Assembly: GCA_003725745.1 (NCBI GenBank)
Contig: RHDP01000001.1
Span: forward strand, 6,427,501-6,491,500
Origin: Streptomyces sp. I6
Lineage (GTDB): Bacteria; Actinomycetota; Actinomycetes; Streptomycetales; Streptomycetaceae
Direction: 5' to 3'
DNA: 64,000 nt
Shown here: positions 1-64,000 of the stretch, piece by piece
How positions within the stretch are numbered: the first letter of the stretch is position 1
Layout of the letters: the number at the start of each line of letters is the position of its first letter
Made by a program: the position numbers and the translations under genes
Notes under the pieces: model-generated
The model's input: the letters and a program-made list of their open reading frames with translations, nothing else
Database searches by the model: none
Told to the model about the DNA's origin: nothing

Positions 1-439
1 GTGTCCCAGCCGGCGGCCCGGTAGCGCTGGTTCAGGGTGAGCAGGGCCATGCCCCGGCGGCGGGTGTCGCCGTGCAGGTAGTAGGTGAGGTAGAGGCTGC
101 TCTTGCGGCGCAGGTCGAACATCTCGACGTAGTGCCGCTCGAGTGCCTCGGGGGCTGGGAGGTGAACCAGTCGGTGAACCGGGTCAGTCGTTCCGCCGCG
201 GGCGTGGCGGGCATGGCCCCGACCGCGGTGGCCAACTCCGTGCGCGCCGACGTCAGTTCGGAGTCCGGATACTGGAGGAGCAGCGAGAGGAGCCGCAGGG
301 TCAGCGCTCGGTCCGCCTTCTCCGCGGGGGTGAGTCGGGCCGGGCGGCGTACGGCGGCCCGGACGCGGGTGCGGATGAGGGCGGGGATCGACGGGGGTCC
401 TTCCCGGCGTTCGGTACCGGGGGAGGGCGGCGGGTTCAC
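1..439 (-). CDS. narJ: NarJ, nitrate reductase assembly chaperone (partial, one frameshift)
   Basis: NarJ is the cytoplasmic chaperone that helps insert the molybdenum cofactor into NarGH before membrane attachment; it is not part of the final enzyme. The start is GTG at 439 with GGAGG just upstream, and it overlaps the narH stop as GTGA, so the two are translationally coupled. The N-terminal part reads LLSLLLQYPDSEL, typical of the family. The frame breaks in the five-G run at 150-154; one extra base restores ERHYVEMFDLRRKSSLYL and GDTRRRGMALL, the conserved NarJ core. The gene runs off the left edge, and narI would be expected beyond it. Family assignment is firm; the break is probably a base-calling error. 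Confidence 0.9.
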
Positions 440-1962
440 GGATGTCCTCCGGCAGTGGTGTCGCGACGCAGGGTGGGGATGCCGAGCATGACCCTGCGGG
501 GCTCGGCCTCGCCGGATGTCCCGACGGGGCAGCGGCCCTCCAGGGCGGTCAGTGCGGCGGCGTCTTCCTTGTGGGCGGCGGGGACGACATAGCGGTCGGC
601 GTACTTGGCGACGGCGAGCAGCCGGTGCAGGTCCTCCGCCTCGCGTGTGGTGAGGCCGACGGCCTTGAGCACCGCGTCGTCGCCGGTCTCGCCGAGGGTC
701 CGTTCCCGCATGTACGAGCGGAGCGCGGTGAGTTTCATCAGCACGCCGGCGACGGCGTCCGTGTCCCCCGCGGTGAACAGTTCCGCCAGGTACTCCAGCG
801 GGATGCGCAGCCGGGTGACGGCGGCGAACACGTGGTCGGGGTCGTCCTGGTCGCCGCCGGCCGCGTCGACGGCGTCCAGCACGGGCGACAGGGGCGGTAC
901 GTACCAGACCATCGGCAGGGTGCGGTACTCCGGGTGGAGCGGCAGCGCCACCCGGTAGCGGGAGACCAGGTCGTGCACGGGGGAGCGGCGGGCGGCGTCG
1001 AGCCAGTCCTCGGGGATGCCCGACTCCCGTGCGGCAGCCCGGACTTCGGGATCGCGGGGGTCCAGGAAGACGCCGCGCTGGGCGTCGAGGAGGTCCTTCT
1101 CGTCGGAGGTGGCCGCGGCCGCGCCCACGCGATCGGCGTCGTACAGCAGCAGGCCGAGGTACCGCAGGCGTCCGACGCAGGTCTCGGAGCAGACGGTGGG
1201 CTGGCCGGCCTCGATGCGGGGGAAGCAGAAGGTGCACTTCTCGGCCTTGCCGGTGGCGTGGTTGACGTACACCTTCTTGTACGGGCACGCGGTGACGCAC
1301 ATGCGCCAGCCGCGGCAGCGGTCCTGGTCGACCAGGACGACGCCGTCCTCGACCCGCTTGTACATCGCGCCGGAGGGGCAGGCCGAGACGCAGGCGGGGT
1401 TGAGGCAGTGCTCGCACAGGCGGGGCAGGTGGAAGAGGAAGGTCTGCTCGAACTCGAACCTGACCTTCCGAGCCCACTCTCCGGTGAGGTTGGGGTCGCC
1501 TCCGGCGTGCTCGGGTGCGCCGCCGAGGCCGTCCTCCCAGTTGGCGCCCCAGGTGATGGCGGTGGGCTTGCCGGTGAGGACGGAGCGGGGACGCGCGACG
1601 GGGATGTCCGTGCCGGCGGGGGCGCCCACGAGGTTGTCGTAGTCGTAGGTGACCGGCTCGTAGTAGTCCTCGATGGACGGCAGGTCGGGGTTGGAGAACA
1701 GGGACAGCAGGCGCTTGACCCGGCCACCCGAGCGCAGGACGAGGCGCCCGCGCTGGTCGAGCATCCAGCCGCCCTTCCACCGCTCCTGGTCCTCGTAGCG
1801 GCGCGGGTAGCCGACGCCGGGTTTGGTCTCGACGTTGTTGAACCAGGCGTACTCGACGCCGGCGCGGTTGGTCCACGTCTGCTTGCAGGTGACCGAGCAG
1901 GTGTGGCAGCCGATGCACTTGTCGAGGTTCATCACCATCGCGACCTGGGCCATGACGCGCAT
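436..1962 (-). CDS. narH: NarH, iron-sulfur beta subunit of respiratory nitrate reductase
   Basis: This 508-residue intact protein is the electron-transfer subunit that carries electrons from NarI heme b to the NarG molybdenum site on the cytoplasmic face of the membrane. Four cysteine clusters are visible: CIGCHTCSVTCK near residue 17, CEHCLNPACVSACP near 184, CRGWRMCVTACP near 217 and CTFCFPRI near 244 with a later CSETCVGR. The Trp in CRGWRMC replaces a cysteine, which in this family marks the [3Fe-4S] cluster. Length matches the usual 490-520. It lies 1 bp after narG and overlaps narJ, so narGHJ is one operon. Confidence 0.97.
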   Translation of the reverse strand: MRVMAQVAMVMNLDKCIGCHTCSVTCKQTWTNRAGVEYAWFNNVETKPGVGYPRRYEDQERWKGGWMLDQRGRLVLRSGGRVKRLLSLFSNPDLPSIEDYYEPVTYDYDNLVGAPAGTDIPVARPRSVLTGKPTAITWGANWEDGLGGAPEHAGGDPNLTGEWARKVRFEFEQTFLFHLPRLCEHCLNPACVSACPSGAMYKRVEDGVVLVDQDRCRGWRMCVTACPYKKVYVNHATGKAEKCTFCFPRIEAGQPTVCSETCVGRLRYLGLLLYDADRVGAAAATSDEKDLLDAQRGVFLDPRDPEVRAAARESGIPEDWLDAARRSPVHDLVSRYRVALPLHPEYRTLPMVWYVPPLSPVLDAVDAAGGDQDDPDHVFAAVTRLRIPLEYLAELFTAGDTDAVAGVLMKLTALRSYMRERTLGETGDDAVLKAVGLTTREAEDLHRLLAVAKYADRYVVPAAHKEDAAALTALEGRCPVGTSGEAEPRRVMLGIPTLRRDTTAGGHP

Positions 1963-1963
1963 G

Positions 1964-4900
1964 TCAGTACTCCACGTCCTGGCTGCGGCGGCGGATGACG
2001 GTGACCTCGTCGCGCTGGTTGCCGGTCGGGCCGTAGTAGTTGAAGGCGTAGGTGAACTGGGCGTAGCCGCCAGCGAGATGGGTGGGCTTGAGCAGCAGCC
2101 TGGTCAGGGAGTTGTGGATGCCGCCGCGCCTGCCGCTGACCTCGGTCCTGGGGACGTTCACGTTGCGGTCCTGGGCGTGGTACATGTACACCGTGCCCCC
2201 GGGCATGCGGTGCGTGACCACGGCCCGGGCGGCGACGACGCCGTTGCGGTTGTACGCCTCGATCCATTCGTTGTCCTTGACGCCGATCCTCTCGGCGTCG
2301 GCGGTGGACATCCAGATCGTGGGTCCGCCGCGGGACAGGTCGAGCATGTACTTGTTGTCCTGGTAGTTGGAGTGGATGGACCACTTCGAGTGCGGGGTCA
2401 GATAGCGGACGGTGACCTCGGCCCGGCCGGGGTCGCCCAGGCGCTCGTCGCCGTAGTGCCGGGACGTGTTCAACGGCGGCCGGTAGACGGGCAGTTGTTC
2501 ACCGAGTTCGGCCATCCAGTCGTGCTGGACGAAGAAGTGCTGGCGGCCGGTCAGGGTGTGCCAGGGCTTCCTGTGCTCGGTGTTGACGACGAACGGGGAG
2601 TAGCGCCGTCCGCCGGACTCCGAGCCCGACCACTCGTACGACGTCATCACGGAGCGGGGCTGGGTGCGGGTGTCGGCGAACGTGATCCGCTCGGCCTCGC
2701 GCTCGGAGGCCAGCTCGACCAGCCCCCGGCTGCCGGTCCTCCGCTGGAGCTCCCGGAAGCCCTCGGTGGCCAGGCGCCCGTTGGTGGTGCCGGACAGCGC
2801 GAGGATCGCATCGCACATGTGGGACGCGGTGGCGAGCGAGGGCCGCCCGGCGGCCACACCGTCCCGGACGGTGCCGTTGCGGCGACGGAGGTCGTCGATC
2901 TCCTGGTTCGGATGGACGGTGATGCCCTTGGTGGTGGTGCCCAGCGTGTCCAGCAGCGGACCGACGGCGCGCATCTTCTGCCCGATCGCGGCGTAGTCCC
3001 GTTCGACGACGGCCAGCTTCGGCATGGTGCGTCCGGGGACCGGTTCGCACTCGCCCGCCTTCCAGTCCCGTACGACCCCGCCGGGCTGGGCGAGTTCGTC
3101 CGGGGTGTCGTGCAGAAGCGGCACCGAGAGGACGTCGGTGCGGGTGCCGAGGTGCTCGGCGGCCAGCTCGCTGAACCGGTCGGCGATGGTCAGGAAGGCG
3201 TCGTAGTCGGTGCGGGCCTGCCAGGGCGGGGCGATGGCCGGGGTGAAGGCGTGTACGAAGGGGTGCATGTCCGTGCTGGACAGGTCGTCCTTCTCGTACC
3301 AGGTCGCGGCCGGAAGCACGACGTCGGCCAGCAGGCCGGTGGAGGTCATCCGGAAGTCCATGCAGACCAGCAGGTCGAGTTTGCCCTCGGGAGCCTCCTT
3401 CCGCCACACCACGTCCTTCGGCCGGTGCCCGGGCGGGGTCTCCTCGGAGCGGACCGCCGCGTCGGTGCCCAGCAGGTGGCGCAGGAAGTACTCGTTGCCC
3501 TTGCCGGAGGAGCCCAGCAGGTTCGCCCGCCACACGGTCAGTACGCGCGGGAAGTTGGCCGGGTCGTCGGGGTCCTCGGCGGCGAACCGCAGCCGCCCCG
3601 ACTTCAGCGAGTCGACGATGTGCTCGGCCACCGGCCGGCCCGCACGCGCCGCCTCGTCCGTCAGATCGAGCGGGTTGCGGTTGAAGCCGGGGTGGCCGGG
3701 TGTCCAGCCCAGCCGTACGGCCTGTGCCAGGCAGTCGGCGAACCCCTTGCCGTCGAACCGCCCCTTGCCGAGCGGTGATGCCAGCTCCTCGGGCCCGAAC
3801 GCCTCGTAGCGCCACTGGTCGGAGTTCAGATACCAGTACGAGGTGCCCGCCATGTGCCGGGTGGGCCGCTGCCAGTCGAAGGCGAACGACAGGTGCTGCT
3901 GTCCGGTGACCGGGCGGACCTTCTCCTGCCCGACGTAGTGCGCCCAGCCGCCCCCGTTGACGCCCTGGCAGCCGGTCATCGTCAGCAGTGCCAGGAACGC
4001 GCGGTAGATGGTGTCGGAGTGGAACCAGTGATTCGTGCCGGCCCCAGCGCGATCATCGACCGGCCGTTGGTGCGCTCGGCGTTGCGGGCGAACTCCCGGG
4101 CGATACGGGCCGCCTGCCCGGCCGGCACGGAGGTGATCGTCTCCTGCCAGGCCGGCGTGCAGGGCTCGGACGCGTCCTCGTACGACGACGGCCAGCTGCC
4201 GGGAAGACCGGGCCGCCGTATCCCGTACTGCGCGAGCACGAGGTCGAACACGGTGGTGACGAGCCGTCCGCCGATCCGGCGCACGGGCACGCCGCGCATC
4301 AGGACCGAGCCGCCCTCTGTGGCGCCCTCGTCGAACCGGGGCAGCGCGATCTCGACGGTGTCCTCCGCCCGCTCCAGCAGGCTCAACTCGGGTACCACAT
4401 CGCCCAGATCGAGGTTCCAGCGGCCTCGCCCGGCATCCCCCACCGGAAGCCGAGCGAGCCGCCGGGGACCACCGGCGCGCCGGTGGTCCGGTCCAGAAGG
4501 ACGGTCTTGAACGCCGCGTTCTCCTCGGGCTCCCCGGCCTCCCCGGCCTCCGCGTTCTCCCCGGCCTTCTCGTCGGCGCCCAGGTCGGCCGCGGTCAGGA
4601 ACCCGTCGGGGACGAGACCGCGGTCGTGCTCGCGCAGGGTCACCAGGAACGGCGCGTCGGTGAACCTGCGCAGGTAGTCCCGGAAGTACGGCACTTCGCG
4701 CTCGACCAGGAACTCGCGCAGAATCACGTGTCCCATCGCCATGGCCAGCGCGCCGTCCGTGCCCGGGTGCGGGGCCAGCCACTCGTCGGCGTGCTTGACG
4801 TTGTCGGCGTAGTCGGGACTGACCGCGACGACCTTGGTGCCGTTGTAGCGGGTCTCGGTCAGGAAGTGCGCGTCGGGCGTGCGGGTGACGGGGATGTTGG

Positions 4901-5705
4901 AACCCCACATGATCAGATAACCGGCGTTCCACCAGTCCGCGGCTTCCGGGACGTCGGTCTGGTCGCCGAAGACCTGCGGCGAGGCGATCGGCAGGTCGGC
5001 GTACCAGTCGTAGAACGACAGCAGGGTGCCGCCGATCAGCGAGTGGAACCTGGCACCGGCCGCGAACGACGCCATCGACATCGCCGGAATCGGGGAGAAG
5101 CCGGCGACACGATCGGGGCCGTACGCCTTGATGGTGTGCACCTGGGCGGCGGCGATCAGCTCGCCGACCTCGTCCCAGTCCGCGCGCACCAGACCGCCCT
5201 TGCCGCGGGCCCGCTTGTAGGCGCGGGCCTTCGCCGGGTCGGAAGTGATCTCGGCCCAGGCGGACACCGGGTCGCCGAGCCGCTTGCGGGCCTCGCGCCA
5301 CGGCTTCAGCAGCGCACCGCGCACATAGGGGTAGCGGACCCGGCTCGGCGAGTAGGTGTACCAGGAGAACGAGGCGCCGCGGGGGCAGCCACGCGGTTCG
5401 TACTCGGGGCAGTCCGCGCCGATCGACGGGTAGTCGGTGGCCTGGTGTTCCCAGGTGATGATGCCGTCCTTGACGTACACCATCCACGAGCAGGACCCGG
5501 TGCAGTTGACGCCGTGGGTGGAGCGCACCACCTTGTCGTGCGCCCAGCGGTCCCGGTAGAAGCCCTCCCACTTGCCGTGGACCGCGCCGAACACGGCGCG
5601 TCCGTCGGCCGACACCTCGCTGCGCGTGAGCAGCCTGCGGGCTGCCAGCGGCCAGCCGCCACCGGCGCGCGACTCGTGCTGCCGTGCGTTCTGATCGTTC
5701 TCCAT
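1964..5705 (-). CDS. narG: NarG, molybdopterin alpha subunit of nitrate reductase (two frameshifts)
   Basis: NarG is the bis-MGD catalytic subunit that reduces nitrate to nitrite. The N-terminal 440 residues show HGVNCTGSC and, further on, CPRG, the His/Cys ligands of the FS0 [4Fe-4S] cluster. The reading frame shifts twice: near 4424 (GEAAGTS should read GEGRWNLDLGDVVPE) and at the CCCC of 4042-4045 (restored to ALGAGTNHWFHSDTIYRAFL). With one base added at each break the gene encodes 1247 residues, the normal NarG length, ending in the large domain with GCQGVNGGGWAHYVGQEK. Both breaks fit the window-wide loss of single bases. Promoter-side boxes at 5744 and 5798 suggest control by the DevR-like regulator encoded at 16.7 kb. 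Confidence 0.95.
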
Positions 5706-5743
5706 GGCCAGGACGCTAAGCGGCGCACGGCTTCGGGCACCTG

Positions 5744-5757
5744 GGGCCTGCGGTCCC
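5744..5757. promoter_or_regulatory. DevR-like palindromic box upstream of narG
   Basis: GGGCCTGCGGTCCC matches GGGnC-n4-GnCCC, the symmetric core of the mycobacterial DevR/DosR box. It lies about 39 bp upstream of the narG start. Binding is inferred. Confidence 0.55.
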
Positions 5758-5797
5758 CGGAGGACGGCCTACCGGGCCCGGGTTTCCGGAGGCGGCA

Positions 5798-5811
5798 GGG
5801 ACCAACGGCCC
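5798..5811. promoter_or_regulatory. DevR-like palindromic box in the narG-narK intergenic region
   Basis: GGGACCAACGGCCC matches GGGnC-n4-GnCCC. A near-match with one mismatch, GGGCCGGTCGGCCG, follows at 5820-5833, so this promoter region may hold a tandem array. Confidence 0.5.
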
Positions 5812-6083
5812 CGGTACCGGGGCCGGTCGGCCGGGGAGGCGGGCGTGCCGGGCCTCGCATGCCGGCTGTGATCGATCCGCGGACGCCCATCCGCCTGTAC
5901 GACCGCATCCCGTGTCTGCTGTGGCGACCCGTCCCCCGTCCCGTCCGCCGCAGGCACCGCGTGTACGGCGCGTGTCGTCCGGTTCGGTCGTGCGTCCGGC
6001 CGCTCACGGCGGCCGGGCGCGGCACCCCTCACGCGGCCGTGTTCGACCGCCTGAAGCAACCGAGGCCCGTTGGGCCCCGGGCG

Positions 6084-6097
6084 GGGACTGACGGCCC
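6084..6097. promoter_or_regulatory. DevR-like palindromic box upstream of narK
   Basis: GGGACTGACGGCCC fits the same consensus, and its left half GGGACT equals the mycobacterial half-site. It lies about 125 bp before the narK start. The rest of 5706-6221 holds no gene I can support. Confidence 0.5.
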
Positions 6098-6221
6098 ATG
6101 CCGCCTGCGAGCCCGGATACGGACAGTGGTCACGGGACGCCGCCGGGCGGGCAAGGGGCCTGCCGTGCGCATGCGATCCCGGTGGCGCCGTACCACCATG
6201 CAGACGAAAGGGACGGACAAC

Positions 6222-7502
6222 ATGGCCCAGCCGTTCAAGTCGGAGGGCGACAGCTCACCGTCGGGTGCTCCGGTGGCCCGCCAAGCGTGGCTGATGCTGG
6301 CTCTGGCCACCGTCGGTTTTGCCGTGAACTTCTGGGCGTGGGCGCTGCTGAGCCCCCTGGGCCCGCGGTTCAAGGACAGCCTCGACCTGTCGTCGTTCGA
6401 GCAGTCGATGCTGGTGGCGGTGCCGGTCGTGGTCGGTTCCCTGGGCCGCGTTCCGGTGGGGGCCCTGACGGACCGGTTCGGTGGGCAGGTGATGTTGCCG
6501 ATCGTGTCGGCGACCACCATCGTGCCGGTGCTCTACCTCGGCCTGGCCGGCCACTCCTCCCTTCCCGCCCTGTTGATCGGCGGCTTCTTCCTCGGCATCG
6601 GCGGCACCGCCTTCGCAGTCGGCGTCCCCTTCGTCAACGCCTGGTTTCCCCCTGAGCGGCGGGGCCTCGCCATCGGCGTCTTCGGCGCCGGAATGGGTGG
6701 CACCGCACTCAGCGCCCTGACCACCGTGAAGCTGGTCGACGCGAACGGCATGGCCGGCCCGTTCCTCATCACCGCCGCGGTGCTCGCCGCGTACACCGTG
6801 GTCGCCGCACTGCTGCTGCGCGACGCCCCCGGACGCACCGTGCCCACCGAGCCGCTGGCCCGCCGACTGGCCGCGACCGCGCGGCTGGGCATCACCTGGC
6901 AGGCGTCCGCGCTGTACGCGGTCGCGTTCGGCGGCTACGTGGCGTTCTCCGTCTACCTGCCCACCTACCTCAAGACCGGCTACGGGCTCACCCAGGCCGA
7001 CGCCGCGAACCGGATGGCCGGATTCGTGATCCTTGCGGTGGCGATGCGCCCGGTCGGCGGCTGGCTGTCCGACCGGCTGGGCCCGGTCAGGCTCCTCGCC
7101 GGCTCCCTGGCCGTGGTCGTCGCCGGAGCGGTCGCGCAGTCGTTCACCCCGCCCCTGGCCGCAGTCGGCACCATCGCCTTCCTCGCCATGGCCGCGGCGC
7201 TCGGTGCGGGCAGCGGAGCGACATTCGCCTTGGTGGCCCTGCTGACCCCGGCCAGTCAGGTCGGCTCAGTCACCGGCGTCGTCGGCGCTGCGGGCGGCCT
7301 GGGCGGCTTCCTGCCGCCGCTGGTGATGGGCTCGCTGTACGGCGAGTACGGGACCTACGCGGCCGGCCTCGCTCTGCTCGCCGTCGTCGCCGCCGCGGCC
7401 CTCGCCTACACCCTCACCGGTGTCCGCTCCGCCGTACAGCGCGACGACCGGACTTCCCGAGGCCGGGGGCGCCGACACCGCACCGCGCACACCCCGGTAT
7501 GA
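6222..7502 (+). CDS. narK: NarK-type nitrate/nitrite major facilitator transporter
   Basis: This 426-residue membrane protein of the nitrate/nitrite porter branch of the MFS probably imports nitrate or exports nitrite for the divergent NarGHJI. It opens with a short hydrophilic tail and then AWLMLALATVGFAVNFWAWALL, the first of about twelve hydrophobic segments; a GALTDRFGG loop after helix 2 and GWLSDRLGP in the second half are the duplicated MFS signatures. I chose ATG 6222 because GAAAGGGA sits 9 bp upstream; an in-frame ATG at 6198 has no such signal. The gene is intact. Its divergent arrangement with narG over shared DevR-like boxes supports co-regulation. Confidence 0.93.
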   Translation: MAQPFKSEGDSSPSGAPVARQAWLMLALATVGFAVNFWAWALLSPLGPRFKDSLDLSSFEQSMLVAVPVVVGSLGRVPVGALTDRFGGQVMLPIVSATTIVPVLYLGLAGHSSLPALLIGGFFLGIGGTAFAVGVPFVNAWFPPERRGLAIGVFGAGMGGTALSALTTVKLVDANGMAGPFLITAAVLAAYTVVAALLLRDAPGRTVPTEPLARRLAATARLGITWQASALYAVAFGGYVAFSVYLPTYLKTGYGLTQADAANRMAGFVILAVAMRPVGGWLSDRLGPVRLLAGSLAVVVAGAVAQSFTPPLAAVGTIAFLAMAAALGAGSGATFALVALLTPASQVGSVTGVVGAAGGLGGFLPPLVMGSLYGEYGTYAAGLALLAVVAAAALAYTLTGVRSAVQRDDRTSRGRGRRHRTAHTPV

Positions 7503-7570
7503 GAGGACGACGGGGGACTGAACGCCTGAAGGAGGGATGGCGCCCCGGGGCGTGTGGTGAGAGTCTCTCC

Positions 7571-7592
7571 CGCCCTGCGGGCGGACGGAGCT
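7571..7592. repeat. Short dispersed repeat, copy 1
   Basis: The string CGCCCTGCGGGCGGACGGAG (7571-7590, with two further matching C before it) is identical to 49631-49650. It contains the hairpin CGCCC-tgc-GGGCG. Its origin is unknown; it may be a small dispersed intergenic element. Confidence 0.45.
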
Positions 7593-7609
7593 ACCGCAGC
7601 GGCGTCGCC

Positions 7610-8147
7610 GGGATGGCGGCCGGCTCCGCCGGTCTGACCGCCGCCGCCCACTCCGCCTGCCCGGTGATCGTGCTGCGCGGCAGCCACGACAGCCAGGCGA
7701 CGCCGCCGGTCCACGGGCGGGTCGTCGTGGGCGTCGGCGAGGACGCGAAGGAATCCTCGGCGGTGCGCTTCGCCGCCGAGGAGGCACGGCGCCGCAGCGT
7801 GCCGCTGGAGGCCGCACGGGCACGGCGCTGCCCCGCGCACGAGCCCCGCGGCTATCCCCTGATGGCCGGCATGCCGACCCGCCAGTACGAGGAGCGGGCC
7901 GGTCGGGTACTCGAAGCGGCGCTGAGGGACCTCCCCGGCGGACGTCGAGATGCGTCGGCGCACCGTCGAGGGCCCCGCCCGCCGGGCGCTGGTGGACGCC
8001 TCGCACAGCGCCGACCTCATGGTCCCCGGAGCACGACGCCGCGAGGGGCACCTCGGGCTCCAGCTCGGCCGCACCGCCCACGCGGTGCCGCACCACTCCG
8101 CCTGCCCGGTCGCGATCGTGCCGCACCGGCGGTACGACGCCTGGTGA
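7610..8147 (+). pseudogene. Universal stress protein remnant
   Basis: The reading frame begins inside a UspA domain: GMAAGSAGLTAAAHSACPVIVLRG is the C-terminal end of a first domain, followed by a second domain start (GRVVVGVGEDAKESSAVRFAAEEA). About 120 N-terminal residues that the intact tandem proteins at 14.2 and 15.4 kb carry are missing, and no start codon with a ribosome site precedes it. A frame change near 7933 separates the last part, which reads ALVDASHSADLMVPGARRREG and HSACPVAIVPH. The second-domain ATP loop is degraded (VPGARRRE instead of VTGARGRG). Unlike most broken genes here, this one looks truly decayed. Confidence 0.7.
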
Positions 8148-8154
8148 CCGGCCC

Positions 8155-8956
8155 TCAGAGGCTCGCCGCGTGATCGGGGACATAGGTCCGCAGATCACGC
8201 GGCGGGCGCTCGTAGCCGGTTGACGGGGGCCGCTCCGGAAGTTCCAGCACCGGGGCGGCACCTCGTGGTAGGGCACGGAGGCGAGCAGATGGGCGATCAT
8301 GTTCAGCCGGGCCCGGCGCTTGTCGTCGCTCTCGACCACGTACCAGGGCGCCTCGGCGGTGTCGGTGTGCACCATCATCTCGTCCTTGGCCCGCGAATAC
8401 GCCTCCCAGCGGGTGATCGACTCCAGGTCCATCGGCGACAGCTTCCAGCGCCGCACCGGATCCTCCAGCCGGCGCCGGAACCGCTCCTGCTGCTCGGCGT
8501 CGCTCACGGAGAACCAGTACTTGCGCAGCAGGATCCCGTCCTCCAGCAGCATCCGCTCGAAGATCGGGCACTGGCGCAGGAAGAGCTGGTGCTCCTTTTC
8601 GGTGCAGAAGCCCATGACGTGCTCGACCCCGCCCGGTTGTACCAGGAGCGGTCGAACAGCACGATCTCCCCGGCGGCCGGCAGATGTTCGACGTACCGCT
8701 GGAAGTACCACTGGGTGCGCTCGCGCTCGGTCGGCTTGGGCAGCGCCGCGATCCGGGCGACGCGCGGGTTGAGGTGCTCGGTGACCCGCTTGATGGTGCC
8801 GCCCTTGCCGGCCGCGTCCCGTCCCTCGAAGACCACGACCAGCCGGGCTCCCTCGGCGCGCACCCACTCCTGCACCTTCACCAGCTCCGTCTGCAGGCGG
8901 AGCAGTTCCCTCTCGTAGTCGTCGCGCGACACCTTCGCCGTCTTCCTGCCCGCCAT
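8155..8956 (-). CDS. ppk2: Polyphosphate kinase 2 family protein (two frameshifts)
   Basis: PPK2 enzymes move phosphate between polyphosphate and nucleotides in the cytoplasm. The N-terminal half has the Walker A motif [11 protein letters not shown] near residue 45 and the Walker B-like [11 protein letters not shown] near 105. The frame breaks at CCCC 8627-8630 (restored to [18 protein letters not shown]) and at GGGG 8252-8255 (restored to [14 protein letters not shown]); adding one base at each gives 267 residues, the usual length. ATG 8956 follows GGAGGCGGAA. It ends 8 bp from the stress-protein remnant on the other strand. In a dormancy setting it would tie polyphosphate to energy balance, which is inference. 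Confidence 0.9.
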
Positions 8957-9521
8957 TTCCGCCTCCATCGCCTGATGACCCGTGTCGACGACGTCAACGT
9001 AGTCACCGGCCGCCGGCCCCCGGTCGAGCGGGCGCCTTCGGCGTCCGAGTCGGGCCCGGCCGGCGCACTCCCGGGCCGGCCGGCCGCCGGACCGTCCCCG
9101 AACGGAGCGGACCCAGCGGTACGGCGGCATCGACGCCGTCCTCGCGGCCGTCCGCCCCCGCAGCTGTCGCCGCCGCGACCGGCGACGGCCCGACCGGGCC
9201 TCACCCCTGCCCCGTACTGCGGCGCCCGCCGGTTCCTCCGCGGGCACCGCAACGCTCCGGCCCGACGTCCGACATGTCTGATCGGCAGCGGCCCGCGCGG
9301 CGCCTCGGTCTCGTCCGCCGCCCCGCCCGCCGGCTCGCGCGCGGTGAACCGCCCCGGACCGCGTTCCCGGCGGGAGACCGCCTTCGCGTGGCCGGAAGGG
9401 CGGCGCAACCGGGCGTGCCGGTCGGGGGCGCCCCTGCGGAACTCCGTGCGGCGGTGCGTCACCGGCGAGGTCCGGGTGCCGTGCACCCGGTCTTCTTCAG
9501 CGCCGGCGTCCGTCCGCGTCG
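8957..9521. other. Intergenic region, no gene seen
   Basis: Very GC-rich. No reading frame here has family-like composition or a convincing ribosome site. Imperfect relatives of the DevR-like box (GGGCCGGCCGGCCG near 9072) occur but are too degenerate to call. Confidence 0.5.
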
Positions 9522-9989
9522 TCACCGATGCCGGCCGCCGCTGCCGCAGGGAGCGTACAGGTCGAGCAGCCGGGTGCGGGTCGAACGCAGCCGGTGGGCG
9601 AGGACGCCGCCCACCCACTCGGCGACGCTCGCGCCGAGGGCGGGGTCGTCCCGGCACATCGAGCGGATCGCGACAGCGTCGAACTCGTACGCGCGCACGG
9701 GGCTGGTCGCCTCGGCGCCCAGATGCCAGGCGTGTGGGGCGTACAACCAGGACCAGCCGACGAGTTCGTTGTGCCGGAGGGTCTCGATGACGGCGGCACG
9801 TGGGCCGGGCACACACATGTCGAGATCGACCGAGCCGGTGCGGATGACCCAGAACCGGTCGGCGCGTCCGCCCTCCTCGAAGAGGCGGGTGCCCTGGGGG
9901 AAGGACACCTCCCGGGCGCAGTGCATCAGCCGCTGCCTGTGCTCGGCGGGCAGCGCCCGCAGCATTCCGGCCGTGGCGGGAGCGTTCAC
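9522..9989 (-). CDS. Cyclic-nucleotide-binding-domain protein without DNA-binding domain
   Basis: The 155-residue product has a single cupin-like cNMP-binding domain: [28 protein letters not shown], then [11 protein letters not shown] and a C-terminal helical part ending in [13 protein letters not shown] 9989 is chosen because GGAGG lies 8 bp upstream; longer forms lack this. No helix-turn-helix follows the sensor domain, so it is not a standard Crp/Fnr regulator and may act by binding partners. The ligand is unknown: the usual RxA phosphate-cassette residues are not clear. It is divergent from phosphoketolase with a DevR-like box between, which suggests a role in the same stress response. 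Confidence 0.75.
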
Positions 9990-10059
9990 GGTGTGCCTCC
10001 AGTCAGGGGCGTACGGACCTGCAACGTCCAGCGTGCTCACGCCTCCGGTGCCGGGCCAT

Positions 10060-10073
10060 GGGCCGTCCGGCCC
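10060..10073. promoter_or_regulatory. DevR-like box between CNBD protein and phosphoketolase
   Basis: GGGCCGTCCGGCCC matches GGGnC-n4-GnCCC; a one-mismatch copy, GGCCCGGTCGGCCC, lies at 10161-10174. The pair sits in the divergent promoter region. Confidence 0.5.
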
Positions 10074-10263
10074 CATGACCGGGCCGCCCGGTACCGCGTT
10101 CGGGCCCTGCGGCACTCTGCGGCACTCTGCGGCTACTCTGCGGCACTCCGGTACGCGCATGGCCCGGTCGGCCCTGTCGGGCGCCCGGCGGGGTGGGGGA
10201 GTGTGGCGGGAGACACCGGACCGCATGCGCCTTCGGCCGCTCCGACCCGGAAGGGAACCTCAG

Positions 10264-12643
10264 ATGTCCGACGACGTACGACAGGCGTCCGCCCGGCTCA
10301 CCGATGACGAGCTGAGGAGGCTGGACGCCCACTGGCGTGCCGCGAACTACCTGTCCGTCGGCCAGATCTACCTCATGGCGAACCCTCTGCTGACCGAGCC
10401 GCTGCGGCCCGAGCATGTCAAGCCGCGGCTGCTCGGCCACTGGGGCACATCGCCCGGGCTGAACCTGGTCCACACGCATCTCAACCGTGTCGTCAAGGCC
10501 CGCGCTCAGGACGCCCTGTGCATCTGGGGCCCCGGTCACGGCGGCCCGGCGGTCCTCGCCAACTCATGGCTGGAGGGCACCTACACCGAGACCTACCCGG
10601 ACATCAGCAGGGACACGGTCGGTATGGAGAGGCTGTTCCGGCAGTTCTCCTTCCCCGGCGGTGTGCCCAGCCACGTGGCCCCGAGACACCCGGCTCGATC
10701 CACGAGGGAGGCGAGCTCGGCTACGCGCTCTCCCACGCCTACGGAGCCGCCTTCGACAATCCGGACCTGCTCGTCGCCTGCGTGATCGGCGACGGCGAGG
10801 CGGAGACCGGTCCGCTGGCCGCCTCCTGGCACTCCAACAAGTTCCTCGACCCCGTCCACGACGGCGCCGTCCTGCCGGTCCTCCACCTCAACGGTTACAA
10901 GATCGCCAACCCGACGGTACTGTCCCGGCTGCCCGAGACCGAACTCGACGCCCTGCTCCAGGGATACGGCCACATCCCGATCCACGTCAGCGGCGACGAT
11001 CCGATGACGGTCCACCGGGCGATGGCCGCCGCGATGGACGAAGCGCTGGACCGTATCGCGCTCCTGCAGCGCGGCGCGCGCGAGGACGGCGTGTCCGAGC
11101 GGCCGCACTGGCCGATGATCGTGCTGCGCACGCCGAAGGGCTGGACCGGTCCGGCGGAGGTCGACGGGCTGCCGGTGGAGGGCACCTGGCGCTCCCACCA
11201 GGTGCCGCTCGCGGCCGTACGGGACGACCCGCAGCATCTGCGGCAACTGGAGACATGGCTGCGCTCGTACCGGCCGGAGGAACTCTTCGACGCGCAGGGC
11301 AGCCCCCGCGAGCATGTGCTGTCCTGCGTCCCGGACGGTTCCCGGCGCCTGGGCGCCACCCCGCACGCGAACGGCGGCCTGCTGCTCCGCGAACTGCCAC
11401 TGCCCCGTTGGAGCGCTACGCCGTGCCCGTCGACAAGCCCGGCGCGACTCTGCACGAACCCACCCGTGTCCTCGGAGACCTGCTCGAGGACGTCATGCGC
11501 GCCACCACCGAACGGCGTGACTTCCGCCTGGTGGGACCGGACGAGACCGCCTCCAACCGCCTGCAGGCCGTCTACGCGGCCAGCGGCAAGGCGTGGCAGG
11601 CACGGACCCTTCCCGTGGACGAGCATCTCGACCGGCACGGCCGGGTGCTGGAGATCCTGTCCGAGCACACCTGCCAGGGCTGGCTGGAGGGGTATCTCCT
11701 GACCGGCCGGCACGGGCTGTTCTCCTGCTACGAGGCCTTCGTGCACATCGTCGACTCGATGGTCAACCAGCACGTCAAGTGGCTGCGCGTCACCCGCCGA
11801 CTGCCCTGGCGCGCGCCCATCGCGTCCCTCAACTACCTGCTCACCTCGCATGTGTGGCGCCAGGACCACAACGGCTTCTCCCATCAGGACCCGGGCTTCG
11901 TCGACCACATCCTCAACAAGAGCCCGGAAGCGGTACGCGTCTATCTGCCGCCCGACGCCAACACGCTGCTGTCGGTGGCCGACCACGCGCTGCGCAGCAA
12001 GGGCCATGTGAACGTGATCGTGGCCGGCAAGCAGCCCTGCTTCGACTGGCTGCCGATGGAGCAGGCTAAGGTGCACTGCGCCCGTGGCGCGGGGGTCTGG
12101 GAGTGGGCGGGGACGGAGAACGGCCGTGAGCCGGACGTGGTGCTCGCCTGCGCGGGCGACGTGCCCACCCTGGAGGTGGTGGCCGCCGCGCAGTTGCTGC
12201 GCCGGCATCTGCCCGATCTCGCCGTCCGCGTGGTGAACGTCGTCGACATCGCCTGCTTGATGACCGGCGAGGAACACCCGCACGGCATGAACGACTTCGA
12301 GTACGACGGCCTGTTCACCACCGACAGGCCGGTGATCTTCGCCTACCACGGCTACCCGTGGCTCATCCACCGCCTCGCCTACCGCCGCAGCGGGCACAAG
12401 AACCTTTATGTGCGCGGCTACAAGGAGATCGGGACGACGACCACGCCGTTCGACATGGTCGTCGGCAACGACCTCGACCGCTACCGGCTGGTCATGGACG
12501 TCATCGACCGGGTGCCCGGCCTGGCGGTGCGCGGTGCGGCCGTACGCCAGCGGATGGAGGAGGTCCGACTGCGCCACTACGAGTGGATCCGCGTCCACGG
12601 AACCGACCTGCCGGAGGTCGCCGACTGGTCCTGGGACGGCTGA
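10264..12643 (+). CDS. Phosphoketolase (two frameshifts)
   Basis: This thiamine-diphosphate enzyme splits xylulose 5-phosphate (and often fructose 6-phosphate) into acetyl phosphate and an aldose phosphate, giving ATP without respiration. The start ATG follows GGAAGGGAAC. The family core is clear: [76 protein letters not shown], and later [10 protein letters not shown] and [11 protein letters not shown]. Frames change at CCCC 10679-10682 and CCCC 11403-11406; one added C at each gives 793 residues, the normal size. It probably supports fermentation under low oxygen beside the nitrate reductase. Intact function is likely if the breaks are sequence errors. Confidence 0.93.
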
Positions 12644-12685
12644 ACCCGCTGCCGGCAGGACCCGGGCGGGGCGGGACTCTCGGCC

Positions 12686-12733
12686 GCTGCCCGCTGCCCG
12701 CTGCCCGCTGCCCGCTGCCCGCTGCCCGCTGCC
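12686..12733. repeat. 7-bp tandem repeat GCTGCCC, about 7 copies
   Basis: Uninterrupted GCTGCCC units directly after the phosphoketolase gene. Slippage-prone satellite; no coding role seen. Confidence 0.85.
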
Positions 12734-12830
12734 TCGCGGCCCCTCCGGCGGGTACGAGTGGCAGGTGTTGGGGAAGCCGGAGGTGTAGCGCTCACGGTCC
12801 CGAAGCCGTGGCGCCGGTGGAACCGCATCG

Positions 12831-12885
12831 GAACCGGATGCGAACCGGATGCGAACCGGATGCGGATCGGATGCGGATCGGATGC
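12831..12885. repeat. 11-bp tandem repeat, five copies
   Basis: Three GAACCGGATGC units are followed by two GGATCGGATGC units. The 11-bp period is one helical turn, so a protein-binding array is possible, though simple slippage explains it too. No gene is seen in 12644-13016. Confidence 0.75.
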
Positions 12886-13016
12886 GGATGCGAACGGGAT
12901 CGCCCGTGCGCCGGGTCCGGCGTCCCCCGGACGGAAGCCGACGAGGGTGCGGACGCCGGCCGCGTCGCCATCGGGCTGTAACCGCGTGGCCATCGGGCTG
13001 TGAGGCGCGCCGGGGG

Positions 13017-13742
13017 TCACCGCTCGGGAAGCGAGTGGTGGGCGATCCGGCGAGCGGGGTGCTTCCCGGACGGGCGGGTGTCGTCGACGCGGAACGTGAG
13101 ACTGTTCATCACGCCCACCACGCCGTCCACCCGCCAGCTCAGCCGGACGGCCACCGGGATGTCGCTGCGGCGCTCCACGCGTCCCTCCAACGTGGCCGTC
13201 CCGTTGCGGACCGAGACGACGGCGCTGTGGGGCGGTATGCACAGGGCGCTGGCCAGCACCTCCTCGATGATCTCCCGGCGGATCTCCTCGTCGGTGCGCA
13301 GAAAGACCCGCAGCAGGTCGCGGCGAGTGGCGATGCCGATCAGGCGGTCCTCCTCGTCGACCACGGGCAATCGCTTGATGTGGTGACGCTCCATCACCCG
13401 TGCCGCGTCCGCGACGCGTTGCTCCGGGTGCACGGTGATCGCCGGTGTGGACATCAGCCGCCCCGCGGTCATGGCACGGGCCTCGGCGGCGGCGACACGG
13501 GCCCGCCGGCGCACCTCCGGCAGCCGCAGGCGGCCGCCCCGGGCTCGTCGCGCCTTCGCCGCCCGCCGGCGGACCAGGTCGGTCTCGGAGACCACGCCGA
13601 GGACCTTGTCATCGGCGTCCACCACCGGCAGGCCGCTGACCCGGTGCCGGGCCAGCAGCTCTGCCACGTCCCTGAACGGCGTCTCCCGAGACGCCCGGAT
13701 GACGTCGGGGGTCATGACCTCGCCGACCTTGGATGTCTTCAC
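13017..13742 (-). CDS. CBS-CBS-BON domain protein
   Basis: The 241-residue protein begins with VGEVMTPDVIRASRETPFRDVAELLARHRVSGLPVVD, a first CBS domain, followed by a basic linker rich in Arg. A second CBS domain follows (MSTPAITVHPEQRVADAARVMERHHIKRLPVVD) and then a C-terminal BON-like segment (IPPHSAVVSVRNGTATLEGRVERRSD). CBS pairs usually bind adenine nucleotides and report energy charge; BON segments often bind membranes or phospholipids. Neither is shown here. The start is GTG 13742 behind GAGAAGGGAA. It is divergent from the stress protein at 14208, with a perfect DevR-like box between. Such proteins are usual members of actinobacterial dormancy regulons. Confidence 0.88.
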   Translation of the reverse strand: MKTSKVGEVMTPDVIRASRETPFRDVAELLARHRVSGLPVVDADDKVLGVVSETDLVRRRAAKARRARGGRLRLPEVRRRARVAAAEARAMTAGRLMSTPAITVHPEQRVADAARVMERHHIKRLPVVDEEDRLIGIATRRDLLRVFLRTDEEIRREIIEEVLASALCIPPHSAVVSVRNGTATLEGRVERRSDIPVAVRLSWRVDGVVGVMNSLTFRVDDTRPSGKHPARRIAHHSLPER

Positions 13743-13974
13743 GGCAGTTCCCTTCTCCGCTGGTCACTGTGGGAGGGCCACCCGGGCCGCCTGCTGTCCC
13801 CGCGTGCGGCCGGTCCCGGGCCGTACGGAGTCCCTCGGATGTGCTCCGGTGCGGGCGTGCGGCCGGAGCCATCGGGTGTGGGCGGCAGGTCCGGCCGCTG
13901 CCGTCCCATGGGACCGCCCGGGTGGCCGGCGCCTCGATGCCTCCTCAGCCTCCCGCGCACCTGCTGGACGGGCA

Positions 13975-13988
13975 GGGCCGACCGGCCC
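13975..13988. promoter_or_regulatory. DevR-like box, exact copy of the 14-mer
   Basis: GGGCCGACCGGCCC, identical to 15240-15253 and 18121-18134 and to the reverse complement of 16610-16623. It lies between the CBS gene and the first stress protein. A weaker copy, GTGCCGGTCGGCCC, is at 14104-14117. Confidence 0.65.
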
Positions 13989-14207
13989 CGGGCTGCCGGG
14001 CGAACTTCCCTCCCCTCGCCCGGACCTGTCCGGTGACGAGACCGCCACGGTGTGGGACGCGGCGGCCGGCGGCCGGACCGGACGGTGCGCCGCCGCTGCG
14101 GGAGTGCCGGTCGGCCCTGGCCGTGGCGCCGTCAGGCCCATGCGCACGGTGGGCGGCCGGGGATTCTGGCGGGTGAGAGCAGTGGCGTACCGGACGCGGG
14201 AGGCACG

Positions 14208-15095
14208 ATGAGCGGTGTGGTGGTAGTCGGTGTGGACGGGTCGGCGTCGAGTCTCGCCGCAGCCGAGGCCGCGGCACGGGAAGCGCGGTTGCGTGGGGCG
14301 GGGTTGCGGGTGGTACACGCGTTCATCTGGCCCGCGATGCGCGTGCCCCTGGGCCCGTCGCCGATGGGGCCGGCCGAGGGCGGGCTCCGGAACATGGCCG
14401 ACCGGTTCGTGGCCGAGGCCGTCGAGCGTGCGCGCGCCGCGGAACCGGAGGTCGAGGTCAGCCATGCCGTGGTGACGGGTGAGCCGCTGACGGTCCTGGA
14501 GGCGCAGTCGCGGGCGGCCGAGCTGGTGGTGGTCGGGTCCCGAGGCATGGGCGGGTTCGTCGGGCTGCTGGTCGGTTCGACGGCCGTGCATCTGGCGGCG
14601 TACGGCCGGTGCCCGGTGCTGGTCGTGCGTGACCAGCCGAGTGCGGAGGGCCACATCGTGCTGGGCGTCGACGGCTCGACGGCGGGCGAGGAGGCGGTGG
14701 ACTTCGCGTTCGCGGAGGCCGAGCTGCGGAAGGCGCCACTGGTGGCGCTGCACGCCTGGACCACGTGGAACGCGCCGGTGCCCGCACCGGAGGACCCGTC
14801 GATGCCGTACGCGAACCCGAGGGGCGCCCTCGCCGGGGAGGAGGAGCGCCTGCTGTCGGAAGCGCTCGCCGGCTGCCAGGAGCGGTACCCGGGTGTGGTG
14901 GTGGAGCACAGGGCGGTGCACGGCGCGACACGGACGGCGTTGATCGAGGCGAGCCGGTCCGCCCAACTGGTGGTGACCGGTGCCCGGGGCCGGGGTGGTT
15001 TCGCCGGGCTGCTGCTCGGCTCGGTCAGCCAGGCCCTGCTGCACCACGCCCACTGCCCGGTCGCGGTGGTGCGGGGAGCCGACGGGCGGCACTGA
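14208..15095 (+). CDS. Tandem-domain universal stress protein A
   Basis: This 295-residue soluble protein has two UspA domains, residues about 3-145 and 150-295. Each starts with the ATP-site Asp ([18 protein letters not shown]) and ends with the nucleotide loop G-2x-G-9x-[26 protein letters not shown] and [23 protein letters not shown]. Start ATG 14208 has GGGAGG upstream. Both ATP loops are intact, so it probably binds ATP, as dormancy-linked proteins of this class do. It shares strong similarity with the next gene, showing tandem duplication. Box 13975 lies upstream. Confidence 0.93.
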   Translation: MSGVVVVGVDGSASSLAAAEAAAREARLRGAGLRVVHAFIWPAMRVPLGPSPMGPAEGGLRNMADRFVAEAVERARAAEPEVEVSHAVVTGEPLTVLEAQSRAAELVVVGSRGMGGFVGLLVGSTAVHLAAYGRCPVLVVRDQPSAEGHIVLGVDGSTAGEEAVDFAFAEAELRKAPLVALHAWTTWNAPVPAPEDPSMPYANPRGALAGEEERLLSEALAGCQERYPGVVVEHRAVHGATRTALIEASRSAQLVVTGARGRGGFAGLLLGSVSQALLHHAHCPVAVVRGADGRH

Positions 15096-15239
15096 CCTGT
15101 GGTAGGCGCCGGGCCGTGGCCTTGGCCCGCCGGTGCACTGGACTCCGGCAGGTGTCGCGGGGTGCCCGAGCCGTCGTACGGAAGGCTTCCGAGCGGCGCG
15201 GCGGGTGATCAGTGTCCTGGGCACCCGGAGGGACCGACA

Positions 15240-15253
15240 GGGCCGACCGGCCC
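15240..15253. promoter_or_regulatory. DevR-like box, exact copy of the 14-mer
   Basis: GGGCCGACCGGCCC, about 100 bp before the start of the second stress protein. A one-mismatch copy, CGGACTGAAGGCCC, follows 20 bp later (15260-15273), giving two boxes on the same helix face. Confidence 0.7.
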
Positions 15254-15353
15254 CGGGAACGGACTGAAGGCCCCTGGGCATGCCGGACCGGCCGCACCGA
15301 GTCTGGAAGCCGAAGGACCACACGTCGGCGATGGTCCGGAACGGGAGTGTCCA

Positions 15354-16247
15354 GTGAGTGACCCAGTCGTTGACCCGGTGGTCGTGGGCGTGGACGGTTC
15401 CCCCTCCAGCACGGGCGCGGTCGAGTTCGCGGCCCGCGAGGCGCAGCTGCGCGGGGTGGGGCTGCGGATCGTGCACGCGTTCGGGAGGGTGCCCGAACCC
15501 CTGCCGGTCGGCGCGCCACCGTGGAACCCCGCCGACCACGGCCTGGGGCCGATGGCGTGGGAGGCCCTGGCGGGCACCGAGGAGCGGGCGCGCGCGATCG
15601 CGCCGGACATCCGGATCACCCGGTCGGTGGTGGCCGGGGATGCGCTCGAGGTGCTGGAGACCGAGTCGCGGTCCGCGTCGCTGGCGGTGGTCGGCAGCCG
15701 GGGCACGGGCAGGTTCGCCGGTCTGCTGGTGGGTTCGACGGCGGTGCATCTGGCCGCCCACGGCCGATGCCCGCTGACGGTGGTCCGGGGCCGCCCCGAT
15801 CCGGCCGGTGCGGTGGTACTCGCCGTGGACGGCTCCGAAGCCGGTGAGGCGGCGGTGGAGTTCGCGTTCGCCGAGGCGGCATTGCGCGGGGCGCCGCTTG
15901 TCGCCGTGCATGTGTGGAACACCTGGAGCGAGGGCGCCTACGAAGGACCCGGCGACCCCCTGACCGCGGTGGTGGCGGACGTCGAGCGTATCCGCGAGGC
16001 CGAACAGCACCTGCTGGACGAGACGGTGGCCACCTGGCAGAAGGCCCATCCCCAGGTCGCGGTGGAGCGGCGCCTGGTGCGTTCCCGGATTCGCCCGGCC
16101 CTGATCGACGCCAGTCGGGGCGCCCAGCTGGTGGTGACCGGTGCCCGGGGCCGGGGCGGCTTCACCGGCCTGCTGCTCGGCTCCGTGAGCCAGGCGCTGC
16201 TGCACCATGCCCACTGCCCCGTCACCATCGTCCGCGGCAAGGAGTGA
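15354..16247 (+). CDS. Tandem-domain universal stress protein B
   Basis: The 297-residue product has the same two-domain layout as its neighbour: [45 protein letters not shown], then [23 protein letters not shown] and [23 protein letters not shown]. Both G-2x-G-9x-G loops are complete. GTG 15354 follows GGGAG and no other start has a ribosome site. It stands alone behind its own box pair, so it is probably transcribed separately from protein A although duplicated from it. Confidence 0.92.
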
Positions 16248-16609
16248 CCGTGCCCGAGCGGCAGTACACGGCCGGGGGAGCACGCCCTGCCGGCGCGGAC
16301 GTCCGCGCGGCCGCACACCCGGGGGTCCTCGTCCGTGGAGCCGCTCGGCCCGGGCCGAGAGGACCGAACGGGTTCCCGCGACGGGGGGGTCCCCCCTCCG
16401 CGCGGGCCCTCCTGCGCGAGTGCGGTCGAGAGCCGGGAGAAGGCCGGGCGAGGGGGCGGCCGGCCACGGCGGAGCCAGAGGCCGGACCGCACATCGCGGC
16501 ACCACCGGCCAAGCGCTTCCGCGCCCGGCGGGCGGACGGGTCCGGTACGTGCGGGAACGTGGGCCCGCCGGAGCGGAAGGGGCCGGTCGGCAGAACACCG
16601 GAGCGGAAT

Positions 16610-16623
16610 GGGCCGGTCGGCCC
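16610..16623. promoter_or_regulatory. DevR-like box in front of the response regulator gene
   Basis: GGGCCGGTCGGCCC is the exact reverse complement of the 14-mer at 13975, 15240 and 18121. Partial copies flank it at 16580-16593 and 16624-16637. The remainder of 16248-16729 contains no gene I can support. Autoregulation of the regulator is inferred. Confidence 0.65.
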
Positions 16624-16729
16624 TGGCCGTTCGGCCCCGGAACCACGCAAGATCTGTGAAGGCGAGAACCGGCCCCGCAGACAGGGGTCTCCGGTTCCCG
16701 AGACAGACGACACAGGACTGGAGCCGTCC

Positions 16730-17422
16730 ATGGCGGACAGCGAGCACCCCGGTAGCGACAACCCCATCCGCGTCTTCCTCATGGACGACCACGAGGTGGT
16801 GCGGCGCGGTGTGCGCGACCTGCTGGACGACGAGCCGGACATCACCGTGGTCGGCGAGGCGGGCACGGCGGAGCAGGCCCTGGTACGGGTTCCCGCGCTG
16901 CGCCCGCAGGTGGCCGTGCTCGACGTGCGCCTGCCCGACGGCGACGGGGTGACCGTCTGCCGCGAGCTGCGCTCACGCATGCCGGAACTGTCCTGCCTGA
17001 TGCTGACCTCGTTCGACGACGAGGAAGCCCTGCTCGACTCGATCATGGCCGGAGCCTCCGGATACGTGCTGAAGCAGATCCAGGGCACGGGTCTGGTCTC
17101 GGCCGTCCGTACCGTGGCCGCCGGCCAGTCCCTGCTCGACCCGAGCGCCACCGCCAGGCTGATGACCCGGCTGCGTCAGGGCCAGGAGCCCGAGCCCGAG
17201 CCAGACGCCCTGCCGGGGCTGACCGAGCGGGAGCGGGAGATCCTGGCCCTGATCGGTGAGGGACTGACCAACCGCCAGATCGGCCTGCGGCTCTACCTCG
17301 CGGAGAAGACGGTCAAGAACCACATCTCCCGCCTGCTGGCCAAGCTCGGTGTGGAGCGGCGCGTCCAGGCCGCGGTCATCGCTACCCAGGCGCAGGAAAG
17401 GCTGAAGCACGACGTCCACTGA
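16730..17422 (+). CDS. NarL/DevR-family response regulator
   Basis: This 230-residue two-component regulator has a receiver domain (residues about 13-130) with acidic pocket MDDHE, phospho-acceptor Asp65 in [11 protein letters not shown], Thr in MLTSFDDE and Lys in YVLKQI. A LuxR-type helix-turn-helix follows near 165-225: [48 protein letters not shown]. This closely follows the DevR/DosR pattern. It is next to a DevS-like kinase gene and behind copies of the palindrome that this family binds, so it is the obvious regulator of the island. I infer it matches the OsdR regulator described in Streptomyces coelicolor. Confidence 0.92.
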
Positions 17423-17663
17423 GCCGTACGGAGATGTCAGGAGTCGCGATGGCGGGCTGAGGTACCTGGCGAAGGGAGAACCATCAGCACCACGGCGGCG
17501 CCGCACGTACCCTGACCACGGCGGCGCCGCACGTACCCCGACGAGTTCCGCGAGCGCGGCTTCGGACGGCCGCACCGGCCGTCCGGACGCGCACATACGA
17601 TGCCGGGCAGCCGCGGAGAGGCCCTGCCCGGCAGGGTCCGCCGAACCCGCACCCGGGGCCACC

Positions 17664-18085
17664 TCACTGCGAGCCGGGTGCTCCCCGAGTTCGCGCCCGG
17701 TGACCATCTCCGACTCGATCCGCACGAACACCCCGTCCCGCAACGGCATCCAGGACCTGGGACCGGTCCGTGACAGCCGCTCGTGCTCGGCGGGATCGGT
17801 CACCAGGGTGGCCAGCCCGGTGACGACCACACTCCAGCCGGACCGGGTGGCGGCGTCGAACTCGTCGGCCTCGAAGGCGACCACGGCCCCGTCGACGGCC
17901 CTCACGAGATCCGAGGCGGGCGAGGTGCACATCAGCACGGAGGCGTCCGAGTCCAGGCGGAAGTTGACGGGGAGGACCGCGGGCAGCGCCTGCCGGGTGT
18001 ACACCACACGGCCCACCGGCACCTCGGCCAGCAGCCGCAGGCACTCCCGCCGGTCGAGTACGCGAAAGCCGTCCGTATGGAACAT
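17664..18085 (-). CDS. Pyridoxamine 5'-phosphate oxidase-like flavin-binding protein (one frameshift)
   Basis: The start gives FRVLDRRECLRLLAEVPVGRVVYTRQALPAVLPVNFRLD and then SGWSVVVTGLATLVTDPAEHERL and VRIESEMVTGREL, a small split-barrel of the PNPOx-like family that is common beside DevR/DevS genes. As read, the frame runs on to 16973, antisense to the response regulator, which is unlikely. Adding one base in the CCCC at 17683-17686 gives a stop at 17664 and a 140-residue protein, the usual size. The cofactor (FMN or F420) and substrate are unknown. A perfect DevR-like box lies 36 bp upstream. Confidence 0.8.
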
Positions 18086-18120
18086 CGGTCCATCGTCCCC
18101 CGGGTGCCGTGAGGGGGCTA

Positions 18121-18134
18121 GGGCCGACCGGCCC
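18121..18134. promoter_or_regulatory. DevR-like box upstream of the PNPOx-like gene
   Basis: GGGCCGACCGGCCC flanked by TA on both sides, TAGGGCCGACCGGCCCTA, extending the palindrome to 18 bp. It lies 36 bp from the start codon at 18085. Confidence 0.7.
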
Positions 18135-18257
18135 TACCCCCCTCGTGAACGGCGGTGCCGTGTCGGGCCGTCTGGACCACTCGCGCCCGGCGAGGGGTCC
18201 TTTCGCAATGCCGGGTACTCCCCGGCGAGGGGCACGCGCCTCGCTCGGGCAACGGGG

Positions 18258-20156
<1,899 letters not shown>

Positions 20157-20469
20157 TCACGGATCCGTTCACCGGGTACGGGGCACTTCTCGGGGACCGT
20201 CTCCGGTCGGCGCCGCGTCCGGGCGCCGACCGCCCCTCGCCCATGGCGCCGCGGGTTCGCACGGCCCGCCCGCCCACGGGGCTGCGGGCCCGAGCCGCCC
20301 GCACACCCACCGCACACCCACCGCGCCGTCGCCGGGGCCGGGCCGCGACCGCCGGGCGTCAATGATCCACACGGGTGGAGAGGCACCGTACATACTGCTC
20401 GGAGCCGGTGGGACCGAGCCGGGCGACCCCGACGAGTGAACGCGCAGACGCCCGGCGGATGGAGAGACG

Positions 20470-22860
<2,391 letters not shown>

Positions 22861-23223
22861 GCGGACCTCACGGGGCGAGAGCGGGTGGCGCGCCCGAGCC
22901 CGGGAGGCCAGGGGGCGGGCCGAGGCCCGGGCAGGCGCGGCAGGCCCGGGCAGGCCCGTCGAGCCCGGGCAGGGACGCCCGGTCGGCGCGTGCGCGGCTA
23001 CCGCCTGGTGTGCGCGGCATCCGGCTGGTGGGGGCGCGCCTTCCGCCGCCGCCCCGGCCGCCGGGCCCTGCCGGACGACGGACCAGGGCGGCTACCGGCC
23101 GCGGCGCGGCGCCGCGATAACGCGATAACGCGGTGACCCGGCAGGCCGGTTGCCGCTCGCGGTCCACACCGGGCGGCCGGGTTCCCCGCCGGAGCGTGAG
23201 CCGGAGCACGGGCGCGGGCGTGG
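22861..23223. other. Intergenic region, no gene seen
   Basis: Convergent gap between the UvrA-like gene and the siderophore permease gene. GC-rich low-complexity sequence (CCCGGGCAGG-type repeats near 22930-22975). No clear terminator hairpin with T-run was found. Confidence 0.5.
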
Positions 23224-25290
23224 CTATCGGCGGCTGCGGACCAGCAGGTGGAGGAAGTACGGCGTGCCGATGACCGCGGTCATCAGGCCCGCTCCGAGCT
23301 GCGCCGGGGCGATCACGGTACGGCCCAGCAGGTCCGCGACGCACACCAGCGAGGCCCCGAGAAGCACCGCCACCGGTACCACCCGCACGTGCTGCCGGCC
23401 CACCAGCGCCCTCGCCGCGTGCGGCGCCACGAGCCCCACGAAGCCGATCGTGCCCGCGGCGGCCACCGCGGCGGCCGCGAGCAGGACGCTGAGCACGAGG
23501 AAACCCAGCCGCCCCCGTGCCAGATCGAGGCCGAGCAGCCTCGGGGTGTCCTCGTCCAGCGACACCAGGTCCAGTTCCGTGCGCCGGACCACCGCGACGA
23601 GCCCGGCCACGGCCAGCACGGCCGCCAGCGGGACCACATCGACCAGGTTCCGCCCGTACGTCGAACCCGACAGCCAGGTGAGTGCCTTCGTCGCGTTGAA
23701 CGGGTCGGTCAGGACGATCAGGAGGCTGATGATCGCGGCACTGCCGGTGGCGACACCGAAGCCGACGAGTACGAGCCGGTTCTGCTGGAAGCCGCCCCGC
23801 GAGGCGAGACCGAAGACGATGACGGAACTGGCCGCAGCGCCGGCGAACGCCGCCCCGGCCACGCTCCACGATCCGGCCGAGGCAACCGTCGTCACCAGGA
23901 GCACGGCACCGAGAGCCGCCCCGCCGGAGACGCCCAGGATGGCGGGTTCGGCCAGTGGATTGCGGGTCACGGCCTGCACCAGCGTCCCGGCCAGCGCGAG
24001 CGCGGCGCCCGCGCACAGGGCCGCGAGAACCCGGGGCACGCGGGTGTCCAGGACGAACCCGACCGTGCGACCGGCCCTGCCCTGGGCCCAGTTCACCACG
24101 TCGCCGAGCAGCAGCTTGCTGTCGCCCAGCAGCACGGCGGCGATCGTCACACCGACGAGCACGGCCACCAGCACGGCCGTGGTGGTCAGGAAGACGGCCC
24201 GGCTCCGGATGCGCAGCCGGTCGGCGGCAGCGGCGCCCACGCCGTCCTTGACCCGGGCGGCCATCACGACCAGGAACAGTGCGCCGACGAGGCTGGTGGC
24301 CACGCCCGTCGGCACGGCGACCGCCACGTCGGCGGGCACCACGGCACGCAGCAGCACGTCCGAGCCGAGGACCAGCACCGCACCGGCCAGGCCCGCGACG
24401 GGTATGCCCGCGCGTGCCCGCGAGTAGGACCGGAACCGGCGCGCGAGCGGCCGGACCAGGGCGGGGGCGCACAGCCCCACGAAGCCGATCGGCCCGGCGA
24501 GGGTGACGGCCGCCGCCGAGAGCAGCGCCGCGAGTACGACCACCGTGACCCGGGTCGCCCGGACGGGGACGCCGAGCCCGCGCGCCGCGTCCTCGCCGAG
24601 CGCCAGGGCGTCCAGCCTGCGCGCCACGAGCAGCAGCCCGACGAGGCCGATCACGCCGAGCGGCGCCATCTGCAGCACGCCGTCGAAGCCGTTCTGCGAG
24701 ATGCTGCCCTGGTTCCAGCGGTAGAGCCCCTCCGTCTGCTGCGGGAAGAGCAGCAGCAGGCTCTCGGTGACGGCGGTCAGTCCCAGCGTCAGGGCGCTGC
24801 CGGCGAGCACCAGCCGTACGGTGCCGGTGCCCAGGCCCGACAGCCCGAGCACCACGGCCGCCGCCGCGAGACCCCCGGCGAACGCCACGCCGGAGGAGGC
24901 GAGGAGCGGCAGCGAGACGCCGGTGACGGTGGCCAGACCCAGGGCCAGATAGGAACCGGCGTTCACCGCAAGGGTGTCGGGAGAGGCGAGCACGTTGCGG
25001 CTCACCGCCTGGAGGGCGGCGCCCGCCATGCCGAGCACGGCCCCGACGAGCAGCCCCGCGGCCATGCGGGGGAGCCGGGAGGCGATGACCACGGACGCGT
25101 CGTCGGGGTCGGCGCGCCCGGTGAGTGCCTTCCACACCTCGGGCGCGCCGACGGCGGCCGTGCCCTGGGTGATGTCGACGACCGCGAGGACCGCGACGAG
25201 GAGGACGAGTGCGGCCGTCACCGCGGCCGCGCCCGTCCGGGACGGGGCGGCCGGCGGACGGGTGGCGGGTGGGGAGGCGGTGACGGCCAT
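23224..25290 (-). CDS. Fused FecCD-type siderophore ABC permease
   Basis: The 688-residue inner-membrane protein is made of two FecCD permease units joined end to end, like FhuB. Each half carries the family pattern: SRLPRMAAGLLVGAVLGMAGAALQAVSRNVLASPDTLAV in the first, TRVPRVLAALCAGAALALAGTLVQAVTRNPLAEPAILGV in the second; the coupling-helix Gly-rich loops GPIGFVGLCAPALVR and GTIGFVGLVAPHAAR contact the ATPase. About 18-20 hydrophobic segments are visible. ATG 25290 lies 5 bp downstream of the stop codon of the lipoprotein gene. It transports a ferric siderophore, type unknown. Intact. Confidence 0.93.
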   Translation of the reverse strand: MAVTASPPATRPPAAPSRTGAAAVTAALVLLVAVLAVVDITQGTAAVGAPEVWKALTGRADPDDASVVIASRLPRMAAGLLVGAVLGMAGAALQAVSRNVLASPDTLAVNAGSYLALGLATVTGVSLPLLASSGVAFAGGLAAAAVVLGLSGLGTGTVRLVLAGSALTLGLTAVTESLLLLFPQQTEGLYRWNQGSISQNGFDGVLQMAPLGVIGLVGLLLVARRLDALALGEDAARGLGVPVRATRVTVVVLAALLSAAAVTLAGPIGFVGLCAPALVRPLARRFRSYSRARAGIPVAGLAGAVLVLGSDVLLRAVVPADVAVAVPTGVATSLVGALFLVVMAARVKDGVGAAAADRLRIRSRAVFLTTTAVLVAVLVGVTIAAVLLGDSKLLLGDVVNWAQGRAGRTVGFVLDTRVPRVLAALCAGAALALAGTLVQAVTRNPLAEPAILGVSGGAALGAVLLVTTVASAGSWSVAGAAFAGAAASSVIVFGLASRGGFQQNRLVLVGFGVATGSAAIISLLIVLTDPFNATKALTWLSGSTYGRNLVDVVPLAAVLAVAGLVAVVRRTELDLVSLDEDTPRLLGLDLARGRLGFLVLSVLLAAAAVAAAGTIGFVGLVAPHAARALVGRQHVRVVPVAVLLGASLVCVADLLGRTVIAPAQLGAGLMTAVIGTPYFLHLLVRSRR

Positions 25291-25295
25291 CGGTG

Positions 25296-26276
25296 CTACT
25301 TCGTCAGCGCCTGGACCGCGGCGTCGACGTACTTCCCCATCGACTCGGGGCCACCGAACATCCAGATGCCGTCGGGCAGCCGGTGGACGTTGCCCTTCTT
25401 CACGAACGGCAGCGACTTCCACACCGAGTCGTTGGCGAGCACGCCGTTGAAGGGCGTGCTGGCCTTGTCGCCGTCGCTGCCGATGTAGGCGAACTGCACG
25501 TCGCCGAGCTTGGTGAGGCCCTCGACGTCGGTCGCGGCGAGCCCGTAGCTCGGGTCGCCCTCGACCGTCCAGGCGTTCTTCAGGCCGATCTTCTCGTTGA
25601 CGGCGCCGATGAGCGAGCCGCTCGTGTACGGCCGGATCGAGACCTGGTTCGAGACGACATAGCCGTCGGCGAAGGCGTACTCGGTGCCGGCGAGACCGGC
25701 GTCGGCGAGGGCCTTCCTGCCCTCGGCGAGCTTCGCCTCGAAGTCCTTCTTGAGCTTCCCGGCCTGCTCCGTGGTGCCGGTGGCCTCGGCGATCAGGTCG
25801 AGGTTCCCGGTCATCTGCCCGATGGGGTCCGCCGCGTCGGCCGCGCGCACCTCCAGCACCGGCGCGATCTTGCGCAGCTGCTTCACGGCGGCCGGAGGCA
25901 GATCGCTGGTGGCGACGATCAGGTCGGGCGACAGGGACGCGATCGTGTCCATGCTGGGCTCGCCGCGGGTACCGATGTCCTTGGGCTCGTTCTTCAGCGG
26001 AACGGCGGTGTCCCAGTTCTCGTAGCCCTTGACGTCCGCGACGCCGACGGGGTCGACGCCCAGCGACACCAGGCTCTCGACGACGTTCCACTCCGTTCCG
26101 ACGACCTTCTCGGCGGGGCCGTCGAGCTCCACCTTCGCGCCGGTCGCGTCCGTGAGGGTGATCGGCTCAGCGGCCTTCTTCGCGTCGTCGTCGGCGGCGG
26201 GCTCCGTCGTCCCGCAGGCGGTCAGGGCGAGGGCCGCCGCGGTCGCGACCGCGGCGGTGGGGATGATGCGTCTCAT
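25296..26276 (-). CDS. Siderophore-binding lipoprotein
   Basis: The 326-residue protein has a lipoprotein signal: [22 protein letters not shown], with the lipobox LTAC placing the acylated Cys at residue 21, so it is anchored outside the membrane. The mature part begins with an acidic linker and has the periplasmic-binding fold of the FhuD/FepB group: ITLTDATGAKVELDGPAEKVVGTEWNVVESLVSLGVDPVGVAD and PDLIVATSDLPPAAVKQLRKIAPV. The substrate cannot be told from sequence. Its start overlaps the ATPase stop, so ATPase, lipoprotein and permease form one operon. Confidence 0.93.
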   Translation of the reverse strand: MRRIIPTAAVATAAALALTACGTTEPAADDDAKKAAEPITLTDATGAKVELDGPAEKVVGTEWNVVESLVSLGVDPVGVADVKGYENWDTAVPLKNEPKDIGTRGEPSMDTIASLSPDLIVATSDLPPAAVKQLRKIAPVLEVRAADAADPIGQMTGNLDLIAEATGTTEQAGKLKKDFEAKLAEGRKALADAGLAGTEYAFADGYVVSNQVSIRPYTSGSLIGAVNEKIGLKNAWTVEGDPSYGLAATDVEGLTKLGDVQFAYIGSDGDKASTPFNGVLANDSVWKSLPFVKKGNVHRLPDGIWMFGGPESMGKYVDAAVQALTK

Positions 26277-27132
26277 GGGGTGGTACTGAGCCTTTCGGTT
26301 CGCGAGTGGTGCCGGCCGATCGCGCGGGTGCGCAGCCGGCCCGTCAGGGGATCGGTGTCGACCTCGATGCGGATGCCGTACGTGCCGGTCAGCCGCTGCG
26401 CCGTGAGGACCTCCCCGGGGAGGCCGTCGGCGACGACCCTGCCCTCGTGGAGTAGCACGATCCGGTCGGCGACCGCCGCGGCCTGGTCGAGGTCGTGCAG
26501 CACGGCGCCGACGGCGATCCCGTGGGCGTCCGCGAGGTCGCGGACGAGATCGAGGAGTTCGACCTGGTAGCGCAGGTCGAGGTAGGTGGTCGGTTCGTCG
26601 AGCAGCACCACCCCGGTCTCCTGGGCGAGGCAGCAGGCGAGCCACACCCGCTGCAGCTGCCCTCCGGAGAGATGCTCCGCCCCCGGTGGGCGAGCTCCGC
26701 GACGCCGGTCATGGCGAGCGCACGGTCCACCGCGGCCCGGCCGCCCGGGTCCGATGTGCCCCAGCGGCTCCGGTACGGGTACCGACCGAACTCGACGACG
26801 TCGCGCACGGTGAGCCCACTGGGTGTGGGACGCCCCTGTGTCAGCAGCGCGACGTGGCGGGAGAACTGCCGTGGTGTCAGGGCGAGGCCGTCCGTGTCGG
26901 CGTCGATGACGATGTCCGCGGTCCTGGGCCGTTGCAGCCGCGCCAGGGTGCGCAGCAGCGTCGACTTCCCGCTGCCGTTCGGCCCCACCAGCACGGTCAC
27001 TTCGCCGGGGCGCAGCGTCAGGGACGCGTCGTGTACGACGTCGACACGTTCGTAGGCCACGGTGACACCCGTGGCCGACAGCTCATGACCGCGGGGCCCT
27101 GGGGCCGCGTTCTCCTCACCGACTCTCACCAT
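26273..27132 (-). CDS. Siderophore ABC transporter ATPase (one frameshift)
   Basis: This cytoplasmic ATPase of the FecE/FhuC group has Walker [14 protein letters not shown] near residue 50, Walker [14 protein letters not shown] and switch His in VLHDLDQAA. The frame breaks at the CCCCC run 26680-26684; one more base restores [18 protein letters not shown], the LSGGQ signature, and gives 286 residues. First gene of the operon. Its ATG at 27132 is only 2 bp from the iron box and has no ribosome site, so it may be translated from a leaderless mRNA, or the true start may be further inside. Confidence 0.88.
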
Positions 27133-27133
27133 G

Positions 27134-27153
27134 CAAGGTTAGCCTAACCTTAG
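27134..27153. promoter_or_regulatory. Iron box (DmdR/IdeR-type operator)
   Basis: CAAGGTTAGCCTAACCTTAG is a near-perfect inverted repeat that fits the actinobacterial iron-box consensus (TTAGGTTAGGCTAACCTAA type). It touches the first start codon of the siderophore operon. Repression by a DmdR1/IdeR-type protein when iron is plentiful is the expected control. Confidence 0.88.
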
Positions 27154-27159
27154 GGATGC

Positions 27160-27937
27160 CTCTAAGGGGGGTGGGGGTGTGAGCACAAGGGGAAAATGAG
27201 CCTTATCTGCCCGAAAGCGTGATGCAGGACGGTGCGCGCCGGACCGTCGAGCGGAGTGCTCGGCCGGGCGCACCGGACGGGCCGGGCGACGCGCGACCGG
27301 AGCCGGGGCCTGAGTTGGAGCCTGAGCCTGAGCCTGAGTCGGGGCCGGGGCCGGGGCCGGAGCCGGGAGTGAGGGCGAGGGCGACGGCGTAGACCGGGCG
27401 ACCGTGGGCCGGGCGACCGTGGGCCGGGAGCCGGGAGCCGGGAGCCGGGAGCCGGGAGCCGGGCGCGGGGAGCGGGCAGGCGAGCCGGCAGGCTCGCTCG
27501 TGGACGGCGGAACCGACCGTCCAGCGCCGTCCTGCCCGGTACCCCTGGCGGCAGACGGCCGAGCGTCCGGGTGCGGAGCGTACTCACCCGGGCCGTGCCA
27601 GGTCCCGAACTCCCCTGAAAGGGTTCGCTCTTCGCCGCGGGGAGGCGGGCCTGCCCCGGCGGTCGCCGCCGACCGCCCCGACCGGCGCGGACGGGGGCGT
27701 GTACCGGCGCGGAGCGGGGCGGACAGGGGCGTACGGGGCGCGGACCGGCGCGGACGGGGCGGTGGGCGACTCGCCCGAGACGCCCGGCCGGTGCCCCGTC
27801 AACCCGTACCGTCCGCGCCCGGCACCGGCAACCTCCGTCCGCCGACTCGCCGACTCGCCGGGAAGCCGGTTCGGGCCCGGTCCCATCTCGTCACGGCATG
27901 CTTCTCCTGCAACCCCCTCTTCCGAGAGAGCGACAAC
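27160..27937. other. Long intergenic region with low-complexity DNA
   Basis: Divergent gap between the siderophore operon and ctaD. It holds short tandem arrays, such as GAGCCT units near 27316-27340 and AGCCGGG units near 27427-27460, and many GCGGAC-rich segments. No convincing gene; the ctaD promoter must lie in the right part. Confidence 0.5.
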
Positions 27938-29692
27938 GTGGCCATGCACAAGTCGTCCGAGGCACTCGGCGCGGACTCCTACGAAGACGAACTCCCCGTC
28001 CGGCGCAGGCGGCCCGGCAATGTGGTCGTGAAGTGGATCACCACCACCGACCACAAGACGATCGGCACGCTCTATATGTCGACGTCGTTCATCTTTTTCT
28101 GCATCGGCGGGCTCATGGCGCTGTACATGCGCGCCGAGCTGGCCCGCCCCGGTGTGCAGATCATGTCGCACGAGCAGTACAACCAGGCGTTCACGATGCA
28201 CGGCACCGTGATGCTCCTCATCTTCGCGACACCGCTGTTCGCCGGATTCGCCAACTGGATCATGCCGCTGCAGATCGGCGCTCCCGATGTGGCGTTCCCG
28301 CGGCTGAACATGTTCGCCTACTGGCTGTACCTCTTCGGCTCGCTCATCGCGATGGGCGGCTTCCTCACCCCCAACGGAGCCCCGGACTTCGGCTGGTTCG
28401 CCTACTCCCCGCTGTCGAGCGCCGTTCACAGCCCGAACATCGGCGCCGATCTGTGGATCACGGGTCTGGCCTTCTCCGGCCTGGGTACGATCCTCGGCTC
28501 GGTCAACTTCATCACCACCATCATCTGCATGCGCGCCCCGGGCATGACGATGTTCCGCATGCCGGTCTTCTGCTGGACCGTGCTGCTGACCGGTGTGCTG
28601 GTCCTGCTGGCCTTCCCGGTGCTGGCCGCGGCCCTGTTCGCGCTGGAGGCCGACCGCAAGTTCGGCAGCCACATCTTCGACCCGGCCAACGGCGGCGCCC
28701 TGCTGTGGCAGCACCTCTTCTGGTTCTTCGGCCATCCCGAGGTGTACATCATCGCGCTGCCGTTCTTCGGCATCATCTCCGAGGTCATCCCGGTCTTCAG
28801 CCGCAAGCCGATCTTCGGCTACATCGGCCTGGTGGCCGCGACCATCGCGATCGCGGGCCTGTCGGTGACGGTGTGGGCCCACCACATGTACGTCACCGGG
28901 GCGGTGCTGCTGCCGTTCTTCTCCTTCATGACCTTCCTCATCGCCATCCCCACCGGCGTGAAGATCTTCAACTGGATCGGCACCATGTGGCAGGGCTCGC
29001 TGTCCTTCGAGACGCCGATGCTCTGGGCGATCGGCTTCCTGATCACCTTCACCTTCGGTGGTCTGACCGGTGTCATCCTGGCCTCGCCCCCGATGGACTT
29101 CCACGTCTCCGACTCGTACTTCGTCGTCGCGCACTTCCACTACGTCGTCTTCGGCACCGTGGTCTTCGCGATGTTCGCCGGATTCCACTTCTGGTGGCCG
29201 AAGTTCACCGGCAAGATGCTCGACGAGCGACTCGGCAAGATCACCTTCTGGACGCTGTTCATCGGCTTCCAGGGCACCTTCCTGGTCCAGCACTGGCTGG
29301 GTGCCGAGGGCATGCCCCGCCGCTACGCCGACTACCTGGCCGCCGACGGCTTCACCGCGCTGAACACCGTCTCCACCATCAGCTCGTTCCTGCTCGGCCT
29401 GTCGATCCTCCCCTTCCTCTACAACGTGTGGAAGACCGAGAAGTACGGCGAGAAGGTCGAGGTGGACGACCCGTGGGGCTACGGCCGCTCCCTCGAATGG
29501 GCGACGTCCTGCCCGCCGCCGCGGCACAACTTCTACACCCTGCCGCGGATCCGCTCCGAATCCCCGGCGTTCGATCTGCACCACCCGGGCGTCGCATCGA
29601 ACGACGAGGCCGGCCTGACCGGCCACCGGGACGTCTTCGAGCCCGGCAGGGGCGCCGCTCCCCCGCTGGGCGACGACGGCGGCACCCGGTGA
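27938..29692 (+). CDS. ctaD: Cytochrome c oxidase subunit I (CtaD paralogue)
   Basis: The 584-residue protein is the catalytic heme-copper subunit that reduces O2 to water. Ligands are visible: FTMHGTVML for low-spin heme a, [10 protein letters not shown] with the Cu-B His and cross-linked Tyr, VWAHHMYV for Cu-B, and [10 protein letters not shown] for hemes a3 and a. About twelve membrane segments fit the family. GTG 27938 sits 7 bp after GAGAGAG; ATG 27944 is the alternative. No ctaC, ctaE, ctaF or qcr genes are beside it, so it is a second, unlinked subunit I that must borrow partners from the main oxidase. Confidence 0.93.
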
Positions 29693-30057
29693 CCGGCGCG
29701 GAGGGCGGCGCCGGCGACAGCGTCGACACGGCGGCGGGCCTCGCCCGGCTGGAGGGCTATCTGATGGCCAACGCCCATGTCCGCGCGGCCCGTACGGCGG
29801 CCGAGGGGCTCGCCGACCGGATGCCGTGGCTGACAGCCGACGAACGAACCGAACTCGTGCGCCTCGCCACGGCCGACCGCATCCAGGTCTCCCGGGAGCA
29901 GTTCGAGGCGGTTGCGGTACGCGCCCGCGAACTGGAGGCCCAGTACGCGGCCCGCTACGGGGAACTGCGGCGCCGCGTCCTGTGCCGCGGAGTCGCCTGC
30001 GCGGCCGTCTGCCTCACCCTCTGCACGACCACCGTGGTGCTCGCCGCCCACCGGTGA
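29689..30057 (+). CDS. Small C-terminally anchored protein coupled to ctaD
   Basis: I do not recognise a named family. The 122-residue frame starts with GTG overlapping the ctaD stop as GTGA, so translation is coupled. The body is helical and charged, including [72 protein letters not shown]; the C-terminus is one hydrophobic segment with three Cys ([19 protein letters not shown]), which would anchor it in the membrane. Tight coupling to an oxidase subunit suggests an assembly or accessory role. This is inference. Confidence 0.8.
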
Positions 30058-30186
30058 CGGAGGGGCCCGGGCACGGGGCCGTCGCCGACCGGTGGTGTCA
30101 CGGCGCCTCGCGCGTGTGCCGGACCCGGCCGTCGGCGTGACGATGGGAGGGCGACGCCGGTGCCGCCCGCCGTGAAGGAGTTCACC

Positions 30187-30521
30187 GTGGCAGCCGAACA
30201 CACCACCCCGCACGTCGAGCCGGTCATCTCGGTGTCCACCGCCGGCCGGCGGGCGGAGCTGGTCCTGAGCGGGGAGATCGGAGCCGCGGTCCTGCGGGAA
30301 CTGGAACAACGCCTCGACGCACCCGCGCTCGCCGGGGCCGCCGAGTGGGTCGTGGATCTGAGCGGCGTCACCCGCCTCGATCTCGCGTGCGCGTACGCGC
30401 TCCTGAGGGTGGCCACCCAGACCGCGAGGCCCCGGCCGTGACCATCCGGGGGGCGCGGCGCGGTGTCCGCCGGACGCTGCACCACGCCGGGCTCGATGCG
30501 GTCGCCACGATCGCCGAGTGA
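30187..30521 (+). CDS. STAS-domain protein (one frameshift)
   Basis: The product reads EPVISVSTAGRRAELVLSGEIGAAVLRELEQRLDAP and EWVVDLSGVTRLDLACAYALLRVA, a STAS fold like anti-sigma factor antagonists and sulfate-transporter tails. The usual phosphorylated Ser is in doubt: the DLSGVTRLDLA loop has Leu-Asp where many members have DxSG. GTG 30187 follows GAAGGAG. The frame breaks at CCCC 30430-30433; one added C extends the product to TLHHAGLDAVATIAE and a total of 111 residues. No kinase or sigma gene is adjacent, so its partner is unknown. Confidence 0.75.
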
Positions 30522-30565
30522 CGGGTGCCGCCGAGTGACGGGTGCCGCCGAGTGACGGGTGCCGC
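30515..30565. repeat. 17-bp tandem repeat, three copies
   Basis: Units of CGAGTGACGGGTGCCGC with period 17 begin at the stop of the STAS gene. An 8-bp CCTCGTGG array lies nearby at about 30724-30756. Confidence 0.85.
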
Positions 30566-30846
30566 CGGGTGGCGGCCGCACGGCGGCTTCGCCGGTGTGA
30601 CGGGCCGCAGGCCCGCACCGGACGGGTGGTGGTCCCCGCACCGGTGCGGGGACCACCACCCGTATCGACGGGGAGCGGATTCCAGGGCCCCGGGTCCGTC
30701 GGGTCCCGAGCTTCGCGCTCTCTCGTGGCCTCGTGGCCTCGTGGCCTCGTGGCCTCGCGCGGCAGGAGCGGCTCGACGCGGCTTCGCGCTCCACCGGAGG
30801 GGTCGGGTGTCCACGGCGAGAGCCATGACCGCGGGACCGTCAACGA

Positions 30847-31416
30847 TCACATGTTCGGCACGGGGTGCGGGTCCCGCTGCCCGGCCGCCGGATCGCGTCT
30901 GGTCGCGGACACCAGGTGGTGGCGTGTCACACGGGCGCATTCGTGCCAGAACGGCACGGCGGTCAGATACGCGCCCAGCGCCGACAGGATCCCGAGGGAG
31001 ACGTCCACACTGAGCCGTCCCTGCCTGGCCCAGTAGACGTCCCGCAGATCGAGGAGCAGGGCGAACTCGTCGGCGATGAGGGCGGTTCCCGAACCGTACG
31101 CGGCGGCGAGGGCCGGATGGCCGACCGCGCGCTCGTCGCCGCGCACGGCGACGAGGCCGACGCACGCCAGGGTCCCGATCCCGAGGTTGTAGTGGTGGAA
31201 GTGGCGCCCGGCGGCGCTGATGTTCCCCCAGGGCAGCCATCCGTCGCGGATTCCGTGGGTGATCAGCCGGACGGCACCCCATGTGGTGCCGAAGGAGATC
31301 CACGTCACGATCAGCGACCTCTTGGTCGGGGTCAGGTGCCGGTCCGCCGACTCGTGCCAGCGTGCGGTGAGGCCCTGCCGCGGCCGGTTCCTCCGGTGGG
31401 AGGCGTCACCTCCCAC
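30847..31416 (-). CDS. Integral membrane protein of unknown function
   Basis: I do not recognise a named family. From GTG 31416 the product is about 189 residues with four likely membrane segments, such as LIVTWISFGTTWGAVRLITHGI, LGIGTLACVGLVAV and SVDVSLGILSALGAYLTAVPFW. Polar conserved-looking residues lie between them: HFHHYNLG and ADEFALLLDLRDVYWARQG, which could form a metal or quinone site. The longer frame to 31512 overlaps the next gene by about 100 bp, so I prefer the short start, though its ribosome site is weak. It may be translationally coupled to the cysteine protein gene. Confidence 0.65.
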   Translation of the reverse strand: MGGDASHRRNRPRQGLTARWHESADRHLTPTKRSLIVTWISFGTTWGAVRLITHGIRDGWLPWGNISAAGRHFHHYNLGIGTLACVGLVAVRGDERAVGHPALAAAYGSGTALIADEFALLLDLRDVYWARQGRLSVDVSLGILSALGAYLTAVPFWHECARVTRHHLVSATRRDPAAGQRDPHPVPNM

Positions 31417-31723
31417 GGGTTCGGCATTCCGGATTCGGCGGAACGGGATCGGTCTCCCGCTCCTCGGCCCCTCCTCCGGCGCCCATGCCGGCGTGGGTGC
31501 CGACGCGCGCACCGGTGCCGTCGGGCCCGTGGCGGAATGCCGACGCGACGGCGTTCATGCAGTCGCCGCAGTACTCGTCGCGGTCGTCGGCGGCGCCCGG
31601 CTGCCACGCGGCCGTGCTACGGGCCATCCGGGCGCACAAGGCGTCCCCGTTGCGGTCGAGGGCGTGCCACAGGAGTGTGGTACCGCCCTCCGCCTCTATT
31701 CGTTCAGCGCACATGCTGTACAT
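31406..31723 (-). CDS. Small CxxC protein, unknown function
   Basis: The 105-residue product begins MYSMCAERIEAEGGTTLLWHALDRNGDALCARM and has a CxxC pair in YCGDCMNAVASAF, with a disordered Gly/Glu-rich tail. Four Cys in total could bind zinc. GGAGGTGG lies before ATG 31723, while longer starts have no such site. It overlaps the start of the membrane protein gene, so they are probably co-transcribed. Family not recognised. Confidence 0.65.
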   Translation of the reverse strand: MYSMCAERIEAEGGTTLLWHALDRNGDALCARMARSTAAWQPGAADDRDEYCGDCMNAVASAFRHGPDGTGARVGTHAGMGAGGGAEERETDPVPPNPECRTRGR

Positions 31724-32078
31724 CGGCCACCTCCGCCTCGGACTCCGCTGGGGTCCGCGGTTCCATGAGAGTCCCGGGCCGTTCCGGCTGCCACTCAAAC
31801 GCCATCGAACGGGTGAAGAACACGCCCCGGCTGGTGCGGGCTCCCGGCGGGAGGGGCAACTCACCCGGCCGGCGGCCGATTCGGCCTGCCGGGGCGGGAG
31901 CGCGCCGTGGGCTGGGCACCGCGCGGGACGGTGAGCCGATGGACTCCTCGACGGCAGGTCCCGCGCTCCTCCGCTCCGCCCGATCGGAGGTTGTCCCCAC
32001 GACGGGCGTTTCAGCCGCCGATCGTCGGCGACCCGTCTGGGGAAGGACGAACATCCGCGAACGGAGGAGGCGTTCCAC

Positions 32079-32354
32079 GTGGAGTACGAGAACTGGCGTC
32101 ATGACGCGGCCTGCCGCGACGAGGACCCCGATCTCTTCTTTCCCATCGGCAACAGCGGGCCCGCCCTGCTGCAGGTGGCCGAGGCCAAGGCCGTCTGCGC
32201 GCGGTGCCCGGTCCGGGAGCGGTGCCTTGAGTGGGCCATGTCCCACGGCCAGGACTCCGGGGTGTGGGGCGGTCTCGGCGAGGACGAACGGCGCGCTCTC
32301 AAGCGCCGGACGGCACGTCAGAGCCGGCAGGCGGGGCATGGCTCCGCCTCGTAG
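32079..32354 (+). CDS. WhiB-like iron-sulfur transcription factor
   Basis: The 91-residue protein has the four Cys ligands of a [4Fe-4S] cluster (C12, C40, C43, C49 in DAAC and VCARCPVRERC), the GVWGGL turn and a basic tail (RRALKRRTARQSR) that contacts DNA, as in all WhiB-like (Wbl) proteins. It has the same size as short Wbl regulators that act with the principal sigma factor and respond to NO or O2. GTG 32079 follows GGAGGAGG by 8 bp. No close target is evident, and the neighbours are unrelated. Confidence 0.93.
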   Translation: MEYENWRHDAACRDEDPDLFFPIGNSGPALLQVAEAKAVCARCPVRERCLEWAMSHGQDSGVWGGLGEDERRALKRRTARQSRQAGHGSAS

Positions 32355-32517
32355 TCGCTCACGGCACCCCGCCCCGCCCGGTACGGACGCGCCGGCAGGA
32401 GGCGGTACGGCCGTGGTCACGACGTCCACCGGCGCCCGGACGGGGCTCGGCACCAGCGATCGGGCGGCCGGACGGGACACGGCGCTAGTGATCCGGGCGG
32501 CCGGACGGGACGCGGCG

Positions 32518-33213
32518 CTAGTGATCCGGGCGGCCGGGCGGGTCGAGCCGGTCGGTCGGGAGGACGAGCACGGCCGCCAGCAGGACGACGGGCAGCAGAG
32601 GTGCCGCCGTCCTCGCCGTGCCGACGGCGAGCGTGCCGAGAGCGGCGCCGGCCGGGATCGCCAGGAGCAGGGCGGTCCTGCTCCAGTCGGGCCGCCGGCG
32701 CGCCAGGACGTCGGTCAGCACGGCCGTGAGCAGCCCCGTCATATACGTGGTGGAGACGCCCGGCGGCGCGGTGGCGCGGATCGTGGCGCTCTGGCATCCC
32801 ATCGCCAGGGCGGCGGCCCCCAGGAGGACGGTCCGCAGCGCCGCGGGAGGGCTGCCGTCCGCCGCGAACCAGCCCGCCAGCACCCCGCACAGCAGCAGCA
32901 TCTCGCCGCCGAGCAGACCTCGTAGGGCGGGTCGGCTCTCTCGTTCACGGCGCTCGCGGTACCGGGCGCCCAGCAGTACGCCCGCGATGTAACCGGCGAG
33001 GGCGACGACGGAGTTCACCGCCAGAGAGGGGTCGGAACCGCCGGCCGCGATTCCCACGAGCGCGAGATTGGCCGTCATCACACTGACGAACACCCCGCCG
33101 AGGGCCAGAAAGCTGATCGCGTTCAGTGCCCCCGCCAGCAGCGTCAGCAGCAGGAAGGGGGCCCGGGACCGCGGACCTCCCGGACCGGCCTGCGACGGCG
33201 CGGACGCCTCCAT
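32518..33213 (-). CDS. DUF1275 (YoaK-family) membrane protein
   Basis: The 231-residue product has the DUF1275 layout: FLLLTLLAGALNAISFLALGGVFVSVMTANLALVG at the start, LAGYIAGVLLGAR, then MGCQSATIRATAPPGVSTTYMTGLLTAVLTD. Six to seven membrane segments. ATG 33213 follows GGGAGG; the longer frame from 33312 adds only an Arg-rich, non-family tail. The family has no settled function. The stop lies near direct repeats of CGGCCGGACGGGAC-type (32460-32530). Confidence 0.85.
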   Translation of the reverse strand: MEASAPSQAGPGGPRSRAPFLLLTLLAGALNAISFLALGGVFVSVMTANLALVGIAAGGSDPSLAVNSVVALAGYIAGVLLGARYRERRERESRPALRGLLGGEMLLLCGVLAGWFAADGSPPAALRTVLLGAAALAMGCQSATIRATAPPGVSTTYMTGLLTAVLTDVLARRRPDWSRTALLLAIPAGAALGTLAVGTARTAAPLLPVVLLAAVLVLPTDRLDPPGRPDH

Positions 33214-33437
33214 CCGGGCACCTCCCTGGGCTTCGCCCCGTGGCGTGCGGCTGCGGGCCGGGTGCCGGCCCGCTCGCGGCCGGTCCGACGAGCCTAAGGG
33301 CTGTCTCGTCATCCTCGGTGGATCAGCGCGCGATCGACAGCAGGTGCCGGCCGCGGGTTGTCTGCCGTCTGCCGTCTGCCGTCTGCCGCCGGCCGCCGGT
33401 CGTCCGTTCCGGCGCTCACGCCCCCGCGAGGCTCCGC

Positions 33438-33511
33438 GTCCGCCGGAGCGCGGCCCGCCCGCGTCCCGCGTCCGCCGGAGCGCGGCCCGCCCGCGTCCCG
33501 CGTCCGCCGGA
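33438..33511. repeat. 32-bp tandem repeat, about 2.3 copies
   Basis: Starts GTCCGCCGGAGCGCGGCCCG with period 32 at 33438, 33470 and 33502. A 7-bp GTCTGCC array precedes it near 33360-33390. No gene is seen in 33214-33640. Confidence 0.8.
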
Positions 33512-33650
33512 GGGTGGCCGCCGGCGCCACTGCGCGCCGCGGAGCGCCGGCCCTCCGGTGCCCACCGCGCCCCCGGTCTTCACCTGGCCAACACCGCACG
33601 TCAGTAACCGTGTTGCCGGGCGGGCCCGCGCTTTAAGCGCGTCCTGCTGC

Positions 33651-33694
33651 GTTGACACAAAGCTGTCGTCGCCGCTGCATCAAGCTGACAGCTA
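33651..33694 (+). promoter_or_regulatory. Candidate SARP operator and promoter
   Basis: GTTGACA at 33651 and GCTGACA at 33684 are 33 bp apart, three helical turns, and GCTGACA also occurs twice 11 bp apart at 53238 and 53249 in front of the RiPP precursor. AAAGCTG and CAAGCTG (33659, 33681) add a 22-bp spacing. The TTGACA could equally be a -35 element. SARP proteins bind such heptamer direct repeats with 11-bp or 22-bp spacing. Confidence 0.5.
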
Positions 33695-33776
33695 TCCGTC
33701 CGATGTAAGTACTGCCGCACTGGCAAGGTCGCACCTGGCGAACATCCCCACTGGTAAGCCACAACAGGGAGCACAC

Positions 33777-34076
33777 ATGGACCTGATGTCACTTGCGAAG
33801 AGACCGCTCCGTACCGCCCGGGCCGGAGTCGTCGCCGGACTCGCGACCGTCGCCCTGATGACGACCGCCGGTACCGCCGCCGCCGCCGCGCCCGCCCCGC
33901 ACACCGCTGACGCCGCCGCGCCGACCGGAGCGGACGCCCGGCAGCTTCCGGCGGGCCTCCCCGTCCTGCAGCAGGCGACCGAGATCCTCTGCGGCCGACT
34001 CGAGAGCGCGGCCCGCGGCGGTGCCGTTCCCGAGCAGGCCCTCGCCCTCTGCAAGCGCGTCAACGGCTGGGACTAG
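33777..34076 (+). CDS. Small secreted protein in front of the SARP gene
   Basis: Not recognised as a known family. The 99-residue product has a Sec signal: MDLMSLAKRPLRTARAGVVAGLATVALMTTAGTAAAAAPAPH, with cleavage likely after AAAAA near residue 38. The mature part of about 60 residues carries two Cys, in LQQATEILCGRLESAARG and EQALALCKRVNGWD, spaced for one disulfide. CAGGGA lies before the ATG. It ends 14 bp before the SARP start, so the two are one operon under the candidate operator at 33651. A signal, immunity or carrier role is possible but unproven. Confidence 0.75.
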   Translation: MDLMSLAKRPLRTARAGVVAGLATVALMTTAGTAAAAAPAPHTADAAAPTGADARQLPAGLPVLQQATEILCGRLESAARGGAVPEQALALCKRVNGWD

Positions 34077-34090
34077 GCGGGCGTGCCGCG

Positions 34091-36552
34091 ATGCGGTTTC
34101 AGCTGCTGGGACCGCTGAGCATCACCGACGGTGCCGACAGCGTGGTCCTCCCGCCCTCAAAACCGACCGTTCTCCTCGCCTCCCTGCTGCTGCACGCCAA
34201 CAGCGTCGTCTCCGTCGAGTACCTCCAGCGCACCATGTGGGGCGAGGAGCAGCCCGCGACCGCCCGAGCGGCACTCCAGACCTGTGTGCTGCGGCTGCGG
34301 CGGCTGTTCGTGAAGCACGGCGTGACCGGCGCGCCGATCGAGGCCGTACCCGGCGGATACCGCATCTGCGCGGGGGCGGAGTCGCTCGACCTGATCGGTT
34401 TCCGGGAACGGCTGCGCCTGGCCGCGACGTACACACACGACCCGGAGAAGGAACTGCACACCCTGGAGGACGCACTGTCGCTGTGGCAGGGGCCGCTGCT
34501 GGCGAACGTCCGCTCCGACGTACTGCGGCGCGACGAGGTGCCCCGGCTCGCGGAGGAGCGGCTGCGCACCGTCGAGAAGGTCTGCGATCTGCAACTCGCC
34601 CTGGGCCGCTGCGGTGAGGCACTGGTCACCCTCTGGGGTGCCACCCGCGCCCATCCGGGTCACGAGCGCTTTCGCGAGCAGCTCATCGAGGCGCTGTACC
34701 GGAGTGGACGGCAGACGGAGGCACTGGCGGAGTACCGGAGGGTGAAGGCGTACCTCCGGGCCGAGCTGGGCGTGGACCCGTCCCTGGCCCTGCGGGAACT
34801 GGAACTGGCCATCCTGCGCGGCGACGACCTCGGGCCCGCCGCTCCCGCCGGCACCGCGGCGGTCCCGTCGCGGCCACGGCTCGCGGTGGCGTCCGGCCGG
34901 GCGGAGGGGCGGCCGTCGCTCCCGGCGGGCGCGGCGGCCGCGGCGACGGCCGGGCCGGTGCCGGATGCCCTCGCGGAGCAGCCGGTCGCAGACCCGTTGC
35001 CCGAAGCGGAACCGGGCCCGCGACCGGTGTACGCCCCGACCGGCCCCGTACGGCATGCGGCTGCTCCGGTGCCGCTCCGGGATCCCGTCATACCGGAGGG
35101 CCCCGCCGGCGGAACTCCCGGCACCGGGGACCCCGTCCGGTCGGCGCCGCTCACCCCGGTACCCGGCCTACCTGCCGGCGACCCCCCGACCGGGGCGGCG
35201 CCGGGCACTCCGAGGCCGCCGGTGGCGGGGAAGTCCTCGCTGCCGGCGACACGGCGCGCCTCGAGGCGGGGGCAGGTGCCGTGCTCTCCGCCCGGCCGGT
35301 GGCCGGTCCACCCACCACGCCCGCGGGCACGCCCCCGCCCGCGGGAACCCTGGACGGTACGCGCCCGGTGGCGGTTGCGGAAGATGCCGGACCGGCGGCG
35401 CTGCCTCCGCCGGTCCGGGGTGCGTCCGCGGCCGGTGGACCCGCGGCGTACGACAGCGGTGCCGGGCTCGTCGTACCCGTCCCTCCCGTACCGGGGTTCA
35501 CCGGCCGGGCCTTCGAGACCGCCGCCCTGACCCGGCGCCTCACCGCCCGGGAGGGGCACGACGCGGCGACCGTCGTGGTGTCCGGAGCGCCCGGGACGGG
35601 CAAGACCGCGCTCGCCCGCCAGGCGGCCCACCTCGCGGCGGACGGTTTCCCAGGCGGCCGGTACCTCGTCCCGATGGTCCGCCCCGACGGGCGGCCTCTC
35701 GCCGCGGGCGAGGTCACGGCCGCCGTGACGGCGGCGCTGGGAGAGCCGCACGCCCGCGGCCGGGTCCTGCTCGTCCTCGACGACGTGCTCGACGCCGACC
35801 AGGTGCTGCCCCTGCTGCACACGCGCCCCGACGTCTCCGCCCTCGTCACCAGCAGGCGGGGCCTCGCCGGGCTGATCGCCGCGCACGGCGGCTGGGTGCA
35901 GCGCCTCGGCCCGCTCGCCGAGCACGAGTCGTACGACCTGCTGCACACGGCACTCGGCGCCGAACGGGTCGACGCGGAACCCGGTGCCGCCAGGTCGCTG
36001 GCCGAGGTCTGCTGCCACCATCCGCTCGCACTGCGGATCGTGACGGCACGTCTGCTCACCCGCCCGGCGCTGCGTCTCGCCGACTGCGCCGGGTGGCTGG
36101 CCGGCGACCCGCTGGCCCGGCTCTCCCTGCCCGGCTCGCCGCACATGTCCCTCCGCAGGGTGCTGGACGAGGCCCTCGGCCGGCTCGACGCAGCATCGGC
36201 ACGGGCCTTCCGGCGCATCGCCGCCGGGACGCCGGGCGTGCTCCACGCCTCCGACGGCGCCGCCCTGCTCGGTCTGCCGCCGCCCGAGACCGAGGACCTC
36301 CTCGAACGGCTGGCGGACGCCGGGCTGCTCGAAGAGGGCCCGCCCGGCCCGTACCGCATGCACGACTTCCTGCGCCTCTACGCACGAGGCGACGACTCCC
36401 CGAACGACTCCCCGAACGACTCCCCGACCGTCGTCCCGCCGCCCACCTCCCCATCGACGTCGGCATCGACGTCCCCATCGACGTCCCCGTCGACGTCCGT
36501 ACCGACCTCCCCGCCCGTCTTCCCGCCCGACCGTCCCGAACAGAAGGTGTGA
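34091..36552 (+). CDS. SARP-family activator fused to an NB-ARC-like NTPase (one frameshift)
   Basis: This is the likely pathway-specific activator of the RiPP operon. Residues 1-90 are the OmpR-like winged helix (MRFQLLGPLSI, LPPSKPTVLLASLLLHANSVVSVEYLQRTMWGE) and about 95-245 the BTAD domain (RYDAL-type helices ending in LYRSGRQTEALAEYRRVKAYLRAELGVDPS). A long Pro/Ala linker follows, where the frame changes near 35182-35260; one base added, for example in the CCCCCC run, joins it to an NTPase with P-loop SGAPGTGKTALARQ near 497 and VLLVLDDVLDA. Corrected length is 820. TPR repeats usual in large SARPs are absent; the C-terminus is a Ser/Thr/Pro repeat tail. Confidence 0.85.
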
Positions 36553-36557
36553 CCGCC

Positions 36558-39021
36558 ATGCCCACCGACGTCATCGAAGCAGACGACGCCAGAGAAGCCG
36601 GTTCCACGACGCCGGGCGGGGACCCGGCGGCGAACGCGGCATCCCCGGACGGAACGGGAGCCCCGGCGGCCGCGGGCACCCCCGGGAGTCCGGCACGGGC
36701 CCGACGCCGTTCGACGCCCTCGCCGCGACCCGCCCCCGCATCCGCCGCGACGTGCTGTACACCGAGACCCCGGGCGGCGTCCTCTTCCACAACGCCGACG
36801 GAGGCTTCCATCTGACGGGCCGCACCGCGTACCGCTTCGCCTCGCTGATGGTGCCCCACCTCACCGGCCACCACAGCCTCGCCGAACTCTGCACGGGCTT
36901 CGGCGCCCGCAGCGCCGGATGGCGGCCGAACTGGTCCGGACCCTCTACGAGCGCGACTTCGCACGGGACGTGCCGGCCGACGAGGACGACCCGGCGGGCG
37001 GCCCGGGCGAGGCCCCCGCCCGCCGCTACGCCACCCAGATCGCCTACGTCGACCACTACACCGACCGCGCGCCCGAGCGCTTCCGCCGCTTCCGGGACAC
37101 CGCCGTCGCGGTGCTCGGCGACGACGACGTGGCCCGCTGGTGCGCCCTGAGCCTCGTCCGCAACGGCTGCGCCGGGATCGCCCTGGGCGCCGACTTCCCC
37201 GAGGTGTCCGAGGAAGCGGCGGCGGCCACCGACGACGGCTGCCCCGTACGGATCGACCGGCTCCCCGCCGACCCCGACTGGCCGGAACTGGACGGCTACG
37301 ACATGGTCGTGGTGACCGGGGCCGGCGCCGCGCGGCGCGTCCACCGGCTGCTGGCCGAGGGCGTCCCCGAGGGCAAGACCCTGATACCCGTGTGGACCCT
37401 CGGCGAACTGGCCGTCACCGGCCCGCTCGCCACCGCCGGCTCCACCGGCTGCTGGTCCTGCGCGCTGCTGAGACTGGGAGCCAACCACGATGCCGGCGCG
37501 GCCGCCGCACTGTGGAGCGAGGTGGCGGGCGCCGCGGCCGAACCCGGCCGGCCCGCCGGGGCGGGGCCGCTCGCCGGACCGGTGGCCGCCATGACGGGCA
37601 ATCTGCTCGCCTACGAGATCTTCCGCATCGCCACCGGAGCCCTGCCGGCCGAGACGGACCGGCAGGTGCTGCTGCAGAACCTCCAGTCCCTCGACGTCGT
37701 CGCCGAGCCGCTGCTGCCCCACCCGCGCTGCTCGCTGTGCGGCCCCGTAACCGCACGGGCCGGTGGTGAGGCGGGTGCAGGTGCCGATGTCCGCGCCGGC
37801 GGGGAGAACCCGCCCGGAGCCCTTCCCGGCAGTGGTACGGAGGCGATGTACGCCCCGCCGGGCCCGCTCGCCGCCCCCGCCACCGCCAGCGTGGAGACCG
37901 CACGCGACGCCGAGGACACCGTCGACGCGCTCAACCGCACCAGCACCGCCCTCGTGGGCGCCTTCGCCGGGGTCTTCGTCCGCTTCGACGACGAGAGCCT
38001 CACCCAGACCCCGCTGAAGGCCACCCGGCTCGAGCTGGCCCTCGCGCCGGGCACCCGCCGTACGATCGCCGCCTTCGACGTGCACCACCTCGCCGGCGCC
38101 CGTACCCGGGCGCTGCACCTGGCGTCCGAGACATACGTCGAGCACGTCGTCCCGGTACGGGTCCTGGCCGGCGCGGGGACGGACCTGCCCGCCGTGGCGC
38201 CGGCCGCGCTCACCACCGGCGCCGGCACCGCGACGGCCGCCGAGGTCGCCGCCTGGGTCCCCGCCGTGTCGCTGCTCACCGGAGAGCGCCTGAGGGTACC
38301 GGCCGCCGCCGTGCGCCCGTTCGGCCCGTACAACCGTGAGCGGATCGTCCTCGCCACCTCCGCCGGTGCGGGCTCCGGCGGCACCGACGCCGAGGCCGCC
38401 GGAAGCGGCCTGCTGTCGGCCCTCGCCCACGACGCCCTGCTGCACGCCCTGCGCGGAGCGGCGCGGACCGCGCCGGTCGCACCCGACGACGACCCCGAAC
38501 TCGTCTTCCTGCTCAAATCCGCGGTCAACCTGGGCATCGAGGCCGACCTGCTCGACCTCGGTGAGGACGCGCGCACCGGCGCCTTCGCCGTACTCGCCCG
38601 GGAGGCCGGCGGGCCGGACGCACGCTGGGCCGTCGCCGCCGCCCTCTCCCGGGGGAAGGCGTGCTGCGCGGCCCTGCGGGATCTGCTGGGCGTGGTCCAG
38701 CTGGCGGCGGACACCGCCGGGTCCGACGCCGGGTCCGCCGTCGGGTCCGCCGTTGGTGTCGGCGCACGCGAGGCGGCCGCCGACACCGGCGACCCGCTCG
38801 TCCCCGACCTCGCGGCGGGTACCGTCACCGCCACGGACGGTCCCGTGCCGGCAGACGCGCCCGCCACCACCTTCGACGCCGTCCTCGGCCGGCTGCGCGC
38901 GAGCGGCCGGGAAGCGCTGTACGTCCGCACCACCCCGGCCGATCTGCTCTCCGGGGGTATCGCCACCGCCCGTGTCCTGCTCACTCGGGAAGGCCGGGGG
39001 ATCGGCACCGATGCCCGCTGA
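36558..39021 (+). CDS. Ocin-ThiF-like cyclodehydratase partner and leader-binding protein (two frameshifts)
   Basis: This protein presents the precursor leader to the YcaO enzyme. The N-terminal region after a disordered start reads VLYTETPGGVLFHNADGGFHLTGRTAYRFASLMVPHLTGHHSLAELC, the PqqD-like recognition element of the TOMM group. Then comes an E1/ThiF-like fold (DDVARWCALSLVRNGCAGIALGADF, GYDMVVVTGAGAARRVH) with CWSCALLR and CSLCG, possible zinc Cys. The usual adenylation Arg finger is not evident. Frames change near 36680 and at 36914 (restored to FGARQRRMAAELVRTL); two added bases give 821 residues. ATG 36558 lies 5 bp past the SARP stop, so it is coupled. Confidence 0.85.
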
Positions 39022-41304
39022 CACGAACACGCGCCGAAGCGGCAGCGCGACGACCACTGCCGCCGCGACAGCCACCTCGACGACCACTGCCGCCGCGACT
39101 GCCACCGCGCCTGCCGCGGCTCGGGACCGGTCCTGTGAGGAACTGGCCCGCCTTCTGCGCCCCGCGCTCACCCGGCACGGGATCCGCCCCCGGCCCGACA
39201 TCGCGGCCCTCGGCGTACGCGATGCCTTCGCCCCGCCCTCGGCGGGCGAGGCCGGCCGGTACGCGTCCCGCCCGGTTCCCCGACCGGGCGACGGTCGTCC
39301 GGCGGCCGGATCGGGCTACCCCGGCGACGGTGCGGCCGGGGCGCTGGGCCATCGTGGCTCCGCGGCCGGACCGGTGGACCGCCCCGACTCCGTGGACGCA
39401 CCGGACGGCCCCGGCGACTCCATGGCCGGACCCGCGGACCATCGTCACACCTCGGCCCGATCGAACGGCCCCGGCGACTCCGCGGTCGAACCCGCCGAGT
39501 CCGCTGCGCCCGTCGAGCCCGTCGAGCCCGCCGTGCCCGTCCGGCTCTACGGCCACCACGCCGTCGTCGGGCCCCTCGCCCCCGGCAGCGGTGGGGCGTC
39601 CCGCCCCTGCGCACACTGCCTGGAGCGGCGCTGGCAGGCCGTGCGGTCGGTGGCGCTGCGGGAGGCGCTGGAGCTGGGTTCCGGCACCCGGTCCGCGGGC
39701 CGGCTCCCCTATGTCACCCCGTTCACCGCGGACGCGCTCGCCGCCCTGATCGCCGCCCTCGTCGCCGGTGCCGGCCCCCGCGCCGGGGCGTTCCCTCCCG
39801 TGCACCTGGTGGACCTGCGGTCCCTGACGGTACGTCACTACCCGCTGGTGCCCGACCCGGAGTGCCCGCGCTGCGCCGTCCCCGAGGAGGACACCCCGGA
39901 GGCCGCCGCGCTCACCCTACGGCCCGCGCCCAAGGTCCGGCCGGGCAGCTTCCGGGTGCGCGACATCGGCGACTACGGCCTGGCCGTCGAGCCGTTCGCC
40001 AACCCGCTGTGCGGCGCGCTCGGCCCGTCCGTCGTCCACGACGTGTCGTCCACATCCACCTCGGCCGCCATCGGCTGCTTCTCCATGCGGTCCGGCGACT
40101 ACCTCCGCGAGACCTTCTGGGGCGGCCACGCCGACAGCTTCGGGCACAGCGTCCGCATCGGCGTACTGGAGGGGCTGGAACGCTACGCGGGGATGCGCCC
40201 GCGTGCCAAACGCGCCCGGGTGACGGACTCGCTCGACGCGCTCCGGGCCCGCGGCGCCCACACCGTCGACCCTCGCGTGTGCGGGCTCTACTCCGACGAC
40301 TTCCACCGGGCCAACCCCAGGGTCAGGCCGTTCACCCCGGACCGCGAGATCCCCTGGGTGTGGGGCTGGTCGCTGCGCGACGAGCGCCCCGTCCTGGTGC
40401 CCGAGGTGCTGACGTACTACCACGCCCCCGGCCTGGAGAACCGGTTCGTGCAGGAGAGCTCCAACGGCTGCGCGTCCGGCGGCTGCCTGGAGGAGGCCGT
40501 CTACTTCGGGCTGATGGAGGTCGTCGAGCGGGACGCCTTCCTCCTCGCCTGGTACGGACGGGCCCGCCTCCCCGAACTCGACCCCCGCACCAGCACCCGC
40601 CCGGCCACCCGCCACATGGTGGAACGGCTGGAGATGTACGGCTACGAGGCCCGGTTCTTCGACACCCGCATCTCCTTCCCCGTCCCCGTCGTGACCGGCG
40701 TCGCCGTACGGCACGACGGCGGTCCGGGCCGGATGTGCTTCGGCGCGGGCGCCGGTCTCGACCCCGAGGCCGCGCTCGCCGGAGCGCTGTGCGAGATCGC
40801 CACCGACGCCGTCAACCTCCAGGGCCGCACCGAGCGCGACGAGCCCCGGCTGCGTGCCATGACCGAGGACTTCCACCGGGTCACCGCCCTGCACGACCAT
40901 CCGCTCGCCTACGGCATCCCGGAGATGGGCCGCCACGCCCACTTCCTCCTCGGCGAGCCCGGCGAACCGCGACCGCCCCTCGTCCCCATGGCCGAGCGGT
41001 ACGGCGACGGCACGGTGCCCCCGTCTCCGGCGACCTGCGCGACGATCTCGTCCGCTGCCTCGAAGCCGTCACCGGCGCCGGCTTCGACGTGGTCGTCGTG
41101 GACCAGACGATGCCCGAGCAGCGCGGGCTCGGGCTGCGCACCGTCAGCGTGCTCGTACCCGGCCTGCTGCCCATCGACTTCGGCTGGAGCAGGCAGCGCG
41201 CCCTCGGCATGCCCAGGCTGCGCACCGCCCTGCGGGAGGCCGGTCTGCGCGAGCGCGACCTGACCCCCGCCGACCTCAACCCCGCGCCGCACCCCTTCCC
41301 CTGA
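39011..41304 (+). CDS. YcaO cyclodehydratase 1 (one frameshift)
   Basis: This ATP-dependent enzyme turns Cys, Ser and Thr of the core into azolines. After a low-complexity N-terminal tail (about residues 1-175), CAHCLERRW and CPRCAVPEE form a likely zinc site. The YcaO domain shows IGVLEGLERYAG, ESSNGCASGGCLEEAVYFGLMEVVERDAFLLAWYGR and GAGAGLDPEAALAGALCEIATD, including the paired Glu that bind Mg-ATP. The C-terminus ends NPAPHPFP, a variant of the PxPxP tail needed for cyclisation. A missing C in CCCCC 41018-41022 breaks the frame; restored length 764. It overlaps the previous gene by 11 bp. Confidence 0.92.
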
Positions 41305-41364
41305 CCGCGCCCGTCCCCTCCCTGACCGGGCCCGGCCCGGCACCCCACGGAAAAGGAGCACCCC

Positions 41365-42963
41365 ATGGGGTACGCCCATGACTACGCCGCCGCGATCATG
41401 CGGCGGGGCAGGGTCCCGATGCCGCCGGCCGACTTCGTCCCGAACTGGGCCGACGGCCCGCGGAAGACCAAGTTCTACCCGGGAGCCGACACCGTGCCGC
41501 TGCCCGGTCACACCGTGCCGCCCGGGGCGACCGTCGGCCGCGGACTCGCCCCGGATGACGACGGCCCGGAGCGCCCCTTCGACCTGCCCGCCCTGTCCGG
41601 GATGCTGCGGGACTCCTACGGGCTCACGGGGCGCCGGCTCGGCGTCCAGGCCAACACCGACCTCGACGCGCTGCCGTTCCACCCGCTCGCCAACTGGTCC
41701 CGGGGCACCGCGTCCGGCGGGGGCCTCTACCCCGTAAGCATCTACTGGGTGTCCGGGCCCAGCGGCCCCCTGCCACCCGGAGTGCACTACTACGCGACCC
41801 GGCACCACGCCATGCAGCGCCTGCTCTCCGGCGACGTCTCCGGAGAGGTGCGCGAGGCCCTCGGCGACCCGGCCTCCGCCGGCGAACGAGCCGCCGGCAC
41901 CGACCAGTTCCTCGTGCTCGGGGTCAAGTACTGGCAGAACGCGTTCAAGTACAACTCGTTCTCCTTCCACGCCGTCACCATGGACGTCGGCACCGTGGTG
42001 CAGACCTGGCGGATCTGGGCCAGATCGCAGGGCCTGTGCGTCGAGCCGCTGATGTGGTTCGACGAGCGCAGACTCGCCCGGCTGCTGGGGATCCGCACCG
42101 AGGACGAGGGCGTATTCGCCGTCGTGCCGCTGCGCTGGCGGGGCGCGCGGGCCACGTCCGCGCCGCCGGCGGACACCGCCACCGTCCGCCGCCGCGACGC
42201 CGAACGCTCGCGCACCGTCCTCACCTTCGACGCGGTGCGGAGGATGCAGGAGGCCACGCAGGAGCACGCCGCCCGGCGGCCCGCCGCGGCGGCGCTCGCC
42301 CCGGCCGCCGCTCCCGTCCCCGACCCCGGGCTGCCGACCGTCCCGCTGCCCGCGCCGCTGCCCATGGACACCGATGTGCGCACCGCGCTGCGCGACCGCC
42401 GCAGCAGCTTCGGCCGGTTCGACGCCCGGCGGCCCCTGAGCGCCGAGCACCTGGCGTCCTGCCTGGCCGCCGCGGCCACCGGCGCGTCCCTCGGCGGCGA
42501 CACGGGCACCGGCACCACCCGGATCGCGGGCCTGTACGCCTTCGTCGGCCACACCGAGGGCATCGCCCCCGGCGCCTACTCCTACGACCCGGCGGCACAC
42601 GCCCTGCGGCTGGTGAAGGCAGGGCCGCCCGGCACGTTCCTGCAGAAGAACTACTTCCTGGCCAACTACAACCTGGAGCAGACCGGCGCGGTCCTCGTAC
42701 CGACCGTCCGCACCGGCGCGGTGCTCGACACCGTCGGCGACCGCGGCTACCGGATCGTGAACGCCGTGGTCGGCGCCGTCTCGCAGAGCGTCTACACCGC
42801 CGCCTCCGCCCTCGGCGTCGGCTGCGGCGTGGCACTCGGTTTCGACAACGTCTCGTACACCGAGGAGCTCGGCCTCGACCGCACCGGAGAGGCACCCCTG
42901 CTGATCATGATGCTCGGCAGTGAACGGCCCGCGCCCGCCGACTTCCGCCACGAGATCGCCTGA
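41365..42963 (+). CDS. SagB-type FMN-dependent azoline dehydrogenase
   Basis: The 532-residue intact enzyme oxidises azolines to azoles with FMN. It has a duplicated nitroreductase layout: an N-terminal half with PFHPLANWSRGTASGGGLYPVSIYWVS and KYWQNAFKYNSFSFHAVTMDVGTVVQTWRIWA, and a catalytic-type C-terminal half with RDRRSSFGRFDARRPLSAEHLASCLAAAATG, RIAGLYAFVGHTEGIAPGAYSYDP and LGSERPAPADF. The Lys-Tyr pair of SagB-type sites appears as QKNYFLANYNLEQTGAV. AAAAGGAG precedes ATG 41365. Length matches thiopeptide and LAP dehydrogenases. Confidence 0.93.
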   Translation: MGYAHDYAAAIMRRGRVPMPPADFVPNWADGPRKTKFYPGADTVPLPGHTVPPGATVGRGLAPDDDGPERPFDLPALSGMLRDSYGLTGRRLGVQANTDLDALPFHPLANWSRGTASGGGLYPVSIYWVSGPSGPLPPGVHYYATRHHAMQRLLSGDVSGEVREALGDPASAGERAAGTDQFLVLGVKYWQNAFKYNSFSFHAVTMDVGTVVQTWRIWARSQGLCVEPLMWFDERRLARLLGIRTEDEGVFAVVPLRWRGARATSAPPADTATVRRRDAERSRTVLTFDAVRRMQEATQEHAARRPAAAALAPAAAPVPDPGLPTVPLPAPLPMDTDVRTALRDRRSSFGRFDARRPLSAEHLASCLAAAATGASLGGDTGTGTTRIAGLYAFVGHTEGIAPGAYSYDPAAHALRLVKAGPPGTFLQKNYFLANYNLEQTGAVLVPTVRTGAVLDTVGDRGYRIVNAVVGAVSQSVYTAASALGVGCGVALGFDNVSYTEELGLDRTGEAPLLIMMLGSERPAPADFRHEIA

Positions 42964-42966
42964 ACC

Positions 42967-45900
42967 ATGAGAACCGGAAGGGTGGGGACCACGATGCCGT
43001 TCATGCTCCGCGTCGCCGGGCTTCCCGTCGACAGCGTCCGCGAACTCCGCTGCCCGGCGAGCCGCCGCTGGGCCGACGACGTGCTCGCCGAGACCGAGCG
43101 GCTGGCCGCCGAGGGCACCCGCCTCGGCGACCTGCTGCACGGGCTGATCGGCCACAACGAGGACGATTCGTCCCGGCGGAGGCTGCTCGCCCTGCGCCGC
43201 GCGGTGTTCAACAACCGGCTGCCCGGCGAGGCGAACACCGCTCTCGCGCACGTCCGCGCGCACGACCGGCACACCGCGGCGATGCTGGAACGGTGGCTCA
43301 CCGACCGCCGCGCCCTCGACGCCCGCCGGGCGGAGGGCGCCGCGCTGGTGGCCCTTGAGACCGGCCGTGCCCGGGCCGCCCTCGGCCGGCTGGCGGGGGA
43401 GCCGCGGCTGCGCGGCGGCCTGCTGCTGGCGTCCCCCACGCTCGACGCCCAACTGGACGAGTGGCGGGGGCGGCTGGCCGCCGGCCCGGACCGTACGCCC
43501 GGCAAGCGGGACCGCAAGATCGAGCGCTCCCTGCTGGCGTACCTGTACCGCACGGCGTGCAAGACGAGCCCGTTCAGCACGTTCACCGGTGTGGTGCCGG
43601 GGGAGTTCACGGCGGGGGAGTGCGCGCCGGAGGATGCCGGGCCGTCGGAGGCTGCGGTGGGGGAGGCCGCGGTGGGGGAGGCCGCGGTGGAGGAGGTCGC
43701 GGTGGGGGAGGCCGCCGATACGGGCGGGACGGGGCACGGCGGGACCCCGGCCGGCGGAGGCGAGGCCCCGGGCACTGGCACTGGTCCGGTGCCGGGTGGC
43801 GGGCCGGAGGCGCGGCCCGGCGGTGGCCGGGACCACCGTGGCGGGTGGGACGCGGTCCCGCGCACCGGCGGTCACGCTGTGCGCACCGGTCACGGTCGGA
43901 CCTCTGGTGCCTCTGGTGCCCCTGGCGCCCCTGGCGCCCGCGACATCCGCGAGGCCCTGGCCGTCCGTGTCGACGACGAGTGGACCGGCCGTGCCCGGCT
44001 CAACGTGGCCGCGCTCGGCCGGCTCGCCGAGGCGGTCACCGGTGACGCCGCCCGGCGCGCCGATCTGCCCCTAGCCCTCGCGCCGGGCTGGGGCCGCGTC
44101 GACGACCGGGTGCGCTATGTGCGCCGCTGGGTCACCTCCGGCGACGAGGACACCGCCGTCACCTTCGACGCCGTCCGGGACCGGTTGTTCTTCCTGCGCA
44201 GCAGCGGCACCCTGGAGCGGCTCATCGCCCTGCTGGAGGACCGCGGCAGTCTCCGCCACGCGGATCTCGCCGCATGGCTCGCCGCCGACCGCGGAGCCAC
44301 CGAGGCCGAGGCGGAGCAGTATCTGACCGCCCTGCTCGACATCGGCATGGTCCAGGTCCCGGGACTGCGCACCGCAGTCCACGACACCGATCCGCTGCGC
44401 GCCTTCCAGGACTCGCTGCGTGCCCTCGGCAGCGGCTGGGCCAACGGACTCGCCGATCGCCTCGACGCGCCGCTGTCCCGCGTGGACCGCTTCGCCGCCG
44501 CGACGCCCCGCGACCGCCGCGAGCTGCTCGACGGCCTGCGGGACGACCTGCACGGTGTGCAGGCGGAACTGGGCGCCGGGCGCGGCAGGGTGCCGCAGAC
44601 GGTGCTGTACGAGGACGTCGCCGCGGGCCGGGAAGTGCGGCTGCCGCTCGACGCCTGGACGCGCTCGGTGGCCGGATCGCTGAGCGCGGTCGAACGCGTC
44701 CTGCCCGCCTTCGACCTCACCCTGCCGCAGCGCATCACCTTCAAGGGGTTCTTCCTCGCCCGCCACGGCCGCGGCGGACGCTGCGACGACCTGCTGAAAC
44801 TCGTCCACGACTTCCACGAGGACTTCTTCGACCAGTACCTCTCGTTCACCTCCCGGCGAACCCCGTTCGATTCCGAGGGCCGGTACGTGCCGGAGGAGAA
44901 CTGGCTGGGCCTGCCCCAGCTCAAGGCTCTCGACACCGCCCGCCAGACGTTCGCCGAGGGGATGCGCACCCTGTGGGAGACCCGCGGCGACGGCGGGAAC
45001 TCCGGGGGCACTGGGGGTACTGGGGACGGTGGGGACGGTGGGGAACTCGTCGTCGGTGAGTCGCTGCTCGCCGAGGTCGCCGCCGAACTCGACCCGGTCA
45101 CGCCGTCGTTCGTCCCTCTGAGCCACCACGTCCAGCTGGCCGTCCCCCGCGGTGGTGAGCCGCTGGCGGTCCTCAACCGGTCCTACGGCGGAGTCTCGTT
45201 CCCGTTCAGCCGCTTCGCCGACTGCTTCGACGGCCTGGAGGAACGGCTGCTGCACCGCTCCGTCGAACTCTGCCCGGACGGAGCCGTCCTCGCCGAGGTC
45301 ACCGGCGGCCCGGTCACCAGCAACCTCAACCTCCACGGACGGCTGACCGAGTACGAGATCGTCTGCCCCGGTGAGAGCGCCACCCTGCCCGAGCCGTACA
45401 GCCTCCACCTCGACGATCTACATCTGGTGCACGACGAGGAAGGCGACCGGCTCGCCCTGCGGTCGGCCCGGCTCGGCCGCGAGGTCGTGCCCGTCTACCT
45501 CGGCTACCTCGTGCCGCTCGCCCTGCCGGAACTTCCCCGGACCCTGCTGCTGCTGTCGCCGAGCTCCATGTCCCCGCTGAACGTATGGGGCGGTGTGCCC
45601 GAGAGCGACCCCGTCGGCGGGGTCACCCGCAGACCCAGGGTCCGGCACGGCAGTGTCGTGCTGAGCCGGCGAAGCTGGAGCGCGCCCGCCTCCGCCCTGC
45701 CGCCGAACGGCAGGGGCCGGACGCAGGAGGACTGGTTCCTGGGCTGGCACTCCTTCCGGCGCGCACACCAGCTCCCCGACCGGGTCTTCGCCACCGTGAC
45801 GGACGGCGGGGCGCGCGGCGCGACCGGCGCCAAGCCGCAGTACGTCGACTTCGACAGCCCGCTGTCCCTCGCGGCGTTCGAGGCGACCCTCAGAACGGCG

Positions 45901-46035
45901 GAGGCCCGCGTGGTCTTCCGCGAGATGCTGCCCGACGAGGGCGGACTGCATGTGTCGTCCGCGCGGGGCCGCCATGTCGCCGAACTGGCCGTGGAGACCA
46001 CGGCCGTCCCCACCCGACCGAAGGGACGACGTTGA
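42967..46035 (+). CDS. LanB-type Ser/Thr glutamylating dehydratase, N-terminal-domain protein
   Basis: This 1022-residue protein belongs to the lantibiotic dehydratase N-terminal family, which uses glutamyl-tRNA to activate Ser or Thr side chains. Typical segments are FMLRVAGLPVDSVREL, RSLLAYLYRTACKTSPFSTFTGV, RITFKGFFLARHGRGGRCDDLLKLVHDFHEDFFDQY and EYEIVCPGESATLPEPYSLHLDDLHLVHDEEGDRLALRS. It carries a long low-complexity Gly/Ala insert near residues 215-325 that looks expanded by repeat slippage. ATG 42967 is 3 bp after the SagB stop; ATG 42994 is possible. The elimination half is a separate protein next door, as in goadsporin and thiopeptide clusters. Intact. Confidence 0.9.
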   Translation: MRTGRVGTTMPFMLRVAGLPVDSVRELRCPASRRWADDVLAETERLAAEGTRLGDLLHGLIGHNEDDSSRRRLLALRRAVFNNRLPGEANTALAHVRAHDRHTAAMLERWLTDRRALDARRAEGAALVALETGRARAALGRLAGEPRLRGGLLLASPTLDAQLDEWRGRLAAGPDRTPGKRDRKIERSLLAYLYRTACKTSPFSTFTGVVPGEFTAGECAPEDAGPSEAAVGEAAVGEAAVEEVAVGEAADTGGTGHGGTPAGGGEAPGTGTGPVPGGGPEARPGGGRDHRGGWDAVPRTGGHAVRTGHGRTSGASGAPGAPGARDIREALAVRVDDEWTGRARLNVAALGRLAEAVTGDAARRADLPLALAPGWGRVDDRVRYVRRWVTSGDEDTAVTFDAVRDRLFFLRSSGTLERLIALLEDRGSLRHADLAAWLAADRGATEAEAEQYLTALLDIGMVQVPGLRTAVHDTDPLRAFQDSLRALGSGWANGLADRLDAPLSRVDRFAAATPRDRRELLDGLRDDLHGVQAELGAGRGRVPQTVLYEDVAAGREVRLPLDAWTRSVAGSLSAVERVLPAFDLTLPQRITFKGFFLARHGRGGRCDDLLKLVHDFHEDFFDQYLSFTSRRTPFDSEGRYVPEENWLGLPQLKALDTARQTFAEGMRTLWETRGDGGNSGGTGGTGDGGDGGELVVGESLLAEVAAELDPVTPSFVPLSHHVQLAVPRGGEPLAVLNRSYGGVSFPFSRFADCFDGLEERLLHRSVELCPDGAVLAEVTGGPVTSNLNLHGRLTEYEIVCPGESATLPEPYSLHLDDLHLVHDEEGDRLALRSARLGREVVPVYLGYLVPLALPELPRTLLLLSPSSMSPLNVWGGVPESDPVGGVTRRPRVRHGSVVLSRRSWSAPASALPPNGRGRTQEDWFLGWHSFRRAHQLPDRVFATVTDGGARGATGAKPQYVDFDSPLSLAAFEATLRTAEARVVFREMLPDEGGLHVSSARGRHVAELAVETTAVPTRPKGRR

Positions 46036-47324
46036 CCACGACCGCCGCCGACAGCGCACAGCCCGCCCGCGGTTCCCGGAGCGCTTCCGCCCCCGGCTCC
46101 GGTGCCGGGCCTGCTTCCCTCCCCGGCTCCGGTGCCGGGCCTGCCTCCGCCGGCGGCCGGGAGGCCGGACCCTCCACGGCACCGGTCGGCGGCCCGGCAC
46201 CGGGCGACGACCCCGCGCCCGCCGCCCGGCCGGGCTCCGCCCCGGCCGTGGCCCACGACTGGCAGGCCACCCACGTCTTCTACGCCGCCAACCCCCGGCC
46301 CATGCTGCTCCAGTGCATCAGGCCCCTGGTGGCCGGTCTGGAGGAGGACGGGCTGATCTCCGGCTGGTTCTTCATCAACTACTGGCTGGAGGGGCCGCAC
46401 GTCCGGCTGCGGCTGAAGCCCTCCTCCCCGCACGCGGCGGCGGAGGTGCGGCGCCGCACCGAGGAGGCCGTCGACGCCTTCCTCGCCGAACGCCCCGCCC
46501 TCTACGAGGTCGACTCGGGCTTCCTCAACGACTTCTACAACACGCTGTTCGACATCGAGTTCCCCGGCGCGGAACGCGGCCACTACACCGACGCCCAGGG
46601 CCGGATGCGGCTGCGCCCCAACAACTCCCGCAGCGCGGAACCGTACGAGCCCGAGTACGGCAAGTACGGAGGCCCTGCGGGAGTAGCCCTCGCCGAATGG
46701 CACTTCCGCCACTCCAGCGACCTGGTCGTCGACGCCTTCCGCACCAAGAACCTGCATCTGCGCACGGTGCTGCTCGGCACGTCCGCGCAGCTGATGATGG
46801 TCATGTCCGGCACCTTCCTGCACGGGGACACCGAACTCGCCGACTACCTGGACAGCTACTACACCTTCTGGCACCGCGCCTTCCCCGGGACGGGCTTCAT
46901 CGGCAGCGAGGAGTACGACCGCAACTACGCCGCCATGGCGCCCTCGCTCGCCGGGCACTTCACCCGCGTCCGTGCCGCCACCCGCGACGGAGCACCGGGC
47001 CGGCTGCCCTCGTTCCTGGCCGGCTGGGCCGAGCACTGCGCCGAACTGCGCACCCGTGCCGAGAAACTGGCCACCGACGGCGACCTGGTGTTCCGCTCCT
47101 GGGACGGCGCGCGCGAGGAACGCGTCACCGACCCGGCGGCCGCACTCCCGCTGCTGCTCTCCCCGTACATGCACATGACCAACAACCGGCTGCACGTCAC
47201 CATCAGGGACGAGGCGTACCTCGCGCACGTCCTGAGCCGCGCCCTGCGCGAACCCGGACCCGGACGCGAACCCGGAGCCGGACCCGGACGCGGATCCGGA
47301 CCCGGACCCGGGGAGGCGAGGTGA
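46032..47324 (+). CDS. Thiopeptide-type elimination protein (SpaB_C family)
   Basis: The 430-residue product eliminates glutamate from glutamylated Ser/Thr to give dehydroalanine and dehydrobutyrine, or in thiopeptide systems builds the pyridine ring. The core motif is DWQATHVFYAANPRPMLLQCIRPLVAGLEEDGLISGWFFINYWLEGPHVRLRLKPS, then YEPEYGKYGGPAGVALAEWHFRHSSDLV and YMHMTNNRLHVTIRDEAYLAH, all standard for the family. The first 75 residues are a Pro/Ala/Gly tail. The start is TTG 46032, overlapping the previous stop as TTGA. Because it is the only protein of this kind here, the elimination role is more likely than cyclo-addition. Confidence 0.88.
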   Translation: MTTTAADSAQPARGSRSASAPGSGAGPASLPGSGAGPASAGGREAGPSTAPVGGPAPGDDPAPAARPGSAPAVAHDWQATHVFYAANPRPMLLQCIRPLVAGLEEDGLISGWFFINYWLEGPHVRLRLKPSSPHAAAEVRRRTEEAVDAFLAERPALYEVDSGFLNDFYNTLFDIEFPGAERGHYTDAQGRMRLRPNNSRSAEPYEPEYGKYGGPAGVALAEWHFRHSSDLVVDAFRTKNLHLRTVLLGTSAQLMMVMSGTFLHGDTELADYLDSYYTFWHRAFPGTGFIGSEEYDRNYAAMAPSLAGHFTRVRAATRDGAPGRLPSFLAGWAEHCAELRTRAEKLATDGDLVFRSWDGAREERVTDPAAALPLLLSPYMHMTNNRLHVTIRDEAYLAHVLSRALREPGPGREPGAGPGRGSGPGPGEAR

Positions 47325-48489
47325 CCGCCCCGGCCGTACCGGCGCGCTACCGTCCGGCGCTCCGCCCCGGGGTGCTCCTCAGCGACGCGCTGCTCCACGG
47401 GCCGGACGTCGTCCACCTGATCAGGAACACCGGGAGCGGGAAGTCGTTCAGGGTCGGCCCCGGGAACACTTCCTGATCTCCCGGATGGACGGCACCCGGA
47501 CCCTGGAGGAGATCGGAACCGACTACGCGGGGCAGTTCGGGCGGCGTCTCGGGGACTCCCACTGGCGGTCCCTGCTGGCGCTGCTCGGCTCCCGCGACCT
47601 CCTCGCGGGCCGCCCGGCGCCCGCGGCCGCACCGGAGGGCGAGGCCGCCGGAACCCCGGCCGGGACAGCCTCCCGCCCGGCGCCCGCGCCCGGCGCAGAA
47701 CCGCCCGCAGCAAGGCGGCTGCTGCGCGGCAGCGTCCGCCTCGTCGCGGACGCGGACGCGACCGCGACCCGGCTCCACCGCCTCGCCCGGCACCTGCTCT
47801 CCCCCGCCGTGCTGCTGCCGCTGCTGGCTCTGACCGCGGTCATGGAGACCACCCTGCTGCTGCGCCTGGGCGAACTCCTCGACGCCACCGCCGCCCTGTT
47901 CACCGCGCCGGCACTGCTTCTCGCGGTCGCCACGCTGCTGTGGCTGAGTACCGCACTGCACGAACTCGCCCACGGAGTCCTCGCACACCACCACGGCGGA
48001 CGGGTGTCCGAGATAGGGCTGCGCTGGCGCCTCCCCGTGGTCATCATGTACTGCACCGTGGACGACTTCCTCCATCTGCCCGGACGGCGGGGCAGAATCG
48101 CCACCGCCGCCGCGGGCGCCGCGATGAACCTGCTGTTCCTGCTGCCGTTCTTCGCCGTCTGGACACTCGCCCCGCTCGACCACACCACCCGCCAGGCGCT
48201 CGGGGCGCTCCTCCTGCTGGGCAGCGTGCAGGCGTTCGCCATGCTGCTCCCGCTGCCGCCCCTCGACGGGTACCGGATCGCCGCCCAGCTCCTGGGCGCC
48301 ACCGGACTCGCCGCCTCCACGGCCGCGTACCTGAGACTCGTGCTACGGCGCGAACCGGCCGCCGCCCGCTACCCCCGGCGCGCCCGGCGCGCCTACACCG
48401 CCTACGGAGCGGCGGTCGCACTGACCCTCGTCCTGCTCGCGTCCGCCGCGGCGGCCGTGTTCCACCACTACCTCACCACCGCGCCATGA
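47321..48489 (+). CDS. M50-type membrane zinc metalloprotease with PqqD-like N-terminus (one frameshift)
   Basis: This is a candidate leader peptidase or export-linked protease. The N-terminal 90 residues (LRPGVLLSDALLHGPDVVHL, REHFLISRMDGTRTLEEIGTDY) look like a PqqD-type peptide-binding module. The membrane part has the zinc site HELAHG near residue 213 within a hydrophobic helix and the second motif LPLPPLDGYRIAAQLLG, as in site-2-protease relatives. About six membrane segments. GTG 47321 overlaps the previous stop. The break at CCCC 47458-47461 ends the frame early; one added C gives 389 residues. Confidence 0.85.
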
Positions 48490-48530
48490 CGGCCCTCCGG
48501 CCGCGATCCGCACCCACGAAGGAGAGTTCC

Positions 48531-49462
48531 ATGCCCCCCACCGCCGGCCCGCAGGACGGCCCGGCCGTCGCCCTTGACGCCGTGCACAAGCGCTACGGCG
48601 CCGTGCAGGCCGTCGACGGCGTGTCACTGACCGTCCCCGCGGCGAGTTCTTCGGACTGCTCGGGCCCAACGGCGCCGGGAAGACGACCCTCGTGGAGATC
48701 ATGGAGGGTCAGCGGCGCGCGGACGCGGGCGCCGTCACCGTCCTCGGCCACAGCCCCTGGCCCAGGAACCCGGCGCTGCTGGCCCGCATCGGCGTCCAGA
48801 CCCAGTCGTCCGCGTTCTTCGTCCGGCTCACCGCCCGGGAGCATCTCCGTACGGTGGCCTCCCTGTACCGGGTGGACGGCACCGCCGCCGACAGCGCACT
48901 GGCCTCCGTCGGTCTCACCGAGCACGGCGGCACCCGGGTCGACGACCTCTCCGGGGGGCAGCGGCAGCGGCTCGCCATCGCCTCCGCCCTCGTCCACCGG
49001 CCCGAGCTGATCTTCCTCGACGAGCCGACCGCGGCCCTCGACCCGCAGGCCCGCAGAGCGCTGTGGCAGGTGCTGCGCGACCTCAAGGGCGCGGGCCGCA
49101 CCATCGTCTACACCACCCACCACCTCGACGAGGCGGAGGAGCTGTGCGACCGGGTGGCGATCCTCGTCGGCGGCCGGGTCGCCGCGCTGGACAGCCCGGG
49201 CCGGCTCATCGAGCAGGGCAGTCCCACCACGCGGCTGCTGGTGCCCGCCGAGCGGCTGGACCTGGAGACGGCCCGGGGTATCCCGGGTGTCGAACGCGCC
49301 ACCCTCGACGGCGACTCGGTCGTCCTGGAGACCCTCGACGCAGGCAGCGTGCTCGCCGCCGTCGACGCCCTCGCCGGACTCCGCGGCGTCCGCACCCGCA
49401 CCGCCGGACTGGAAGACGTCTACCTCCAGCTGACCGGCGCACCGGAGAACCCCCGCGCCTAG
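48531..49462 (+). CDS. ABC exporter ATPase (one frameshift)
   Basis: ATPase of the DrrA/CcmA-like group that probably exports the mature peptide and gives self-protection. The N-terminus reads AVALDAVHKRYGAVQAVDGVSLTV; after one added C in CCCC 48635-48638 it continues RGEFFGLLGPNGAGKTTLVEIMEG with Walker A. Then LSGGQRQRLAIASALVHRPELIFLDEPTAALDPQ and TTHHLDEAEELCDRVAIL complete it. GAAGGAG precedes ATG 48531; corrected length 310. It is followed by a hairpin and then the permease. Confidence 0.9.
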
Positions 49463-49509
49463 GGCATGCGGTGAAAGCCCCTCCCGGCCCGCGGCGCCCG
49501 GCACGTACT

Positions 49510-49535
49510 CTCCCGTCGCCCTTCGGGCACGGGAG
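49510..49535 (+). terminator. Hairpin after the ABC ATPase gene
   Basis: CTCCCGT and ACGGGAG pair around an inner GCCC-TTC-GGGC stem with one bulged C. No T-run follows. It may weaken read-through into the permease gene. The gap 49463-49870 has no gene; it also holds the dispersed repeat. Confidence 0.55.
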
Positions 49536-49628
49536 GCGCCCCCGCGCTGCGCTGCCGGGGTCGTCCACGTACGTCCGGTACGGGGATGATCCTCCGCCTT
49601 GCGATCGCACGCACCAGACGCCGCAGGC

Positions 49629-49650
49629 CCCGCCCTGCGGGCGGACGGAG
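49629..49650. repeat. Short dispersed repeat, copy 2
   Basis: Identical over 22 bp to 7569-7590 (core CGCCCTGCGGGCGGACGGAG). Both copies are intergenic. Confidence 0.45.
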
Positions 49651-49870
49651 ATGCTCTCGCAGCACGCCCCGGCCGAGCCGCGCCCCACCAGCCGAGCCCG
49701 GCCCCGGTGCCGAGCCCGGCCCCGAGCCGCCGCCGGCACCGACCCGGCCCCGGCCCGCCGCCTCCCGCCACTCCGCCTCCACCGCCCAAGTCCCAGCCAC
49801 CGCCACCGCCTACCGCCACCGCCTACCGCCGGCGCCGAACGCCGGCCGACGAACCACGGAGACCCCCGCC

Positions 49871-50622
49871 ATGAGCGCCTACGCCGCGCTGACCACGGCC
49901 GGATACCGGGCCTACACCCGGGACCGGACCACGCTCTTCTTCACCTTCGCCTTCCCCCTGCTGTTCCTCGTCGTCTTCGGCCTGATCTTCAGCGGGCAGG
50001 AAGTCGAGCAGAGCGGCCGGCCGTACATCGACCACATCGCCCCCGGCGTCCTCGCCTGGGGTGTCGGCAACGCCGCCGTGTTCGGAGTCGCGTTCGTCCT
50101 GATGCAGTGGCGCCGCGACGACATCCTGCGCCTCATCCGGATGACGCCGACGCCCGTCTCCGCCGTCATCGCCTCCCGCTACGTGCTGGCGGTCGCCGTC
50201 GGCGTCGTCCAGTCCGTGCTGTTCGTCGCCGTGGCCATGCTGCCGTTCTTCGGGCTGGGCGTGACCGGGAGCTGGCCGCTGGCGCTGCCCGTGCTCGTCC
50301 TCGGCATCACGGCCTTCCTGATGCTGGGGTGATCGTCGGCTCGTACGCCAAGACTCCGGAGGCCGTCGCCGCGGTCGCCAACTGCCTGATGATCCCCATG
50401 GCGTTCCTGTCCGGCTCGTTCCTCCCGCTGGACATGATGCCGGACTGGATGCAGACCCTGTCGCGGATCCTGCCGCTGCGCTACCTCAACGACGGCGTCT
50501 CGGACGCGCTCACGGGCGGGAGCACCGGCGGAGTCCTCCTCGACTGCGGTGTGCTCGCCGGCTTCGCCGTGGTGCTCGGCGCCATCGCCGTCAGGACGTT
50601 CCGCTGGAGCGACTCGTCGTGA
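49871..50622 (+). CDS. ABC exporter permease (one frameshift)
   Basis: Partner of the ATPase, ABC-2 type, with six hydrophobic segments: LFFTFAFPLLFLVVFGLIF, APGVLAWGVGNAAVFGVAFVLM, VLAVAVGVVQSVLFVAVAMLPFFGL and others. The frame ends early at GGGG 50326-50329; one added G joins LGITAFLMLGVIVGSYAKTPEAVAAVANCLMIPMAFLSGSFLPLDMMPDWMQTLSRILPLRYLNDG, the conserved ABC-2 tail, and gives 250 residues. Its stop overlaps the GTG start of YcaO 2. It would move the modified peptide across the membrane. Confidence 0.9.
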
Positions 50623-52622
50623 CCACCGCCCCCACCGCCACCGCTGCCACCACCGCCGCCGCCACCTCCGCCCGGGCCGCCGCCGCGCCACCTCTGGGGC
50701 AGGCCACCACCCTCCTCCAGGACGCCCTCGCTGCCCGACGCACCGCACTCGGGGGCGCCGCCGTCCCCGCACCGCTCGTGGTTCCCCTCGGCGCCGCGGA
50801 CGTACTCGGCACCGGCGCCCCCGACCCGTACGCCGCCACCCGGCCCCGGGCCAACGTCCAGCTGACCGCCCGAGCCGTCCTCATCGGCCCCTGGGGCGGA
50901 ATCCGTGAAGCGGCGTGCGGGCAGTGCCTCGCCATGCGCTGGCAGCGACTGCGCAGCCGCTCCGAACGGGAGGCACTCGAACGGGGCCGCCCGCCGCACG
51001 GGGCCACGGCCTGGCCGGTGATCACCCCTTACGCCGTCGACGCGGTGTGGGCCGTCTACCGGGCCGCCCTGGGCGGACGGCTGTCCCCACCGGCCGAGGC
51101 CCCGGCCGACCGCTCACTTCCCCAGGTGACCCGGGTCGACCTGGGGACCCTCGCGACGGTGACCTTCCCCCTGCTCCCCGAACCCCTCTGCCCCGCCTGC
51201 GTCACGGCCGTCCCCGAGACCGCGGACGCCGCACCGGCCCGGCTGCGGCCCGCCCCCAAACCGGATCCCGGCCGCTACCGGCTGCGCCCGGCCTCCTCGT
51301 ACGACCTCCCCGAACAGGCGCTCGCCAACCCCGTGTGCGGGGCGCTCGGCGCCCGTACCTGGATCAACCCCGCCTCGACCACCACCGCCCCCGTCGCCGG
51401 GACCAACTTCGTCCGCGGTTACGCGGGCCTGAACGACGTGACCTGGAGCGGCCAGGCCAACAGCTACGCCGCCAGCCGCACGCTGGCCCAGCTGGAGGGC
51501 CTGGAACGCTACGCGGGCACCCACCGCCGCCGCGGCACCACGCCCGTGACGGCCTCGTACGACGATCTCGTCGCGGCGGGCACCCCCGTCGTCGACCCCG
51601 CGGCGCGCGGCCTCTACGCCCCGCAGACCTATGCGCACGACCCGCTCGTCAGCCCCTTCGACCCGGCCCGGGAGATCCCGTGGGTCTGGGGCCGTTCGCT
51701 GCGTGACGACCGGCCGGTGCTCGTCCCCGCCCGCCTCGCCCACTACAGCGCGGGAACCGACGCCGACAACTTCGTCTTCGAGTGCTCCAACGGCTGTGCG
51801 ACCGGCGGCAGTCCGGAGGAGGCGATCCTCTTCGCCCTGCTCGAGATCATCGAGCGCGACGCCTTCCTGCTGGCCTGGTACGGGCGCGCCCCGCTCACCG
51901 CGATCGACCTCCGCAGCTGCCGGCGCGCCTCGATCCGCGCCATGACCGACCGGGCGGCGCTGCACGGCTACGACGTCCTCGCCCACGACACCACCATGGA
52001 CCTCGCCGTGCCGGTGGTCACCGCGCTCGCCGTCCGCCGTGACGGCGGCCCCGGCACCCTGTCCTTCGCGGCCGCGGCCGGATTCGACCCCGAGGAGACC
52101 GTCGAGTCCGCGCTCTCGGAGGTGCTCACGTACATCCCGCACCTGCCGCACCAGGTGGCCGAGCGCCGAGGTGAACTCCTCGACATGGCCCGGGACTACT
52201 CCAAGGTGCTCCACCTGAAGGACCACGCCCAGCTGTTCGGCCTGCCCGAGATGGCGGTCCACGCGCGGGAGTTCCTGGAGCCGGTGGACGTGCTGCCGCT
52301 GGATGCCGCGTTCCGCGACTGGACGGACTCCCTGCGGCCGCGGACCGGCGACCTCCTCGACGATGTGCGCTTCCTGGTCCGGCGGATCGCCGACGCCGGC
52401 CTCGACGCCGTCGTCGTGGACCAGACGACCCCGGAGCAGCGGCGGTCGGGGCTGCACACGGTCGCCATGGTCGTCCCCGGCATCCTGCCGCTGGACTTCG
52501 GCTGGTCACGGCAGCGGGCCCTGCTGATGCCGCGGCTGCTGAGCGGGCTGCGCGACGCGGGACGGCGCCCGGACCTGCTGCCCGGACCGGAGGTCAAGGC
52601 CGTGCCGCATCCGTTCCCGTGA
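50619..52622 (+). CDS. YcaO cyclodehydratase 2
   Basis: This intact 667-residue paralogue of YcaO 1 has the same layout: zinc-type CGQCLAMRW and CPACVTAVPE, then LAQLEGLERYAGTHRRRG, ECSNGCATGGSPEEAILFALLEIIERDAFLLAWYGR and AAAAGFDPEETVESALSEVLTYI, and a C-terminal KAVPHPFP tail. The ATP-binding Glu pairs are kept, so it should be active. GTG 50619 overlaps the permease stop. Having two tail-bearing YcaO enzymes in one cluster suggests a split of labour, for example Cys versus Ser/Thr or different core positions, which is inference. Confidence 0.92.
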   Translation: MTTAPTATAATTAAATSARAAAAPPLGQATTLLQDALAARRTALGGAAVPAPLVVPLGAADVLGTGAPDPYAATRPRANVQLTARAVLIGPWGGIREAACGQCLAMRWQRLRSRSEREALERGRPPHGATAWPVITPYAVDAVWAVYRAALGGRLSPPAEAPADRSLPQVTRVDLGTLATVTFPLLPEPLCPACVTAVPETADAAPARLRPAPKPDPGRYRLRPASSYDLPEQALANPVCGALGARTWINPASTTTAPVAGTNFVRGYAGLNDVTWSGQANSYAASRTLAQLEGLERYAGTHRRRGTTPVTASYDDLVAAGTPVVDPAARGLYAPQTYAHDPLVSPFDPAREIPWVWGRSLRDDRPVLVPARLAHYSAGTDADNFVFECSNGCATGGSPEEAILFALLEIIERDAFLLAWYGRAPLTAIDLRSCRRASIRAMTDRAALHGYDVLAHDTTMDLAVPVVTALAVRRDGGPGTLSFAAAAGFDPEETVESALSEVLTYIPHLPHQVAERRGELLDMARDYSKVLHLKDHAQLFGLPEMAVHAREFLEPVDVLPLDAAFRDWTDSLRPRTGDLLDDVRFLVRRIADAGLDAVVVDQTTPEQRRSGLHTVAMVVPGILPLDFGWSRQRALLMPRLLSGLRDAGRRPDLLPGPEVKAVPHPFP

Positions 52623-52734
52623 CGGCCCGCCCCGGGCGGGCGGTTCGTATGCCGCATGGGGAGTCGTCCGAGTCGGCTTCGTCCGGGTGCGGCGCCATGC
52701 GAGCGTGGCCTCGTCCGAGTGCGGCGCCATGGGC

Positions 52735-52860
52735 AGTGGCGCCGGCCGAAGGGGAGTCGTGTGTGAAGTGGCGCCGTCCGAAGGGGCGTCCTGTGTGAAG
52801 TGGCGCCGTCCGAGAGGGTGTCCTGTGCGAAGTGGCGTCATCGGAAGTAGCGTCATCGGA
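52735..52860. repeat. 32-bp then 15-bp tandem repeats between YcaO 2 and the precursor
   Basis: Three 32-bp units start AGTGGCGCCG at 52735, 52767 and 52799. They are followed by 15-bp units AGTGGCGTCATCGGA (52831) and AGTAGCGTCATCGGA (52846). The 15-bp unit looks like a deleted form of the 32-bp one. The region lies between convergent genes; no coding role seen. Confidence 0.85.
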
Positions 52861-52928
52861 AGTGGTGCCGACCGCCCGCATGCCGACGGCCTCCCACCCG
52901 CGGAATCGCCCGCCGGGCGGGAGGCCGT

Positions 52929-52948
52929 GGCCCGTCCGGCGGACGGCC
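52929..52948 (-). terminator. Hairpin downstream of the precursor gene
   Basis: CCGTCC and GGACGG pair around a GGC loop 14 bp after the precursor stop, with GGC/GCC extension and one bulge. It probably ends the short precursor transcript. Confidence 0.5.
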
Positions 52949-52961
52949 TTCGCTCCCGTGA

Positions 52962-53201
52962 TCAGGCGCTGCAGGAGGTGGTGCTGGTGGTGCTGGAGCA
53001 GGTCGACGTGGAGGAGCACGACGTCGAACCGGCAAGGACGACCTCGGCGGCGTCCGAGTAGTCCGAGATCTCGAAGGTCTCGGACTCCAGCTCCAGGATC
53101 TCGTCGGCGAGTGTGGCGAGTTCGGGCTTCGGGTCATCTGCGTCTCCCTCGGGTGTGCGGGGCCGGCCGGCGGGTCCGGCGGTCTCCCTCGCTCGGGCCA
53201 T
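52962..53201 (-). CDS. RiPP precursor peptide with all-Ser/Thr/Cys core
   Basis: The 79-residue product has a leader of about 58 residues that becomes acidic and helical (LATLADEILELESETFEISDY near 29-48), the pattern of thiopeptide and azole-peptide leaders, then AAEVVLAG. Residues 59-79 contain 10 Ser, 7 Thr, 3 Cys (C62, C68, C77) and a final Ala; every residue but the last can be cyclised or dehydrated. The leader-core border (after LAG) is inferred. ATG 53201 has GAAAGG 13 bp upstream; an upstream ATG at 53333 adds an Arg-rich, non-leader-like tail. It faces the operon and ends near it. Confidence 0.88.
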   Translation of the reverse strand: MARARETAGPAGRPRTPEGDADDPKPELATLADEILELESETFEISDYSDAAEVVLAGSTSCSSTSTCSSTTSTTSCSA

Positions 53202-53236
53202 TGCAGCCGAACGGCCTTTCACCTCACCTCGGCTCT

Positions 53237-53268
53237 CGCTGACACTTCGCTGACACCCAGTGTCAGCG
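53237..53268. promoter_or_regulatory. Direct and inverted repeats in the divergent precursor/amidohydrolase promoter
   Basis: CGCTGACAC occurs at 53237 and 53248, an 11-bp step, and its inverse GTGTCAGCG at 53260, forming a perfect inverted repeat with a 3-nt gap. The 11-bp spacing and the GCTGACA heptamer, shared with 33684, fit a SARP operator. Confidence 0.6.
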
Positions 53269-53359
53269 GAACGCCGGGCGTCTGTCGTGCGGGCCGGGGA
53301 CGCTGGCGGGTGAGCCGCCTTCCGGTCCGCCACCGCCGCACCGAGGGCAAGGAGACGCG

Positions 53360-54591
53360 TTGAACGCAGCAGAACTCCCGCGGGACGTCCTGAGGGACGC
53401 CACCGCGCTGTACGTCGACCTGCACGCCCATCCCGAGCTGTCGGGTGAGGAGGTCCGCACCGCCGGGGTACTCGCCGCCCGGCTCGAACGGGACGGCTGC
53501 ACCGTCACCCGCCGCGTCGGCGGGCACGGCGTCGTCGGTGTGCTCCGCAACGGCACGGGCCCCACGGTGATGGCCCGGGCCGAACTCGACGCGCTTCCGG
53601 TACGGGAACGCACCGGCCTGAAATACGCCAGCACCGTTCCCGGTGTCATGCACGCCTGCGGACACGATCTGCACACCGCGGCGGCCGCCGGCGCCGTCTC
53701 CCTCCTCGCCGGCACCCGCGACTCCTGGCGGGGCACCCTGGTACTCGTCGGACAGCCCGCGGAGGAGACCTTGAGCGGCGCCCGGGCGATGCTCGACGAC
53801 GGCCTCTACGACCGGTTCGGAACCCCGGACGCGGTGCTCGCGCAGCACTGCGCACCGCTTCCCGCCGGATGCGTCGCCCACGGGCAGGGCCCGCTGATGT
53901 CCGCCGGGGTCACGCTCGACGTGGTCGTCCACGGGCGCGGCGGGCACGCGGGCACCCCGCACCTGGCCGTCGACCCCGTGGTCACCGCCGCCGCCGTGGT
54001 GATGCGGCTCCAGACGGTGGTGTCGCGCGAGTCCGCGCCCGGCGAGCGGGTCGTGCTCACCGTCGGTTCACTGCACGCCGGGGACCGGGCCAACGTGATC
54101 CCCGCCGAAGCCCGGCTGTCCGTGTCCGTCAGGGCGTTCACGGACGCCGCCCTGGCCCGGGTGACCGAGGCAGTCCGGCGGGTCGTACGAGCCGAGTGCG
54201 CGGCCTCAGGCTGCGACCGCGAGCCGGAGATCACGGTCACTGCCGCCTCGCCTGTGCTGGAGACCCACCCGGAGACGGCTCACAAGGTGCGCCGCGCACA
54301 CGAGGAAGCCTTCGGGGCGCACCGGGTGACCGGCTGGCCCGGATCGACCGCCACCGAGGACTTCCCCCACTACGCCACGGGCGGGGTGCCGGTCGCCTAC
54401 TGGATGCTCGGCGCCACCGGCGTCCGGCAGTGGCGCGCGGCCGGCGGCGGTGGTGAACCGGTGCCCGCCAACCACACGGACACCTTCGCGCCCGACGTAC
54501 GCACCGCCCTCCCGGCCGGCATCACCGCGATGGCCACGGCCGCACGAAGTCTGCTGGGCACACCCGGCCGCAGGGCGGGCGCCCGCGATGA
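53360..54591 (+). CDS. M20-family amidohydrolase/peptidase of the RiPP locus
   Basis: A metal-dependent hydrolase of the IAA-amino-acid hydrolase group, with LHAHPELSGEE, the metal motif MHACGHDLHTAAAAG, GQPAEETLSGARAML, QHCAPLPAGCVAHGQGPLM and GSTATEDFPHYA. AAGGAG precedes TTG 53360. As read the frame runs to 54658 with a basic, non-family tail; one missing base near 54540-54588 would end it at TGA 54589-54591 (410 residues), overlapping the next ATG. It is divergent from the precursor under shared repeats, so it may trim the peptide or remove an amino acid or blocking group. Substrate unknown. Confidence 0.85.
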
Positions 54592-54845
54592 CCCCGTCCC
54601 GGCCGGACTACGTCGACGTCGTCGCCGTGCGCGACGACCGTTCGGCACCCGCGGGTGAGACCACCGTCATCCGGCTGCTGGGCCTGCTGCCCGGGCACTG
54701 GCCCTGCCTGCCCGAAGTCCGTGCGGACCGCATCCGGCTGCGGATCGCCCTGGACGCGGCCACCGATCCGCGCACGGTCAGCAGCGCCGTCAGCCGGGCA
54801 CTGGCCGACTCCGCGCTGCGTGGCTGGTCCCGCCGTCGGGACTGA
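54588..54845 (+). CDS. 85-residue protein coupled to the amidohydrolase, unknown
   Basis: I do not recognise the family. The product is soluble and starts MTPSRPDYVDVVAVRD, with VIRLLGLLPGHWPCLPEVRADRIRLRIALDAATDPRTVSSAVSRALADSALRGW, a compact alternating strand-helix pattern of about 70 residues. It contains one Cys. Overlap of its ATG with the likely true stop of the amidohydrolase suggests translational coupling. A role as a small partner or scaffold in peptide maturation is possible. The region 54846-55108 that follows holds 18-bp low-complexity repeats (GGAACGGCACCGGTGG type). Confidence 0.65.
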   Translation: MTPSRPDYVDVVAVRDDRSAPAGETTVIRLLGLLPGHWPCLPEVRADRIRLRIALDAATDPRTVSSAVSRALADSALRGWSRRRD

Positions 54846-55108
54846 CCGGCGGCGCCGGAGGAACGGCACCCGCTGGGGGTGGCGCCCCGCCACCGGGACC
54901 GACCGCCGGCGCCGGAGGGCGCCGCCCGCGGATCCTCCGGGCGTCCCGCCGGAGGGAGAACGCCCGCCGGTGGCGGTGGCGGGCACCCGCACCCGGGTTC
55001 CGGAACGGCACCGGTGGGAACGGCACCGGTGGGAACGGTGCTGGCGGGTTCGCCGCCCGCGCGGCCGTCACCATCCGGCCCGGGGGCCGGACCATGGCGG
55101 CCGGACCG

Positions 55109-56197
55109 TCACACCCAGCCGCGTTCCCGAGCCAGCAGCGCCGCATGGGCCCGGTTCACCGCACCCAGCTTCTGCATGATGTCCGCGACATGGCGCCGGT
55201 ACGTCCGCACCGACACACCCAGCTCCCGTGCTCCCACCTCGTCCTTGCCGGCCGAGCACATCGACAGCAGCACCCGCTGCTCGGTCCCGGTCAACCGCTT
55301 CTCCTCGCCCTCCGGCCCGGCCACGGCGGTCAGTTGCTCGGCCTGGGACCAGATCTGCTCGAACAGGGCGATGATGTTCGCCACCAACCCGTTGCTGCGG
55401 GCCAGCAGCGCGCCGCGTGCCGTGTTGCGCGGATCCACGGGCACCAGTGCTGTATGGCCGTCGTATACGAGGATCCGCTCGGATATGTTCTCCGCCACCC
55501 TGATCAGGGCGCCCTCCGCGACCAGTTCCCGCAGATAGCCCGCAGTGGGCGGATGGTCCAGGGCGGCCCGCAGCACGACGTTCCGGATACGCACACCTCG
55601 GCGCAGACAGCGCATGTCCAGTGGACGCGACCGGGCGATGTTCTCGGCCGACAACCTGGTGTACGGCTCTACCGAAAGGATCTCCTCACGGGCGAAGAAC
55701 GCCAGATCTTCGATGCGGTTGCGGATGTCGTCCAGCCCGTGCAACTGCTCGATGCCCTGCGACGCCATCAACTCGCCCTGCTCGGCCCGCAGACCCTGAA
55801 CGACGTGCCGGGCCTGAGTCACCCGCTGCAACTCCTGGTGCAGCGCGTGGAGCCGGGCGTCCATCAGCCGGGCCACCGCCACCTCGGGATCCGCCGGTGC
55901 GATACGCCCGTCTGCCCCCGTGGGGTGGATCAGCCCGAGCCGGCGCAGTCGCTCCAGGCAGTGCTCCGGATCCTGTTCGGGGCCCGATCCGATCTTGTCG
56001 GCGAGCGCACGCAGGTCCTCGATCGTGGTGTCCGGATGGCGCAGACAGTGCCGGTAGAGTTCCTCATCCGCGGCGGACACGCCGAGCACGGCCATCTCGT
56101 TCTCACGCAACGCGCCCTCGGTGTATGAGTTCGGTCCGCCGGGAAGAGGGTGACCCCCGGCTGCGTACCACCGAAGGTTATCCCGCATTCCAGGCAT
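55109..56197 (-). CDS. LuxR-type regulator with TrmB-like N-terminus
   Basis: The 362-residue protein has an N-terminal winged-helix-like part (LGVSAADEELYRHCLRHPDTTIEDLRALADKIGSGPEQDPEHCLERLRRLGLI), a central helical/PLD-like sensor part (FFAREEILSVEPYTRL, IRNVVLRAALD, ISERILVYDGHTALVPVDP), and a C-terminal LuxR helix-turn-helix (LSMCSAGKDEVGARELGVSVRTYRRHVADIMQKLGAVNRAHAALLARERGWV). Such regulators are frequent beside peptide biosynthesis clusters in Streptomyces. ATG 56197 is the longest start; ATG near 56094 (MAVLGVSAAD) may be the true one. It is convergent with the 85-residue gene, so it is the likely right edge of the cluster. Confidence 0.82.
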   Translation of the reverse strand: MPGMRDNLRWYAAGGHPLPGGPNSYTEGALRENEMAVLGVSAADEELYRHCLRHPDTTIEDLRALADKIGSGPEQDPEHCLERLRRLGLIHPTGADGRIAPADPEVAVARLMDARLHALHQELQRVTQARHVVQGLRAEQGELMASQGIEQLHGLDDIRNRIEDLAFFAREEILSVEPYTRLSAENIARSRPLDMRCLRRGVRIRNVVLRAALDHPPTAGYLRELVAEGALIRVAENISERILVYDGHTALVPVDPRNTARGALLARSNGLVANIIALFEQIWSQAEQLTAVAGPEGEEKRLTGTEQRVLLSMCSAGKDEVGARELGVSVRTYRRHVADIMQKLGAVNRAHAALLARERGWV

Positions 56198-56615
56198 TCG
56201 GCCCTACTCCTCCCGCACCCGTCGTTCACGCCGTTTCGCAGTCTCGTACGGAACGCTCCCTTCCGGGACGGGTGGAGCGAGAGCCGATGCCTCCGGCCCG
56301 CGCGACTTCACCGCGGTGTCGCCCCTCCGGGCGTTCCGAGGACCGCCCCGCCCCCCCCGACGCCCGCACTCTCCGAGGCCCCGCACCCCTCCCGAACGGC
56401 CCCGCATCCCCTCCCGCACGGTCGTGCACCCCGGCCACCGCGCCGCGGGGCCGGGAGGCGGGTGCCGCCGGACGCGGGGCGCCCTTGACCCGCCGTGCGC
56501 GACCGCCTTCGGGCCGGCGGTCATCATCGGCGCGGCGCCGGGTACGCGGGCAGCCACGGGGACGACCGTTCCCGATGGCCCGCCGCGGCGCGGGCCCGGA
56601 CGAGAGGAGACGACG

Positions 56616-57062
56616 GTGTCGCAGGTCGAGGAGTCCGTCGAGGTCGACGTCCCGGTGCGTACGGCGTACAACCAGTGGACCCAGTTCGAGTCCTTCCCCG
56701 CGTTCATGGACGGTGTGGAGCGGGTCGATCAGCTGTCCGACAGCCTCACCCACTGGACCACGTCGACCGGAGGTGTCGAGCGGCAGTTCGAAGCGAAGAT
56801 CACCGAGCAGATCCCGGACGAGCGCGTCGCGTGGACCACCGTCGAAGGGGAGCGGCAGGCCGGAGTGGTGACCTTCCACCGCCTGTCTGACGGCAGGACC
56901 AAGGTCATGCTGCAACTGGACTTCGACCCCCAGGGCCTGGCCGAGACGGTCGGGGACAAACTCGGTTTCGTCAGGCGCCGGGTGAGCGGTGACCTCGAGC
57001 GTTTCAAGCGCTTCATCGAGTCCCGCGGAACAGAGACCGGGGCATGGCGCGGCGAGGTCTGA
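56616..57062 (+). CDS. SRPBCC (polyketide cyclase/dehydrase-like) protein
   Basis: The 148-residue product begins VSQVEESVEVDVPVRTAYNQWTQFESFPAFMDGVERV, with WTTVEGERQAGVVTFHRLSDGRTKVMLQLDFDP and a C-terminal helix RRRVSGDLERFKRFIESRG: the START-like helix-grip fold with a large pocket. GTG 56616 follows GAGAGGAG. Members of this group (COG5637-like) are common in stress loci of actinobacteria and most have no known ligand. Despite the family name there is no polyketide gene here. Unlikely to be part of the RiPP pathway. Confidence 0.85.
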   Translation: MSQVEESVEVDVPVRTAYNQWTQFESFPAFMDGVERVDQLSDSLTHWTTSTGGVERQFEAKITEQIPDERVAWTTVEGERQAGVVTFHRLSDGRTKVMLQLDFDPQGLAETVGDKLGFVRRRVSGDLERFKRFIESRGTETGAWRGEV

Positions 57063-57763
57063 GCCGCGCGTCCGGGGCACCCCGGATCCCGCCGGGTCGG
57101 TCCCCGCGGTTCCCGCTGTGAGCGGTGTGCCCGGGGCATCCTCTCGCCGGCGGCGGCGACCACGCCGCCGCCCTCGTCCCCGGTCCCCCGGGCGGCGTGT
57201 CCGGTGGCCCCTCGCCGGCCGCGAGCCGCGTCCGGGTCCGTCGGCCGCGAGGCGCGTGCGGGTCCGCCGGGTGCCGAGCGCCGGTGGGTCCGCGGGGCGC
57301 CGATGGGTCCGCGGGCGGTCGGCTCGGGCTCCCGCTTCCCGGCGGACCACGGAACGCGGCTCACCTGTGACGTTCGAGGCCGGCCCGGGGCGATGCAGCC
57401 CCGCGCGGGTGCCCACCGTCGAGACCGGTCCGGCGGCGGCCGTCCCGCGCGGGTGCCCACCGTCGAGACCGGTCCGGCGGCGGCCGTCCCGCTGCGGACC
57501 GGCCCACGTCGAGGACCGGTACCGACCGGCTCACCCCGAAAGCCGAAGGCTGCCCGTGTCCAGGCAAGGCGCCGTGCCCGGGGCGGGGTGCCGGTGTCCT
57601 CGGCAGGGCGGCAGCGGCGTCCGGGGACCGGCCGTCCCGTCCGCTGACGGAGTGATCGTGGGCGGGCCGCTGCGCCGCAGCGCCCCGCCCACCGGCCCCG
57701 CCAGCACGATGGACGCGCCGAATCCCGGCGAACGCCATTGCGGAGGACCCACAGGAGGACCTC
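57063..57763. other. Intergenic region, no gene seen
   Basis: Strongly GC-rich with short repeats. It includes a 44-bp tandem duplication and GGGACCGGCCGTCCC at 57624-57638, a DevR-like box with a 5-bp rather than 4-bp spacer. The flavodoxin-like gene promoter must be here. Confidence 0.5.
57401..57488. repeat. 44-bp tandem duplication
   Basis: Two consecutive copies starting CCGCGCGGGTGCCCACCGTC, period 44, no mismatch seen. Non-coding. Confidence 0.85.
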
Positions 57764-58501
57764 GTGACCACTCAGCCGTCCGGCTCTGCCGCGCCGCCCG
57801 CTCGATACGGCGACCTGCGGGCCCTCTTCGTCAACTGCACGCTGAAACGCTCACCCGAAACCAGCAACACCGGGGGACTGCTCGACCGGAGCCGCGAACT
57901 GATGGAACGGCAGGGAGTCGCGGTCGACGTGGTACGCGCCGTCGACCACGACATCGCCACCGGGGTGTGGCCGGACATGACCGAGCACGGCTGGGAGACC
58001 GACGCCTGGCCGGCGCTCCACGAGAAGGTGATGTCATCCGACATCCTCGTGCTCGCCGGTCCCATCTGGCTGGGCGACAACAGTTCCGTGATGAAGCGGG
58101 TGATCGAGAGGCTGTACGCCTGCTCCAGCCTGCTCAACGACAAGGGGCAGTACGCCTACTACGGACGGGTCGGCGGCTGCCTGATCACCGGAAACGAGGA
58201 CGGCGTCAAGCACTGCGCGATGAACGTGCTCTACAGCCTCCAGCACCTCGGCTACACCATCCCGCCGCAGGCGGACGCCGGCTGGATCGGCGAAGCCGGC
58301 CCGGGACCGTCCTACCTCGACCCCGGTTCGGGCGGACCCGAGAACGAGTTCACCCAGCGCAACACCACGTTCATGACCTGGAACCTGCTGCACCTGGCCG
58401 CGATGCTCAAGCAGGCGGGCGGCATTCCCGCACACGGCAACCAGCGCACGGAGTGGGACGCGGGCTGCCGCTCCGACTCACCGAACCCCGAACACCGGTA
58501 G
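57764..58501 (+). CDS. Flavodoxin/NADPH-FMN-reductase-like protein
   Basis: The 245-residue protein reads LRALFVNCTLKRSPETSNTGGLLDRSRELMERQGVAVDVVRAVD, the flavodoxin-fold first strand with its FMN phosphate loop, then SSDILVLAGPIWLGDNSSVMKRVIERLYA and GRVGGCLITGNEDGVKHCAMNVLYSLQHLGYTIPPQADAGWIG, typical of the NAD(P)H-dependent oxidoreductase group related to WrbA/FMN reductases. AGGAGG lies 5 bp before GTG 57764. It is intact and stands alone. Physiological substrate unknown; quinone or metal reduction is usual for the family. A DevR-like box with altered spacing lies upstream. Confidence 0.88.
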   Translation: MTTQPSGSAAPPARYGDLRALFVNCTLKRSPETSNTGGLLDRSRELMERQGVAVDVVRAVDHDIATGVWPDMTEHGWETDAWPALHEKVMSSDILVLAGPIWLGDNSSVMKRVIERLYACSSLLNDKGQYAYYGRVGGCLITGNEDGVKHCAMNVLYSLQHLGYTIPPQADAGWIGEAGPGPSYLDPGSGGPENEFTQRNTTFMTWNLLHLAAMLKQAGGIPAHGNQRTEWDAGCRSDSPNPEHR

Positions 58502-58808
58502 CCCCGGCGAGGAGGGCCTCCGCGGACACGCCGATGCCGAGGGAGGGATGTGCGGCCGGGCTGCGCACCGTGCCGGCGCCCCCGACCGCTGACCGGCCGG
58601 TCGCCGGGCCCTCCGCGGCCCGGAGGACCGGATCACCGCCCCCGCTCGCCCCCTTGCCCCGGCTCGTACGTGTCGCCCGGCGTGCGCGGCCCACCCCGAC
58701 CACCGGCCAGTGCGAACCGGGGTCAACCGAGGTGAAACGGTGCGAACCGAGATGCCGGTGCGAGCGGGGCCGGTGCGAGCGGGGCCGGGGCCGTCCGGAG
58801 GCCGTGCC
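58502..58808. other. Convergent intergenic region, no gene seen
   Basis: Contains short imperfect repeats of GGTGCGAGCGGGGCC and GTGCGAACCGAG near 58705-58795. No gene or clear terminator. Confidence 0.5.
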
Positions 58809-59566
58809 TCACTGGCTGGGGGCGACGGACTTCTCAACCTCCGCGAGGGTGGCGCTGTCGACCAGACCGGTGTCCTCCAGGACCTCCATGTGATCCAGGA
58901 CCGTCTGGTTGGCCTGCCGCGCATGACGGCGGATCAGGTCGTTCTGGGTGGCCGCCCGTACCTCCGCGATGGTGGCGAAGATCTTCCCGTGCGAGGAGCG
59001 CAGAACGTTGGCGAAGAGCCGGTCGAACTCGGCCCGCGGGCGTTCTCCAACTGCCGCACCCATTCCTGCTGCTCGTCCGTCGCCTCGTCGGGAATCGGCA
59101 CCCCCAGGATCTTCGCGTCCTCGCGGACCAACTGGTCGAGCTTGCTGTGACCGTCCAGCAGATGCAGCCCCGCGCGTTTGACGGCCTCGCTCGACGCGTT
59201 CGTCTGGGCCAGCCGGCCCGCTGGGATCTCCCACAGACCTGCCTGGCGCACCTTGACCAGGAACGTCTTGTCGACTTCCGTCACCGGCTGCGGCCCGGCA
59301 GGAGCCTGCCCTGCCTCGTCCGCCGCGCCGTCCTTCTGCGCGCCGGTCGCATGGCCGGTGCCGGACGAGTGCCCGTAACCCTCCCCCGCGCCCTGGCCGT
59401 AGCCGCCCTGCGCGGCGATCCCGGCCTGTGCCTGCGCGTCCGGGGCGTCGCCGTCACTTCCCCGGGTAGCGATCAGCACGGTCGCGATGACTGCGCAGAC
59501 GGCGGCGACGACGGCCAGGGTCCGCAAGGGGGCCCCGGACTCGGCTGCACGTCGGTTCGGACTCAT
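58809..59566 (-). CDS. DUF4142 secreted/anchored protein (one frameshift)
   Basis: The start MSPNRRAAESGAPLRTLAVVAAVCAVIATVLIATRG gives a membrane anchor or uncleaved signal, then a Gly/Ala/Gln-rich extracytoplasmic linker, then the DUF4142 helical bundle: VTEVDKTFLVKVRQAGLWEIPAGRLAQTNASSEAVKRAGLHLLDGHSKLDQLVREDAKILGV. The frame breaks at CCC 59033-59035; one added base gives ENARGAEFDRLFANVLRSSHGKIFATIAEVRAATQNDLIRRHARQANQTVLDHMEVLE and 252 residues. GGAGG precedes ATG 59566. Family function unknown. Confidence 0.85.
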
Positions 59567-59959
59567 GATGCCTCCGGGCTCGGCCTGGTCTTCGTGCCCG
59601 TTGATGTGTTCGGGCGCTGTCTGCGGGACTGCTGGCACGCCACGCAGACAGCAGTACGGACAGGGGTGCCGGTGTGTTCACCGCCCGCCTGGATTCGCGG
59701 GAGACCTCGATTCGAGGACGGCGGCGGCGGGCACCGGGGGCCCTCGATGGCGAGGCCCTGGGCCGTGCGGTGGCCATCCCCGTCCCGTGGCCCGGCGTCC
59801 GGGCGGCCCCGGGCGGCCCTGCGGCCTTGGTGGTCCGGGTGGCTTGGTGGTCCGGTTTCCGGGGCGCCGCGGTGGCCCGAGGCATTGCCGGGCACGGGTA
59901 CGTCGAACCCGCGGGTGGTCCGGGGCGCCGCGGAGGCCCGGGTCATCCGGGCGAACGCC

Positions 59960-60222
59960 TCACCAGGGGATACGACTGGCGACGAAGCCGACGACGCGGT
60001 TCCGTTCGGCGATGACGGGGAGGGCGCACAGCCCGATGAATCCGATGCCCGCGAACAGGGCCGCTGCAGGTAGAACTCGTACATGCCCGAACCCTCACGG
60101 ATCATCTCGTAGCAGCTCGTCGCCATCAGGGCCCCGACTACGCACATGCCCAGGAGCATCAGCGCCAGGAGGGCGCCGCACAGCGGGAGTTCGGGGCTTG
60201 ACACGGCCGGCCGCTCGTTCAT
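59960..60222 (-). CDS. Small membrane protein, unknown (one frameshift)
   Basis: Read from ATG 60222 the product is LPLCGALLALMLLGMCVVGALMATSCYEMIREGSGMYEFYLQ, with one clear membrane segment. Adding one base at the CC of 60061-60062 gives RALFAGIGFIGLCALPVIAERNRVVGFVASRIPW, a second segment, and an 87-residue protein. Without the correction the frame continues as Arg/Pro-rich nonsense. The coherence of both halves supports a real two-helix protein. Family not recognised. No gene is seen between it and the DUF4142 start (59567-59959). Confidence 0.6.
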
Positions 60223-60231
60223 GTCCGCAGG

Positions 60232-60351
60232 TCCATAGGTGTCCGGAACGTATTATGACGATCCATAGGTGTCCAGAACGTGTTGTAACGATCCATGGGA
60301 GTCCGGAACATGTTGTGACGATCCATGGGAGTCCGGAACATGTTGTGACGA
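60232..60351. repeat. 30-bp tandem repeat, four copies
   Basis: Units begin TCCATAGGTGTCCGGAACG or TCCATGGGAGTCCGGAACA, period 30, at 60232, 60262, 60292 and 60322. The last two are identical; each has the half-palindromic CCATGG or AACATGTTG-like core. It is AT-richer than its surroundings and lies in the divergent promoter of the small membrane protein and DUF817 genes. Confidence 0.9.
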
Positions 60352-60454
60352 CCCGTCCCCGGACCGTAAATGCCAGTCGGCGGTGTGTGCGGGGCCCGTG
60401 TGCTTGCGGCGGCCCGGAACAAACCGCGGGCTGCCCAGGGGCGTCCCTCCGGGT

Positions 60455-61247
60455 ATGCACACGATCTTCGAGGGAATGCACCAGCTGCTCAGGTTCGCGA
60501 TGCTGCAGGCGAGGTGCTGCGCTTTCGCGGTGGCGCTCCTCGGGGCATCGCTGTTTCCCGGATGCTGCCGGAACTGCCCGTCGCCCGGTACGACCTGGTC
60601 CTCGCCTACGGCCTGCTGCTGACCTTCGCGGCCCGGCGCCTGGGCTGGGAAGGCGGCCGGGACACCCTCGTGATCGCCGCATGCCATGTCGTGGGACTGC
60701 TCTTCGAACTGGTCAAAGTGCGCCTGGGCTCGTGGAGCTACCCGAGGAGGCGGTGACCAAGATCGCGGGGGTGCCCTTGTACGGCGGGTTCATGTACGCG
60801 GCCGTCGCGAGCTACGTCTGCCGGGCCTGGCGCCTGTTCGAGCTCCGGTTCACCGGCTACCGCGCCACGGCCACCGCCCTGGTCGCGGCCGCGGTCTATG
60901 CGAACTTCTTCTCCCACCACTGGCTGCCGGACTTCCGCTGGCCGCTCGCGGCGGTGATGACGGCCGTCACGGCCGGGGCATGGGTCGGTTTCACCGTCGG
61001 CCGCCGGCGCTACCGCATGCCACTCGCGTTGTCCTTCGTACTGATCGGCTTCTTCCTGTGGGTCGCGGAGAACGCCGCGACGTACCTCGGTGCCTGGAGC
61101 TATCCGCATCAGCTCGGCGGCTGGGAGCCGGTGGCGCTCACCAAGTTCGGCGCATGGGCGCTGCTGATCAGCGTCACGTTCGTCCTCACCGAACGGCTGC
61201 AGTCGGTCGGCGGGGGTGAACGGCTGGGCAGGCAACCGGGTTGGTGA
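60455..61247 (+). CDS. DUF817 (YoaT-family) membrane protein (two frameshifts)
   Basis: The corrected product is 264 residues with about seven membrane segments. It begins MHTIFEGMHQLLRFAMLQARCCAF; a lost base at CCC 60557-60559 hides LFPRMLPELPVARYDLVLAYGLLLTFAARRLGWEGG and one at CCC 60741-60743 hides GSWSYPEEAVTKIAGVPLYGGFMYAAVASYVCRAW. The later AENAATYLGAWSYPHQLGGWEPV is also standard for the family. The function of the family is not known. It is followed directly by a strong hairpin. Confidence 0.88.
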
Positions 61248-61252
61248 CTCCT

Positions 61253-61272
61253 CCCCCACGTAAAGGTGGGGG
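61253..61272 (+). terminator. Strong hairpin after DUF817, resembles an IS200/IS605 right end
   Basis: CCCCCAC and GTGGGGG pair perfectly around GTAAAG and are followed by CTTCTCGC. It starts 6 bp after the stop codon. The CTCC-hairpin-CTTCT layout recalls the right ends of IS200/IS605-family elements, but no tnpA or tnpB is present. No gene is seen in 61273-61642. Confidence 0.6.
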
Positions 61273-61642
61273 CTTCTCGCTATGCCGGGTTGGCGTCGCG
61301 ACGGACCAGCCCGGCCCGCCGTGAAACGGGCGGCTGCGCCCGTACGCCCCGGCCGCGGGGGCTCCACCGGCCACCCGGAGACGGGGGAGGAGCGCCGCGG
61401 CGCGCGCCGGTCGCCCACCGCGGCGCGCGCCGGGCGGTCGCGGGGCACCTCCGGTCCGTGTGCGCGGGCTGCAGTCCGGCGGCAGAGGCCCGTGTCTCCG
61501 CACGGCCTGTGCGATCCTGCGGCGCCGGGCACTCCGGGGACTCGTGCGGCGCACCAGCCACGGGCGCCCGGCGCACGTGTGCCGGGAGACCGCGCGACAC
61601 CCCGAGGGCGCACGCGGCGTACGGCAGGGCTCCCGCCGGACG

Positions 61643-62190
61643 TCAGCCCTCCCCTCCGTCGCCGCCCCGGCCGCCCGCTCCGGCGGTGTCACAGCCGAGA
61701 CCGATACACAGCCCGCCGTCGCCGCCCGGTCCGCCGGAGCCGCCGTCCCCCTGGCCGACCGCGTCGCCGCCGTCACCCCCGTTGCCTCCGTTGACGCTGC
61801 CGTGGCAGACGCCCACGCAGATCCCGCCGTCGCCGCCGCCCCGGCCGTCGCCGCCGGCGTCCCCGGCGGTGCCGCCGCCGCCGTTGGCGCTGCCCTTGCA
61901 CAGCCCGGCGCAGAAACCACCGTCCTCGCCCCGCTGCCGTTGGCGCTGCCCTCGCAGTTGCCCACACAAGCCCGGTCGCCGGCCTGGACACGGCCTTCCT
62001 CACCCGGCTCGCCGTCGAACACCCCACCACCGTCGCCGAGGGCAAGCCGGGCGGCGGACTGCGCCGCCGGCGCCGACTGCGGGGCCGACGCCGCCACCGC
62101 CGCGGGTGCCATCGCCCCTACCCCGAGCAGACCGGCCGCCACGACCAGCCCCAGTCGGCCGGCCCAAGAAACCATGTGCCTGAATCGCAT
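61643..62190 (-). CDS. Secreted Gly-rich protein with Cys repeats (one frameshift)
   Basis: The first 35 residues are a signal peptide: MRFRHMVSWAGRLGLVVAAGLLGVGAMAPAAVAA. The mature part has repeats of the form C-x-G-x-C-x-G-S-x-N-G: CVGNCEGSANG, CAGLCKGSANG, CVGVCHGSVNG and a last CIGLGCD, separated by Gly/Asp-rich spacers. The frame breaks at CCCC 61929-61932, and one added base keeps all repeats in one 182-residue protein. Seven Cys suggest disulfide or metal binding at the cell surface. I do not know the family function. GAAGGG precedes ATG 62190. Confidence 0.78.
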
Positions 62191-62699
62191 GAGGATCGCC
62201 CTTCTTCCGAGAAACACCTCCCTGAGCCTTCTTCGGCTCCGTGAGCGGCATATTCCGGACACGGAGCGCCCGGGGGACACCGAAGAAGAACACAGGGGCC
62301 GGATATGTTGCGTATCCAGTAGGCCGTGACGCGTCCGGCACGGTCACGCCACGCGAATTCGGAACTTGACAGCCATTCCATGCGGCCGTAGCGGTGCTGG
62401 CGCCCGTGAAGAGAAGTCCGGCACACCGTGCGGGACGGTGAGTTCCCTCCGCGCGCACCGGTCCCGGTCCCGCCGGCGGTGATCACAGGGCCGGTCCAGG
62501 GACCAGATGCGGGCTCTGGACGTGGCGAACCGTGTGGATTGCAGGAAAATGGACGTGATGCCGGACATGTGGGGCCCAGAGATTCGGGCGCACGGGTGCC
62601 GTGGTGCTTGCTGGTGCCGGGTGTCCGGTCCGAGCAGACGGGCGGGCTTCGGAGGGCGGGGCCGCGGCGCCGCACCCTGACCTGGCCATGGAGGGTTGT

Positions 62700-63775
62700 A
62701 TGACTGCCTGTCGTGTTACGTCGCGAACGGGGCCCGGCGACGGCGTCGGAGCGCCGCGGAGGCAGCAGGGGTGGCGGGCCGGGGCCAGGGTTCTGGTGTC
62801 CGCGCTTGTCCTGGTGGCGGGGCTGGTGGTGCCGGTGTCGACCGCGCAGTCCGCGCTCGCTGTCGCGACCGGCACCTATGCCTATGTCGCCAACACCCAT
62901 GACGACACGGTGTCGGTGATCGACACCTCCGGGAACACGGTCGTCGACACCATCCGGGTCGGCGACGCCCCGCGCTGGGTCGCCGTGACCCCGGACGGCG
63001 CCTACGCCTACGTCACCAACGGAGCCGATGATTCGGTGTCGGTGATCGACACCTCCAAGGAGACCGTCACCGCCACCGTTCCCGTCGGCGACTCCCCACG
63101 CGGGATAGCGATGAGCCCGAACGGTACCTATGCCTATGTCGCCAACACCGAAGGCGATTCGGTGTCGGTGATCGACACCTCCAAGAAGGCCGTCACCGCC
63201 ACCGTTCCCGTCGGAGCCTCTCCGGTCGGGGTGGCGGTGGCTCCGAACGGCTCCTTCGTCTATGTCCCCAACACCGACGGCGATTCGGTGTCGGTGATCG
63301 ATACTTCCGGGAACACGGTCGTCGACACGGTCCGGGTCGGCGACTCCCCGCGCGGCGTGGCGGTGACGCCGGACAGTGCCTTCGCCTATGTGCCCAACAA
63401 CGGTGGTGACACGGTGTCGGTGATCGATACTTCCGGGAACACGGTCGTCGACACCGTCCGGGTCGGCGACTCCCCGCGCGGCGTGGCGGTGGCTCCGAAC
63501 GGTACCTATGCCTATGTCGCCAACAACGGTGGTGACACGGTGTCGGTGATCGACACATCCAAGAAGGCCGTCACCGCCACCGTTCCCGTCGGAGCCTCTC
63601 CGGTCGGGATGGCGGTGGCTCCGAACGGCTCCTCCGTCTACGTCGCCAACACCGACGGCGATTCGGTGTCGGTGATCGACACTTCCAGGGATACCGTCAC
63701 CACCACCGTCGGCGTCGGGGCTTCCCGTTCGGTGTGGCGGTCTCGGTGGCACCCCAGCCGGGGCAGGAGCGCTGA
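62700..63775 (+). CDS. Secreted seven-repeat YVTN beta-propeller protein (one frameshift)
   Basis: ATG 62700 gives an Arg-rich start, a signal segment (ARVLVSALVLVAGLVVPVSTAQSALA) and then seven 42-residue repeats with core DSVSVIDTSGNTVVDTVRVGDSPRGVAV and TPDGAYAYVTN, the YVTN/surface-layer type. The N-terminal TYAYVAN can close the ring with the last repeat. The frame is lost at CCC 63724-63726; one added C restores GASPFGVAVSVAPQPGQER and a stop at 63773-63775 (358 residues). Without it the frame stays open to the window edge. Repeats are nearly identical at DNA level (period 126 bp). Function unknown. Confidence 0.85.
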
Positions 63776-63862
63776 CGCCATTCAAGTGGCGTACCGCGCT
63801 GTGCGACTGACCGTGAGTCGGCCGGCCCCGTACCGTTCGTATACGGCGCCGGAGTCGCGGGC

Positions 63863-64000
63863 CTACTTCATCAGGGCCGCCCAGTCACCGTCGAGAACCC
63901 GATCCCTCCAAATGTCGACCTTCTTCTCGGAGACGTCGTACTTCTCGGCGACCTGGGCGGTCGTCGCCTCGTCGGCCAGCAGGGCCACCACGATGCGCAC
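63863..64000 (-). CDS. Helix-turn-helix protein, partial (transposase-like)
   Basis: The C-terminal 45 residues are visible, ending at the stop at 63863: VRIVVALLADEATTAQVAEKYDVSEKKVDIWRDRVLDGDWAALMK. The AQVAEKYDVSEKKVDIWRDR segment is a helix-turn-helix of the kind seen in IS3-type OrfA and in small Xre/homeodomain-like proteins. The gene continues beyond the right edge, so the class cannot be settled. Confidence 0.6.
   Translation of the reverse strand: MRIVVALLADEATTAQVAEKYDVSEKKVDIWRDRVLDGDWAALMK

Follow-up and report, generated by a model that had tools for sequence, protein, structure and literature searches.

The window analyzed here, a stretch of 64,000 nucleotides from Streptomyces sp. 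I6, holds on its minus strand (52962..53201) a small gene that, with a probability of about 0.8 as judged from its sequence and setting, encodes the precursor of a linear RiPP bearing both azoles and dehydro-amino acids. The chemistry of the predicted product is likely of the goadsporin type, elaborated in this case with two cyclodehydratases. The unusual features of the system are a near-invariant core drawn only from Ser, Thr and Cys, and the pair of intact-type cyclodehydratases that accompanies it.

The precursor peptide and its family

The reading frame at 52962..53201 translates into 79 amino acids ending in LELESETFEISDYSDAAEVVLAGSTSCSSTSTCSSTTSTTSCSA and a stop codon, and the 21 codons at 52965..53027 (minus strand) specify the core region, STSCSSTSTCSSTTSTTSCSA. 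The composition given for these last 21 residues in the initial annotation, namely 10 Ser, 7 Thr, 3 Cys and one Ala, is borne out by the translation. The peptide scores 49.5 bits (E 3.9e-13) against TIGR03892, above the curated 25-bit cut-off that delimits this precursor family, and 39.8 bits against NF033400 (cut-off 30). Both models carry the name “thiazolylpeptide-type bacteriocin” in NCBIfam and, like the window peptide, their members consist of a leader and a core rich in Ser, Thr and Cys; a Pfam scan of the precursor returned no match. The window peptide is therefore a member of a widespread precursor family that had already been modelled. To judge from these family scores and from the near-identical cores that stand beside the same enzyme gene in relatives, it is more than a chance open reading frame, and the proposal that it is a RiPP precursor is likewise supported by the two model scores and by linkage to the same enzyme genes. 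Coding-bias gene calls overlooked the precursor, as well as the frame-broken genes described below, and were set aside.

Within the searchable text of open papers, no described product was found for the window core, and fragments of the core do not occur in 5.39 million such papers. As far as this text extends, the earlier statement that no characterized product with this sequence is known holds.

Although the translation does give the 79 residues first reported, this length is not conserved: of 14 aligned precursors of the type, the most divergent has 52 residues and the other 13 have 55-62. The conserved stretch ahead of the core, at 53028..53137 (minus strand), comprises the leader ELATLADEILELESETFEISDYSDAAEVVLAG and, at 53135-53137, the triplet corresponding to the start codon used in relatives. 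In this assembly, the ATG at 53137 that corresponds to that start opens an ORF (52853-53137) out of frame with the leader. The precursor of Streptomyces pacificus CWH03, which by the D2 cyclodehydratase discussed below is the nearest named relative among the matches listed (locus L003; 93%), aligns with the window peptide from CWH03 residue 3 onward. Owing to this match and to the out-of-frame start counterpart, the first 23 residues of the 79-residue reading are placed outside the conserved peptide, and the predicted length of the precursor is corrected to about 58 residues.

The biosynthetic gene cluster

Upstream of D2 on the plus strand, the genes are ordered ThiF-like protein, D1, SagB, LanB glutamylation protein, Lant_dehydr_C protein, M50 protease, ATPase and permease, with D2 itself last. 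The first of these (36549..39021; TIGR03882, TIGR03693 and PF02624) encodes a ThiF-like protein, the putative leader-binding partner, with a degenerate YcaO domain as its C-terminal part. It is followed by D1 (39011..41304), a fused YcaO cyclodehydratase whose matches to TIGR03604, TIGR03882 and PF02624 fall on two pieces in the window and which is intact in CWH03. A SagB-type dehydrogenase (41365..42963; TIGR03605 at 133 bits, PF00881), predicted to convert azolines to azoles, precedes the two proteins of a split LanB. The LanB glutamylation protein (42967..46035; PF04738 at 129.7 bits) matches PDB entries 6ec7 (147.5 bits) and 9jhq (39.7 bits; titled “Goadsporin biosynthetic protein”), which we take to be TbtB and GodF, respectively. 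Its partner (46038..47324; PF14028 at 142.6 bits) is the Lant_dehydr_C protein, assigned as a probable LanB elimination protein of the TbtC/GodG type on grounds given below.

The remainder of the plus-strand series is concerned with predicted maturation and export as well as with a further cyclization enzyme. An M50 metalloprotease with a HELAH motif (47321..48489; PF02163 at 33 bits, NF041824 at 66.5 bits against a cut-off of 300) is a candidate leader protease; in CWH03 the N-terminal part of this protein looks PqqD-like by eye, with no Pfam call for it. The ABC transporter ATPase (48486..49462), whose assignment is supported by the CWH03 copy, and an ABC-2 permease (49721..50622; PF01061) are followed by D2, the second fused YcaO cyclodehydratase (50619..52622; TIGR03604 at 304 bits, PF02624 at 272.8 bits, TruD 4bs9 at 77.9 bits), which contains the motifs ECSNGCATGG..EEA..E..ER and a PHPFP end. 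The precursor gene, on the opposite strand, is convergent with D2 and divergent from an M20 amidohydrolase/carboxypeptidase-like protein (53360..54658, plus strand; TIGR01891 at 272.9 bits, PF01546). A LuxR-type regulator lies beyond (55109..56197, minus strand; PF00196 at 25.9 bits), and its membership in the cluster is uncertain.

An azole-forming set (the YcaO fusions and SagB) and a dehydration set (the split LanB) thus adjoin the precursor, as had been claimed for it. The gene content has elements of several known groups. It pairs a YcaO cyclodehydratase with a leader-binding partner, as in LAP/TOMM clusters, and combines a split LanB with a cyclodehydratase and a dehydrogenase, as in thiopeptide/pyritide clusters, but no TbtD-type [4+2] pyridine synthase, as in the latter, is recognizable in it. 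A split LanB and YcaO enzymes without a pyridine synthase are also the mark of the goadsporin group, from which the window cluster departs in having more than a single cyclodehydratase.

Where the initial annotation referred to “both” YcaO proteins, the YcaO-domain proteins in fact number three: one is degenerate and two are of the intact type, D1 among the latter being frame-broken here. A PF02624 search of nine genomes recovers three YcaO genes from the cluster in every case, with the D1 of the window split into two pieces. Among ten D1 and ten D2 sequences aligned, E..ER is retained in all 20 and SNG in 19, with SSG in the D1 of locus L175; a C-terminal PxPxP is present in all 20, in 19 of them as PHPFP. 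A strict regular expression for the whole YcaO ATP motif matches 14 of the 20, and the other six are off by one or two residues. The degenerate protein, in all nine copies, has neither E..ER nor the C-terminal PxPxP. In CWH03, D1 and D2 share 42% identity, whereas they are 62% and 57% identical to their respective Micromonospora counterparts. As each is nearer its own counterpart, the split between D1 and D2 predates the divergence of these genera's copies.

The DNA flanking the precursor contains several repeated elements. In the convergent gap with D2, an imperfect inverted repeat (52867..52947; 34-nt arms, 76% complementary) is possibly a terminator. A 32-bp unit is repeated about three times in tandem at 52735-52837, between the D2 stop codon and the precursor. 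On the other side, in the divergent precursor/M20 promoter (53236..53266), CTGACA repeats (at 53239 and 53250, with TGTCAG at 53261) appear operator-like. CTGACA is found in 47 of 66 precursor/M20 intergenic regions from relatives, and the spacings of CTGACA-like heptamers in these 66 regions cluster near 11, 21-23, 34 and 44 bases. The hexamers TGACAC/GTGTCA number 56 against 3.5 in base shuffles, occurring in 36 of the 66 regions and forming a palindrome in 13. Such phased repeats are typical of SARP operators. A fragment of an AfsR/SARP-like NB-ARC regulator (35281..36552, plus strand; PF00931, NF053617 at 135 bits against a cut-off of 1430) lies at the left edge of the cluster and may belong to it.

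Distribution of the cluster and conservation of the core

A scan of an 84,980-species collection with D2 returned at least 77 loci. Among the matches listed, these are mostly from Streptomyces, with others from Micromonospora, Sphaerimonospora, Kitasatospora, Streptantibioticus and Actinacidiphila. Again among the matches listed, the permease is present in 74 of 77 loci, the ATPase and the M20 protein in 73 each, the M50 protease in 69, the LanB glutamylation and elimination proteins in 67 each, SagB in 66, and the LuxR-type regulator in 38. A D1 separate from D2 is present in 60 of the 77, a figure that counts separate D1 only, the D1 query also cross-matching D2. Ten loci are without an elimination gene; in nine, the sequence to the left of D2 extends for about 3 kb or less, and the tenth (L073) looks rearranged. 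The M20 gene is missing from L055, L056 and L074 despite room for it, and no match to it was found in L173, L175 and L177. Nine genes are collinear in ten compared clusters (CWH03, L131-L135, L140, L173, L175 and L177), which include Micromonospora and other families of the class; seven of these were read end to end, and the other three, L135, L140 and L177, are truncated on one side.

Among the matches listed, a strict motif identifies 77 precursor copies in 72 of the 77 D2 loci, and looser motifs add L069, with a shorter core, and L075, bringing the precursor to 74 of 77 loci. L022, which lies close to the end of a contig, L073 and L074 gave no precursor with either the strict or the looser motifs. 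The 77 copies, among the matches listed, have just 12 distinct 21-residue ends, of which 31 are identical to that of the window. Within this set, core positions 3, 5-11, 13, 15-19 and 21 are constant, the last being the invariant terminal Ala, and positions 1, 2, 4, 14 and 20 vary only by exchange among Ser, Thr and Cys. Two of the 77 copies (among the matches listed) have Ala at position 12, such that modification of every position would be unnecessary. In one Micromonospora copy (L055), extra residues are inserted ahead of the core end. In five further genomes (G092, G025, G279, G130 and G142), the core is CTSTSSTSTSSSTCSTTSCSA, with Cys at positions 1, 14 and 19 where the window core has it at 4, 10 and 19. 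Across members, Cys is seen at positions 1, 2, 4, 10, 14, 19 and 20.

This constancy extends to residues and not to codons. In 71 copies, Ser-Ser pairs with differing codon families (TCN versus AGY) amount to 23.6% in the core and 2.4% in the leader, and such switching at fixed Ser positions is better explained by selection acting on the residues than by recent spread of one sequence. Amino-acid difference is 5.1% in the core and 6.5% in the leader, and dN/dS is 0.60 and 0.19, respectively. The core dN/dS value is uninformative, since a switch between Ser codon families goes through a Thr or Cys codon, which artificially raises the number of non-synonymous changes. Cousin clusters from another actinobacterial family (L158, L160, L161 and L163-L167) have three or four precursor matches each, with cores that are almost wholly Ser, Thr and Cys and richer in Cys; one such precursor ends in TTSTSSTSTCSSCTSCTSCASF.

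Within the genus, 62 of 295 genomes encode a precursor over the TIGR03892 cut-off. In 43 of the 62, only a partial, front-end match to the pyridine synthase model NF045556 lies within 25 kb of the precursor, with odd coverage in G171 (2-100) and G176 (1-308). A match reaching the end of the model is found in 13, and none is near in seven, one genome falling in two classes. Among these seven, G003 has a TbtD-like stretch (tblastn, L141), and some have an elimination-type match on another contig. By this partial-model test, the cluster type is present in 43 of 295 genus genomes. The TIGR03892 model spans at least two cluster types. The TbtD-associated clusters L129 and L130 have a different precursor, ending in MGASSGSIGTSSSSSSTCSAC, and appear to represent another thiopeptide-type group under the same model. 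At wider taxonomic levels, a profile of 14 precursors at 1e-6 gives matches in 52 of 293 genomes from the order and in 15 of 394 from the class; the two samples overlap, and the counts include weaker cousins and partial matches.

Alternative assignments

The same precursor model and enzymes could be those of a classical thiopeptide, in which the core would be cyclized via a pyridine made from two Dha residues. TIGR03892 also covers thiopeptide-type clusters, split LanB, YcaO and SagB proteins are also encoded in thiopeptide clusters, and the Lant_dehydr_C protein not only matches NF045556 at 90.9 bits but has TbtD as its sole PDB match by sequence (5wa3; 21 bits, E 0.0015, front part). The NF045556 match is nevertheless partial, covering model positions 1-276 of 354, and far under the cut-off of 325. 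Moreover, in the 7 of 295 genus genomes where a protein does exceed this cut-off, a second, weaker and front-limited match accompanies the strong one each time. In a tree of 37 proteins, nine TbtD-type sequences are split with a support of 100/100 from 17 window-type, nine TbtC-type and two GodG-type sequences, subject to a warning from the tool of possible false joining of long branches, among them those leading to the window-type and TbtD-type sequences; the TbtC rows do not form a single group. The TbtC, TbtD and GodG labels in this comparison were assigned by model score and position, and the TbtD-type L129 and L130 lie below the model cut-off. Conserved columns, too, place the window protein on the side of the elimination enzymes. 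His329 and Glu342 are present in 17/17 window-type and 11/11 TbtC/GodG sequences, with Tyr and Arg in 9/9 of the TbtD type. Arg75 is kept in 17/17, 11/11 and 1/9 of these three sets, Glu156 in 17/17, 10/11 and 0/9, and Glu170 in 16/17, 11/11 and 0/9. Besides that of the cluster, the window genome has a single PF14028 gene, which belongs to a second LAP cluster; CWH03 likewise lacks a third gene of this family. Of the ten compared clusters, nine were searched with TbtD references, and none of the nine gave a separate match. On these comparisons, the Lant_dehydr_C protein is likely of the glutamate-elimination type (TbtC/GodG) and not a pyridine synthase. With no recognizable pyridine synthase in the cluster, the thiopeptide assignment is rejected as very improbable; the one weak PDB match to TbtD stands against this rejection.

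A second alternative is that the window peptide is the precursor of spongiicolazolicin or of a close analogue of known structure. Spongiicolazolicins A and B are LAPs of 29 and 28 residues, and the available text of PMC8838263 names a strain labelled CWH03 as their producer, the strain label shared by the nearest named relative of the window. Cleavage of the window precursor could indeed leave 29 or 28 residues, provided that AAEVVLAG or AEVVLAG is retained with the core. Both genomes, however, contain a second YcaO/LanB cluster (loci L109, at G000:C1:2372000-2391900, and L110) with four Gly/Ala-spaced precursors, one of which could likewise yield a 29-residue peptide on cleavage, and since 28-29 residues fits either cluster, product length is not decisive. 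The spongiicolazolicin pattern has been likened, in the portion of the literature available, to tripeptide blocks that each contain an unmodified residue (PMC11583998). A core of Ser, Thr and Cys only is ill-suited to such blocks, and because the Gly/Ala-spaced pattern fits them better, spongiicolazolicin is probably made by the second cluster. Identity with spongiicolazolicin is accordingly set aside as very unlikely. Both would be linear azole peptides of Streptomyces, with clusters and precursors that are probably different. There is also the matter of whether the cluster has decayed in this strain, such that no product is made here. Relative to CWH03, frame changes affect the start of the precursor, the ThiF-like protein (three frames, with the N-terminal part in other frames), D1 (two frames, changing at about 40975-41023), the M50 protease (two frames, near the gene start), the first part of the ATPase, and the permease (near 50326-50350). 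Protein identity to CWH03 is nonetheless high on both sides of most breaks (80%/86% for D1, 83%/98% for the permease and 77%/95% for the ATPase), the CWH03 cluster genes are open, and intact copies occur in relatives. The window assembly consists of two contigs with a completeness of only 87%, as would be expected from base errors spread over the assembly, and for this reason the frame changes are read as likelier to be assembly errors. Decay is thus considered unlikely, though the cluster in this strain may not be readable as intact.

Relationship to characterized systems

A chemical precedent for the proposed linear azole- and dehydro-amino acid-containing peptide is goadsporin, whose genes (GodA, GodD-GodH) likewise include a YcaO cyclodehydratase, an FMN dehydrogenase and a split LanB, and whose azoles and Dha lie in a linear chain, as proposed for the window product (Ozaki et al. 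2017, PMC5303826). The available text of that study describes a 19-residue core, one cyclodehydratase (GodD) and a cap added by the acetyltransferase GodH, and reports that glutamylation was unseen without the azole-forming enzymes (PMC5303826). In contrast, the window cluster encodes two intact-type cyclodehydratases and a degenerate one, and its core is made up only of Ser, Thr and Cys plus Ala. No GNAT acetyltransferase was found among the cluster proteins scanned, which were a subset of the ORFs.

Two D proteins also occur in the coryneazolisin clusters, which, compared here by their published description only, resemble the window cluster further in having lanthipeptide-like dehydratases, a highly conserved core rich in Cys, Ser and Thr, and no [4+2] enzyme (Cox et al. 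2015, PMC4603692). They differ in being from Corynebacterium, in pairing one discrete with one fused D protein, and in the presence of Ile within a core described as 10 Cys/Ser/Thr, one Ile, then 5-7 Cys/Ser/Thr (PMC4603692). No Ile occurs in any of the 77 cores of the window type among the matches listed, which places them outside this definition. The available text of the same survey attributes to thiopeptide clusters discrete C and D proteins and, at times, an extra fused cyclodehydratase, and the present clusters may be within its dataset (PMC4603692). Carnazolamide-type dehydrazoles likewise combine azoles and dehydro residues in one peptide, but, as far as the available text describes them, their dehydratase is a LanM-like DUF4135 protein and their leader is nitrile-hydratase-like, where the window has a split LanB (Pei et al. 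2023, PMC10676384).

Proposed pathway and significance

In the proposed pathway, the ThiF-like/degenerate YcaO protein would bind the leader, and D1 and D2 would then turn chosen Cys, Ser and Thr residues into azolines, possibly sharing this work by residue or by position. SagB would oxidize the azolines to azoles, and the LanB glutamylation and elimination proteins would dehydrate some or many of the remaining Ser and Thr residues to Dha and Dhb, leaving the peptide chain linear. Removal of the leader would fall to the M50 protease and export of the product to the ABC pair. The M20 hydrolase, where present, may trim the product, perhaps at the invariant C-terminal Ala. While Cys, Ser and Thr can all be cyclized, Cys is not dehydrated by LanB enzymes, and the Cys-tolerant core positions 1, 2, 4, 10, 14, 19 and 20 are for this reason the best candidates for azole sites. 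The calculated monoisotopic mass of the 21-residue core by itself is 1975.73 (1904.69 once the Ala is removed), falling to 1775.47 for a form with 10 azoles and to 1595.36 if 10 dehydrations are added, although the peptide may in reality be cleaved elsewhere.

A bolder extension of this scheme, which we consider doubtful, holds that two position-dividing cyclodehydratases would convert the core into a near end-to-end ribbon in which azoles alternate with dehydro residues and scarcely any ordinary side chains are left, and that a product so conserved among actinobacterial genera would act as a shared signal, a metal ligand or a housekeeping factor and not as a diversifying antibiotic. A presumed antibiotic would not ordinarily keep its core near-constant while the codons change, and this pattern hints at a target that does not vary. 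The pairing of two intact-type cyclodehydratases with a Ser/Thr/Cys-only core would, in addition, provide a clean test of how residues are chosen by ring-forming versus dehydrating enzymes. If the assignment as a linear azole- and dehydro-amino acid-containing RiPP is correct, the curated label of thiazolylpeptide-type bacteriocin is being applied to clusters in which the ring-forming enzyme is missing, and approximately one in seven of the Streptomyces species sampled (43/295) would encode an undescribed linear peptide.
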